From: Prevotellaceae bacterium
GTDB taxonomy: Bacteria > Bacteroidota > Bacteroidia > Bacteroidales > UBA932
Direction of reading: 5' to 3'
Assembly (NCBI GenBank): GCA_031280885.1
Contig: JAITGD010000113.1
Coordinates: 1-39,019 of the forward strand
Length of the DNA stretch: 39,019 nt
In this document: positions 1 through 39,019 of the stretch, in pieces
Layout: the number at the start of each line of letters is the position of its first letter
How positions within the stretch are numbered: position 1 is the stretch's first letter
The notes under the pieces: model-generated
The model's database searches: none
Seen by the model: only the letters and a program-made list of their open reading frames with translations
What the model was told of the DNA's origin: nothing
Position numbers and translations under genes: made by a program

Positions 1-222
1 GGGCAAACAATCCTGTAAATCCAGACTGATATTTTGGAGAATTTTGTCGCCCCATTTGCTTTCCGCGTTTAATTCTTCGATATCTCTACCGAGCGACCAA
101 TAAAAGCGAAGCATTTCGGCATTTACCCTCATCGAGGCTTTTAATTGATTGATTCTGAATCTTTCACTAAGTTGATAAATCCATTCTTTATATTCCTCGT
201 CTATTTTTATCAATTTGCTCAT
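1..222 (-). CDS. DUF1016/YhcG-type nuclease-like protein, N-terminal part (runs off the window)
   Basis: The minus strand has an open frame of 74 codons from an ATG at 222 down to base 1, with no stop, so only the N-terminus is present. The translation begins MSKLIKIDEEYKEWIYQL and contains QLKASMRVNAEMLRFYWSLG, then a GDKILQNIS-like stretch. This pattern is typical of the N-terminal winged-helix-like domain of DUF1016 (YhcG) proteins, whose C-terminal half is a PDDEXK nuclease fold. The nuclease half is outside the window, so activity cannot be judged. The family is often found with mobile or restriction loci. Only 2 bp separate its start from the stop codon of the upstream glycosyltransferase, so the two are probably co-transcribed, although they share no obvious function. 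Confidence 0.75.
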   Translation of the reverse strand, partial: MSKLIKIDEEYKEWIYQLSERFRINQLKASMRVNAEMLRFYWSLGRDIEELNAESKWGDKILQNISLDLQDCLP

Positions 223-224
223 AA

Positions 225-1100
225 TTATTTATTTCTAAGGTCGATACGTCCTTTTATCCCGTGTCGGTAATCCACAACTCCTTTAATCATATAGCGAAGT
301 TTTTTCCATTTATTTCGATGGTCATACAGTAATATTCTTTTAAATTGCCTTCTGAAATATTGAGAAAGCCACTTTGCATGTTCAGGATAAAGATCTCTGA
401 CATACAGAGTGTTTCGAGCTATATAATATCGACGAACAGGATTATGATCATCCACTACTTTTTTTATCCACAAAATTCGGATATTATACGAACCGTCGCC
501 CAAACAATGATTCATAGAAACGGATGTAATTGTTATTAGTTTATAATACAGTCGGGTAGCCCTGAAACAAAACTCGTAGTCAACCATGTCGATAAACAAA
601 TCGTCGCAGAATGGTTTTATATGTTTATAGGCTGATAATGAGAGTAAATTGCCAGAAGTTATCAATTTTGTGGTTTCGATGTATTCTCTATGATCGATAT
701 TTTTTTCATTTTTTCTATTATTGGAATAATGTGGCATAGGAGCAAAAATAGCAACCTCATTAAAGTGTTGATATTTATTTGCTTTTGTTATCATCTCTGA
801 TAGATCTCCCTCACTGAACCATGAATCCTGATCCATTGTCAGTACCCATTCGGCGCCGCCTTCTATTGCACGCCTACATCCTTGATTAAGAGCTGTGGCA
901 ATTCCTTTGTTATCCATGTTTGGAATATAAATCACCGGTGTGGAAAATTCTTCGGAAAGCAAATGCGAATTGTCGGTTGATGAATTATCAATGATGATCA
1001 ATCTATCGATTTCCGACATGTATGTTTTCATTTTGAGGACATTATCTGATGTCGGATTATACCATATCACTATTCCCCAAAGATTTTTTTTGATAATCAT
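225..1100 (-). CDS. Family 2 glycosyltransferase, rhamnosyltransferase-like
   Basis: This is a 291-residue GT-A fold glycosyltransferase. Visible family features are the N-terminal nucleotide-sugar strand (GIVIWYNP), LIIIDNSSTDNS at about 35-45, GIATALNQGC at 66-75, and the metal-binding DxD as D90-Q-D92 in TMDQDSWF. The NKGIATALNQG and MDQDS signatures are typical of the rhamnosyltransferase-like GT2 branch that decorates O-antigen or capsule. It should act at the cytoplasmic face on a lipid-linked or polysaccharide acceptor; donor and acceptor cannot be read from sequence. It lies 17 bp downstream of a second GT2 gene on the same strand, so both are probably one transcript. The C-terminus is basic (RRQFKRILLYDHRNKWKKLR), which could help membrane association. 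The family call is secure and the substrate unknown. Confidence 0.88.
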   Translation of the reverse strand: MIIKKNLWGIVIWYNPTSDNVLKMKTYMSEIDRLIIIDNSSTDNSHLLSEEFSTPVIYIPNMDNKGIATALNQGCRRAIEGGAEWVLTMDQDSWFSEGDLSEMITKANKYQHFNEVAIFAPMPHYSNNRKNEKNIDHREYIETTKLITSGNLLSLSAYKHIKPFCDDLFIDMVDYEFCFRATRLYYKLITITSVSMNHCLGDGSYNIRILWIKKVVDDHNPVRRYYIARNTLYVRDLYPEHAKWLSQYFRRQFKRILLYDHRNKWKKLRYMIKGVVDYRHGIKGRIDLRNK

Positions 1101-1117
1101 AGATATTCACAATGAAC

Positions 1118-2026
1118 TTAAAATACTTTTAAATTTTTAAATGCTTTTCGCAAGAAATTTCTCCTGCGCAAAGCATGTATTTCATTTATATATTTGAAAC
1201 GAAGATACATACGTTTTACTCTGTTGGTAAAAGTCGGATTAGTGTAATATAGTTTCATGTTTTCAAGATATTGACGACTTTCTGTTTCCATGTCGGGAAA
1301 CAAGGATAACAAAGCTCCAAGCACTTTAACATAATCATATTCATACTGTTTATTGTCAAATCTTTTTACCTTTGTGCCGAGTCCTCCACATACATTGTGA
1401 GTATGTTGGCGGTACAATACTTTTGCCTCGGGCAAGGCTTTAAGATTCCCTTCCAATAAGGCAATACGGGTTATCCATCCATCATGGCTTATGTATTTTC
1501 GCAGGGGCAATGCCTTTTGCAACAATGCCTTGCGGAAGAGTGAAGCGTGTCCGCAAATAAAAAGTCCACTTTCATCATCCATCAAAAAAAGATTGCGTCC
1601 GCTTATAAATTTGCGATAATCGGACACTCTTTTATTCATAAAGTTACCATTCGCATCAATATACGCGCTATCGTGATATATCATCGTGGTATTGTCGTCG
1701 ATATTGTCGAAAAGATATTTAATCTTGTCGGGTAGCCAAATATCGTCCTGATCGGCAAAGGCAATGAAATCGCCCTTGCAGTGCCGCAGAGCCGTTTCAA
1801 AGTTTTTCACCATACCTACTTTTTCAACATTCGGATATACGCTGATGTTCGGATATTTTTCGGCATATTCCTTGAGTATTTCCGGCGTGCTGTCGGTCGA
1901 GCAGTCGTCGGCTATGACGATTTCAAGATTGGGATAGGTTTGCCACAATATTGAGTTAAGTTGCTCTCTGATAAATTTTTCTCCGTTATAAGTGGCCATA
2001 GCCACCGAGATTAGTGTTTGACGCAT
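1118..2026 (-). CDS. Family 2 glycosyltransferase
   Basis: This 302-residue GT2 enzyme starts MRQTLISVAMATYNGEKFI, the usual first beta strand and nucleotide-binding loop. It continues with LEIVIADDCSTDST at about 34-47 and the catalytic metal motif D92-Q-D94-D in FADQDDIWLPDK. The length and the DQDDIW signature match Bacteroidetes capsule/LPS glycosyltransferases that add one sugar from a nucleotide donor. No transmembrane segment is obvious, so it is probably a peripheral cytoplasmic enzyme. It is the first gene of a minus-strand run with the next GT2 and the DUF1016 gene. A TAATTTTG element 32-39 bp upstream of the start fits a Bacteroides -7 promoter. No flippase, polymerase or sugar-nucleotide gene is adjacent, so this pair is not a complete polysaccharide cluster within the window. 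Confidence 0.9.
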   Translation of the reverse strand: MRQTLISVAMATYNGEKFIREQLNSILWQTYPNLEIVIADDCSTDSTPEILKEYAEKYPNISVYPNVEKVGMVKNFETALRHCKGDFIAFADQDDIWLPDKIKYLFDNIDDNTTMIYHDSAYIDANGNFMNKRVSDYRKFISGRNLFLMDDESGLFICGHASLFRKALLQKALPLRKYISHDGWITRIALLEGNLKALPEAKVLYRQHTHNVCGGLGTKVKRFDNKQYEYDYVKVLGALLSLFPDMETESRQYLENMKLYYTNPTFTNRVKRMYLRFKYINEIHALRRRNFLRKAFKNLKVF

Positions 2027-2057
2027 AGTTTAAAAATCTGCAATAAAAAAATCGTCG

Positions 2058-2065
2058 CAAAATTA
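2058..2065 (-). promoter_or_regulatory. Bacteroides-type -7 promoter element for the glycosyltransferase genes
   Basis: The minus strand reads TAATTTTG, an exact match to the TAnnTTTG -7 consensus of Bacteroidetes sigma-ABfr promoters, 32 bp before the glycosyltransferase ATG. Transcription would begin near 2052 and give a leader of about 25 nt. I see no clear TTTG -33 element, so the call rests on the -7 box and position. Confidence 0.45.
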
Positions 2066-2090
2066 CATGAAAATTTTGAGAATAACGAAT

Positions 2091-2201
2091 AATGATTAAT
2101 GATTAGTGATTAGTGATTAACGGGCTACGCAGGCGGATTTAACCGTGCAAAAAGACTGTCAAATCAACCTGCGTAGCTTTCTTAATTCTTAATTCTTAAT
2201 C
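2091..2201. repeat. Intergenic repeat module: heptamer arrays flanking a CTGCGTAGC inverted repeat
   Basis: Three parts are visible. At 2091-2118 there are four 7-bp units (AATGATT twice, AGTGATT twice). At 2124-2133 and 2168-2177 is a perfect 10-bp inverted repeat, GCTACGCAGG / CCTGCGTAGC, with a 34-bp loop. At 2181-2201 there are three CTTAATT/C units, the last overlapping the rodA stop codon. The sequence 2144-2177 recurs at 8324-8357 with 4 mismatches in 34 positions. The module fills nearly all of the 174-bp gap between the glycosyltransferase gene and rodA and may act as a rodA terminator or simply be a dispersed repeat. Confidence 0.75.
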
Positions 2202-3634
2202 TACTCATGTCCATACTTTATTGAGTTAAGTTTTAGAAAGATAAACAGCAGCATAGTAAAGCACCAGAGCGACGAGCCGCCGGCGCTAATAAAGGGCAAA
2301 GGAATACCTATAACCGGAGCTAAACCTATGGTCATGGCTATATTGACGGCAAAATGGAAAAATATAATCGATGCTGTACAATATCCATAAATCTTTGTAA
2401 ACTTGTCCTTTTGACGTTCCGAGAGCATGATTATCCTTATCAGCAGCACGGCAAATAGCAGTATCAGAATTAAACTTCCGACGAAGCCCCACTCCTCGCC
2501 TACGGTACAAAAGATGAAGTCGGTGCTTTGTTCCGGCACAAAATTTAGCTTCGTTTGCGTTCCTTGCAAGTAACCTTTTCCGCCGAATCCACCCGAACCT
2601 ATCGCCACTTTTGCCTGATAGACATTGTATCCCGTGTTTTTGATATCCTCTTTGACGCCCAGCAGAACTTCGATACGGTCGCGATGATGAGGCTTCAGCA
2701 CTTGTCCATAGATATATTCCACAGAATAAACCGTAACCGAAGAAAAAAACAAGAAAGCGATTATCGGTAAATGCATCTTCAGACGTTTGAAAAAAGCGTA
2801 AAGCAACCACAGTGCAAAAGCTCCAAGAGTAGCTATGCACAGTAGCTTATCGTAATCGGCCTCCGACTTGACGGCAACGTTGTAGGTAGCCAATCCGGAG
2901 AACAGCACCAGAGCTAAGACAGCCACCGGTAAAACCATCACATAATCATCGTTACGGAAGATAAACACTGCCAGCGAGAAAACCGAAAGCGCTATCATTA
3001 TCCATATTGTATCGATCATCAGCGTAGCGATAAAAAGTAAAACAAGGAAGACTGCGCCCGTCAGAATCCAGCCCGACATACCTTCGCGATAAAGCATCAA
3101 TATGAAGGCCGAAAAAACCAGAGCCGAACCCCAATCGCGCTGTAAAAGTATCAGCATCACCGGAAAAAGTATCAGCCCCAGAATCACGAGCCAGCTACGC
3201 AAGCTGTTCAATCGAAAATTGTACTCGCTCATAAAACGCGCCAGCGCCAACGAGCTTGCAAGTTTTGCAAGCTCCGACGGTTGAAAACGTACCGTCCCAA
3301 AGGCTAACCACGATTTAGAATTGTTTACCTCGACTCCCACGACCAGCACAACCATCAGTAGCAGAATCACCGAGCCGTAAACGTAATTCGCAAAAACCGA
3401 ATAAAATTTGTAGCTGATAGCCATTATAGCGGTGGCCGACACAAAAGCTATGGCAATCCATATCAATTGAGCGCCATGCTTTTTAGTGAGGTCGAATATG
3501 GCAGCCGAATCGCTCTGAGTCGAATAGATATTCATCCAACCGAAAACCACCAAAGCAAGATAAATCAACAAAACCATCCAATCGGGTTGATTGATGGTTT
3601 GTTGCGAGCGGGATGCTAAACCGGCCGGAATCAA
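2201..3634 (-). CDS. rodA: RodA, SEDS-family peptidoglycan glycosyltransferase
   Basis: RodA polymerises lipid II into glycan strands in the elongation (rod) complex together with a class B PBP, in the inner membrane. The 477-residue protein has about ten hydrophobic segments. SEDS hallmarks are visible: FQPSELAKLASSLALARF near 117-134, LLQRDWGSALVF with the conserved Asp, the FVPEQSTDFIF loop, GEEWGFVGS, and near the C-terminus IGIPLPFISAGGSS. The only possible start upstream of the first membrane segment is TTG at 3634, since an in-frame TAA lies three codons further up; the first ATG (residue 20) would cut into the conserved DWMVLLIY region. It lies 29 bp behind the HIT gene in the pgk-HIT-rodA run. 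The usual partner PBP2 (mrdA) is not adjacent. The stop codon falls in a heptamer repeat. Confidence 0.93.
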   Translation of the reverse strand: MIPAGLASRSQQTINQPDWMVLLIYLALVVFGWMNIYSTQSDSAAIFDLTKKHGAQLIWIAIAFVSATAIMAISYKFYSVFANYVYGSVILLLMVVLVVGVEVNNSKSWLAFGTVRFQPSELAKLASSLALARFMSEYNFRLNSLRSWLVILGLILFPVMLILLQRDWGSALVFSAFILMLYREGMSGWILTGAVFLVLLFIATLMIDTIWIMIALSVFSLAVFIFRNDDYVMVLPVAVLALVLFSGLATYNVAVKSEADYDKLLCIATLGAFALWLLYAFFKRLKMHLPIIAFLFFSSVTVYSVEYIYGQVLKPHHRDRIEVLLGVKEDIKNTGYNVYQAKVAIGSGGFGGKGYLQGTQTKLNFVPEQSTDFIFCTVGEEWGFVGSLILILLFAVLLIRIIMLSERQKDKFTKIYGYCTASIIFFHFAVNIAMTIGLAPVIGIPLPFISAGGSSLWCFTMLLFIFLKLNSIKYGHE

Positions 3635-3663
3635 AGTAAATTAACGAATTGGTTACACAATTA

Positions 3664-4071
3664 TTATCCTTCGAGAATCGTCCATTGACGCCGGATTTTT
3701 TCGGCAAGCTCCTCGAACTCTTCCTTGCTGAATTTCAACTTGGGCTTCATAAAATCGGCGTCGCTTTCCTTATCTATTGGTATCAGATGGATGTGTGTGT
3801 GCGGCACTTCCAGCCCCAGCGTTATTAACGCTATTCGCTTACAGGGAAGGGCGGCTTTGAGCGCCTTTGCAATTCTCTGTGCGAAAACGCTTAAATCTGC
3901 AAGCTCATCCGGAGCAAGGTCGAAAATATAATCGACCTCGCGCTTAGGGATGACCAAAGTATGCCCCGCGTTCACGGGATTGATGTCTAAGAAAGCGAAA
4001 TGCTTGTCGTCCTCTGCAATTTTGTAGCAAGGAAGCTCGCCGGCAACTATTCTTGAAAAGATGGTAGGCAT
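3664..4071 (-). CDS. HIT family (HINT-like) nucleotide hydrolase
   Basis: This 135-residue histidine-triad protein begins MPTIFSRIVAGELPCYKIAEDD, the standard HINT N-terminus, followed by FLDINPVNAGHTLVIPKREVD. The catalytic HxHxH motif is in VPHTHIHLIPI at about 99-108. HINT proteins hydrolyse purine nucleoside phosphoramidates and adenylated intermediates in the cytoplasm; the physiological substrate is uncertain. I chose the ATG at 4071 because homologues start at MPTIF; a TTG two codons upstream at 4077 is also possible. It lies between pgk and rodA with 26- and 29-bp gaps, so the three are probably one transcript driven from the pgk promoter. Length and motifs are normal for the family. 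Confidence 0.93.
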   Translation of the reverse strand: MPTIFSRIVAGELPCYKIAEDDKHFAFLDINPVNAGHTLVIPKREVDYIFDLAPDELADLSVFAQRIAKALKAALPCKRIALITLGLEVPHTHIHLIPIDKESDADFMKPKLKFSKEEFEELAEKIRRQWTILEG

Positions 4072-4097
4072 GTGCAAATCAGTATTTATCTGTTGAT

Positions 4098-5345
4098 TTA
4101 TTCCTTTATAGCCTTCACTCCGGGCAGATCGATACCTTCCATATATTCGAGCAGAGCGCCTCCGCCGGTCGAAACATAGCTAACCTTGTTGGCCAGGCCG
4201 AACTTGTTAATCGCTGCCACAGAGTCGCCTCCGCCAATGAGCGAATACGCTCCTTCGGTAGTTGCTTCGGCCACAATTTCGGCCACTGCCTTTGTGCCGC
4301 CTGCAAACTTATCAATTTCAAACACGCCCACAGGCCCGTTCCAGAGTATAGTTTTCGACTGTTTGATCACCTCGCGCCATTCTTCCGTCGTTTTGGGGCT
4401 GGCGTCGAGGCCTTCCCATCCATCGGGAATCTCGTAAATGTTGCAAAGTCGAGTATTGGCTTCGGCGCTGAAACCATCGGCAATAAGCACTTCCGAAGGC
4501 AGATACAGTTTAACTTTTCTGGCTTCGGCGGCAGCCATAATCTCGCGTGCAAGTTCCACATCTTCGCACAGCGAATTACCTATTTTTCCGCCTTTTGCCT
4601 TGATGAAAGTGAAGCTCATGCCTCCTCCCAGAATGAGATTGTCCACCTTATCGAGCAAACGCTTGATAATAGTAATCTTGCTTGATACTTTCGAGCCTCC
4701 GAGAATAGCCGTGAAGGGCCTTTCGGGAGCATCAAGAACCTTATCCACTGCGTTCAGTTCGCCCGTCATTATATATCCGAACATCTTGTCGTTTGGAAAT
4801 TTAGCTGCAATTAAAGCTGTGGATGCGTGAGCGCGGTGCGCCGTTCCGAAAGCGTCGTTCACATAGCAGTTGGCATAGCTTGCTAACTTTTCGACGAATT
4901 GTTTCTGACTTGCTTTCAGTTCCGCCTTAGCTGCGTCCTTTACTTCCTGCGGACTGTCCTTCGGCAAACGCGGCTTACCTTCTTCTTCGGCATAAAAGCG
5001 TAGATTTTCGAGCAGAAGTATTTCTCCCGCTTTGAGATTTTTCGACATCTCGGCAGCTTCAGCGCCCATACAATCAGGTGCAAAAAGGACTTTCCGTCCG
5101 GCGAGTTTCTCTAACACAGGGATTATGTGCTTCAGCGAGAATTTGTTTTCGACCCCTTCGGGACGACCTAAATGCGACATAGCTACGATAGAACCGCCGC
5201 CATCAAGCACTTTTTTGATAGTAGGCACAGCGGCACGGATGCGAGTATCGTCCGTAACCTCCAAATTGCCCGACAAAGGCACATTAAAGTCAAAGCGTAT
5301 AATGGCACGCTTGCCTTTGAAATCATAAGTATTAATCGATTGCAT
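4098..5345 (-). CDS. pgk: Phosphoglycerate kinase
   Basis: Pgk converts 1,3-bisphosphoglycerate and ADP to 3-phosphoglycerate and ATP in glycolysis. The 415-residue protein is full length for bacterial enzymes. Visible motifs are the N-domain substrate-binding [10 protein letters not shown] near 18-27, the MSHLGRP loop near 57-63, AHRAHAST, and in the C-domain GGSKVSSKI (ADP site), [17 protein letters not shown] and the GGGDSVAAI loop near the C-terminus. It is the first gene of a minus-strand pgk-HIT-rodA run and has a TAnnTTTG promoter box about 40 bp upstream, just beyond the end of the GH95 gene. Nothing about the gene looks unusual. Confidence 0.98.
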
Positions 5346-5386
5346 AAATAATGTATTATTAGGTATTACTTTTATTTTTCGACCCG

Positions 5387-5394
5387 CAAAAGTA
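5387..5394 (-). promoter_or_regulatory. Bacteroides-type -7 promoter element for pgk
   Basis: The minus strand reads TACTTTTG followed by CGGG, an exact TAnnTTTG match 41 bp before the pgk ATG. The start site would be near 5381, giving a leader of about 35 nt. It lies only 14 bp past the GH95 stop codon and its hairpin. No convincing -33 TTTG is present. Confidence 0.55.
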
Positions 5395-5408
5395 ATGCTT
5401 TTTTTGGA

Positions 5409-7808
5409 TTATGAATTATGAATTATGAATTCATAATTCATAATTATTTCTTCGCCTGCTTTCAGAGGGATTTCGGCTGTTTCATCGACAATTGTCGGAT
5501 GAATGGTTTTGCCGGATTTAGTAAAGCGCGTCATTCTCGGAATTTTTATTCTGAAAACATTATCAACACTTGCTCGCAGGCTGGCCGACACAAGTTTTCC
5601 GCCTTCCCACGAGGCTGATACTTCGCCGCCTCCGCGAACTCTCATCCCGCTAAAACTGCCTTTGGATATTACCGTCGGAAGGGCGGGAAGAAACTCAATC
5701 GCTCCGCTGTAACTTTGCACAAACATCTCGGCTATGCCGGAACATCCGCCGAAATTTCCATCGATTTGAAAAGGCGGATGAGCGCAGAATAGATTCGGAT
5801 ATGTGCCGCCTCCGTCGGAATAGTCCATACCGCTGTTAGTCGTTGGATTCAGCAGATTGCACAGAAGTTTGAAGGCGCGATTTCCATCGCCGAGTCGCGC
5901 CCAGAAATTTATTTTCCAGGCACGCGACCAGCCCGTACCTCCGTCTCCGCGCACTTCGAGAGTTTTGCGGGCAGCTTCGAGCAGATGTGGCTCTACGATT
6001 TGATTTCCCGGATATAAACCATACAGATGCGATACATGCCGATGGTGCGGGTCGGTTTCCTCGTACTCTTCGAGCCATTCCATCAATCGCCCGTCGCTAC
6101 CGATTCTGTTAGGCGGAAGTTTGCCGGCGGCCTCTCTGAGTTTTTTGCGCAAGTCGGCGTCGATATTGAGAATCTCGCTTGCCGAGGCTACATTACCGAA
6201 AAGTTCGCGAATCAACTGATTATCCATAGTCGAACCCATGCAAACGGAGGCCGATTTGCCGGAACCGGGCATACGGAAAGAATTTTCGGGCGAGCTTGTC
6301 GGAGCGGTTACTAACCAGCCGTTTTTTGGTTCGGTAACAAGAATATCAAGAAAAAACACCGCCGCGCCTTTCAGCACCGGATATATTTCTTCCAGATAGC
6401 GACGGCTGCGTCCGAAGTCATAATGATCCCAAAGATGCGCGCAGAGCCAGGCGCCGCCCGTGTTAGTTGCGCCCCACGAGGGATGCTCGCCCGGCGAAGT
6501 AAATCCCCACGGATTAGTCATCATGTGAGCCACCCATCCATTGGCCTTGTAGAAAGTTTTTGCCGTGCGGCTTCCCGGATTCACTAAGCTTGCGGTCAGC
6601 TGAATCAGCGGTTGTGCAAGTTCGGCAAGATTGGTCGTTTCCACCGGCCAATGATTCATTTGTGCATTTATGTTGAGGTGATAATCGCCGTTCCAGGGCG
6701 TATTGATGGTGTTTGTCCATAAACCTTGCAGATTTGGAGGCAAAACGCCTGCGCGAGCGCTCGAAATAAACAGATAACGTCCGAATTGAAAATACAGCTC
6801 CACAAGTCCATTGTCGGCATGGTCGGCGGCGAAGGCTTGCAGACGGCGGTCGGTCGGAAGGGAATCTCTGCCGGCAGCGCGAGGTTCGAGATGAAGACTC
6901 ATCCGGTCGAAATATTTCTTATACGCTTTTATGTGCGACGATTTAATTGCTGCGTAAGATGCACCTAAGGCCGCGCGAAGCAGCGACAGGCATCGGTCGT
7001 CGAACTTCGGATAGAGATAATCCGTAGTGGAGGAAATAAAAATAATCGCCTCCTTTGCTCCGCTTATTTCTAAACGCTGATTTTTTCCGACGACCTTGCC
7101 GCCGGCCTGCTTGACGCTTACGCGGGTGGCGTATTTCATTCCTTTGCCGTCGGAGCCGTTGTCTAATTGACCGCGCATCAGAAGAGATTCGCCTTCGACG
7201 CTTGTTTCAAAAGCCTGCGGACGGTCAAGCCCGATGACGAAATTCAAGGCTTCGCTTCCCGATGATTTCAGCTTGACAACAAGCACATCATAGCCAAAAG
7301 CGGCAAAATATTCCCGCGTATATTCCGTGTTGCCAATGCGAAAGCTGGTAAGCGCCGTAGCCTCGTCGATAGATAATTTCCGTCGATAGTCTTCGACTGC
7401 GCTCTGCGAGGGATATTTGTAATCGATTCGCAGATTTCCCAGAATCTCGAACCGTCCGAAGGCCTGTCCGCTCGATCCCGGCCCTTTACACACAAAAGTT
7501 GTGTACATCAGTTCCTGCGCCTCGTCGTTCCGACCCTCGTAAAGCAGCTGACGGATGCGGTCGAGATGTTTCAAGGCTTCGGGATTGTCGGCCTCCTGCA
7601 CCCCGCCCGACCAGAGCGTTATGTCGTTTAACACTATCGTCTCGCTGACAATTCCTCCATCGGGAGTCATTCCAAGACGGCCATTGCCCAGCGGAAGCGT
7701 TTCTTCCCACTGACGCGCCGGACGGTCGAACCAGAGCGATAGCTCCGATTGCGCTTTTGATGATAAAGTGGCAGCGAAAATTGCTGCAGTAAATAAAAAA
7801 TGTTTCAT
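5409..7808 (-). CDS. GH95 family alpha-L-fucosidase, secreted
   Basis: GH95 enzymes are inverting exo-glycosidases that release terminal alpha-1,2-L-fucose from host glycans or plant xyloglucan; some members cleave alpha-L-galactose, so the sugar is not certain. The 799-residue protein has a signal peptide (residues 1-20), the N-terminal beta domain with LPLGNGRLG and the NDITLWSGG signature near 61-69, and an (alpha/alpha)6 catalytic domain. WNGDYHLNINAQMNHWP at 372-387 carries the paired Asn (N379, N381) used by the family, SPENS has a likely acid at E508, and QIDGNFGG carries D683, the counterpart of the catalytic Asp of characterised members. It is the distal gene of the SusCD locus, separated from it by a 584-bp repeat region. 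The last residues (MNYEFIIHNS) are encoded by a 32-bp palindrome of heptamer repeats and look like acquired sequence rather than domain. Confidence 0.93.
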   Translation of the reverse strand: MKHFLFTAAIFAATLSSKAQSELSLWFDRPARQWEETLPLGNGRLGMTPDGGIVSETIVLNDITLWSGGVQEADNPEALKHLDRIRQLLYEGRNDEAQELMYTTFVCKGPGSSGQAFGRFEILGNLRIDYKYPSQSAVEDYRRKLSIDEATALTSFRIGNTEYTREYFAAFGYDVLVVKLKSSGSEALNFVIGLDRPQAFETSVEGESLLMRGQLDNGSDGKGMKYATRVSVKQAGGKVVGKNQRLEISGAKEAIIFISSTTDYLYPKFDDRCLSLLRAALGASYAAIKSSHIKAYKKYFDRMSLHLEPRAAGRDSLPTDRRLQAFAADHADNGLVELYFQFGRYLFISSARAGVLPPNLQGLWTNTINTPWNGDYHLNINAQMNHWPVETTNLAELAQPLIQLTASLVNPGSRTAKTFYKANGWVAHMMTNPWGFTSPGEHPSWGATNTGGAWLCAHLWDHYDFGRSRRYLEEIYPVLKGAAVFFLDILVTEPKNGWLVTAPTSSPENSFRMPGSGKSASVCMGSTMDNQLIRELFGNVASASEILNIDADLRKKLREAAGKLPPNRIGSDGRLMEWLEEYEETDPHHRHVSHLYGLYPGNQIVEPHLLEAARKTLEVRGDGGTGWSRAWKINFWARLGDGNRAFKLLCNLLNPTTNSGMDYSDGGGTYPNLFCAHPPFQIDGNFGGCSGIAEMFVQSYSGAIEFLPALPTVISKGSFSGMRVRGGGEVSASWEGGKLVSASLRASVDNVFRIKIPRMTRFTKSGKTIHPTIVDETAEIPLKAGEEIIMNYEFIIHNS
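5414..5445. repeat. 32-bp perfect palindrome of ATTATGA/TTCATAA heptamers inside the GH95 3' end
   Basis: Bases 5414-5445 form a perfect palindrome centred on GAATTC at 5427-5432 and built from 7-bp units in opposite orientation; the array begins at 5408. The palindrome lies inside the GH95 reading frame and encodes its last residues; the stop codon is at 5409-5411. As RNA it would form a strong AU-rich hairpin at the mRNA end and could act as a terminator or 3' stabiliser. Confidence 0.8.
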
Positions 7809-7825
7809 TTTAAAAATGGATTAAA

Positions 7826-7898
7826 GATTTCAAGAACCAAGACGCTGCGCAGTCAATTAAGAATTAAAAATTAAGAATTAAGAGAGCTGCGCAGTCAA
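7826..7898 (+). repeat. Composite repeat: partial dispersed repeat, twin CTGCGCAG boxes, heptamer array
   Basis: This is the first part of the 584-bp gene-free stretch 7809-8392. At 7826-7841 is GATTTCAAGAACCAAG, a 16-bp copy of a repeat also found at 8202-8224 and, inverted, at 28402-28424. Then GCTGCGCAGTCAA occurs twice (7844-7856 and 7886-7898) as a 13-bp direct repeat around an array of AATTAAG-type heptamers. The core CTGCGCAG is itself an 8-bp palindrome. Confidence 0.75.
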
Positions 7899-7920
7899 GC
7901 AGAAAGCGTGTTCTATGCTG

Positions 7921-7960
7921 CTTTCTGCTTTCTGCTTTCTGCTTTCTGCTTTCTGCTTTC
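7921..7960 (+). repeat. (CTTTCTG)n heptamer microsatellite
   Basis: There are 5.7 perfect units of the 7-bp sequence CTTTCTG. The array yields artificial open frames rich in LLSAFCF, which I do not consider genes. Slippage could change the copy number between strains. Confidence 0.85.
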
Positions 7961-8039
7961 ACATTCCGTCCCTAACGGGACGGCGCTTGCGAGCGTGGGC
8001 TTACGTTTTCTACCAACATTCCGTCCCTAACGGGACGGC
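7961..8039 (+). repeat. Pair of REP-like palindromes CCGTCCCTAACGGGACGG
   Basis: The sequence ACATT plus CCGTCCCTAACGGGACGG plus C occurs at 7961-7984 and again at 8016-8039, exactly 55 bp apart. Each copy is a perfect 7-bp stem (CCGTCCC/GGGACGG) with a TAAC loop. The spacer holds GCTTGCGAGC, itself a short palindrome. The arrangement resembles a REP/BIME-type bacterial interspersed element; copy number elsewhere in the genome cannot be seen here. Confidence 0.75.
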
Positions 8040-8048
8040 ATTTGTCAT

Positions 8049-8196
8049 CAAAAACGATCTCCGACCTTTTTCAAAAACGCTCTCTGACCTTTTTAAAAAC
8101 GCTCTCTGACCTTTTTAAAATCGCTCTCCGACCTTTTCAAAAAAGGTCTCTGATCTTTTCAAAAAAGGTCTCTGATCTTTTTAAAAAAGGTCTCTG
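8049..8196 (+). repeat. Tandem array of about seven 21-23-bp units (AAAAACGCTCTCTGACCTTTT type)
   Basis: About seven units follow each other directly, from AAAACGATCTCCGACCTTTTT through AAAACGCTCTCTGACC to AAAAAAGGTCTCTGATC forms; the last is truncated. Each unit begins with an A-run and ends with a T-run, and the later ones can fold into a stem of about 9 bp (AAAAAGGTC with GATCTTTTT, one G.T pair). Units drift gradually from one end to the other, as expected for an old tandem array. There are no spacers, so it is not a CRISPR. Confidence 0.8.
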
Positions 8197-8201
8197 CGAA
8201 T

Positions 8202-8224
8202 GATTCAGGATTGTAAGAACCAAG
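8202..8224 (+). repeat. Dispersed 23-bp repeat, copy 1
   Basis: The 23-bp element starts GATTCAGGATT and ends AAGAACCAAG. It matches 28402-28424 (opposite strand, inside the GH110 gene) at 21 of 23 positions. A 3' portion also occurs at 7826-7841. All copies are followed within about 25 bp by a CTGCGCAG- or TTACGCAG-like box. Confidence 0.75.
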
Positions 8225-8249
8225 AGCCAGGACTGCTGCGCAGGCTTCA

Positions 8250-8277
8250 GTAGAGACGGGGCGCGCCCCGTCTCTAC
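8250..8277. repeat. 28-bp perfect GC-rich palindrome
   Basis: GTAGAGACGGGGCG is followed immediately by its exact reverse complement, giving a 28-bp perfect palindrome centred on GCGC. It could extrude as a cruciform or, in RNA, form a very stable hairpin that ends transcripts entering from either side. It lies between GH95 and the DUF4998 lipoprotein gene, so it could separate GH95 from susCD transcription. Confidence 0.8.
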
Positions 8278-8323
8278 CAGGCCAGAAAAAATCTGCGTGC
8301 ATCCGTAAAATCTGCGTCATCCG

Positions 8324-8393
8324 CGTGCTAAAAGACTATCAAACCAGCCTGCGTAGCCAATTCATAATTCATAATTCATAATTCATAATTCAT
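8324..8393. repeat. Dispersed repeat copy plus five AATTCAT heptamers ending in a stop codon
   Basis: Bases 8324-8357 repeat 2144-2177 (30 of 34 identical) and end in CCTGCGTAGC. Five perfect AATTCAT units follow at 8359-8393, and the stop codon of the DUF4998 gene (8393-8395) begins in the last one. Upstream, 8289-8323 carries ATCTGCGTGCATCCG and ATCTGCGTCATCCGCG, two related copies of another short repeat. Together with the preceding entries this accounts for the whole 584-bp gap; I find no gene in it. Confidence 0.75.
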
Positions 8394-9490
8394 TAATCAT
8401 TGTTTCCTATCACGACGACTTCGCGAATAGGCGTATGCGGCTCGCGATAACTTTCGGTGATTTCCAAACGTATTTCAGCGGCTCGGATAAACGTATCGAA
8501 TGTAAGTGTGAGAAGCGCCGTATCCGAAGATGACGGATACGAGAGTTCGCCGCGTTCTATCCATGAGCCTCCGCCTGTTCGGGTTTTTATGACGACTTTC
8601 TTCAAGTCTCCGCCGCGTCGCTTCACGGATATGGCTTTGACATTTTTTTCTCCTTTCATGTCGATCTCAAGCCAGTGAGGTAAGCCTGCGCCGTAGTCGT
8701 TATGCCAATGTGTGTTATCGTCTTCGTTGAACAAAGAGTTCACTCCTCCGCCGTCGCCGTCGTTCGAGTCGGAGGCTGTAGCAGTCCATCCTGCACGATT
8801 CAGACGGAAAAATTCGGGAAATTTCATCTCCGCAGTGTCCGAATTAAGCTCGTCGAGAGCTTGCGGTTCGGGAAGATACCAGCTTACGACGGATAAGTCG
8901 CCTCCTAATTTGCCGTTGTTTATTGTCGTAGTGTTTTCGTTCGACGGGACGTTGATTTCGGCGGCGGTTCCGGCAGCGGTTTCGTATCGAAGCGTGGAGC
9001 GCTGTTCGTTGTCGGAGGGCAAATGCCATTCGATTTCGATACGGTCGTAGAAAGCGGTAAGGTTTTTCACTCTTCGCGTTTGCAGTTTTGCGCGATACAC
9101 TTCGCCATACGAAGCTCCGTAAGCAGTTTCGCGAATCGAGCGGTATCCCAAACCGAGGTGGCAAACTTCGAAGGTGTAGTATCCTTCCGGAATCTCGATG
9201 ATGTGATTAAGGTATCCGTCGGCGTCGATATTGCTGCGGTTTACGGGGACAATTATGCTGTCGCTACGTTCGTTCCAGACTACTTTGAGGGTTTCTATTC
9301 GCGGGTCGTCATTGATTTGCCATTTTATCTGTACGCGCTCTTTTCCGCCGAATATTTTTATCGAATCGGCTTTGCCTATGTAATTCGTTTCGCCACGGTC
9401 GAGATATTCTTGGATGTTATCGTTCATCCCTCCGCAGGAAATCAGCAGGAGGGAGACAAAAGCTTGTGTTATTATATTTTTTATTGACAT
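8393..9490 (-). CDS. DUF4998 surface lipoprotein with C-terminal discoidin-like domain
   Basis: This 365-residue lipoprotein has a lipobox LLISC with Cys19. The N-terminal half (about 25-215) fits DUF4998, a fibronectin-like fold found in PUL lipoproteins: YLDRGETNYIGKADSI followed by KERVQIKWQI and a second beta module RVKNLTAFYDRIEIEWHLP. The C-terminal 130 residues, with NSLFNEDDNTHWHNDYG, LPHWLEIDMKG and EIRLEITESY, look like an F5/8 type C (discoidin) carbohydrate-binding module. It probably sits on the cell surface as a SusE/F-like glycan-binding accessory. It lies 21 bp behind the DUF4959/5000 gene in the susCD operon. The last residues (NND) and the stop come from a heptamer repeat. 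The exact ligand is unknown. Confidence 0.85.
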   Translation of the reverse strand: MSIKNIITQAFVSLLLISCGGMNDNIQEYLDRGETNYIGKADSIKIFGGKERVQIKWQINDDPRIETLKVVWNERSDSIIVPVNRSNIDADGYLNHIIEIPEGYYTFEVCHLGLGYRSIRETAYGASYGEVYRAKLQTRRVKNLTAFYDRIEIEWHLPSDNEQRSTLRYETAAGTAAEINVPSNENTTTINNGKLGGDLSVVSWYLPEPQALDELNSDTAEMKFPEFFRLNRAGWTATASDSNDGDGGGVNSLFNEDDNTHWHNDYGAGLPHWLEIDMKGEKNVKAISVKRRGGDLKKVVIKTRTGGGSWIERGELSYPSSSDTALLTLTFDTFIRAAEIRLEITESYREPHTPIREVVVIGNND

Positions 9491-9511
9491 TGTTTTATGT
9501 TTTAAATTGTG

Positions 9512-10705
9512 TTATTGAAACTTTTTTCCCCAGAAGCTCACTTCGGCTATATGTATCATATCGCCTCCGCTCCAGTTTGATTCTATGTAAAATCGGATGT
9601 AGCGTACAGGCGGCAAATTTGAGTCGAACTCAAATTCAAATCCGCGATTGGCATAGTCTCTGTCCTCCTGAGTAACAAAGGGATTATCGTCGCCGGATGG
9701 TTTGAACGAATAGCAGTCCATCAAAAAAGTCCAGTCATTTTTGAAACCTTCGCCTTCCCAATAATCATTGGGTTTATCGCCGGCTAAGGACACTGTGCCG
9801 TATAGCTTCCATTTGCGTGGATTGTGATGCCCGTATGACCAGTCTCCAAGTCTGTGCCAAAGTGTGTATCTGCTCAGCACGACCGTGTCGCCGAGATCCA
9901 AAGTAAAGAGCATGGGCGTACGTCCGACTCCGGTATGAGCGCCCGGCTCGCCTGTTGATTCGTCGTACATTGCCGACCATTGCCATCCCCATCCAAATTC
10001 GGTGGTGTTATCGCCCGGCAGGCCGCGCATTGACCATTTACTTTTGTCGAATTTTATTTCGTACAGCGGGGAGAACAATCCTTGCAGCGTGTCGGAATAA
10101 TTATCCCATTTGTCGCGGATAAAGCCTCCGAAAAGTCTTTTTGTGGTGTCGAAGCCGCGCAGATTGAAGCGTCCTTCGGCAGAATTGCTATAAACTATGT
10201 CTGCCACATAAATGTCGCCGAGCGAATCGGCGGCTATCAGATAGATAACTACGTCTGTTTTGTTTGGATTTTCCCAGACTATCTGCACTCCGCCGAATCC
10301 GGGAGTCATATTCATCGACTCGAAGATGGTCTGAACCGGCGGGGTGTCGGGATGAAAACGTATTTCTGTCGGCGTGGAATGATTTCCGCTTCTATCGACG
10401 CAGTAGAGTTGCGCTGTTTGTTCTTCGGTGTTGCCGAAGCCTTCGATTTCTAACTTTCGATTGTAGATGCTCGACATGGTTTTTTTCTCCACTCCGTTGA
10501 TGTAATAAACGGCCTTAACGTAGAGCAGGTCGTCGTCGTCGGGTAGTTCGTAGTTGATGATTGCTCCGCCGGGGGCGCTTTCGGCGCGCCAGCTGATTAT
10601 GCTCCCCGGAGGAACGCCGTCGGTAGCTGTTTGCCCGATGGGTTCTTCTTTGCATGAGGCAAAAATGTATGCCGCAAAGATTGCGCATATTAATATATGC
10701 TTCAT
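9512..10705 (-). CDS. DUF4959/DUF5126/DUF5000 surface lipoprotein (SusE/F-position glycan-binding protein)
   Basis: The protein has a signal peptide MKHILICAIFAAYIFASC (lipobox Cys18). An N-terminal DUF4959-like beta domain (PPGSIISWRAESAPGGAIINYELP) is followed by a DUF5126-like domain (PPVQTIFESMNMTPGFGGVQIVWENP) and a C-terminal DUF5000 discoidin-like domain (FTLDLGDTVVLSRYTLWHR to RYIRFYIESNW). This architecture is standard for the third gene of Bacteroidetes SusCD loci and should bind glycan on the surface. I chose the ATG at 10705; an in-frame ATG at 10723 exists only because an 18-bp sequence covering the start is duplicated, and it would add MKNIEI ahead of the signal peptide. It follows susD after about 50 bp. 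The ligand is not predictable. Confidence 0.88.
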   Translation of the reverse strand: MKHILICAIFAAYIFASCKEEPIGQTATDGVPPGSIISWRAESAPGGAIINYELPDDDDLLYVKAVYYINGVEKKTMSSIYNRKLEIEGFGNTEEQTAQLYCVDRSGNHSTPTEIRFHPDTPPVQTIFESMNMTPGFGGVQIVWENPNKTDVVIYLIAADSLGDIYVADIVYSNSAEGRFNLRGFDTTKRLFGGFIRDKWDNYSDTLQGLFSPLYEIKFDKSKWSMRGLPGDNTTEFGWGWQWSAMYDESTGEPGAHTGVGRTPMLFTLDLGDTVVLSRYTLWHRLGDWSYGHHNPRKWKLYGTVSLAGDKPNDYWEGEGFKNDWTFLMDCYSFKPSGDDNPFVTQEDRDYANRGFEFEFDSNLPPVRYIRFYIESNWSGGDMIHIAEVSFWGKKFQ

Positions 10706-10738
10706 TATTTCTATGTTTTTCATTATTTCTATGTTTTA
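10703..10738. repeat. 18-bp tandem duplication over the start codon of the DUF5000 gene
   Basis: CATTATTTCTATGTTTTT (10703-10720) is repeated at 10721-10738 with one final base changed. On the minus strand each unit carries an ATG in the same frame, so the gene has two equivalent initiation regions 18 bp apart. Confidence 0.8.
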
Positions 10739-10756
10739 CTGTTGATTTTTCATTTG

Positions 10757-12664
10757 TCAGTATGAATCCCATCCCGGATTCTGTATCAGATTTGAGTTTC
10801 TGTCTAAGATTTCAAGTTTTATTGGCGCCAGATAATCGCGTTTCAAAAAACTTGGGGCGAATATAGTAAGCACCTTGTAATAGTCCTCGTTATTTTCGCC
10901 GCGTATGTTCCATCCTTTAACCGGACGGTTCATAAAATCTTCGGCTTCGTGCCAGCGCAGCATATCCCAGTAAGCCGGACCTTCAAAGGCAAATTCGTTG
11001 TAGCGTTCACGGTGGATGATTCTTCGCACACCGCTCTGCGTTTCTACCGTTTCGGGTTTCGTGGAATAGTTTATCCACGAGTACACAACGTCATCTAATT
11101 GTGCGCGACGACGGACTTCGTCTATCCAGTAGAAGACTTCGCTGTCGGGCGTGTTCTTGACCTCATTCAGCGCTTCGGCGTACATCAAGTACAGATCTGC
11201 CAGGCGGATATACGGAAAAGTATATCGATATGTCGAAAAACCCATATCGCTTACCGAGGTTTCGATGCTGACTAATTTTTTTGGAAGATAGCCTGTAATC
11301 GAGTATTTTTCGGCTGCAATCATTCCTCCTGCGCCGCCTTTTTTCATCTGTACGTATGCGGCAACGTCCTGGTCCTTGTAACCGTTTCCGTAAAGTACCG
11401 AGCCATCGAAGCAGAGCGAGGAATAGAATCGCATTTCGCGGTCGAAATTAAGTCGAGCAGTTGTGTATCCGTCGGTCATTAAATGTTGGTACTCGCCTCC
11501 CGATACCTGACGGGTCAGATAGCGATTTTCATAATCGTAAAACTTGTCCTCTTCAATCGGCACGCCGCGTTTTGAATAGAATCGTTCGACCACTTCCAGA
11601 GCAGGAGACATCATTGAGATGACACTGCTTCCGAGCTGGTTGTTATTTGTTCTCACAGCTGAAATGGCCTGGATTCCAAAGTTGTCTTTTGTCGAACCCC
11701 AGATTATTTCCTTGTTCCAGCGCTGGGTAACTGCTCCGCGAAGGTTCATCTTTGCTTTGGTGTTATTACTCAGCGAAACGTCGCCGGTGTGATAATACAG
11801 CGTATGTCCGGCCAAGTGAGCGCTTTTGATGGCAGTGTCGAGCGCTGCGGCGGCTTTTGTCCATTTACTTCTGTCCTCGTCGCGCGGGAAGAGATATTTA
11901 CCTCGATTATCCTTTATGTTGGCGTAGTATGGATTTCCGTTGAAAATAGGGCTTGCCATCAGCACAAGCGTTTTAGCTTTCAGGGCAAGAGCAATCGGTC
12001 GCGTTATTCGTCCCAGCTCGTTTGTTTGATTTTGAATGGTGAGAGGAAGATCCGGCGCGGCTTCGTCTAAAAGTTCAACTATATACTGCGCCACTTCTTC
12101 TACCGGTTCGCGATATACTTTCACTTCTTCCGGCGTGGCCGAAACGGGGATATTTTCGCGGATTATCGGCACAGGTCCGTACATGCGAAGGAGATAAAAA
12201 TGATAATAGGCTTTAAGAAATTTCACTTCGGCCACCCATCTTTTTTTCTCGTATTCTTCAAGATCGACAGGGCGATCGACATTGTCTAAAAAGATATTAC
12301 AGTCGCGCAGGGCAACGAAAAGATTTACTCCTCCGTTGCTTCCGTTCCAGTAATCCAGAGCCGGATTTGCAGCGCTGTGGCGTCCGCGTGCTATATTCCA
12401 TGCCGGCGGATTGGTTCCTCCCACGAAATCGAGTCCCTGGGTGGTGAACCAACATTCGCGACTTGACATCAGAGCCGGATTTCCGTTAAAATCTGCCGGA
12501 TTCGGCAAATACGAGTAGCAGGTAAAGAGCATTGTCTCGGTAGTGAGACGGCTGCGAAAAACATGGTCGATGGTTGGTATTTCGTCGGGAATGACGTCAA
12601 GAAAATTATTGCACGACAAGGTTATGGATGCATATACAAATAGAAGTATCAGTTTTGATTTCAT
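10757..12664 (-). CDS. SusD/RagB family starch-binding-type outer membrane lipoprotein
   Basis: This 635-residue lipoprotein starts MKSKLILLFVYASITLSC (Cys18) followed by NNFLDVIPDEIPT, the usual SusD N-terminus. TPR-like helices follow, including FLKAYYHFYLLRMYGPVPI near 150-168 and ALKAKTLVLMASPIFNGNP near 228-246. Near the C-terminus are PYIRLADLYLMYAEALNEV, DEVRRRAQL and RIIHRERYNEFAFEGPAYWDMLRW, which are diagnostic of the RagB/SusD family. It caps the SusC barrel and delivers bound oligosaccharide. It is 12 bp downstream of susC. It is longer than SusD of the starch system but within the range of mucin and plant-glycan SusD proteins. Glycan specificity cannot be read from sequence. Confidence 0.96.
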   Translation of the reverse strand: MKSKLILLFVYASITLSCNNFLDVIPDEIPTIDHVFRSRLTTETMLFTCYSYLPNPADFNGNPALMSSRECWFTTQGLDFVGGTNPPAWNIARGRHSAANPALDYWNGSNGGVNLFVALRDCNIFLDNVDRPVDLEEYEKKRWVAEVKFLKAYYHFYLLRMYGPVPIIRENIPVSATPEEVKVYREPVEEVAQYIVELLDEAAPDLPLTIQNQTNELGRITRPIALALKAKTLVLMASPIFNGNPYYANIKDNRGKYLFPRDEDRSKWTKAAAALDTAIKSAHLAGHTLYYHTGDVSLSNNTKAKMNLRGAVTQRWNKEIIWGSTKDNFGIQAISAVRTNNNQLGSSVISMMSPALEVVERFYSKRGVPIEEDKFYDYENRYLTRQVSGGEYQHLMTDGYTTARLNFDREMRFYSSLCFDGSVLYGNGYKDQDVAAYVQMKKGGAGGMIAAEKYSITGYLPKKLVSIETSVSDMGFSTYRYTFPYIRLADLYLMYAEALNEVKNTPDSEVFYWIDEVRRRAQLDDVVYSWINYSTKPETVETQSGVRRIIHRERYNEFAFEGPAYWDMLRWHEAEDFMNRPVKGWNIRGENNEDYYKVLTIFAPSFLKRDYLAPIKLEILDRNSNLIQNPGWDSY

Positions 12665-12676
12665 CTTTAATACGGT

Positions 12677-15600
12677 TTAAAAATTGACATTGATTCCTAA
12701 ATTAAAAACTCTCTGTACGGGATAGCCGAGACCATCGCCGGCCATTTCCGGATCCCAGAGTTTGAATTTGCTAAAAGTAAGCAGATTGTTTCCGCTAACG
12801 TAGATCCTGACAGCCGACATGCGCACTCTTTTGGTAAGATCTTTTGGTAGCGTGTATCCGATTTCGGCGGTTTTCAGACGCATAAAAGCTCCGTCGCGCA
12901 TGAACCAGGTGTTACGCTGAGTGTTATTATCGAGCTGATGGTCGGTAAGTCGTGGCCAGAAAGCGTGCGGGTCGCGATTATCTTCCGACCAGTGGCTATC
13001 GGCAATTACTTGCAGCAGCGCGTTCTGCGAACGCGATCCTCCGTCGGTGTCAAGGAAGGGAGACACGATGTTGGAATCGATCCAGAAAGAAGATCTTGCC
13101 GAACCCTGAAAGAAAGCCGAAAAATCGAAACCTTTATATCCGACAGAAAAGCCGAATCCGTACATGATTTCTGGGAAATTAGGGTAGCCTATCGGCACTT
13201 GATCGCGGTGATCTATCATATCGTCGCCGTTGATGTCCTTATATTTGATGTCGCCGGCGGCATATTCTCCATACTGTTGCACGGGAGAGTTTCGCACGTC
13301 GGCCTCGTCCACAAAAAGCCTCTCGGCAATCAGCCCGTATTCCTGACGAACGTTCTGTCCGATACGACTACGCTGGGGCGAATCAAGATAAGCCGGCTCT
13401 TCATATATCACATACCTGCTTTTAGCGTAAGTAAAGCTGCCGCGAGCCGAAACCCATAATCCGGAAGCAAAAGCCTGCTGGTAGTCAATCGAAGCGTCGA
13501 AGCCCGATCCGAAACTTTCGCCGATGTTGGAGTGCGGCCAGCTCTGCAAACCCATGGTAACGGGTACAGTTTCGCGTTTTTGAAGTATTCCTTTGCGAGT
13601 TTCGCGAAAATAGTCGGCCATGATTTCAATCTTGTCAAAAAGGCCAATTTCTATTCCGTAATTTTGTTTGTATGCTTTTTCCCAGGTGATTTCCGGGTCG
13701 GCGTAGCGCGAAATACTGACTCCATTTCGGCTGTATTGGAAGTTCGTGCCGAAACTCATTCCTCTTCCACTGTCGCTCAGGTTTACCTGCGACAGAAAAA
13801 AGAAACGGTCTTCTTCTGCCCCGATAGCGTCGTTTCCCACTAAACCGTAGGTAGCTTTGAATTTTACCTTCGATACGATTTTTTTCAGCGGTTCCCAGAA
13901 GCCTTCGTTCGATATGATATAACCGGCTCCTATCGACGGGAAGAATCCGAAACGCTCGTTCCGCGCAAATCTTTCCGAGCCGTTGTATCCGAAGTTACCT
14001 TCGACGAAATATCTGTCCTTGTAGCCGTAAGTCAGACGGCCGGCAAGTCCGATATTTCTGTACGGCAGCGAAAGCTGGAGGTTTCCCGTGTTCGCTTTCA
14101 GTTCATCGCGTCCGGTGATTACAAAAAGTCCGCTAACGGTGTGTCGCTCGGCGAAAGTTCGCCCGTACTGCACAGCGGCTTCGTAGTACATAGTGCTGTA
14201 AACGTCCTTACCTCCTTCGGATGTTTCGAGCGATTCTCTTGCGCCCTTTGTTTCGTCGTTAAGAGCCGTCAATCTGTACGTGTCGGTATATTTATCATAG
14301 CTGCCTACTTTATAATAAAAGGGGCTGTATTGCCGCTTTACATCGAAGTACGAATATCGAGTTGTGTTGAAAAGCGCCCTGACCGAAAGGCCTTTTGTAA
14401 TAAAATTCAAATCCTGTTTTATCTCCAACTGCGCAAGCACAAGAGTTTTGCTGTAATTCTTATAACCCTTCACCATTTCGGCATAAGGATTAATCCAGCC
14501 TCCGTCGGCGTTGCCGAAAAGTATATGCTTTACAAATTTATTTCTCTCGTCGGGAGGAAAATAAGCAGGAAACAAAACAGGATTCGTGCGCATAACAGAA
14601 TAGTACAAGTCCCTTCCTCCTTCGAGCGGGCCGGTGTAATTGTCGAAAGTTCCATGCAGGCGAACTATCATCTCGGTCGATTTCGTCATATTGATGTTGA
14701 TATTCGAGCGCAGCAGGTATTGTTTCAAATCTATGTTACTGTTGAAATTATTTCTCTTATCGACATTCAATAATCCGTTATCCTGATTTAACGAAGCTGC
14801 GATGTAGTATCGAGCAGCCTTCCCGCCTCCGCTGACATTGATGTTCAGACGTTGGTTCGAGGTGAAATCCTTAAAAAGAAGCTTGTTCCAGTCTGTAACC
14901 GGATAAACATACGGATTGCCCTTGCCGGTATTTGCTATTTTTTCGTTGCTGTATGGAATTATTCCCAGTGGATCTCTTGTACGCACAGCCTCGTTTCCCA
15001 GCAGCATGTAGGTTATGGGGTCGGCAAGCTCCAACTTTCTGACCGGAGCAGAGAAAGAGTTTTCAAATCTGACAGATAGTTTGACTTGTCCCTCCTCTCC
15101 TTCTTTTGTGGTTACGAGAATCACTCCGTTTGCTCCTCTTGCACCGTAAAGCGCCGTGGCGTTAGCGTCCTTCATCACCGAAAAGCTGGCGATATCGTCG
15201 GTATTGAGTTTTGCCAGGTCGTCGGTCGAAAGTTCCACACCGTCAATCAGAATCAGCGGGTTCTTTTTGCCGTTTCCGAAAGTTGTTACTCCGCGTATAA
15301 AAAAGTCGGCGTTATCGCGCCCCGGCTCGCCGCTGCGCTGATACGAGATTATGCCCGACATCCGACCGGCCAAAGCGGTAGTTAGATTGCTGCTTGGCAC
15401 TTTCAGTTCTGAGGGTTTGATAGTTGTAACGGCGGCCACCACGCTTTCGCGTTTCTGACGGCCAAAGGCAACCACCACTGCTTCGCCGAGTTCCGAAATT
15501 ACTTCTTCCATCACGATGGCGATAATTCGGCGATTGCCCACTTTCACATTCAAGGGCTTGTATCCCACAAAACTGAATTGCAGGACGGAGGTGTCGCTGG

Positions 15601-16126
15601 GTACAGTTACCGCAAATTCGCCGTTTTCGTCGGTCGAAGTTCCCACAGAACTTCCGCTCACCATCACGCTGACAAAAGGTAGCGGATTTCCCGAATAGTC
15701 CGACACGGTGCCGGTAACTTTGAAGGCTGCCGATTTTGCTGGCTGCGACCGTCCATTTTTCGAGCTTGTTTGGATGATGATTTGTTTGTCGCGGATTTTG
15801 TACGTCGTCTCTGAGCCTTTAAATACAGCGTCTAAGAGAACCGACAGTTCCACATCTTTTACCTTGATGCTTACTTTGCGGCTGAGGTCAATCTCGTCGG
15901 TATAAAAAAACGAGAAGCCGCTTTGCGTTTCTATACTGCTGATTACAGATTCAAGAGAAACGTTTTTCTCATCGAAGGTAAACTTTTTGCTTTGCGAATA
16001 TAATTCGCTCGGCACGAAGGCTAAAGCGCTTGTGAGCGCAAAGACACAGAGCGTTTTGACGGCTCGCGAAATTCTCCGCACTCGTTGTTTTGAGGGTATC
16101 CCTCCATACTTGTTAAATAATTCCAT
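12677..16126 (-). CDS. SusC/RagA family TonB-linked outer membrane transporter with STN domain
   Basis: From the ATG at 16126 the protein has 1149 residues; an upstream in-frame start at 16207 would add 27 residues without signal-peptide character. It shows an N-terminal signal region, an STN domain (FTFDEKNVSLESVISSIETQ to YKIRDKQIII) and a carboxypeptidase-regulatory-like domain (VTGTVSDYSGNPLPFVSVMV). The plug follows, with VVVAFGRQKRESVVAAV, DNADFFIRGVTTF, NPLILIDGVE and ALYGARGANGVILVTTK, and then a 22-strand barrel ending in NLGINVNF. It imports oligosaccharides with TonB energy in complex with SusD. The STN domain implies signalling to the FecR-type anti-sigma protein encoded just upstream. 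The gene pair and order are typical of host-glycan PULs. Confidence 0.96.
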   Translation of the reverse strand: MELFNKYGGIPSKQRVRRISRAVKTLCVFALTSALAFVPSELYSQSKKFTFDEKNVSLESVISSIETQSGFSFFYTDEIDLSRKVSIKVKDVELSVLLDAVFKGSETTYKIRDKQIIIQTSSKNGRSQPAKSAAFKVTGTVSDYSGNPLPFVSVMVSGSSVGTSTDENGEFAVTVPSDTSVLQFSFVGYKPLNVKVGNRRIIAIVMEEVISELGEAVVVAFGRQKRESVVAAVTTIKPSELKVPSSNLTTALAGRMSGIISYQRSGEPGRDNADFFIRGVTTFGNGKKNPLILIDGVELSTDDLAKLNTDDIASFSVMKDANATALYGARGANGVILVTTKEGEEGQVKLSVRFENSFSAPVRKLELADPITYMLLGNEAVRTRDPLGIIPYSNEKIANTGKGNPYVYPVTDWNKLLFKDFTSNQRLNINVSGGGKAARYYIAASLNQDNGLLNVDKRNNFNSNIDLKQYLLRSNININMTKSTEMIVRLHGTFDNYTGPLEGGRDLYYSVMRTNPVLFPAYFPPDERNKFVKHILFGNADGGWINPYAEMVKGYKNYSKTLVLAQLEIKQDLNFITKGLSVRALFNTTRYSYFDVKRQYSPFYYKVGSYDKYTDTYRLTALNDETKGARESLETSEGGKDVYSTMYYEAAVQYGRTFAERHTVSGLFVITGRDELKANTGNLQLSLPYRNIGLAGRLTYGYKDRYFVEGNFGYNGSERFARNERFGFFPSIGAGYIISNEGFWEPLKKIVSKVKFKATYGLVGNDAIGAEEDRFFFLSQVNLSDSGRGMSFGTNFQYSRNGVSISRYADPEITWEKAYKQNYGIEIGLFDKIEIMADYFRETRKGILQKRETVPVTMGLQSWPHSNIGESFGSGFDASIDYQQAFASGLWVSARGSFTYAKSRYVIYEEPAYLDSPQRSRIGQNVRQEYGLIAERLFVDEADVRNSPVQQYGEYAAGDIKYKDINGDDMIDHRDQVPIGYPNFPEIMYGFGFSVGYKGFDFSAFFQGSARSSFWIDSNIVSPFLDTDGGSRSQNALLQVIADSHWSEDNRDPHAFWPRLTDHQLDNNTQRNTWFMRDGAFMRLKTAEIGYTLPKDLTKRVRMSAVRIYVSGNNLLTFSKFKLWDPEMAGDGLGYPVQRVFNLGINVNF

Positions 16127-16186
16127 AAATTTGTCCGGTTTTTTAGTTGTAAAAATTTTATTAATTAATTTATTTAAAAAACTTTG

Positions 16187-16215
16187 GCAGGGAAATGTTT
16201 GCAGCATTTCTCTGC
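16187..16215 (-). terminator. Hairpin between fecR and susC, candidate terminator or attenuator
   Basis: GCAGGGAAATG (16187-16197) pairs with CATTTCTCTGC (16205-16215) over 11 bp with one G.T pair. In the minus direction it follows the fecR stop codon by 4 bp and is followed by CAAAGTTTTTT and more T-rich sequence. It could end fecR transcription or lower readthrough into susC. Confidence 0.55.
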
Positions 16216-16219
16216 TTTT

Positions 16220-17140
16220 TTACTTTATAAAGACTGTATCTGTTTTCATATCATATTCAAATAAAAGTCCTTCTACCATCACTTTCAGGATGCTTATCGG
16301 CGTATCGTCCAAGCTGAAAGTGCCGGTGATTCTTCTCTTGTCGGTAAGCATAGAGCCTTCGACGACAAATTTTATTCCGAAAGCCCGTTCCATCCGCTTG
16401 AACGCTTCCTCGACGGTGCTTTGCCTGAACAGCAGTTTGCCGTCCTTCCATGCGATATACTGTTCGCAGTTTACTTCGTTGATTACAGCGCTTTGGTTCT
16501 CCATATCAAAAGATAATTGCTGACCTGCGCGAAGTGTCGGCCCTTGAATGTCCGATTGATTTTTGTTGAATTTCACCGAGCCTTCCACCAGAGTAGTTAC
16601 TATTTCCTGCTCGTCGGGATACGCTCTGAGATTGAATTTTGTGCCAAGTACCCGCACGCTGCTCCGGCAAACATTAACTGTGAATGGACGCTCGGCGTCG
16701 TGCCGCACTTCAAAATACGCTTCTCCGATGAGTGTGATTTCGCGGGTTTTGCTTCCGAAATCATCCGTATAACTCAGTTGGCTGCCGACATTCAGCCATA
16801 CCGAACTTCCATCGGGCAAGGTAAACTGCTGACGTCCATTCGAGGCTACAAGTTCGTGAGTCGCCGTTGTTTTGCTTTCCGTCTGATGCCGAATATTCCT
16901 ATAACTCACCGTCAGCAGCAGAGCCAGAGTAGCCGCCACAGCAGCGTATTTCCACAAGAGCAAGCGCGGTTTTTTCTTTTCCGACGATTGCTGAATCCTT
17001 TCCCAGAGGCGACGAAATGAGTTTTCGGCGGAATATTTCGCCGAAGGGCCTTTGGTGCGGTATCTTATTCTGTCCAAAAGTTCTGACTCCTCTGTCGAAG
17101 CCTTGTTGTCTTCAAATTTTTTATCCTTAACGTCGTTCAT
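16220..17140 (-). CDS. FecR family anti-sigma factor
   Basis: This 306-residue inner-membrane protein has a short cytoplasmic N-terminal region (1-about 63), one transmembrane segment (WKYAAVAATLALLLTVSY, about 64-81) and a periplasmic FecR domain. The FecR domain contains RQQFTLPDGSSVWLNVGSQLSY, REITLIGEAYFEVRHDAERPF and VRVLGTKFNLRAY, and a DUF4974 domain follows (RITGTFSLDDTPISILKVMV). FecR holds an ECF sigma factor inactive until SusC, through its STN domain, reports substrate. In the usual arrangement a sigma gene lies directly upstream, but here the upstream neighbour is the divergent DUF4491 gene 100 bp away. Either the sigma factor is encoded elsewhere or the module is incomplete. Confidence 0.94.
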   Translation of the reverse strand: MNDVKDKKFEDNKASTEESELLDRIRYRTKGPSAKYSAENSFRRLWERIQQSSEKKKPRLLLWKYAAVAATLALLLTVSYRNIRHQTESKTTATHELVASNGRQQFTLPDGSSVWLNVGSQLSYTDDFGSKTREITLIGEAYFEVRHDAERPFTVNVCRSSVRVLGTKFNLRAYPDEQEIVTTLVEGSVKFNKNQSDIQGPTLRAGQQLSFDMENQSAVINEVNCEQYIAWKDGKLLFRQSTVEEAFKRMERAFGIKFVVEGSMLTDKRRITGTFSLDDTPISILKVMVEGLLFEYDMKTDTVFIK

Positions 17141-17209
17141 AAAATCACGTCTATATCTATAAAGACCGACAAAAATGAAAAATCACCTAAAAAGGGTTCA
17201 AAAAAAGTG

Positions 17210-17217
17210 TAACTTTG
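17210..17217 (+). promoter_or_regulatory. Bacteroides-type -7 promoter element for DUF4491 and the sulfatase
   Basis: TAACTTTG followed by CAC matches the TAnnTTTG consensus exactly, 23 bp before the DUF4491 ATG. It lies in the divergent intergenic region with fecR. No good -33 TTTG is visible at the right distance. Confidence 0.55.
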
Positions 17218-17240
17218 CACGAGTTTATTAACACGAAATA

Positions 17241-17555
17241 ATGACAGATTTTATAGACGATTACAATTTAAACGGCTTACTGATTGGAGTATTGACTTTC
17301 CTGATTATCGGATTATTTCATCCTCTGGTAATAAAGGCTGAGTATCATTTAGGTGTAAAATCGTGGTGGATTTTTCTCTGTTTTGGTCTTATCAGCGTCT
17401 TTGCTTCGGTGTTAGTTAGGAATTTGCTGGCGTCCATACTGTTGGGCGTTGTAGCTTTTTCTTCGTTTTGGAGTATTCTTGAAGTTTTTCAGCAGGAAAA
17501 AAGAGTGAAAAAAGGTTGGTTTCCAAAGAATCCAAAGAAACATAAACGTCAATAA
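17241..17555 (+). CDS. DUF4491 family small membrane protein
   Basis: This 104-residue protein has three hydrophobic segments (about 10-30, 41-60, 64-80) and a basic tail. The phrases LTFLIIGLFHPLVIKAEYHLG, ILLGVVAFSSFWSILEVFQQEKRVKKGWFPKNPK and the overall size fit DUF4491, a conserved Bacteroidetes membrane family of unknown function. It has its own TAnnTTTG promoter and is followed by the sulfatase gene after 17 bp, so the two are likely co-transcribed. Nothing in the sequence points to an enzymatic role. Confidence 0.82.
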   Translation: MTDFIDDYNLNGLLIGVLTFLIIGLFHPLVIKAEYHLGVKSWWIFLCFGLISVFASVLVRNLLASILLGVVAFSSFWSILEVFQQEKRVKKGWFPKNPKKHKRQ

Positions 17556-17572
17556 AACAAAAGAATAAAGAG

Positions 17573-19021
17573 ATGAACATACAAAAAATTTTCACAACAG
17601 CGCTTTGTGGCACATCCACTTGTTTGTGCTTCGGACAAGATGCGCAATCGACTGAGCGGCCGAATATTATCTACATCATGGCCGACGATCTGGGATATGG
17701 CGATTTGGGCTGTTACGGTCAATCATTGATCAAAACCCCCAATATCGACCGTCTATCGAGTGAAGGCATGAGATTTACACAGTTTTATGCCGGATGTACG
17801 GTAAGCGCTCCGTCCCGCTCGTCGCTGGTTACAGGTTTGCACACAGGACACACGCCGATTCGCGGGAACAAAGATTTTCAAGGAGGCGACTATCCTCAGC
17901 CGGAAAATACCTATACCATAGGCAAAATGCTGCAAGCCGGCGGATATGCTACCGGATGTTTCGGCAAATGGGGACTGGGAGCGCCTCATACCGAAGGAGC
18001 GCCTCATAAACAAGGCTTTGACCGTTTCTTTGGATACAACAGTCAGGGGCTGGCACACCATTATTATCCTTATTATCTGTGGAATAATCAGGATACGCTT
18101 TGCTTGTCGGAAAACAAAGGCTTCAAAAAAGGCGTTTACGCGCCGGACACGATTCAGGCCGAAGCCATTCGCTTTATTCGCAACCATAAAGATCGACCGT
18201 TTTTTGCTTACCTCACTTACGTCATTCCTCACGCCGAGCTGGTTAATCCCGACGACAGCCTTGCCGCTATGTACAAGGGAAAGTTTCCGGAAACGCCTTA
18301 CAAAGGAGTGGACGATGGCGACATGTATCGAAAAGGCCCGTATGAAAGTTCACAACAGCCGAAAGCCGATTTTGCCGCCATGGTTGCCCGTCTGGACGCC
18401 TATGTGGGCGATATTTACAAGCTGTTGAAAGAGTTGAAATTAGACAAAAATACGATCATCGTCTTCACCAGCGACAACGGCCCGCATGTGGAAGGCGGCG
18501 CCGATCCGCATTTCTTTAAGAGTTACGGAGCTTTGCGCGGCGTGAAACGCGATCTCTACGAAGGCGGAATCCGCGTGCCTTTCGTTGTATGGTATCCGAA
18601 AAATGTAAAAGCCGGAACGGAAAGTCATCATGTAGCCACATTCTGGGACGTGATGCCAACTTTGGCAGCGCTGACCGGCACACAAGCGGCCGAAAATACC
18701 GACGGAATATCCTTCCTCCCTACGCTGACCGGACAGGGTAATCAAGTGCAACACAAATATTTGTACTGGGAATTTCACGAGCAAGGCGGGAAAGCGGCTG
18801 TAAGAAAAGGCGATTGGAAAGCCATTCTGTTCGACGCCGGCAATGCGGAAAAAAGACGTATGGAACTCTACGAGCTTTCAAACGACCTGCACGAAGACCA
18901 TAATGTAGCGCAACAGCATCCACAAATTGCTGCCGAAATGCTGCAATTAATGAAAGAAGCGCATGTCGATTCCGAAGCTTTTCCGTTCATAAAGACCTCA
19001 TTATTTGAACTTGGGAAATAA
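17573..19021 (+). CDS. Serine-type family S1 sulfatase, secreted
   Basis: This 482-residue sulfatase has a signal peptide (about 1-22) and the alkaline-phosphatase-like fold. Metal ligands are in MADDLGYGD (D38, D39). The active-site motif is S78-A-P-S-R82 within CTVSAPSRSSLVTG, so the formylglycine precursor is Ser, not Cys, and needs an anaerobic radical-SAM maturase (anSME type), which is not in this window. FTSDNGPH supplies the late Asp/Asn ligands, and HTGHTPIRGN and GKWGLG are typical of S1 subfamilies active on sulfated carbohydrates. It probably removes sulfate from glycans in the periplasm. It starts the plus-strand side opposite the fecR/SusCD locus, so it may serve the same substrate. 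The sulfated sugar and position cannot be told. Confidence 0.94.
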   Translation: MNIQKIFTTALCGTSTCLCFGQDAQSTERPNIIYIMADDLGYGDLGCYGQSLIKTPNIDRLSSEGMRFTQFYAGCTVSAPSRSSLVTGLHTGHTPIRGNKDFQGGDYPQPENTYTIGKMLQAGGYATGCFGKWGLGAPHTEGAPHKQGFDRFFGYNSQGLAHHYYPYYLWNNQDTLCLSENKGFKKGVYAPDTIQAEAIRFIRNHKDRPFFAYLTYVIPHAELVNPDDSLAAMYKGKFPETPYKGVDDGDMYRKGPYESSQQPKADFAAMVARLDAYVGDIYKLLKELKLDKNTIIVFTSDNGPHVEGGADPHFFKSYGALRGVKRDLYEGGIRVPFVVWYPKNVKAGTESHHVATFWDVMPTLAALTGTQAAENTDGISFLPTLTGQGNQVQHKYLYWEFHEQGGKAAVRKGDWKAILFDAGNAEKRRMELYELSNDLHEDHNVAQQHPQIAAEMLQLMKEAHVDSEAFPFIKTSLFELGK

Positions 19022-19072
19022 ATATATCGCAGAACATCAATTCAATATTTATTTGAATTTTGATTCGGATGT

Positions 19073-19100
19073 TTTGTGAACGATATTTTTTGTACTTTTG
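19073..19100 (+). promoter_or_regulatory. Bacteroides-type promoter for the DUF177-rpmF-plsX-fabH operon
   Basis: TTTG at 19073-19076 (-33) and TACTTTTG at 19093-19100 (-7, TAnnTTTG) are spaced 16 bp apart, the most complete promoter in the window. Transcription would start near 19106, about 14 nt before the DUF177 ATG at 19120. Confidence 0.65.
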
Positions 19101-19119
19101 CACGCCGATTTTAAATGGG

Positions 19120-19635
19120 ATGGACGAGCGTCGAAATCATATATTGTTGCCTGTCGGCGACTTGGAAAACGGGAAACATGAGTTTGATTTCCGCTTGGAA
19201 TCGGATTTTTTCGCTCAGATAGACGATTATGAGGTTCACGGCGGAGATGTTTCGGTTGAAATCGACCTTGAAAAATCGGACGGTTATTTGAATGTAGAAA
19301 TCCGTTTCGACGGCAATTTGAAAGTCGATTGCGACCGCTGTTTAGAGGAAATGTCAGTTGAAATTGAGGGAGAAGACTCGCTGACGGTACGTTTTGTCGA
19401 AGCTCATCCCGAAGACGACAACGAAGATGTAATGTATCTGAAATCGGGCGAAGATACGCTCGATCTCACCGATTACATCTACGAAGGAATATATCTGGCT
19501 TTGCCGATGCGACGCATACATCCCGACGAAACGGGAAGCAATGCCTGTAATCCGGAGATGTTGAAATATTTAAGCTCCGAAAAACAGGAAAGCGTTTCGC
19601 CTTTCGACATATTAAAGAGATACAAAATAAAATAA
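19120..19635 (+). CDS. DUF177 (YceD family) protein
   Basis: The protein has 171 residues from the ATG at 19120. An earlier in-frame ATG at 19060 lies upstream of the promoter and would add 20 hydrophobic residues, so I reject it. The DUF177 core is visible in LEKSDGYLNVEIRFDGNLKVDCDRCLEEM (two Cys in CDRC) and in DLTDYIYEGIYLALPMRRIHP. In plants and bacteria the family is linked to 23S rRNA maturation, and its gene lies next to rpmF across many phyla, as here (27 bp gap). It is highly acidic, as is usual. It probably acts in ribosome assembly in the cytoplasm. Confidence 0.9.
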   Translation: MDERRNHILLPVGDLENGKHEFDFRLESDFFAQIDDYEVHGGDVSVEIDLEKSDGYLNVEIRFDGNLKVDCDRCLEEMSVEIEGEDSLTVRFVEAHPEDDNEDVMYLKSGEDTLDLTDYIYEGIYLALPMRRIHPDETGSNACNPEMLKYLSSEKQESVSPFDILKRYKIK

Positions 19636-19662
19636 ATTATTAATTTTTAACATAATATAACA

Positions 19663-19851
19663 ATGGCACATCCTAAACACAGGATTTCGAGACAGAGAAA
19701 AAACAAGCGCAGGACGCATCACAAGGCTGAAGTTCCTACGCTTTCGACTTGTTCAAACTGTGGTTCAGCAGTTCTTTATCACAGAGTTTGTCCCGAATGT
19801 GGATATTATCGCGGACGTTTGATTATCGACAACCAGACAGTCGAGGCCTAA
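19663..19851 (+). CDS. rpmF: 50S ribosomal protein L32
   Basis: This 62-residue protein starts MAHPKHRISRQRKNKRRTHH, the standard L32 N-terminus, and has the zinc-ribbon pairs CSNC (about 30-33) and CPEC (about 43-46). It is part of the large ribosomal subunit. It lies between DUF177 and plsX, the widely conserved arrangement that couples ribosome and fatty-acid synthesis genes. Confidence 0.98.
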   Translation: MAHPKHRISRQRKNKRRTHHKAEVPTLSTCSNCGSAVLYHRVCPECGYYRGRLIIDNQTVEA

Positions 19852-19945
19852 CAGCCGATTCCAAGCGAACAAGTTGAGCGTAAACGAAATACCGCTCGAC
19901 CTTTTGCAATTTTGTTTCAGGTTTAACAAACAATAAAGGAATCGA

Positions 19946-20899
19946 ATGAAAATAGGACTTGACACAATGGGCGGAGATTTCGCCCCTGAGAACGAGGTTC
20001 TTGGAGCTATCGAAGCATTTTCGCTTCTCAAAAACGATTCTCGGATAGTTCTGTTCGGCGATAAAACCAGAATAGAAGAAGTGTGCGAAAAAGTCGGTTT
20101 CGACCCCGCAAACTTTGAAATAGTGCATACTACCGAAATTATTGGTATGCACGACAATCCGGCTAAAGCCTTCGTACAAAAACCCGATTCCAGCATGGCG
20201 ATGGGTTTCAGAGCGCTTGCCTCGCGTCAAATCGACGGATTCGCAAGCCCTGGCAACACCGGCGCAATGATGGTGGGGGTGATGTACACCGTCAAACCAA
20301 TCGAAGGAATTGCTCGTCCGTGTATATCAAGCACATATCCCTTAGTAAATGGTAAAACGGGACTTCTGTTAGACGTGGGTCTCAATGCCGACTGCAAGCC
20401 CGAAAACTTGTATCAAAATGCAATGCTCGGAGCGCTGTACGCAAAATGGGCTATGGGGCTGGAAAATCCGCGAGTAGGGCTGATGAACATCGGCGAAGAA
20501 GCCGCAAAGGGAAATCTGCTTGTAAAAGCAGCCTACGATTTGATGAAAGATTCTAAGGATTTTACCTTTGCAGGAAATATCGAAGGATACGACTTTATGA
20601 CCGGCAAAAAAGCTGATGTAGTTGTATGCGATGGATTTGTGGGAAATATAATACTGAAACTCGCCGAAAGTTTCTATCGCATTGCAGGAAGTTTGGGCAT
20701 AGACAAAGAGTTCTTCAACAGGCTCAACTACGAAACCTACGGAGGCACTCCCGTTCTGGGAGTCAACGCTCCGGTGATAATCGGTCATGGAGGTTCGTCG
20801 CCCAAAGCCATCAAAAACATGGTATTGCTCACCGAAAATGTCATCAATGCACAATTAGTGAAGCGAGTGAAGGACGCCCTGTCAGAAAATAATTATTAA
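19946..20899 (+). CDS. plsX: Phosphate acyltransferase PlsX
   Basis: PlsX makes acyl-phosphate from acyl-ACP and phosphate for phospholipid synthesis at the inner face of the membrane. The 317-residue protein begins MKIGLDTMGGDFAPENEVLGA, the family signature. It contains SSMAMGFRALASRQIDGFASPGNTGAMM, LLLDVGLNADCKPENLYQNA, VGLMNIGEEAAKGN, VVCDGFVGNIILK and the C-terminal GHGGSSPKAIKNM. Its length is normal. It lies between rpmF (94-bp gap) and fabH (17-bp gap), as in most bacteria. Confidence 0.98.
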   Translation: MKIGLDTMGGDFAPENEVLGAIEAFSLLKNDSRIVLFGDKTRIEEVCEKVGFDPANFEIVHTTEIIGMHDNPAKAFVQKPDSSMAMGFRALASRQIDGFASPGNTGAMMVGVMYTVKPIEGIARPCISSTYPLVNGKTGLLLDVGLNADCKPENLYQNAMLGALYAKWAMGLENPRVGLMNIGEEAAKGNLLVKAAYDLMKDSKDFTFAGNIEGYDFMTGKKADVVVCDGFVGNIILKLAESFYRIAGSLGIDKEFFNRLNYETYGGTPVLGVNAPVIIGHGGSSPKAIKNMVLLTENVINAQLVKRVKDALSENNY

Positions 20900-20916
20900 C
20901 GAAGACATCTTATTTG

Positions 20917-21936
20917 ATGAATAAAAAAGTAAAAGCCGCCATTACAGGAGTTGCTGGATATGTACCCGACTATGTGCTTACAAATGAAGAACTAAGCCAA
21001 ATGGTCGATACTACCGACGAATGGATTATGACCCGAATCGGAATACGTGAACGACGTATTCTGAAAGAAGAAGGTAAAGCAACTTCGGATATGGCGGCCA
21101 AGGCTGTGAAAAGATTGCTCAAAAAAACCGGTACCCGAGCCGAAGAAATCGATATGCTCGTGTGGTGCGGAGTAACCGGCGATATGCTCTTTCCCGCAAC
21201 CTCAAATGTGATAGCCGACAAAGCGGGCGCCGTAAATGCCTTTGGATTAGACATAAACGCAGGCTGTTCGAGTTTTCTGTTTTCGCTGATAACTGTGTCG
21301 CAATATATCGAAAACGGACGATGCAAGAAAATAGTCCTCGTCGGTGCGGAAAAAATGTCGGCTATAACCGATTATACCGACCGCTCTACCTGCCCGCTTT
21401 TTGGCGACGGAGCAGCAGCTGTTCTGATAGAGCCGGTAAATGAAGAACTTGGCATAATCGACTCCATACTTAGAACCGACGGTTCGGGACGTAAACATCT
21501 GTACCAAGCCGCCGGAGGCTCGCTCCGCCCTCCGACTATGGAAACGGTGCTTCGCCGTCAGCATTACATCTATCAGGAAGGACAGGCGGTGTTCAAAGCC
21601 GCAGTCTCGAAAATGGCCGATACTTCCATGGAAATCATGGAACGTAACGGACTTACTTCTGATACAGTCGATTGGTTAGTGCCGCATCAGGCCAATATGC
21701 GTATCATCGACGCCACGGGTAATAGAATGGGGCTGCCGCGCGAAAAAGTTATGGTAAACATCGATAAATACGGAAATACCTCAGCAGCAACTATTCCGCT
21801 GTGTCTGTGGGATTGGGAATCGAAATTGAAAAAAGGCGACAATATCGTCATAGCAACCTTTGGAGCAGGATTTTCCTGGGGAGCCATCTACCTGAAATGG
21901 GCTTACACCGGAGTGCGCGACGAGAGTAAAAAATAA
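20917..21936 (+). CDS. fabH: 3-oxoacyl-ACP synthase III
   Basis: FabH starts fatty-acid synthesis by condensing acetyl-CoA with malonyl-ACP. The 339-residue enzyme (from the ATG at 20917; a TTG one codon upstream is less likely) has the full catalytic triad: Cys117 in NAGCSSFLF, His257 in VPHQANMRIID and Asn287 in KYGNTSAATIP. The N-terminal GVAGYVPDYVLTNEEL and DEWIMTRIGIRERR are characteristic. It ends the DUF177-rpmF-plsX-fabH run and is followed by tRNA-Arg. In Bacteroides the GTPase genes era and der often follow fabH; they are absent here. Confidence 0.98.
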   Translation: MNKKVKAAITGVAGYVPDYVLTNEELSQMVDTTDEWIMTRIGIRERRILKEEGKATSDMAAKAVKRLLKKTGTRAEEIDMLVWCGVTGDMLFPATSNVIADKAGAVNAFGLDINAGCSSFLFSLITVSQYIENGRCKKIVLVGAEKMSAITDYTDRSTCPLFGDGAAAVLIEPVNEELGIIDSILRTDGSGRKHLYQAAGGSLRPPTMETVLRRQHYIYQEGQAVFKAAVSKMADTSMEIMERNGLTSDTVDWLVPHQANMRIIDATGNRMGLPREKVMVNIDKYGNTSAATIPLCLWDWESKLKKGDNIVIATFGAGFSWGAIYLKWAYTGVRDESKK

Positions 21937-21974
21937 ATCCCGCGAGGCAAACAAAACACTCGCAACAGGGAAAT

Positions 21975-22046
21975 GGCCCCATAGTTCAAGGGATAGAACG
22001 GAAGTTTCCTAAACTTTAAATGCAGGTTCGAGTCCTGCTGGGGCTA
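21975..22046 (+). tRNA. tRNA-Arg (anticodon CCT)
   Basis: A complete cloverleaf can be drawn. The acceptor is GGCCCCA / TGGGGCT (first pair G-U), the D stem GTTC/GAAC, and the anticodon stem GAAGT/ACTTT with loop TTCCTAA, giving anticodon CCT. The T stem is GCAGG/CCTGC with loop TTCGAGT and the discriminator is A at 22046. CCA is not encoded, as the following bases read CATTTTTTT. The T-run directly after the gene could serve as a terminator. It decodes AGG. Confidence 0.93.
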
Positions 22047-22122
22047 CATTTTTTTATTGCAGATTTTTAGCTTGACGGCAGATGATTTGCATTGTCTATC
22101 AATGATTTTAGACAATCTCAAC

Positions 22123-22162
22123 GTCCAAAAGTCTAACAGTCTAACAGTCCAAAAGTCCAAAA
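22123..22162 (-). repeat. Five 8-bp units (GTCTAACA/GTCCAAAA) upstream of nqrA
   Basis: Exactly five octamers of the form GTCYAAMA cover 40 bp. Read on the minus strand they match the GGACGGTT/AGACGGTT octamers that lie between nqrA and nqrB, so nqrA is flanked by related arrays in opposite orientation. The rest of the 376-bp stretch 21937-22312 holds tRNA-Arg, promoter boxes and no gene. Confidence 0.75.
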
Positions 22163-22199
22163 ACATATCTTTTTTTAGTTCATGCAAACAATAAATCAT

Positions 22200-22207
22200 T
22201 ATCTTTG
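22200..22207 (+). promoter_or_regulatory. Probable nqr operon promoter (-7 element)
   Basis: TATCTTTG fits TAnnTTTG, with TTTTTTTAG 20-30 bp upstream as a weak -33. It would give a leader of about 100 nt before the nqrA ATG at 22313. A rival TACATTTG lies much closer to the start codon. Confidence 0.5.
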
Positions 22208-22299
22208 TGCCGTGATTCCAAAACGTCAGTTATTTTGCGGACGGTTGAATTGTTGCCGATTTTGACTAACGAAAGGAAAACGAACGTTAAAAAAACCTT

Positions 22300-22307
22300 T
22301 ACATTTG
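22300..22307 (+). promoter_or_regulatory. Second TAnnTTTG element directly before the nqrA start
   Basis: TACATTTG followed by CAT is an exact -7 match that ends 5 bp before the nqrA ATG. If used, the mRNA would begin at or next to the start codon, that is, leaderless. No -33 element is apparent, so it may be chance. Confidence 0.25.
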
Positions 22308-22312
22308 CATAT

Positions 22313-23668
22313 ATGTCAAGAGTATTAAAATTTCGCAAAGGTCTTAACATCGAGTTAAAAGGAGCAGCCGAAAAAGTGCTGGTCAAGATTCCACACGCCG
22401 AGAGCTACGCCGTTAATCCGGCCGATTTCAAAGGTTTAACTCCGCGTCTCTGCGTCAAGCAGGGCGACAAAGTCAAGGCAGGCTCTCCGGTGTTTTTCGA
22501 CAAGTATGCGCCGGAAGTCGCATACGTTTCGCCGGTTGCCGGAACGGTATCGGCCATTAATCGCGGCGAACGCCGCAAACTGCTACAAGTGGTAATAAGT
22601 CCCGACACAGAGCAAACGGCGGAAACATACTCCATTACGCCCGAAATTACAGCAAGTCGAGACAAAATTATCGACCTGATGCTCAAGGCCGGATATTGGC
22701 CCTTCGTCAAGCAACGGCCTTATGGAATAGTTGCTAATCCGAAGGATAAACCTAAGGCAATCTTCGTGTCGGGCTTCGACACTGCGCCACTTACTCTCGA
22801 TATGGATTTTATCCTTTCGGGACAAATTGAAAACTTTCAGAAAGGTATCAACATCCTGGGGAAATTAACTGAGGGTAAGGTACATCTGGGCTTGAGCAAT
22901 GCTGATACAGGCTCGAAACTTCCGAAAATCACAGGAGCCGAAATCACCTTCTACGCCGGAAAACATCCGGCAGGAAACGTAGGCATACACATCCATCACA
23001 TCTCCCCAATTTCCAAAGGAGAAATAGTGTGGACTATTGACCCTCAACACGTTGCTATGCTTGGACATTTCTTTGCCACAGGTATTTATAACGCCGAAAA
23101 AATAGTTGCACTATGCGGTTCGGAAGTAAAACGTCCTCATTATCTAAGAATACTTTCCGGAACCAGCCTCGCCTCTTTCGGCGAACAGGTGGATCAGGAT
23201 AAAAAACGCCAAGCCAGATATATCAGCGGTAACGTATTGACCGGAAGCGATGTGGGCGCAAACGGATGGCTGGGATTCTACGACAATCGAATATCGATTA
23301 TCCCCGAAGGAAATTATCACGAATTTCTGGGCTGGGCTTTGCCGCGTTTCAAAAAATTCAGCACATCGAAATCCTATTTCTCGTGGCTGACTCCCAACAG
23401 AAAATACGAGCCAGATACCAACCTCAACGGTGGCGTGCGTGCTTTCGTGGTAACAAATCAATACGAAAAAGTGCTGCCAATGGACCTGTATCCCGTATAT
23501 CTGCTGAAAGCAATCCTCGCCGGCGATATCGATAAGATGGAACAGCTTGGAATTTACGAAGTAATCGAAGAAGATCTCGCTCTTTGCGAATTTGTTTGCA
23601 CCTCGAAAATCGAAGTACAAACGCTGCTTCGACAAGGTATCGAAATGATGATAAAAGAAATGAGCTAA
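22313..23668 (+). CDS. nqrA: Na+-translocating NADH:quinone reductase subunit A
   Basis: NqrA is the peripheral quinone-binding subunit of the sodium-pumping Nqr complex. From the ATG at 22313 the protein has 451 residues and starts MSRVLKFRKGLNIELKGAAEK, the usual N-terminus; an upstream in-frame ATG at 22205 lies at the promoter and is rejected. Family features include VYPAD-like spacing replaced by NPADFKGLTPRLCVKQGDKVKAG, YVSPVAGTVSAINRGERR, RPYGIVANP, ISVSGFDTAPL-like VSGFDTAPL, GKHPAGNVGIHIHHISP, and GALPRFKKFS-like LPRFKKFSTSKSYFSW. The length is normal. It is followed by an octamer array and nqrB. Confidence 0.95.
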   Translation: MSRVLKFRKGLNIELKGAAEKVLVKIPHAESYAVNPADFKGLTPRLCVKQGDKVKAGSPVFFDKYAPEVAYVSPVAGTVSAINRGERRKLLQVVISPDTEQTAETYSITPEITASRDKIIDLMLKAGYWPFVKQRPYGIVANPKDKPKAIFVSGFDTAPLTLDMDFILSGQIENFQKGINILGKLTEGKVHLGLSNADTGSKLPKITGAEITFYAGKHPAGNVGIHIHHISPISKGEIVWTIDPQHVAMLGHFFATGIYNAEKIVALCGSEVKRPHYLRILSGTSLASFGEQVDQDKKRQARYISGNVLTGSDVGANGWLGFYDNRISIIPEGNYHEFLGWALPRFKKFSTSKSYFSWLTPNRKYEPDTNLNGGVRAFVVTNQYEKVLPMDLYPVYLLKAILAGDIDKMEQLGIYEVIEEDLALCEFVCTSKIEVQTLLRQGIEMMIKEMS

Positions 23669-23670
23669 AT

Positions 23671-23734
23671 GGACGGTTGGACTGTTGGACTGTTGGACGG
23701 TTAGACGGTTGGACGGTTAGACGGTTGGACGGTT
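23671..23734 (+). repeat. Eight 8-bp units (GGACGGTT type) between nqrA and nqrB
   Basis: Eight consecutive octamers GGACGGTT, GGACTGTT and AGACGGTT fill 64 bp, starting 2 bp after the nqrA stop codon and ending 37 bp before nqrB. The array lengthens an intra-operon gap to 103 bp. It has no hairpin strong enough to be a terminator, so nqrB may still be read from the nqrA promoter. Confidence 0.8.
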
Positions 23735-23771
23735 GGATAATCAAGTGAATTAACAAAATTATTTAAACATA

Positions 23772-24956
23772 ATGAAATCTTTACGCAAATTGCTCGATAA
23801 AGCAAAACCCTCTTTTGAAGAAGGCGGGAAATTGAGCAAATTCCGGTCGGTATTCGACGGGTTTGAAACCTTTCTTTACGTGCCGAATACGGTTACGCGA
23901 TGCGGAAGTCATATACGCGACGCAATGGACATGAAACGCACCATGTCGGTGGTGGTACTTGCACTTGTTCCATGCCTGCTTTTCGGCATGTGGAACGCAG
24001 GTTATCAGCATTTTCTATCCATCGGCAATCCGCAGAGTTTATGCCCTACGTTTTGGTTCGGTTTCTGCAAGGTATTCCCCATAGTAGTAGTGTCTTACGT
24101 GGTAGGATTGGGCATAGAATTTGCTGTTGCACAAGTCCGCAAACACGAAATCAACGAAGGCTTTTTGGTTTCGGGTATGCTGATTCCCTTGGTCATGCCC
24201 GTTGATGTACCACTTTGGATGGTTGCCGTAGCTACAGCTTTCGCGGTGATCATCGGAAAAGAAATCTTCGGCGGAACGGGAATGAATATATGGAATCCGG
24301 CGTTGCTGGCTCGCGCCTTTGTCTTCTTTTCGTATCCTTCGCACATTTCGGGCGACAAGATTTGGGTGGCCGATCTGAGTAAAGGACAGGGAATAATCGA
24401 CGGATTTTCGGGAGCGACGCCTTTAGCCAAAGCCGCAGCAGCAAGCCCAGGCACAGCGATTGACCTTCCCTCAGCCTGCGATATGTTCTTCGGATTTATC
24501 CCCGGCTCGATAGGCGAAACCTCGAAATTAGCCATACTCATCGGCGCGGTGATACTCATCGCCACCGGCGTAGGAAGCTGGAAAATAATGCTATCCTGCA
24601 TAATCGGAACCCTGGCTACGGGCTATCTGTTCAACGTGCTGGGAGGCGACAATCCATACATGTCCTTGCCGCCTCATTATCACCTTCTGATGGGCGGTCT
24701 GGCTTTCGGTCTGGTATTTATGGCGACCGACCCCGTGTCCTCGTCGCAAACCGAAACAGGCAAATGGATTTATGGATTTCTGATAGGCCTTCTGGTAGTG
24801 GTGATACGCCTGTTCAATCCCGCGTATCCCGAAGGAACAATGCTGGTTATACTGCTGATGAACACCTTTGCACCGCTGATCGATTATTACGTAGTGGGAG
24901 CAAATATACGACGCAGACTGAAACGAGCTAAAGCAGCTCTAAGCGCAATAAAGTAA
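23772..24956 (+). CDS. nqrB: Na+-translocating NADH:quinone reductase subunit B
   Basis: NqrB is the large membrane subunit that carries covalent FMN and riboflavin and forms the sodium channel. The 394-residue protein has about ten membrane segments. The flavinylation motif S213-G-A-T216 in DGFSGATPLAK is intact. Other family features are RDAMDMKRTMS, GKEIFGGTGMNIWNPALLARAF, GGLAFGLVFMATDPVSSSQT and NPAYPEGTML. The N-terminal cytoplasmic stretch KAKPSFEEGGKLSKF is typical. The length matches the family. It is followed by nqrC after 21 bp. Confidence 0.97.
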   Translation: MKSLRKLLDKAKPSFEEGGKLSKFRSVFDGFETFLYVPNTVTRCGSHIRDAMDMKRTMSVVVLALVPCLLFGMWNAGYQHFLSIGNPQSLCPTFWFGFCKVFPIVVVSYVVGLGIEFAVAQVRKHEINEGFLVSGMLIPLVMPVDVPLWMVAVATAFAVIIGKEIFGGTGMNIWNPALLARAFVFFSYPSHISGDKIWVADLSKGQGIIDGFSGATPLAKAAAASPGTAIDLPSACDMFFGFIPGSIGETSKLAILIGAVILIATGVGSWKIMLSCIIGTLATGYLFNVLGGDNPYMSLPPHYHLLMGGLAFGLVFMATDPVSSSQTETGKWIYGFLIGLLVVVIRLFNPAYPEGTMLVILLMNTFAPLIDYYVVGANIRRRLKRAKAALSAIK

Positions 24957-24977
24957 TTACGACAAAAGATCAAAGTC

Positions 24978-25727
24978 ATGAAATTTAATACTAACAATAA
25001 CTTATACACGGTATTATATTCCTCCGCGATGGTTATAGTGGTGGCGGCGCTTCTTGCCTTCGCTTCCATTACCCTGAAAAAACCTCAGGAAAAAAACATC
25101 GAAATCGAAAAGAAAATGAACATCTTGTCCTCAGTCAATAAGGCTCAGGACATCGCCGGCGCATCCAACAAAAATGAATACGTCGAAAGCGAATATTCAA
25201 AATACATAATAGAATCGTTCTGCGTTAATCTCAAAGGTGATAGAACTGATGCTGACGCTTTTAACACCGACCTAAAAGCCGAATTGGAGAAATCCGAAGT
25301 CGATAGAAATTTTCCGGTTTTTGTGAACGACGATAAAGGCGCACGAAAATATATCTTCCCTGTGAGAGGAGCCGGACTTTGGGGTCCGATTTGGGGATAT
25401 GTAGCTTTAAATGATGATTTCAAAACAATCTACGGAGCAACCTTCGACCACAAAGGCGAAACTCCGGGGCTGGGCGCCGAAATCGCCGGAATCGCATTTC
25501 AAAAACAGTTCTCGGGTAAATCAATTTACGATGATTCAGATAATTTCGTAGGTATAATCGTAGAAAAACCCGGAGGAACGCCGGGCAATAAAAACACTGT
25601 GGACGGTATTTCAGGAGGAACTATCACAAGCAAAGCGTTGGAGAATATGGTTTTCAACTCATTGTCGAACTACAAAGCTTTTTTTCTTGCACAGAAAGCC
25701 CCTCTTATTACCGACACAATACAATGA
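24978..25727 (+). CDS. nqrC: Na+-translocating NADH:quinone reductase subunit C
   Basis: NqrC carries a covalently bound FMN on the periplasmic side, anchored by one N-terminal membrane helix (VLYSSAMVIVVAALLAFASITL, about 13-34). The 249-residue protein shows the FMN-binding domain with GAGLWGPIWGYVAL, FDHKGETPGLGAEIA and the flavinylation motif S212-G-G-T215 in DGISGGTITSKALENM. It is complete. Its TGA overlaps the ATG of the next gene by 4 bp (ATGA), which implies translational coupling, yet that gene encodes an ORF6N protein and not NqrD. Confidence 0.96.
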   Translation: MKFNTNNNLYTVLYSSAMVIVVAALLAFASITLKKPQEKNIEIEKKMNILSSVNKAQDIAGASNKNEYVESEYSKYIIESFCVNLKGDRTDADAFNTDLKAELEKSEVDRNFPVFVNDDKGARKYIFPVRGAGLWGPIWGYVALNDDFKTIYGATFDHKGETPGLGAEIAGIAFQKQFSGKSIYDDSDNFVGIIVEKPGGTPGNKNTVDGISGGTITSKALENMVFNSLSNYKAFFLAQKAPLITDTIQ

Positions 25728-26266
25728 GTGAAATGGTAAAATTCAGCGAGGTCGAAGAAAAGATTTTGACCCTGCGCAACCAGCAAGTGATTCTCGATAG
25801 CGATGTTGCGGTATTGTATGGCGTGGAAACGCGGGAAATCAATCAAGCACTAAAGAATAATCAGGAAAAATTTCCCGAAGGGTATGTTTTACAGACCTCT
25901 CAGGAAGAAAAAAATGAGCTTATCAAAAATTTTGATAACCCCAAAACAAAGTTCTCTCCCGCATTGCCAAAAGCATTCACCGAGAAGGGATTATACATGC
26001 TTGCCACCATACTCAAAAGCGATAAGGCCACACAAACTACCATAGCAATCGTAGAAACCTTCGCCAAAATACGTGAACTTGCTCGCACTGTTTCGGAATT
26101 ATCGGAAACCAACGAAGATTTCAAACAAAAATCGCTGATGCAAAAAGGCGGAGAAATTATTGCTGATATTTTGGACGACAGCTTGAAAACAACAGATACG
26201 GAAACAACAATTGAATTGAATTTTGCGCTAATGAGATTCAAACACACAATCAAACGAAAAACATAA
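25724..26266 (+). CDS. ORF6N domain protein in the place of nqrD
   Basis: This 180-residue protein begins with a clear ORF6N domain: EVEEKILTLRNQQVILDSDVAVLYGVETREINQALKNNQEKFPEGYVLQ, continuing to PKAFTEKGLYMLATILKSDKA (about 1-108). ORF6N is a phage- and mobile-element-linked DNA-binding domain related to the KilA-N/BRO group; bacterial copies are common in Bacteroidetes, with unknown function. The C-terminal part is helical (ELARTVSELSETNEDFKQK). It overlaps nqrC by 4 bp and is followed by the HyfB-like gene after 64 bp. Its presence here breaks the nqrABCDEF order and suggests insertion or rearrangement. Start alternatives are ATG at 25724 or 25733. Confidence 0.88.
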   Translation: MSEMVKFSEVEEKILTLRNQQVILDSDVAVLYGVETREINQALKNNQEKFPEGYVLQTSQEEKNELIKNFDNPKTKFSPALPKAFTEKGLYMLATILKSDKATQTTIAIVETFAKIRELARTVSELSETNEDFKQKSLMQKGGEIIADILDDSLKTTDTETTIELNFALMRFKHTIKRKT

Positions 26267-26330
26267 AACAGCTGGCTCAGGCGAAACCCTTGTAGAGGAA
26301 CTATTTGCGCGATAGTCGAATTAACAGACA

Positions 26331-28295
26331 ATGATTTTTATATTTATTCTACTCCTTTCGCCGGCCTTGTTTATCGTTCCGGCACACAAAAAAGGCAAAT
26401 TTGCCCTGATTCTTTTAGCAGCTGGAATCGTACAGACTTTCAGCATAATAACCCGTTTAGAAGCGGCGGCGCCCATTGACCTCAGCTATGATTTGGGAAT
26501 TATCAACCTCCGGCTATATATCGACGAACTTTCGGCGCTCTTTCTCGCACTGCTTAATGTAGTGGCAATTACAGCTTTATGGTATTCTAACGAATATCTC
26601 AAAACTTATATCAAAACAAAATCGGAAAGCGAACTTTCGCTGCACTTTTTGGCGTATATCTGGCTGTATGTGTCGATGACAGCGGTGATAACATTCCGCG
26701 ACACAGCGAGTTTCCTTCTCGCATGGGAATTAATGACCGGCGCCTCCTTTGTGCTTGTAGTTTTCGAGGGAGAAAAGCCCGACAAACTAAAAGCCGCCAT
26801 ACATTACTTGGTTCAAATGCATGTATGTCTTTTTCTGTTGATTGCCGGCTTCGCCATAGCCGAAAGCGCCAGCGACAAAACAGGCTTTGAGGCAGTAGCC
26901 GAATATTTTTCGACACGAAAGAATTTCCCTCTGTTTCTGATATTTCTGCTTGGATTTGGCTTCAAAGCAGGCTTCGTTCCGATGCACACCTGGCTGCCGG
27001 AGGTACATCCCACAGCTTCGGGAAACGTCAGTGGATTTATGTCCGGCGCAATCATAAAAATGGGTATCTACGGATTAATCAGAATAATAAGTTGCATTAA
27101 GACCGACCTCTTTCTCGTCGGCGCTACCCTGCTGTCACTTTCCTGTGTAACAGGTCTCTACGGAATAGCCATGGCCGCTGTACAGAAAGACATAAAAAAA
27201 CTGCTGGCCTATTCGAGTATCGAAAACATAGGAATCATAGGAATCGCTCTGAGCATCGGCATCTTAGGCGAATATTGGGATAATCCCGCTCTGAGCCTCG
27301 CCGGATACGCCGGAGCCTTGCTTCACACGTTTAATCACGCCTGTTTCAAGTCGATGCTCTTTTTTAGTGCAGGCTCGCTTTGCAAAGCCACGCACACACA
27401 ACGGATGGACAAAATGGGCGGAGCGGCTAAGGAAATGCCCTACACTGCGGCATTTTTCCTTCTCGGATCCGGAGCAATCTGCGCCTTGCCGCCACTCAGC
27501 GGCTTTGTGTCAGAGTTTCTTATATACAAAGGACTGTTTTCCAGCATCGGCGACGCGGGTTCAGTGCGCGCTTTTTTTCTGATGATAATAGCGCTGATAA
27601 TGGTCGTCATAGGAGGTTTGTCGATTTTGACCTTTACCAAGGCTTTCGGGATTCCCTTTCTTGGCCTCCCGCGCAGCCCGCAATCTTCGGGACTTTCGGA
27701 AAGCAAAGGTCTGTGGACGCCGCTGTTAATACCGGCTTTCTGCATAATTTTTGTCGGATTTGCGCCTTTTTTTGCTTTTGAACTGATTGCCCGCATCTCG
27801 TTCTGCGTGTCGATGGCCGACTCGCCAACGATTATCGCAATGAACGAATGTTCGACTAATCTGCGCAGCTTGAGCCTTGTATTCATGCTCTTTGCAGGGC
27901 TTATTGTCGGTATTCATCTCCTTCGCAGCAAACGTTTGGCAAAACGTCGCGTGGACTCATCGCCCACCTGGGGATGCGGATACACAGCGCCAAAGGCCAA
28001 AATGCAATATAGCTCTTCTTCATTTGTTAGTGATTTTGAACATTTAGCCAATCCCGTAACTCGCTATCGACGCGAAATAGAGCCTATTGCAGAAACTGAA
28101 ATTTTCCCCGACGAACGCAAATTCAAGGGAAAATCCGAAGATATAGTACATTCGCAGGTAAATATCCTGCAATCACGCATACAAAAAATACTCTCGCATC
28201 TGGCTATCTTCCAGACAGGTAGAATACAACACTATATTTCCTTTGCTCTCATTTTTATGGTGATTATCTTTGTGCTTAGCTGGATTATGCAATAG
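26331..28295 (+). CDS. HyfB/HycC-like proton-conducting membrane subunit (NuoL family)
   Basis: This 654-residue polytopic protein belongs to the NuoL/M/N-Mrp superfamily and is most like hydrogenase-4 component B. Conserved channel residues are visible: E133 in LLAWELMTGASF, K212 in GFGFKAGFVPMHTWLPEVHPTASG, K243 in GAIIKMGIYGL, and HTFNHACFKSMLFFSAGSL. The C-terminal TWGCGYTAPKAKMQYSSSSF is a HyfB hallmark. In energy-converting hydrogenase-type complexes such a subunit works with HyfC, E and F and hydrophilic subunits, none of which follow: the next gene is convergent GH110. It either belongs to a complex encoded elsewhere or is left over from a rearrangement that also removed nqrDEF. No frameshift is visible. 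Confidence 0.85.
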   Translation: MIFIFILLLSPALFIVPAHKKGKFALILLAAGIVQTFSIITRLEAAAPIDLSYDLGIINLRLYIDELSALFLALLNVVAITALWYSNEYLKTYIKTKSESELSLHFLAYIWLYVSMTAVITFRDTASFLLAWELMTGASFVLVVFEGEKPDKLKAAIHYLVQMHVCLFLLIAGFAIAESASDKTGFEAVAEYFSTRKNFPLFLIFLLGFGFKAGFVPMHTWLPEVHPTASGNVSGFMSGAIIKMGIYGLIRIISCIKTDLFLVGATLLSLSCVTGLYGIAMAAVQKDIKKLLAYSSIENIGIIGIALSIGILGEYWDNPALSLAGYAGALLHTFNHACFKSMLFFSAGSLCKATHTQRMDKMGGAAKEMPYTAAFFLLGSGAICALPPLSGFVSEFLIYKGLFSSIGDAGSVRAFFLMIIALIMVVIGGLSILTFTKAFGIPFLGLPRSPQSSGLSESKGLWTPLLIPAFCIIFVGFAPFFAFELIARISFCVSMADSPTIIAMNECSTNLRSLSLVFMLFAGLIVGIHLLRSKRLAKRRVDSSPTWGCGYTAPKAKMQYSSSSFVSDFEHLANPVTRYRREIEPIAETEIFPDERKFKGKSEDIVHSQVNILQSRIQKILSHLAIFQTGRIQHYISFALIFMVIIFVLSWIMQ

Positions 28296-28313
28296 TTATA
28301 CGGTGGTTATACA

Positions 28314-28351
28314 ATTGTTAGACGATTGTTAGACGATTGTGCAATGTCTAA
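28314..28351 (+). terminator. 11-mer repeat and imperfect hairpin after the HyfB-like gene
   Basis: ATTGTTAGACG is repeated at 28314-28324 and 28325-28335. TTAGACGATTG (28329-28339) can pair with CAATGTCTAA (28342-28351) with one bulged G. It resembles the octamer arrays around nqrA and lies between convergent genes, so it may act as a terminator. There is no T-run right after it. Confidence 0.4.
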
Positions 28352-28372
28352 TCGTCCAAAAAACAATATCCA

Positions 28373-28424
28373 CTGCGTAACCAATTAATCATTAATCATT
28401 ACTTGGTTCTTGAAATCCTGAATC
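28373..28424 (-). repeat. Composite dispersed repeat overlapping the 3' end of the GH110 gene
   Basis: On the minus strand this reads the 23-bp dispersed repeat (28424-28402, 21/23 identical to 8202-8224), then AATGATT heptamers, then GGTTACGCAG, the variant of the CTGCGTAGC box. The first two parts lie in the GH110 reading frame and encode its last nine or so residues and stop. Confidence 0.75.
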
Positions 28425-30143
28425 TCTCTTACAATGTTCGATTTTAAACGCCGGAAGACTATTTTTTTCATCCTCTGTTTTTTGCCATGTACTTTTTTCG
28501 ATGAGGTTGTTTTCAAAAATCAGGCCATCTACAAATTTTGCTTTGATTACCTGTGTTTCAAGCGTTTTGAATGTATTGTTTTCGATTCGGATATTTCGGT
28601 GAACCTGATGTTTTGGCGATTCTTCATGCACTTCGGGTTCGATAGATATGGCGTAGCTGTTACCGAGGATGTTATATCCGCAGGCATCGAATAGGTTTCC
28701 TCTGATTATGGCGTCGTTTACCGCTCCGGATTCGTACCAACTTCCTGCATCGCAAGCAATTAGAATACCATACATTCCGGTGCGATAAAACACATTGTTT
28801 TCTATCCTGATACTGCGAGGAGTAGTAACTAAAAGTCCGCGAGTACATGTCATTTCGAAGCGATTATTGCACACCTGAAGCGAAGGCGTCCATGTGAGAT
28901 TTTCTACGCAATAACCGGTGCTTACCTCCTTAGGAAGAGGCGATTCCAGCTCAATCAACATCTCGCGTTCCGAAACAAGTCGGGCTGTTTTTACCTTCGA
29001 TTTGCCCTTAGTCAAAAGCGCGGCAGAGTTTACAAAGCCAACAGTGTCGTTTTCATAAAAGGCTGCAAATCCGTAGGTTTGACCGTGCATAAATCGCACT
29101 TTGATCCGTGTAGGAGTTTGAATTTCTGTAATTTTCAAATAAGTTCCGTGTACGTTTACCGGATCATCGTGCAGACCTTTAAATCGGCATGAATCAATCA
29201 ATATCTTGCCTTTGCATCCCGAAAAGTGCATGCCGTCAGCAAAAGCTGCGATTGTCCGCCCCCTCGACGGCGTGATATTTACTCTGCGATATGTCAGATT
29301 TTCTGAGAATTGCGAGATTATTCCAAGACCGTGCATATAGTGCATATTTACGCCGTAGAGACGTATATTTTTTGATAGATTGACGAAAACGCCGACATGG
29401 TCGCGGTAAGGATCTCGTACTGTGAGTGTTTGTCCGGCCGCGTAGCCCGAATTTCTGAAATCGCCATCTATCCGCAATTTGAAGGGTTCAAGCTCAGTAA
29501 CAGATCCTTCGAGAATAGGATTCCAGCCTCTGTATTTTGCCGTTCCCTCTATCGTATCGGTCATAATTACATGATAACGAGGGATATTATAGCCTTCGCC
29601 ATACCAAAATAATTTACTGTCGATAATAGCGTATTTTGAATCCGGATGCACCGAAGCAATTAGATAATCAGAATTCACCTCAATCATAGAGAGTTCGCTC
29701 ATGCTCGGACGTTCAAAATCCACACTCAGATTGCGCATTTCGATGTTTTCGCAATGGTCAATGCCGATTGTAATCATCTTTCCATGAAAAACAAAGATAG
29801 AACCATTTCCCTCGACAGTCAAATTTTTGACGCCTTCGAATAAAAGTCCGATGTTTTTGATTTTCGATGGACATTCCTCTTCGGATGAAGTGTTTGAGAT
29901 AAAATACTCTCGTTTTTCTGTTTTTTCGTGCCAAAAATCGTATCTTCCTTTGGGAAACACAAGCGTGGCTCCGTTATTTTCGGATTTACAGCGCTCTATG
30001 GCTTTTTTTACCCCTTCGGTAGCGTCGATAAAAGAATTTGGAGCTACGCCGAAATCCCGCACATCTATCATCTTCTGCGACTGCGCGATTGATACCGCTC
30101 CTGCCGCAGCAAGAGCAAAAATCAGTTTAAAAATTGTATTCAT
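28392..30143 (-). CDS. GH110 family alpha-1,3-galactosidase, secreted
   Basis: GH110 enzymes release alpha-1,3-linked galactose, as in blood group B or linear alpha-Gal structures. The 583-residue protein has a signal peptide (about 1-22) and a right-handed parallel beta-helix. It matches characterised Bacteroides members in LVFPKGRYDFWHEKTEKREYFISNTS, LTVEGNGSIFVFHGKM, IEMRNLSVDFERPSMSE and GYAAGQTLTVRDPYRDHVGVF. The likely catalytic acids are D303 (FADGMHFSGC) and D326-D327 (GLHDDPVNVHG); the spacing of 23 equals that of the known catalytic Asp residues as I recall them. It is the last gene of the five-gene operon starting at 36768. The C-terminal tail SGFQEPSND is encoded by an intergenic repeat. 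Confidence 0.92.
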   Translation of the reverse strand: MNTIFKLIFALAAAGAVSIAQSQKMIDVRDFGVAPNSFIDATEGVKKAIERCKSENNGATLVFPKGRYDFWHEKTEKREYFISNTSSEEECPSKIKNIGLLFEGVKNLTVEGNGSIFVFHGKMITIGIDHCENIEMRNLSVDFERPSMSELSMIEVNSDYLIASVHPDSKYAIIDSKLFWYGEGYNIPRYHVIMTDTIEGTAKYRGWNPILEGSVTELEPFKLRIDGDFRNSGYAAGQTLTVRDPYRDHVGVFVNLSKNIRLYGVNMHYMHGLGIISQFSENLTYRRVNITPSRGRTIAAFADGMHFSGCKGKILIDSCRFKGLHDDPVNVHGTYLKITEIQTPTRIKVRFMHGQTYGFAAFYENDTVGFVNSAALLTKGKSKVKTARLVSEREMLIELESPLPKEVSTGYCVENLTWTPSLQVCNNRFEMTCTRGLLVTTPRSIRIENNVFYRTGMYGILIACDAGSWYESGAVNDAIIRGNLFDACGYNILGNSYAISIEPEVHEESPKHQVHRNIRIENNTFKTLETQVIKAKFVDGLIFENNLIEKSTWQKTEDEKNSLPAFKIEHCKRDSGFQEPSND

Positions 30144-30175
30144 ATTTTAAAAATTTTTTTCTATTTGGATACTGC

Positions 30176-30829
30176 TTAAACACAGTCCTCGCAAAAGCCT
30201 TTTCGTCTCAGCAAATCGACGCCGCCACAGTAGCAGAGATAGCGCCAAAAAACAAAAGCCGAGAATTGTTTCGCCGCAGGATCAGATATTTTACCACTAT
30301 TTATATTTAATAGATTGGCCATAAATAACATGATGCTAAAATCTCCGGCGGCTTCCATGTCGCGGGCTATATCGCGAAACAGCGGCTTGTCGGCGCCTTG
30401 TTCCAAAGCCCGTCGCAGGTATCCGCCGCGATTGAACGGACAGGAATAGTACCAGAGAGATACCTCGGTATTCATAATATCTTTCTGTTTGACGTAAAAG
30501 AAACAATAATTCTCATCCTCAAACAGTTTGCTGTTGATTTCCGACAGTTTTTTTCTGTCAATTTGAAGAATATACTGCGATTCAGGCTTTCCGCCGTTAA
30601 CCTGAAGGCAACGCAAAAAAGCCTTGTGCGATATAGTGTCTGTTTTCGCAGGGAAATTCATTCGTATGGTTTTATCGAAAAATTCACCCATTTCTTCCAG
30701 CACAGCTTGCCTTTCGGGAGTAAACTGCGTATAAGTCGTTTCGACCTGTCCTACTGCATGATGCGTATAAACTAACATCAATATGCAGAAGATAAAGATA
30801 CTTGATTTTTTAATTTTTGTGGAACACAT
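30176..30829 (-). CDS. Secreted protein of unknown function
   Basis: I do not recognise this 217-residue protein. It has a basic N-terminus and a hydrophobic signal segment (SSIFIFCILMLVYTHHAVGQ, about 9-28), so it is probably exported. The mature part has the motifs FTPERQAVLEEMGEFFDKTIRMNFP, NYCFFYVKQKDIMN, SLWYYSCPFNRGGYLRRALEQG and a Cys-rich end (RYLCYCGGVDLLRRKGFCEDC), which could form disulfides or bind metal. It lies between the O-antigen-ligase-like gene (27 bp) and GH110 (32 bp) in one operon. It may be an accessory of either; no enzymatic motif is apparent. Confidence 0.75.
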   Translation of the reverse strand: MCSTKIKKSSIFIFCILMLVYTHHAVGQVETTYTQFTPERQAVLEEMGEFFDKTIRMNFPAKTDTISHKAFLRCLQVNGGKPESQYILQIDRKKLSEINSKLFEDENYCFFYVKQKDIMNTEVSLWYYSCPFNRGGYLRRALEQGADKPLFRDIARDMEAAGDFSIMLFMANLLNINSGKISDPAAKQFSAFVFWRYLCYCGGVDLLRRKGFCEDCV

Positions 30830-30856
30830 TTTTTTAATTTTTAATTTTTAATTTTT

Positions 30857-32527
30857 TTAACCTATTTGTGTATTTTCTAATTCTTGCATCATTCGTTCCT
30901 GCGGCACGATTGCTGGCTGATTGTCTGATTTTTGTGGCTTCGGAGCCTCTTCAATCACCCGGTACATTTCGTGTTTAATGCTTTGGATAGTTGCTGAAGG
31001 GATTTTTATTTTTTTGCGGAGAATGATTTTTGCCAAATTCAGCGCACGAGCCTTGTCGCCACGCGCATTATACAGTTTTACAAGACGATACAGAGGCATA
31101 AACTTTACCGGACACATTGCCGCCGCTTTTCGATAATGCTGTTCAGCTTCCTCATACTGACGTAGTTGCTCGTAATTATCAGCCATCAACATTTGAAGAT
31201 CGTAATCAGCCCAAAGACGTTCACATTTTCTGCCGATTTCCAAACTGCGCTCGTAGAATTTTGCCACGTTCAGTTCCGCAGTATAATTATAAAGGAATAA
31301 TTCATTGTCGGACAGAGCTGTGTGCAGTTTTTCGTATTCGGGCAACATTTGTTCGGTTTTCCCCGCCAGCGATTGATTTGCTATCCTGCACCAAAGTATC
31401 TCATTATTCATACGTTGATACATCGTAAAGCCGAAATATATAATCGCAGGAATTGCCAATAATTTTGCCGACAATAATATTTTTTTTGGAATTTTTATTG
31501 AATATTTCGCCTTGTAAATAATTATGATTATGTTGAAAATCACCATAATCCACACAAAAGGATAAGTCAGCGGATACGAAAAAGCTGCAAAAACAGCAAT
31601 CGAGAGCAAAGAAAAAACCGCAGAACGAACAAGCGGCTCCTGCCTGCCTCGAAGAAAAGAGCGCCAAAGAAACCGGCAAAAGACGAGAAAAACAAGCAGT
31701 CCGACAAGTCCGTAATTGATTATCAGCGAAATATATTCGTTGAAAGGGCGGTTCACATTGTCGGCCAGCATTGCGTATTCGCTGTCGGGATTTTGAGTGA
31801 AATAATCCGCTTGAAAGTTCATATAATTGGCTTTGAATCCGCCATATCCATGTCCGAACAAGGGTTTTTCCTTGACCATTTCCCACGAGCAGCGCCAAAT
31901 CAGCAGCCGTCCGTCGGCAGAATCTTTTTTCAGGAAATATGAAGTCGAAAATAACAAACAGACTGTAAAAAACATAATAAGCTTGATTTTCCGACGTTTG
32001 GGATACTCATAAAGCGAAAAAACAGTAGATACGATTATCAAGCTAATCATCCCCGATCGCGAGCCTGAAAGGAATATGGCGCTTGCGATTATCGTGGCTG
32101 TAATGGCTGTAAACCAGCTTTGTCCGAGACGATTTATCACAAGCACATAGAAGATTGTCGGAAATACGGCGCAGAGGCAAGCGGCAAATCCGGCAGGATT
32201 GTCGAAACTGCCTGTAATTCGGAAACTTCCGATAGAGGGCAAAATTTTTGCGTATTGAAGGATTCCGTACACGGCCTGCGCCGTGCATAACACGCTGACA
32301 ATAAAGCAGAAAAAAGCCGCCATCGATGGTTTTTTCTCTTTGTCGGCGTTATGCAAAAGCGAAAACACAAGACAAACCGCCATCAAAACTATGCCGCAAA
32401 ATATTGTACTATACCATTTTGGCGCAAGGTGGACGTCCACAAAAGCGCCGGAACTCAGAAATAAACTTCCCGCGCCGAGCAAAAAAAGCAGTATGTATCG
32501 AATCGCTTGCAAGATGGATTTGTTCAT
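30857..32527 (-). CDS. O-antigen ligase (Wzy_C) family membrane protein with C-terminal TPRs
   Basis: This 556-residue protein has about ten membrane segments (1-370). It carries the Wzy_C signature region ITGSFDNPAGFAACLCAVFP, LSGSRSGMISLII, and the periplasmic loop DGRLLIWRCSWEMVKEKPLFGHGYGGFKANY. The family includes WaaL O-antigen ligases and PglL/PglO protein O-oligosaccharyltransferases, which move a lipid-linked glycan onto lipid A or protein in the periplasm. The C-terminal 170 residues hold TPR helices (YDLQMLMADNYEQLRQYEEAEQHYRKAAAMCPV). It starts 7 bp behind the glutaminase-like gene. Association with secreted protein-modifying folds favours a protein or cell-surface glycan target over LPS, but this is inference. 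Confidence 0.85.
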   Translation of the reverse strand: MNKSILQAIRYILLFLLGAGSLFLSSGAFVDVHLAPKWYSTIFCGIVLMAVCLVFSLLHNADKEKKPSMAAFFCFIVSVLCTAQAVYGILQYAKILPSIGSFRITGSFDNPAGFAACLCAVFPTIFYVLVINRLGQSWFTAITATIIASAIFLSGSRSGMISLIIVSTVFSLYEYPKRRKIKLIMFFTVCLLFSTSYFLKKDSADGRLLIWRCSWEMVKEKPLFGHGYGGFKANYMNFQADYFTQNPDSEYAMLADNVNRPFNEYISLIINYGLVGLLVFLVFCRFLWRSFLRGRQEPLVRSAVFSLLSIAVFAAFSYPLTYPFVWIMVIFNIIIIIYKAKYSIKIPKKILLSAKLLAIPAIIYFGFTMYQRMNNEILWCRIANQSLAGKTEQMLPEYEKLHTALSDNELFLYNYTAELNVAKFYERSLEIGRKCERLWADYDLQMLMADNYEQLRQYEEAEQHYRKAAAMCPVKFMPLYRLVKLYNARGDKARALNLAKIILRKKIKIPSATIQSIKHEMYRVIEEAPKPQKSDNQPAIVPQERMMQELENTQIG

Positions 32528-32534
32528 GCTGCTT

Positions 32535-34781
32535 TTAGTTAAGTTTTAGTTTGTTTTTCAGATAACTGTAAGAACTTATTCCCCGACTTGCAGCATCGGA
32601 GAAAGCCGGATTTCGCCGGTTTTCCACTAAGAGACGATACCATCGACTAATCATCTGCCGGTATGGTCGTATGTAATCTGCATTATCGTCGAACGAGGCG
32701 AGGGTAGCCAGCAGGAACATCATATTGCTTGCAGTTTCGACAGGCGATTGCGTGGAACTAATTTGTCCGTTCAACAAAGGATAGTCGCCAATATTGGATG
32801 GCGGGAAATCTTTGCCCCACAAATCGCTTTCGCCGTATTTCAGCAGAGGTTCGAGTTGCGCTTTCAGCAGTTTGCTGTTGCAGGCAAGAAAGAGCGAAGA
32901 AGAGCGCAGTATGTCCGACGCTCCGTTACGCGATAAAAGCAGTAAACCGTCGTGCTTGTCAAAGACTGTTTTGAAAGCAGACACTGTTTCGCGGTAATCG
33001 AAGGCTTCAGGCATGGACTGCAATTGCCGATTTAGGGCTTCGCATCGCTTTATCACTGCGGAATAATCTCGACGAGCAGTGGAGAAAATCTGTTCTATCG
33101 TCTTGTCGTCGTTTCGGTTCCAATATGGCGGCAAGTTGTCGCCGAAATACTGTACGGCGTATCTCTCATCGTATCCTGCCATGATGAAACCTGAGGCTTT
33201 CGCTGTTTTTCCGAATGTGCGAGTCAGACAGATACGGGACTTTTCTCTTGTTGCGGCAAGGGTATTTGTCGTGTCGGTACACAGAAAAAAATATCCGCCC
33301 GAGTTTTCTCTGTTTGTTTCGAATATTTTTTGTTCGGATTTTCCGGTCTTTATAAACCATAAATCATTTTTTGCATATATTTCGGCGGAATATGGTTCGG
33401 CAGCGCTTATCGGTCCGGGCGCTGTTTCAAAATTGATTTCCACTTCGTGCGTTTCGCCGTCGAGCGAGCTTATTTCGTATGAGATGTAATTAAGCGGACG
33501 GGAAAACACCTCAATGTCGTTAGGCAACAAAGGCGCGGTAAAGTCCAGTTTTAGTTCGACTTGCCCGCACTCGAACCGGTAATGCGTTTGAGTAGCCTGC
33601 ACGTTTACCGATGTTTGATGTGCAATATCATCGCTACGGACATCGAAATCAGCCAAAGCTCCGCCGCCCAAATTCCGGCAATGAGCCGCCACGCACAATT
33701 TATTTCCCTTGATTGTCGTTTTTATGTTTTCCGGAATTTCTATTCTTCGGTTTTTGCTCCATTCAAAACCTGTTTTCACAAGTTGTATTCCGTTTATGTA
33801 CAAGTCGAACACGTCATCGTGCGAATATTCCAGCACGAGGTTTTTTTTCTTTGCCTCCGGTTCGAGTTGTATCTCTCTGCGCAGCCATATTTCCGGCGTA
33901 TTCCAGACTGTATTCACTTGATAATCGACAGGCGTTCCGAAAGGCGCTTTTCCTGTATTCCATGTTGTGTCGTTGAAATCAGTCTGTTCCCACTTGTCGG
34001 ATGGCGGCGAAAAAGTATATTTGCACTGTCTGTCTTCGCACGGTTCGTCCACGATGTAAATGCCGAAATCGAGCAAAGCTTCGCCCTGCAAATTCTTGCC
34101 ATGTGCCGCCAGAATAATTTCTTCGTTATCTCGAAAGCTTGTTCTCACATCTTCGGGGATTTCTATCAAACGATTTTCGCCCCATTTAAATCCTGTTTTT
34201 ATGATGTGTACTCCGTTTATATACAGCTCGAAAATATCGTCGTGCGAGTATTTGAGATACCATTTGCTGTCGGAAGGATTGTCTTTCGTTAGCCTGATTT
34301 TCCTGCGTACCCAAATTGAGGGGGAGGTCCATATTGTTCTGATATGCGGGTAGTATCGTGAAAGATATGTGGGACTTCCGAAGGGCGCTCGACCGGAATC
34401 CCATTCGCTGTCGTCGAAATCGTGTTTTTGCCAGTTTCCCGATGGTTGGACGAAAGTGTATTTCGCTTGCCATTCTTCGTTGTACGACATGCCGGCTACG
34501 ATTATGTCGGGACGTTTTTCCGTTCCCATAAAGCGATATGCCTGTCCGTCCACCCGAAGGATGCCTGTCAGTGCATGTTCCTTTCCGTCGGCGTCCTGTA
34601 GGCGGGAACTATACAGCGTCGGCGAAACCGAACGAAGATTGATTTGTTCATCTATCGTGATAAGCGGATAAACTTCTTGCTTCGTGTCTTCCCATGCAAC
34701 AGTCCGAATGTCGGCAGTTTCGTCGCAGGATACGAGCGCCGTCAAAATCAACAGAAATAAATATGTTCTAATTTTCATCAT
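32535..34781 (-). CDS. Glutaminase-A-like lipoprotein (DUF4964/5127/4965) with doubled beta-sandwich and shortened catalytic domain
   Basis: This 748-residue lipoprotein has lipobox LVSC (Cys19). A DUF4964 segment (VYPLITIDEQINLRSVSPTLY, RVDGQAYRFMG) is followed by two copies of a galactose-binding-like sandwich. The copies share FDDSEWDSGRAPFG / FNDTTWNTGKAPFG and YSHDDIFELYINGVHIIKTGF / YSHDDVFDLYINGIQLVKTGF, offset by about 141 residues. A DUF5127 part follows (VQATQTHYRFECGQVELKLDFTAP to YAVQYFGDNLPPYWNR). The C-terminal DUF4965-like (alpha/alpha)6 part ends soon after GDYPLLNGQ and SPVETASNMMFL. The usual relatives I know have one sandwich and about 200 more C-terminal residues with a DDFAGH-type motif, missing here, so catalysis is doubtful and a binding role likely. 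It is 1 bp downstream of the transglutaminase gene. Confidence 0.82.
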   Translation of the reverse strand: MMKIRTYLFLLILTALVSCDETADIRTVAWEDTKQEVYPLITIDEQINLRSVSPTLYSSRLQDADGKEHALTGILRVDGQAYRFMGTEKRPDIIVAGMSYNEEWQAKYTFVQPSGNWQKHDFDDSEWDSGRAPFGSPTYLSRYYPHIRTIWTSPSIWVRRKIRLTKDNPSDSKWYLKYSHDDIFELYINGVHIIKTGFKWGENRLIEIPEDVRTSFRDNEEIILAAHGKNLQGEALLDFGIYIVDEPCEDRQCKYTFSPPSDKWEQTDFNDTTWNTGKAPFGTPVDYQVNTVWNTPEIWLRREIQLEPEAKKKNLVLEYSHDDVFDLYINGIQLVKTGFEWSKNRRIEIPENIKTTIKGNKLCVAAHCRNLGGGALADFDVRSDDIAHQTSVNVQATQTHYRFECGQVELKLDFTAPLLPNDIEVFSRPLNYISYEISSLDGETHEVEINFETAPGPISAAEPYSAEIYAKNDLWFIKTGKSEQKIFETNRENSGGYFFLCTDTTNTLAATREKSRICLTRTFGKTAKASGFIMAGYDERYAVQYFGDNLPPYWNRNDDKTIEQIFSTARRDYSAVIKRCEALNRQLQSMPEAFDYRETVSAFKTVFDKHDGLLLLSRNGASDILRSSSLFLACNSKLLKAQLEPLLKYGESDLWGKDFPPSNIGDYPLLNGQISSTQSPVETASNMMFLLATLASFDDNADYIRPYRQMISRWYRLLVENRRNPAFSDAASRGISSYSYLKNKLKLN

Positions 34782-34782
34782 C

Positions 34783-36768
34783 TTATCTCCAGATTTGTTG
34801 TCCGTTTTCGTATGTAAATATTCGCTCCTGCAAGCCTCGTGTGTGATTTTTCAGATACAGGAGGGCGTTTCGGGGAACGTTCCGGTACAATAGCGAGTCG
34901 GAATTGCTTTCGACTATGCCCAATGATTTCCATTCTGTGTCCATATAAAACAATTCGAAGGTGTCGCCCGGACGGATGTAATTGTCGCGGTTGCGAGGCG
35001 TATAGACGACAGTGAAAAGATTTCGCGACTGTCCTAAATCCAGTCCCGCCCAGCCGCCCCATCCATCTTTGTAATCGAACGACGTCCATGTTTTTCCGTC
35101 GAACACGTTGGTATATTCGTGCGGATCGGCAGGATTGAACGAACCGGGTGTGCCGACGACTTTCCCCGTCAGAGGGAGGGTATCCTGTTCCGTTTCGTAA
35201 AATGCCGCTTCCGATATGTTGCAGTAGCTTCCTTCCGCTCCGTAGAAACGCACATATCTATATGGACGTTTCGTTTTCAGCTTCGCTTTTACGAGCAATC
35301 TGTTTGGTATGATATTGATTACATGAAGCGTATCTTTGTGAATAAATCCGGCGTCGTTGCTTCCTTCGAAAACGCCGCCGCATATTCGGGAACGAAACAG
35401 GATTTCGCCTTCGATGCTGAATTTGGAGTGGAGTATTACGTCCTGTACGCTGTCTTGCCCTGCATAAAATGTTAGCCGGTTCGTTAAAGGGTCGATACGA
35501 AAAGGATTCGATAGGTAAACGGGACGATTGTTTTCCCAGCCTGCAATCCGCCAAATGTCGCCTTTTTGTACGTTACGAAAACTGAGTCCCTCTTTCGTAA
35601 GCGGCGCCCAGTCCACAGGCGTCCAATCGCGATGCTGACTGTTGCAGAGGTAGGCGATTTTTGTGCTTTGTTTTCGTTTGTAAAGTTGCTCGGCGGAAAT
35701 ATGGATTTGGCGGGCACAGTATTTGGCATAATGAGAAGTAACGTCCACAAACCTTGGCTGTTCAAACAATTCAGGAAAGGACGCCTCTCCAACTTGCATG
35801 GCTTTTTTCAACGAACGGTTTTGTCCGAAAGTATAACGATAGACTTTGGTTTTTGCATCTTCTCTGATTTTATTGCTGCGCACCGGGGTAACTGTTTCCG
35901 GAAAATCCTGACAGTACAATTCTCTGTTTTTGTCATGGAAAGAAATCCAGAAATGCCCAACGTTGTCGTTTCCTCTGACAGGGACGACATCAATATGACA
36001 GGGAATGCCCAAAGCCCTGCATACATATACGGCATAATCGGTTAGTTCCCTGCAACTGCCACTTTTATACCGTGCAATCGAAGCTCCGACGTGTGGCAAA
36101 TCTGCCGGAGACACGGTGGTGAAACGAATTTCTTTCCAGTTTGTAATATGACGCATCAGAAGATATACTGCTTGAATTGGGTCTTCCATCACGTCCGCGC
36201 TTTCGTACCTGAGCGCTTCCAGCATTGGGTTGTATTCTCTGTAAAATTTTTCTCTCCAGTATTCCGGTTTTTCGTCGCCGATGCGATAGGGAAGAATGTA
36301 TTCGCAAAAATCGTCGAACGACACGTTTTTGCCCCATGGTTGCTCGTGCCAAACTTTGAAAGCCCAATCAATATTGTTGCAGAGATATGCGGAATCGAGC
36401 GTCAAGATGTCCTCTTTCGTGCGCAGAGAATCGAGGCGAAAAGCGCCGTAGCGACTGATGACTGAATCTAAAAGTTCTTCCGGACTATGGTTTGTTCCGA
36501 TGTTTTCCCGAAGCAAACGGAAATAACTTAGATAATTATTCAGCAGATTGCCTTCGTAATAGACGTAACCCGGCATATTGACAATCAGAAATTCCGCAGC
36601 TTTTAACTTTAAACTGTCGGCAGGGTTTTTGGAATAGCGCTTTAAAACTTTTTCCAGTTCGCAACGATTATCTCCTGCCTGCTTCAATACATTTTCTATC
36701 TCCGACGAATAAGGTTTTGTGCATGAGATACATAAAAACAAAGCCGAAATATAATAGAATCTATACAT
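34783..36768 (-). CDS. Transglutaminase-like lipoprotein with C-terminal discoidin-like modules
   Basis: This 661-residue lipoprotein has lipobox CISC (Cys16). A helical N-terminal region (about 20-200) is followed by a transglutaminase/papain-like core with Cys239 (YKSGSCRELTDYAVYVCRALGIPCHID), His272 (NVGHFWISF) and Asp288 (YCQDFPE), a complete triad in the usual order. The C-terminal 260 residues are beta-rich, with RPYRYVRFYGAEGSYCNISEAAFYE, TNVFDGKTWTSFDY and GGWAGLDLGQSRNLF, resembling discoidin-type binding modules. Bacterial members act as peptidases or amide-bond transferases on proteins or peptidoglycan. It is the first gene of the operon running to GH110, 84 bp after the preceding gene with a hairpin in the gap. 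Substrate unknown. Confidence 0.85.
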   Translation of the reverse strand: MYRFYYISALFLCISCTKPYSSEIENVLKQAGDNRCELEKVLKRYSKNPADSLKLKAAEFLIVNMPGYVYYEGNLLNNYLSYFRLLRENIGTNHSPEELLDSVISRYGAFRLDSLRTKEDILTLDSAYLCNNIDWAFKVWHEQPWGKNVSFDDFCEYILPYRIGDEKPEYWREKFYREYNPMLEALRYESADVMEDPIQAVYLLMRHITNWKEIRFTTVSPADLPHVGASIARYKSGSCRELTDYAVYVCRALGIPCHIDVVPVRGNDNVGHFWISFHDKNRELYCQDFPETVTPVRSNKIREDAKTKVYRYTFGQNRSLKKAMQVGEASFPELFEQPRFVDVTSHYAKYCARQIHISAEQLYKRKQSTKIAYLCNSQHRDWTPVDWAPLTKEGLSFRNVQKGDIWRIAGWENNRPVYLSNPFRIDPLTNRLTFYAGQDSVQDVILHSKFSIEGEILFRSRICGGVFEGSNDAGFIHKDTLHVINIIPNRLLVKAKLKTKRPYRYVRFYGAEGSYCNISEAAFYETEQDTLPLTGKVVGTPGSFNPADPHEYTNVFDGKTWTSFDYKDGWGGWAGLDLGQSRNLFTVVYTPRNRDNYIRPGDTFELFYMDTEWKSLGIVESNSDSLLYRNVPRNALLYLKNHTRGLQERIFTYENGQQIWR

Positions 36769-36804
36769 AAAATTCAGAATATCTTTTCATTTTTAATGTT
36801 TTTA

Positions 36805-36838
36805 ATACAGTTTGGGCAATCAAATGCCCAAACTGTAT
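36805..36838 (-). terminator. 14-bp stem hairpin after the 37.5-kb secreted-protein gene
   Basis: ATACAGTTTGGGCA and TGCCCAAACTGTAT form a perfect 14-bp stem with loop ATCAAA, 15 bp downstream of the stop codon at 36853. It lies between two minus-strand genes and probably ends the upstream transcript, so that the transglutaminase operon has its own promoter. No uridine run follows, so efficiency is uncertain. Confidence 0.65.
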
Positions 36839-36852
36839 GTAAAAATGGCATT

Positions 36853-37530
36853 TTATCTCGTAGCTTGATAGACGGGGATTTTACACCCACATTTTAAATA
36901 CACTACCACCGGAATACCGCCAGGCAGGACCTCGTTATTGTCGTTCAAAATAAATTCTTTAAATATTTCTAAATAATCTAATTTTGCTAAACCTGCAAAC
37001 AATATCACCGACGATAAGGGAGAATAGAAATCGTATTGTACTGATTTGTGTGCATATCCCGACAGTTCGCCTTTGGCGAGTTCGGCGTCTATACATTTCA
37101 AATATGTTTCTTTTTCAGGTTTGATATTCCGAATAAAATCCATATATTTTTGCCATAGAAACTTGCGGTATTCCTGCCATGCTTCTTTAGTAGGATAATA
37201 AAGCTGTTTAACAAAGTCTTTCATATCCACGTTGATATCTGTTCCGATTGTGTCTTGCTGTATTTCTGCATCCAGCGAAAAACCGGTTAGTGTTTTAAAA
37301 CTATGACTACAGTCGCCATTATAGTCTTTTTCAGGCGTTACATTTTTGAACTTGTTATGTTCTATACAGAACTTATAAAAATATTCAACAGCCTCATATT
37401 TGATTTTCAAGTTCAGCGCTTTGAATATGTTTTGCATATTCGTACAACAAGCTGAATCCTCTGCCGGTTGTGCATAAACAAATACAGCTGGGAGAAAACA
37501 TAAATAAAATACAATAATTATTTTTTTCAT
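36853..37530 (-). CDS. Secreted protein of unknown function, Cys-rich
   Basis: I do not recognise this 225-residue protein. It has a clear signal peptide (MKKIIIVFYLCFLPAVFVYAQ, cleavage about residue 20). The mature region has SACCTNMQNIFKALNLKIKYEAVEYFYKFCIEHNKF, a YYPTKEAWQEYRKFLWQKYMDFIRNIKP helix and a C-terminal VVVYLKCGCKIPVYQ. Several Cys (CC, CxC) may form disulfides. It is flanked by hairpin terminators on both sides (36805-36838 and 37551-37577), so it is probably a monocistronic unit. It shares secretion, size and Cys content with the 30.2-30.8-kb protein, but I see no convincing alignment. Confidence 0.75.
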   Translation of the reverse strand: MKKIIIVFYLCFLPAVFVYAQPAEDSACCTNMQNIFKALNLKIKYEAVEYFYKFCIEHNKFKNVTPEKDYNGDCSHSFKTLTGFSLDAEIQQDTIGTDINVDMKDFVKQLYYPTKEAWQEYRKFLWQKYMDFIRNIKPEKETYLKCIDAELAKGELSGYAHKSVQYDFYSPLSSVILFAGLAKLDYLEIFKEFILNDNNEVLPGGIPVVVYLKCGCKIPVYQATR

Positions 37531-37550
37531 ATACTTAAAATTAGTAAAAA

Positions 37551-37577
37551 CCTGACAGATTTTGAATGTCTGTCAGG
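37551..37577 (-). terminator. Intrinsic terminator of the papain-like lipoprotein gene
   Basis: CCTGACAGA (37551-37559) and TCTGTCAGG (37569-37577) form a perfect 9-bp stem. In the minus direction it is followed by TTTTTACTAATTTT. It lies 15 bp after the stop codon at 37593, a textbook position. Confidence 0.85.
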
Positions 37578-37592
37578 CTTTTGTGCGACAAA

Positions 37593-38528
37593 TTACTTTC
37601 TATAATATCTAATATCATCTGTTATATAGTTACTGAAAAAACCACCACAGTTAGGATTGTAAGTATAAATTCCTAATTGCCCGCATTTTGCCTCAAGTTT
37701 CGTTACTTGTCCATTTACAACCTCTTTAACAATAGCACTATGATGAGGAATAATCCCGTAATTAGAAATATATCTATATGATACCCATCTGTCACCGACT
37801 TTTGGCGTTGATTCTCGTGAATAGCCTGAGCCATTAATATCGGGATAATTATTCCATAGAGGATGATTTGGCTCATAATAAGGGTCATTCGGATTAGGCG
37901 CCCCCCATACATAAGTATGACAGTTGTAAGCGTTAGGATTGTCAACACCATTTATTTTGCGATAGGTTGCTGTGCCGGGTACCGACACACTATCACAAGA
38001 ATTGCTTGTCTCATACCCACTCTTCAAACGAACTTGCGTCCATTCAACCGCATGCCTTTCTATCAATGTATATATTTGTTTGGGGGCATAATATTCGCCT
38101 TCTTCTAATATTTGTCCGGTCAAACTGTAATAGTTAGCATGGGCATATTCATTACTATAGAAAGAGAACACTTTGACGCCTCCCGTAAAACTGTTTTTCA
38201 CATACGCAATCTGCAATTTTCTGACAGAATCCTTCCCTGCCGAATTTTTGCCTTTGTATATTTCAATTGAAACATGTAAAGTCTTGCCGTCCGGCATGGT
38301 TTTTATCTCGGCTTTATCCCAGTCGGGTTCCTGTGTGCCGACAAAATCACTTGCTGTCTCTTGCGATTTAAACCAGTTTTTAAAATCGGCAATTTCTAAA
38401 TCCGAAGGATCTTGATAGCTTTCAATAGCAGTGTCCAGCACATCATACTTACTGCAGCCTCCTACAATGATTCCCAGAGAAATCATACAGGCCAAAATCA
38501 TGAAACCAAAAGGTTTCGTTATGTTCAT
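37593..38528 (-). CDS. Lipoprotein with papain/NlpC-like Cys-His arrangement
   Basis: From the ATG at 38528 the protein has 311 residues with a signal segment and lipobox IVGGC (Cys25). An in-frame ATG at 38555 would add a polar MITTNKTNK and arises from an 18-bp-period duplication of the leader, so I prefer 38528. After a beta-rich N-terminal part, residues 195-310 show NPNAYNCHTYVWGAPNP (Cys203), KVGDRWVSYRYIS, IIPHHSAIVKEV (His262/263) and LEAKCGQLGIYTYNP. A Cys at a helix start followed by a buried His on a strand is the pattern of NlpC/P60, CHAP and related papain-fold amidases, but I cannot assign a family. It may act on peptides or peptidoglycan in the envelope. Its own terminator follows. 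Confidence 0.8.
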   Translation of the reverse strand: MNITKPFGFMILACMISLGIIVGGCSKYDVLDTAIESYQDPSDLEIADFKNWFKSQETASDFVGTQEPDWDKAEIKTMPDGKTLHVSIEIYKGKNSAGKDSVRKLQIAYVKNSFTGGVKVFSFYSNEYAHANYYSLTGQILEEGEYYAPKQIYTLIERHAVEWTQVRLKSGYETSNSCDSVSVPGTATYRKINGVDNPNAYNCHTYVWGAPNPNDPYYEPNHPLWNNYPDINGSGYSRESTPKVGDRWVSYRYISNYGIIPHHSAIVKEVVNGQVTKLEAKCGQLGIYTYNPNCGGFFSNYITDDIRYYRK

Positions 38529-38540
38529 TTTGTTTGTTTT

Positions 38541-38569
38541 ATTTGTTGTTATCATTTTATTTGTTGTTA
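38541..38569. repeat. 11-bp direct repeat with 18-bp period in the lipoprotein leader
   Basis: ATTTGTTGTTA occurs at 38541-38551 and 38559-38569. On the minus strand the duplicated A-rich leader carries an extra in-frame ATG at 38555, much as in the DUF5000 gene at 10703-10738. Confidence 0.65.
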
Positions 38570-38624
38570 AGGGCTTCGGTTTAGAAACAATTTAAACCTA
38601 AACCGAAACATGCCTTGAAGCCCT
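38570..38624 (-). promoter_or_regulatory. Nested two-stem hairpin in the leader of the papain-like lipoprotein gene
   Basis: AGGGCTTC (38570-38577) pairs with GAAGCCCT (38617-38624), and CGGTTTAG (38577-38584) pairs with CTAAACCG (38598-38605), two stacked 8-bp stems. On the minus strand it ends 41 bp before the lipoprotein ATG. It could be a leader regulator, or the terminator of whatever reads in from 38639-39019. It resembles no riboswitch I know. Confidence 0.5.
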
Positions 38625-38638
38625 GTGCTTTACTTATT

Positions 38639-39019
38639 TTAACCGCACATAAACCTTTCGGCAAATGTTAAAAATTCATCAGACCGTGTTTCGTGCCGCT
38701 TTGCGTAACGACGGAGTTTTAATGTCCGCAGTTTCACAAGATAACTCTCTGCCCGATACTTCGATGTTTCGAAATACTTGTTATCGTCTCCGCAAAGGGG
38801 CAAGCGCACAAGCCTCGGCCTTACTCTGTTCTACTTTGCGGAGACTAAGCCACTCAGGTTCGTCTTGCAAAGGAAATGTATCCAATGCCTCCATGTTAAA
38901 CAGATTGCACATAACTCACCCTCCGCCACGTATTGCGCTGACACACAGCGAGATCTGGGGGGGGGGGGGGGTAAACAACTCCGGGTCAACAAAGTGCCGC
39001 TGCTCGACCGAATAAAATC
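38639..39019 (-). other. Unassigned stretch with a split open frame, long inverted repeat and G/C tract
   Basis: No gene can be called with confidence. On the minus strand one frame is open from 39019 to 38639 (127 codons), broken by a single TAG at 38831-38833. The first part reads through the C15 run as five Pro and continues PRSRCVSAQYVAEGELC; the second is basic (RAESYLVKLRTLKLRRYAKR). The plus strand is also open at 38665-39015, so coding on either strand is unproven. A 12-bp perfect inverted repeat, GTCTCCGCAAAG (38786-38797) and CTTTGCGGAGAC (38834-38845), encloses 36 bp and lies across the TAG. The features suit a mobile or repeated element or a decayed small-protein gene cut by the window edge. 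Confidence 0.4.
38957..38971. repeat. Homopolymeric run of 15 G
   Basis: Fifteen consecutive G follow AGATCT. Runs of this length slip readily during replication and are classic phase-variation tracts when inside a gene or promoter. Here the run lies in open frames on both strands. Sequencing error in run length is also common. Confidence 0.9.

Follow-up and report, generated by a model that had tools for sequence, protein, structure and literature searches.

A complete Na+-NQR gene set split between two loci in a Bacteroidales genome with dispersed operons

Genes of energy complexes normally stay side by side, and strong selection for a balanced, co-translational supply of subunits usually holds the operons of obligate membrane complexes together. 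In the window analysed here, a stretch of 39,019 nucleotides from a gut-type Bacteroidales bacterium, the nqr operon breaks off directly after nqrC, and two unrelated genes follow. We asked where nqrD, nqrE and nqrF are, and whether the genes in their place belong to a new enzyme. Very probably, nqrABC in the window is half of a complete Na+-NQR gene set that is physically divided and serves an ordinary enzyme encoded at two loci, as part of a wider break-up of operons in this genus.

The nqrABC half and the genes that follow it

The five genes between 22313 and 28295 run in the order nqrA, nqrB, nqrC, ORF6N and hyfB-like, all on the forward strand and all with uninterrupted frames (Table 1). 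NqrA, NqrB and NqrC were identified by scores above the NCBIfam cut-offs, and they conserve 98/99, 138/138 and 38/39, respectively, of the columns invariant among 17 relatives. The translations read SGAT in NqrB and SGGT in NqrC, which we take to be the covalent flavin threonine motifs, and the flavin attachment motif thus appears to be present in both proteins. Same-genus NqrC proteins have TGGT where this genome's NqrC has SGGT. The first-pass annotation, made from the letters of the window, had called all three genes intact with both flavinylation motifs, and this was borne out. There is one copy of nqrC in the genome. The block is half of an nqr operon, either moved or left behind.

Table 1. 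Features of the window at and around the nqrABC block
Feature	Coordinates	Strand	Remarks
tRNA-Arg (CCT)	21975..22047	+	between fabH and nqrA, beside left edge of block
8-bp tandem array, GTCCAAAA type	22123..22162	.	between tRNA-Arg and nqrA; TRF
nqrA	22313..23668	+	intact; TIGR01936 468 bits, cut-off 321
8-bp tandem array, TGGACGGT, 8.5 copies	23670..23737	.	between nqrA and nqrB; TRF and repeat search
nqrB	23772..24956	+	intact, SGAT motif; TIGR01937 503 bits, cut-off 350
nqrC	24978..25727	+	intact; TIGR01938 184 bits, cut-off 144; nqr operon break directly after
ORF6N-domain gene	25724..26266	+	PF10543 E 8e-27; 4-bp overlap with nqrC stop
hyfB-like antiporter-type membrane subunit	26331..28295	+	Proton_antipo_M PF00361 E 1e-47
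Imperfect 11-bp and 22-bp tandem array	28285..28340	.	just past hyfB; TRF

As the first-pass annotation had read, the next start codon overlaps the nqrC stop, with ATGA at 25724-25727, and opens a gene whose product carries the ORF6N domain. The last gene has as its best NCBIfam match 'hydrogenase 4 subunit B', with 442 bits where the cut-off is 667, and the score marks it as HyfB-like rather than proven HyfB. Full-length relatives of this protein, with 50-56% identity, were found in 11 genomes.

The missing subunits on other contigs

We found nqrD, nqrE and nqrF complete and contiguous at C4:9192-11759, on a contig of 38,347 bp, and nqrABC on C192; contig ends lie near neither half. The genome is a draft of 212 contigs, 89% complete, in which the halves are located by contig. 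NqrD scored 307 bits against TIGR01939, above the cut-off, and NqrE and NqrF, encoded contiguously with it, have the expected domains, NqrF combining PF00111, PF00970 and PF00175 as its 2Fe-2S, FAD and NAD parts. All six subunits, NqrA-F, are thus encoded and none is missing, and across both halves 605/610 columns invariant in relatives are conserved. This rules out a loss of nqrDEF. The search that the first-pass annotation had proposed for the three genes located them together, and its suggestion that nqrDEF had moved elsewhere proved correct in so far as an intact set sits on another contig. Compared with the nqrABCDEF operon of Bacteroidetes, the gene set is alike in its six subunits, all over family cut-offs or with expected domains, and in its conserved invariant residues, but it occupies two places, ABC and DEF, and forms no single operon.

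In the relatives, nqrD lies directly 3' of nqrC in 40/40 loci inspected, taken from 50 relatives with an nqrC match; within the genus, contig ends cut 4/11 nqr loci, and contiguity there is partly seen. The break between nqrC and nqrD was seen in one genome, and other genus members break nqr elsewhere or nowhere. The NqrABC tree and the NqrDEF tree agree in making this genome the sister of the G001/G004/G008 clade (support 0.909 and 0.987, respectively). They conflict with other trees (ribosomal/RpoB and Rnf) that put this genome outside the other genus members tested. The best reading is that the nqr operon became split on this genome's own branch.

A search for hyf partners, likewise proposed at first pass, located hyfC on C23, hyfE on C197, hyfF on C172 and a hyfG-like gene on C79, each alone. 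The initial description of a full-length HyfB-type channel without partner subunits therefore holds for the genes beside it but not for the genome. The HyfB-, HyfC-, HyfE- and HyfF-like proteins make up the antiporter-like and NuoH-like membrane set of group 4 enzymes, and the 496-aa protein on C79 is a fused 30/49-kDa-type subunit. In these subunits the set resembles energy-converting hydrogenase 4 (Hyf) and the hydrogenase-like complexes without NiFe cysteines. It differs from hydrogenase 4 in that its genes are all apart and the NiFe ligands absent: no CxxC was found in the C79 protein, where a group 4 NiFe hydrogenase (Hyf/Hyc) would have four ligating cysteines, in what we assume to be the pattern of the large subunit. 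A true NiFe hydrogenase was ruled out on this ground.

Operon dispersal beyond nqr

The nqr split is not the only one in this genome, where our dispersal tally counts 27 genes in 22 places. Each alone are rnfD, rnfG, rnfE and rnfA (contiguous as rnfDGEA in 10/10 same-genus genomes with matches), the F-ATPase genes atpA, atpB, atpD, atpG and atpH (the atp operon being intact in G018 and G022), the V-ATPase A and B genes, the five hyf genes, and etfB, etfA and bcd. We sought atpF in this genome and did not find it; the ATPase search covered atpA, atpB, atpD, atpF, atpG and atpH of the F-type and the A and B genes of the V-type enzyme. The ribosomal clusters, rpoBC and groESL remain unbroken here. 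Other genus members show different breaks: atp, hyf and nqr genes are dispersed in G008, and rpoB is separated from rpoC in 3/3 tested, adjacency having been examined in 4 of 13 genus genomes. Same-strand runs and tight gaps, used as a measure, failed to tell the genomes apart, this one being not clearly below G018, which indicates that its genes now sit in new neighbourhoods on a shared strand and were not left isolated. The nqr split is best read as an instance of a broader dismantling of operons in this genus, with breaks that fall precisely between genes.

Partial precedents exist. The nqr genes are split in Chlamydiae (PMC4014512), which makes a single operon a common, not a defining, feature of Na+-NQR. 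The chlamydial split is a phylum-level trait, whereas the break described here is found in one genome of a genus. Chlamydial cuts fall at other places. For the ATP synthase, PMC5709465 describes atp genes in two or more transcription units as not rare, with epsilon-beta often separate from the remaining genes in Bacteroidetes; the five atp genes located here, each alone, go beyond the dominant patterns given there. At the level of titles and abstract openings, we found no description of a like dispersal in this group.

Alternative explanations and meaning

The first-pass annotation had also raised a different redox complex, in which NqrABC works with the HyfB-like channel. The two are adjacent and in the same direction, but nqrDEF and the hyf partners are present elsewhere in the genome, NqrA-C conserve the residues common to complete operons, and in the 11 relatives that have a close HyfB, hyfB and nqrC lie on different contigs. 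We rejected this hybrid enzyme and give it almost no credence. An artefact, with the nqrC-ORF6N junction and the junction upstream of nqrD both chimeric, or C4 derived from another organism, is improbable, even in a draft metagenome-type assembly whose relatives keep nqrC and nqrD adjacent in all loci examined. The genes at the break points are all complete across the 27 genes and 22 places, which random joins would not repeat; none of the 19-mers in 25500-26500 or at the C4 junction recurs elsewhere among this genome's contigs examined; NqrABC and NqrDEF share their tree position; and independently assembled relatives carry other breaks. The complete genes and unshared 19-mers also make a crude assembly join appear unlikely, in line with the first-pass view. 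That annotation had named two findings that together would overturn it: relatives do carry nqrD after nqrC, but the present order is not unsupported.

As for what moved the genes, a rearrangement driven by an ORF6N-type mobile element, another first-pass proposal, is highly unlikely. The ORF6N gene sits precisely at the break, in its 4-bp overlap, and has weak relatives in four phage records (31-42% identity). Against this, inspection by eye found no integrase-, transposase- or other recombinase-like gene among the window's gene calls, a repeat search found no direct repeat flanking the block, and no ORF6N gene was seen, again by eye, beside this genome's other lone genes, so that other operons were broken without one adjoining. 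The ORF6N gene is best read as a passenger in the new neighbourhood of nqrABC. Somewhat less doubtful, though still unlikely, is recombination between the short intergenic tandem arrays (7-/8-bp units) that crowd this genome: counting at least 3 exact copies, we found 79 in 404 kb (74 intergenic), whereas 301 kb from the rest of the genus contained 12 and 891 kb from outside it 11. Abundant as they are, the arrays are not significantly commoner at the new junctions (10/28 gaps versus 42/149 elsewhere, gaps of at least 40 bp, Fisher p 0.50; in an earlier count, 9/22 versus 36/128, p 0.31), and we set them aside as the cause. The nqrC-ORF6N and atpH-spoU junctions are gene overlaps with no space for an array, and G008, with its dispersed atp, hyf and nqr genes, has no such array in 79 kb.

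Under the split-operon reading, nqrABC would be transcribed at the window locus, with the ORF6N and hyfB-like genes now downstream, and nqrDEF from C4. From the six products an ordinary Na+-pumping NADH:quinone oxidoreductase would most likely form in the membrane; this, the co-expression of the halves and the rearrangement process itself are our inferences. Genes of such complexes would end up alone among unrelated genes, still intact. More tentatively, the genus may harbour an active process that breaks operons gene by gene and leaves the genes whole and working. Scattered genes would then supply the obligate complexes, namely Na+-NQR, Rnf, the F- and V-type ATPases, Etf and even, in some members, RpoB/RpoC, and the intergenic spaces of this member, rich in arrays, may be involved.

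A split nqr itself has precedent in Chlamydiae, and the interest lies in the extent of the dispersal. For annotation, a draft genome that seems to lack nqrDEF or to have a 'lone' HyfB may carry a split gene set, not a new enzyme. A genus with Nqr, Rnf, ATP synthase, Etf and even rpoBC at various stages of separation is a natural experiment on the purpose of operons, and the series from G018 (intact) through the genus (partly broken) to this genome (most broken) offers a graded test of operon function.

The two halves of the nqr operon

The window spans all of contig C192 of the draft genome under study (G000; 2.66 Mb, 212 contigs, 89.06% complete, 1.1% contamination). The first-pass annotation placed nqrA, nqrB and nqrC in it, followed by an ORF6N gene and then a HyfB-like gene, an order that our analysis bore out. 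A direct repeat flanking the nqrABC block beside the tRNA-Arg was looked for and none was found. Elsewhere in the window, by eye, SusC-/SusD-like genes, a FecR-like regulator and two lipoprotein-like genes occupy 8393-17140, beside a sulfatase-like gene at 17573-19021. That nqrDEF might have moved elsewhere also proved right: a family search of the genome gave a single nqrD match above the cut-off (307 bits), on contig C4, with nqrD, nqrE and nqrF contiguous. The upstream neighbours resemble, by eye, an aminopeptidase and a 190-aa barrel protein (the barrel only weakly by Pfam), and downstream is a CPBP-like membrane protease gene (by eye). nqrDEF is kept in G000, not lost; nqrC is single-copy, and contig ends are distant from both halves.

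Features and their positions
Feature	Location	Remark
tRNA-Arg (CCT)	window 21975-22047	between fabH and nqrA, directly upstream of nqrABC block
nqrA, nqrB, nqrC, ORF6N gene, HyfB-like gene	window 22313-28295	head to tail
Next gene 3' of HyfB-like gene	window 28392-30143	convergent
Tandem arrays	window 22123-22162, 23670-23737	
nqrD	C4:9192-9842	
nqrE	C4:9871-10488	
nqrF	C4:10512-11759	
rnfD	end of C89	exact 119-bp overlap links C89 to C210; unrelated neighbours
rnfG	C17	unrelated neighbours
rnfE	C85	unrelated neighbours
rnfA	C3	unrelated neighbours
atpA	C22	alone
atpB	C202	alone
atpD	C19	alone
atpG	C17	alone
atpH	C160	alone
Independent nqr breaks (G003, G006, G008, G020)	L121, L123, L125, L131	

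nqrC was searched in 60 genomes including G000 and was present in 51; loci from 40 of the 50 relatives were compared (11 congeneric, 22 from elsewhere in the family and seven from the order). In this comparison of gene order, which the first-pass annotation had proposed, nqrD was the next nqr gene after nqrC in all 40, at most about 240 bp away, and among the loci examined only G000 is broken between them. All six genes are contiguous in 21/22 family and 7/7 order loci, the exception being G020, where a PriA-like gene (by eye) follows nqrE and nqrF lies on a different contig. Within the genus, the six share a single contig in G001, G002, G009 and G010, and are contiguous up to where contigs stop in G004, G007, G011 and G012. 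Two extra genes part nqrB from nqrC in G008, a peptidase-like gene follows nqrD in G003 with nqrE-nqrF on a separate contig, and a non-nqr gene follows nqrD in G006, in which nqrE and nqrF were sought and not found. The operon is thus breaking at several different sites within the genus. A split nqr is known in Chlamydiae, according to a passage of PMC4014512; that of G000 leaves ABC and DEF.

Trees of NqrA+B+C from the window and of NqrD+E+F from C4 both placed G000 as sister to the G001/G004/G008 clade (support 0.909 and 0.987), whereas in trees of NusG-RplK-RplA-RplJ-RpoB and of RnfD-G-E-A it branched outside the remaining genus members included. The agreement of the two halves despite their difference from other genes speaks for one shared history. 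G000 keeps 605 of 610 invariant columns over the six subunits (against 16-20 relatives per subunit), indicating that they are still under constraint.

Dispersal of other energy complexes

Across nqr, rnf, atp, hyf, etf/bcd and V-ATPase, 27 genes of G000 occupy 22 places. PMC4014512 gives rnfBCDGEA as the order in Bacteroidetes. In G000 rnfB and rnfC are still adjacent (C107), with the other four genes each alone; rnfDGEA is contiguous in 10/10 same-genus genomes with matches, none being found in G007 (65% complete) and G012 (62% complete). Division of atp operons into a few units is common, according to a passage of PMC5709465, whereas the five atp genes located in G000 each stand alone. The F-ATPase operon is whole in the relatives G018 and G022, and in the four other genus genomes with all found (G001, G003, G004, G008), atpA, atpB and atpF-atpH lie on three contigs. 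The F-type gamma gene was not found in G002, G009, G010 or G019, and G005 has two full atpA-like matches (C165, C300). F-type and V-type genes both occur in G000 (L289 7177-8496, L290 1072-2820, L239 1666-2592). V-ATPase A and B are each alone there and adjacent in G009 and G010, the latter with two A/B pairs in opposite orientation on one contig (C157). In G000 three contigs carry etfB, etfA and bcd, one gene each, and in G018 the three form a single cluster with one extra ORF; bcd is elsewhere in G002, G010 and G008, with etfB-etfA adjacent in the first two and one ORF between them in the third.

In G000, hyfB, hyfC, hyfE, hyfF and a fused hyfG-like gene are each alone; a close HyfB occurs in nine further genomes of the genus, in all of which hyfB is apart from the other hyf genes, and hyfBCEF are together in G019 and G035. 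The HyfG-like protein (C79) fuses 30-kDa and 49-kDa domains; no CxxC pair was found in it, so by that test the set is not a NiFe hydrogenase. Its products may form a related ion-pumping complex. In seven genus relatives a phospholipase D / cardiolipin-synthase-like gene (by eye) follows hyfB with overlapping ends (L161, L192-L197), whereas in G000 a like gene lies near etfB instead (L286 7411-8883).

Origin of the breaks

Several clusters are kept whole in G000: secE-nusG-rplKAJL-rpoB-rpoC, rpsL-rpsG-fusA, the S10-spc stretch, groES-groEL and yceD-plsX-fabH. This is no genus-wide rule. rpoB-rpoC are together in G000 and G022, but rpoB is parted from rpoC in all three genus relatives in which it was read: in G002 (L299, L301) and G010 (L300, L302) the two occupy separate contigs with other genes around them, and in G008 a convergent gene follows rpoB (L298) and rpoC was not found.

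Random chimeric joins in the assembly could in principle produce such breaks, but would often cut genes, and the genes at the break sites are complete, except that on one side the neighbours of atpB and of hyfG extend past a contig end and that rnfD depends on the C89/C210 overlap. Moreover, none of the 19-mers in 25500-26500 or at the C4 junction recurred in the other G000 contigs compared (about 0.3 of 2.66 Mb), and relatives have their own, different breaks. Together these observations argue strongly, if indirectly, that the splits are real. Tandem arrays of 7-/8-bp units (AATTATG, AAAAGTCC, AAAGCAG; intergenic) might have driven the dispersal. G000 has 79 of them in 404 kb (about 20 per 100 kb), a far higher density than the 12 in 301 kb counted for its congeners or the 11 in 891 kb (about 1 per 100 kb) for genomes beyond the genus, in stretches picked around target genes except for seven arbitrary G000 contigs (12 arrays in 76 kb). 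However, new junctions are not enriched in arrays (among gaps of at least 40 bp, 10/28 versus 42/149 elsewhere; p = 0.50), and G008 shows dispersal with no such array in 79 kb.

Re-sorting has given new same-strand neighbours (nqrC-ORF6N, gpmA-atpH-spoU), so lone genes may have come under new promoters. Repeated rearrangement accompanied by weak gene loss is the account best supported here: the complexes are kept, but not the order of their genes.

Follow-up and report, generated by a model that had tools for sequence, protein, structure and literature searches.

What is the function of a compact run of five genes in a Prevotellaceae bacterium that joins a transglutaminase-like lipoprotein (TG), a GtaA-like lipoprotein (Gta), an O-antigen-ligase-like membrane protein (Wzy_C-TPR), a secreted protein (B217) and a GH110 enzyme? 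The genes are found in a DNA stretch of 39,019 nucleotides, termed the window here. A preliminary description held that no named system is known to have this combination, and no paper describing it was found in the open-access literature searched. We give a probability of roughly 0.45 to the reading that the window carries one version of a Bacteroidota locus, widespread but without a name, that matures or attaches small secreted proteins.

The open reading frame calls give exactly the five genes first described, with gaps of 1, 7, 27 and 32 bp (Table 1), and from this spacing they are probably one operon. The earlier view that they are read together is supported in that the run is compact. Where the transcript begins is uncertain, since two more minus-strand genes, w225 and w320, lie just upstream and are separated by a palindrome followed by five T residues. 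The terminator scan taken whole shows no excess over the shuffle expectation, and between the minus-strand genes a sequence scan found no Bacteroides-type −7/−33 promoter. The downstream neighbour (26331–28295) is encoded on the opposite strand. Upstream of w320 the contig runs on for 464 bp, and genes of the locus may be missing beyond that point. With regard to the operon as an insertion beside 26331–28295, it is absent from same-genus contigs with room downstream, but the neighbouring genes there differ too. A SusCD/GH95/sulfatase locus is present elsewhere in the window.

Table 1. Features of the gene run and its upstream flank, in order of transcription
Feature	Position	Strand	Product (aa)	Basis
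w320, lipoprotein with NCHxYVW...HSAIV	37593..38555	-		58% identical protein in L050
Palindrome CCTGACAGA...TCTGTCAGG then TTTTT, possible terminator in the w320–w225 gap	37540..37577	-		sequence and scan
w225, secreted protein	36853..37530	-		84 bp upstream of TG; relative in L050
TG, transglutaminase-like lipoprotein; CBM62-like galactose-binding-type C-terminal region	34783..36768	-	661	Pfam, alignment, structure model, profile match
Gta, GtaA-like lipoprotein, truncated	32535..34781	-	748	Pfam, domain-stretch comparison
Wzy_C-TPR, O-antigen-ligase-like membrane protein, C-terminal TPR	30857..32527	-	556	Pfam, 68-row alignment, tree
B217, secreted protein, candidate cargo or cargo partner	30176..30829	-	217	no Pfam family; B. 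finegoldii relatives
GH110 alpha-1,3-galactosidase, HDDP motif, probable passenger	28392..30143	-	583	Pfam, PDB matches

Which of these genes belong together is best seen in relatives. At least 580 TG relatives are confirmed across Bacteroidota. Of the 39 TG loci that are well covered (6 kb on both sides), 28 encode Wzy_C-TPR on the TG strand and no more than 6 kb away, and in four no listed partner is present. An independent search starting from Wzy finds TG on 23 of 40 Wzy contigs vs about 1.6 expected, an expectation that assumes contig and genome sizes. By this recurrence the core of TG and Wzy_C-TPR is fixed, and the cargo varies among loci. Gta joins the core in 11 of the 39 loci, all from gut Bacteroides. 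Scattering of the genes in relatives was to count against the preliminary description, and the survey goes against scattering for three of the five: TG, Gta and Wzy are found together again in gut Bacteroides. B217 is linked only in the window and in Bacteroides finegoldii, and GH110 in the window only.

The neighbours of TG and Wzy fall into two classes, with labels that take the same strand only, which drops an unrelated opposite-strand 239-aa family (L071, L077, L078, L082) from the first class. Fulvocin-C-related proteins with TlpA make up this first class, where DUF1573 is also seen (e.g. L032, L035, L053). In the second, NVEALA precursors (PF14055) are accompanied by 6-bladed propellers and a LepB peptidase, where the LepB and NVEALA labels come from profiles that may over-recruit; this class is found in Bacteroides and Phocaeicola (e.g. 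L033, L079, L081), and B. theta BT0662–BT0667 resembles it, going by published annotation. The NVEALA loci share the core with the window, and their Bacteroides versions also have Gta directly after TG, but NVEALA peptide, propeller and LepB are all absent from the window, whose Wzy is on the other branch of the tree. Fulvocin-type loci hold the closest Wzy relatives (59–61% in L035, 54–57% in L053), and the one in B. finegoldii (L032) has TG (49%), Gta, Wzy and a B217 relative in common with the window. They differ in that the window has no TlpA, DUF1573 or recognised fulvocin-type gene, Gta is truncated and GH110 is added. Searches of the whole genome that contains the window found no NVEALA match; the fulvocin search gave no match there or in any control, and so says nothing either way.

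Cargo class follows the Wzy tree, on which it changes 3 times, compared with a mean of 11.0 and a minimum of 7 in shuffles, which do not correct for relatedness. On the TG tree there are 8 changes and the minimum of the same kind of shuffle is 8; thus there is no tracking. The window Wzy groups with the fulvocin/TlpA-linked Wzys of L035, L053 and L116 (SH-aLRT 99), which puts it on the fulvocin/TlpA branch. That the window belongs to the locus class has about an even chance. The preliminary description had suggested capture of a host glycoprotein. This finds no support. The usual neighbours in the relatives, i.e. small secreted peptide or protein genes, signal peptidase, thioredoxin-like proteins and propellers, suggest instead that the cell matures secreted proteins of its own.

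The Wzy_C domain is recognised (E 9e-21, Pfam), and two arginines are conserved in the alignment, R207 in 68 of 68 proteins and R157 in 67. A Wzy_C region with conserved Arg is shared with WaaL and with the PglS/PglL O-oligosaccharyltransferases (OTases). The window protein differs from these in its C-terminal TPR and in that Phe262-Asn263-Glu264 replaces the His-Asn motif. The Phe262 position aligns with AHND of WaaL 7tpg and SHN of OTase 9rmk, and in this column Phe is found in 62 of the 68 proteins and His in none. It should be pointed out that PglS H324A served as an inactive control (PMC12800693). An ordinary glycan ligase, as first supposed, is thus not what is seen, and with the WaaL-type His lost the protein may not be a glycan transferase. 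For O-glycosylation in Bacteroidota, a 2025 review gives both the OTase and the ligase as undiscovered (PMC12871550), and this general pathway (LFG) would also need a periplasmic OTase or ligase. However, the Wzy_C-TPR type occurs patchily, in 16 of 80 relatives, and is tied to cargo loci, and it is therefore unlikely to be the general OTase. Against PHROGs, Wzy_C-TPR gives two weak matches (E ~0.05), nothing meaningful.

TG has a Transglut_core and a weak F5/8C domain in Pfam. Its structure model (pLDDT 91) has the transglutaminase/papain fold, and Cys239 and His272 are invariant across 34 aligned sequences, which places TG in the transglutaminase-like (papain-fold) superfamily. As to a third triad residue, no Asp is conserved at the expected place some 16 residues past His272, and Asp260 is conserved in at least 90%. 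The model matches factor XIII (Z 9.9), PNGase (Z 8.4) and CBM62 (Z 6.9 at 32% identity), and a profile search matches CBM62 2yb7 (E 5e-37); the C-terminal halves may form a single permuted CBM62 domain or two separate ones. The PNGase match, together with the SusCD/GH95/sulfatase locus of the window, could suggest a locus for nutrient acquisition in which a host or diet glycoprotein is captured or cut, TG being PNGase- or peptidase-like and GH110 an exo-galactosidase. This is very improbable, as the five genes include no SusC or SusD, the TG/Wzy neighbours in relatives are peptide and secretion genes and not glycoside hydrolases, and an inner-membrane Wzy_C-TPR protein would be left with no role.

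Gta keeps the N-terminal domains of the GtaA family (DUF4964-DUF5127-GtaA_6_Hairpin) and the start of the hairpin domain, but DUF5127 and the hairpin domain each lack their second half. It consists of DUF4964, an extra jelly-roll-like stretch, half of DUF5127 (best stretch 1–116 of 229) and GtaA_6_Hairpin positions 12–153 of 343; an unlinked paralogue in the same genome has hairpin stretch 1–342. Full-length matches to Gta are the Bacteroides operon form of about 960 aa. On the Gta tree the window protein is on a long branch (1.31), and its placement is unsure. A glutaminase acting on glutamine, as was first proposed, is not likely, given the truncation and a published assay of a full-length family member that detected weak beta-galactosidase activity but none as a glutaminase (PMC9668830).

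GH110, on the other hand, is predicted to be an intact alpha-1,3-galactosidase. GLAA-B barrels I and II are over the Pfam cut-off, the barrel and beta-helix are both present, and PDB chains of GH110 match with E down to 4e-94. HDDPVNVHGT aligns with HDDPINVHGT of 8yk3, and the window protein thus retains the HDDP motif that we take to be the acidic active site. Among the 80 genomes and 113 TG loci examined, no other contig with TG or Wzy carries GH110, and it was rejected as a conserved part of a five-gene system; it is probably a passenger. This also bears on the earlier idea of an operon that makes a surface glycan linked to protein, which GH110 then trims. The idea draws on the Wzy_C domain, the CBM62-like region of TG and the intact GH110 in one gene run, but it is improbable given that GH110 is unlinked elsewhere, the lost Wzy catalytic His and an operon in which Pfam finds no glycosyltransferase or flippase gene.

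Judged by position, B217, w225 and possibly w320 would be the cargo. B217 has no Pfam family; it has a relative in the B. finegoldii locus that also holds TG, Wzy and Gta (L032:18641–19297, 26% identity, E 7e-17), and a second B. finegoldii gene (L032:16278–17060) matches weakly. In L050, from the same genus as the window, w320 has a relative of 58% identity that adjoins Wzy and TG, and a w225 relative adjoins it, the pair lying beside Wzy-TG. The NCHxYVW...HSAIV motif of w320 is possibly a Cys/His papain-like site, going by its residues. The AlphaFold model of w320 was discarded (built from two sequences, pLDDT 41), and w225 has no similarity to fulvocin. As phage or defence genes the three found no backing: PHROGs gave nothing meaningful (two weak B217 matches, E ~0.05) and PADLOC nothing.

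Maturation or attachment of secreted proteins would begin with cargo crossing the inner membrane by Sec and being bound by the periplasmic-side TPR domain of the polytopic Wzy_C protein. That protein, with its conserved arginines kept and Glu264 near the site of the WaaL His, would transfer an undecaprenyl-linked saccharide or related group onto the cargo. TG, which has a Cys-His papain-type site and a CBM62-like galactose-binding region, would then bind the modified cargo and join or cut it at the outer membrane. In the window, B217 and w225, possibly also w320, would fill the cargo slot, with Gta a binding relic and GH110 a hitch-hiker. Glycan transfer by Wzy is doubtful, and joining by TG somewhat more so. 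A more specific version is rather unlikely: in a protein-modification system specific to Bacteroidota, a Wzy_C-TPR enzyme without the WaaL His and with branches each specialised for a cargo class would add a group to small, variable secreted proteins, a galactose-binding TG lipoprotein would fix them to the surface, and the window would be a larger-cargo version. No such system is described in the open-access papers searched.

The same scheme with an added purpose would have the loci make antagonistic peptides, the Cys-containing peptides being bacteriocin-like, the propeller (or w225/B217) providing immunity, and TG and Wzy activating or anchoring the product. Among the precursors listed, NVEALA proteins have a shared anchor and a LSDLALANVEALA-like segment, then a variable tail with 2–7 Cys. 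Peptide-propeller pairs are repeated, four in L089; loci are multi-copy (16 TG matches in G008), some on plasmid records; and relatives carry the annotation bacteriocin fulvocin C-related. However, this is an annotation with no activity known, some loci have no propellers, and the window candidates (217–320 aa) exceed the usual peptide size. We regard this purpose as a tentative one with low odds.

Many of the at least 580 TG relatives pair with a Wzy_C-TPR gene, human gut Bacteroides and Phocaeicola included, and no functional study of such loci was found in the open-access literature. The substrate of Wzy_C-TPR is worth knowing because the Bacteroidota OTase and ligase are undiscovered (PMC12871550), though the protein is probably not the general O-glycosylation enzyme. 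The covariation of Wzy branch with cargo class gives a testable prediction on enzyme-substrate pairing, and the family-wide loss of the WaaL-type His would inform on how this enzyme superfamily works.

The preliminary description placed five closely spaced genes in one run, and all five are found there on the minus strand, separated by gaps of 1, 7, 27 and 32 bp, a spacing that suggests co-transcription. The window is the entire contig C192 of a metagenome assembly (2.66 Mb, 212 contigs, 89% complete). Two more genes, w225 and w320, lie upstream of the five; a palindrome followed by five T's is found between them, and therefore w320 may be a separate unit.

Features of the window, with the operon genes in operon order
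Feature	Position	Strand	Domains or content
TG, transglutaminase-like lipoprotein	34783-36768	-	Transglut_core
Gta, GtaA-like lipoprotein	32535-34781	-	DUF4964/DUF5127/GtaA_6_Hairpin
Wzy_C-TPR, O-antigen-ligase-like membrane protein (Wzy)	30857-32527	-	Wzy_C + TPR
B217, secreted 217-aa protein	30176-30829	-	no family
GH110, alpha-1,3-galactosidase	28392-30143	-	two GLAA-B barrels of GH110
w225, upstream of the five genes	36853-37530	-	
w320, upstream of the five genes	37593-38555	-	lipoprotein
Carbohydrate-use locus	5409-19021		GH95, DUF4998/F5-8C protein, SusD, SusC-like receptor, FecR regulator, sulfatase

TG relatives are present in 22 of the 80 relatives searched, and a scan of named genomes confirms at least 580 of them. 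In 28 of 39 TG loci flanked by 6 kb or more of sequence on both sides, a Wzy_C-TPR gene shares the strand of TG and lies no more than 6 kb away; a Gta gene is present in 11 of the 39. The reverse search from Wzy finds TG on 23 of 40 Wzy contigs of relatives, against about 1.6 expected from rough assumed contig and genome sizes. Gut Bacteroides show two gene orders: TG-Gta-LepB-Wzy-NVEALA/propeller, with a Gta of 626-641 aa (loci L075, L076, L079, L080, L081, L083 and L100, some with fragments), and TG...Wzy...Gta, with a Gta of 924-963 aa (L071, L073, L074, L077, L078, L082 and L032 of B. finegoldii). In the relatives searched, Gta is found away from the core, on 16 contigs, and GH110 on 12, and none of these contigs carries TG or Wzy. 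For B217, the one relative lies in the B. finegoldii locus (26%, E 7e-17), and 393 genomes of the order gave no convincing one. Three of the five genes, TG, Gta and Wzy, are thus not scattered in relatives. The window holds one local version of the set, with TG and Wzy as the conserved pair, Gta as a third member that accompanies them in Bacteroides, and B217 and GH110 as extras.

One relative (G008) has an unusual expansion, with 16 TG matches, several adjoining Wzy_C-TPR genes and differing small secreted neighbours. Short separate frames similar to the N-terminal region of TG are also found (L033:9914-10483; G004:C147, G004:C174, G001:C91). The best are 59-66% identical to residues 3-72 of the window TG, compared with 28-37% for whole same-genus TGs, which could stem from recombination through the 5′ end.

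The neighbours of TG and Wzy in relatives are small secreted proteins (cargo) and genes that handle them. One set comprises fulvocin-C-related proteins (NF033852), TlpA and DUF1573; the other, NVEALA proteins (PF14055), 6-bladed propellers (DUF5128), a redoxin-like protein and an S26 signal peptidase. Common to NVEALA precursors are a hydrophobic anchor and a stretch resembling LSDLALANVEALA, after which comes a variable tail; among the precursors listed, the tail has 2 to 7 cysteines, usually an even number. Signal peptidase I follows the AxA rule, which EALA matches, and LepB could therefore be the processing enzyme. The peptide-propeller pair is repeated in several loci, with four pairs ahead of TG in L089. 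In L089, L092, L108 and others, arrays have each NVEALA peptide gene followed by a 6-bladed beta-propeller gene; the precursors combine a fixed segment with variable Cys-containing tails, and the arrays look like peptide-partner pairs.

On the Wzy tree (68 rows), the fulvocin-type (13) and NVEALA-type (25) labels need 3 changes, against a mean of 11.0 and a minimum of 7 in 200 shuffles; on the TG tree (56 loci) they need 8, against a mean of 11.0 and a minimum of 8. Cargo class thus tracks the Wzy branch, a co-variation that is suggestive and not proof because shuffling leaves relatedness in the comparison. The window Wzy clusters with L035, L053 and L116 (SH-aLRT 99) and its TG with gut-Bacteroides TGs and L069; the two core genes therefore seem to have different histories.

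Structure prediction for TG yields a transglutaminase-like fold (AlphaFold, pLDDT 91.4), and all of the 34 sequences compared keep Cys239 and His272. VIA-align over Foldseek candidates matches the model to factor XIII (Z 9.9, 190 residues, rmsd 4.2) and PNGase (Z 8.4), and residues 455-527 to CBM62 (Z 6.9, 73 residues, rmsd 2.3, 32% identity); a profile search recovers the two halves of CBM62 2yb7 with their order exchanged (E 5e-37).

When Wzy is aligned with WaaL (7tpg) and an oligosaccharyltransferase (9rmk), their HN-motif His falls on Phe262. This position is Phe in 62 and His in none of 68 aligned Wzy proteins, where Asn263 and Arg207 are invariant and Glu264 is kept in 65. H324A served as the inactive control mutant of PglS (PMC12800693). 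An acidic substitute is conceivable in Wzy_C-TPR, since RodA, by analogy with the His of WaaL, employs an Asp (PMC10449877).

Gta is truncated: it has no second half of DUF5127 and no hairpin domain beyond position 153 of 343, although from end to end it matches the ~960-aa form found in Bacteroides operons (32-37% identity). The hairpin domain of two short Bacteroides operon forms ends at 151 and 190. Despite strong sequence divergence, the window Gta and those at L079:11941-13821 and L081:11899-13824 end in the same hairpin stretch (151-190 of 343). In a published assay (PMC9668830), a full-length family member had no glutaminase activity, and its beta-galactosidase activity was weak, at 0.85 U/mg. 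GH110 appears intact from its sequence, with an HDDP motif.

In the most likely reading, Wzy_C-TPR would handle cargo in the periplasm, probably transferring a lipid-linked group, and the modified cargo would then be acted on by TG at the outer membrane. By position, B217 and w225, perhaps with w320, would be the cargo of this operon. In w320, the motif NCHTYVW...HHSAIV may form a Cys/His site of the papain type. A w320 relative, 58% identical, lies beside Wzy-TG in one same-genus genome, and none was found in other genomes of the order searched. The peptide, LepB, TlpA and DUF1573 genes seen in relatives are all missing from the window, and NVEALA has no match in the genome it comes from. The cargo assignment may therefore not hold here, even if it does hold for the class.

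Single components are already annotated in public records. In agreement with the preliminary description, no paper on this combination was found in the open-access literature, where NVEALA gave no match either, nor did fulvocin C together with Bacteroides, and wider searches gave nothing relevant; this is weak evidence of absence. The operon has an unusual gene set and belongs to a class of loci that is widespread and annotated yet unstudied. An expression table (PMC10434189) lists BT0662 (O-antigen ligase), BT0664 (propeller) and BT0667 (lepB) of B. thetaiotaomicron near one another, which offers a genetic test system.
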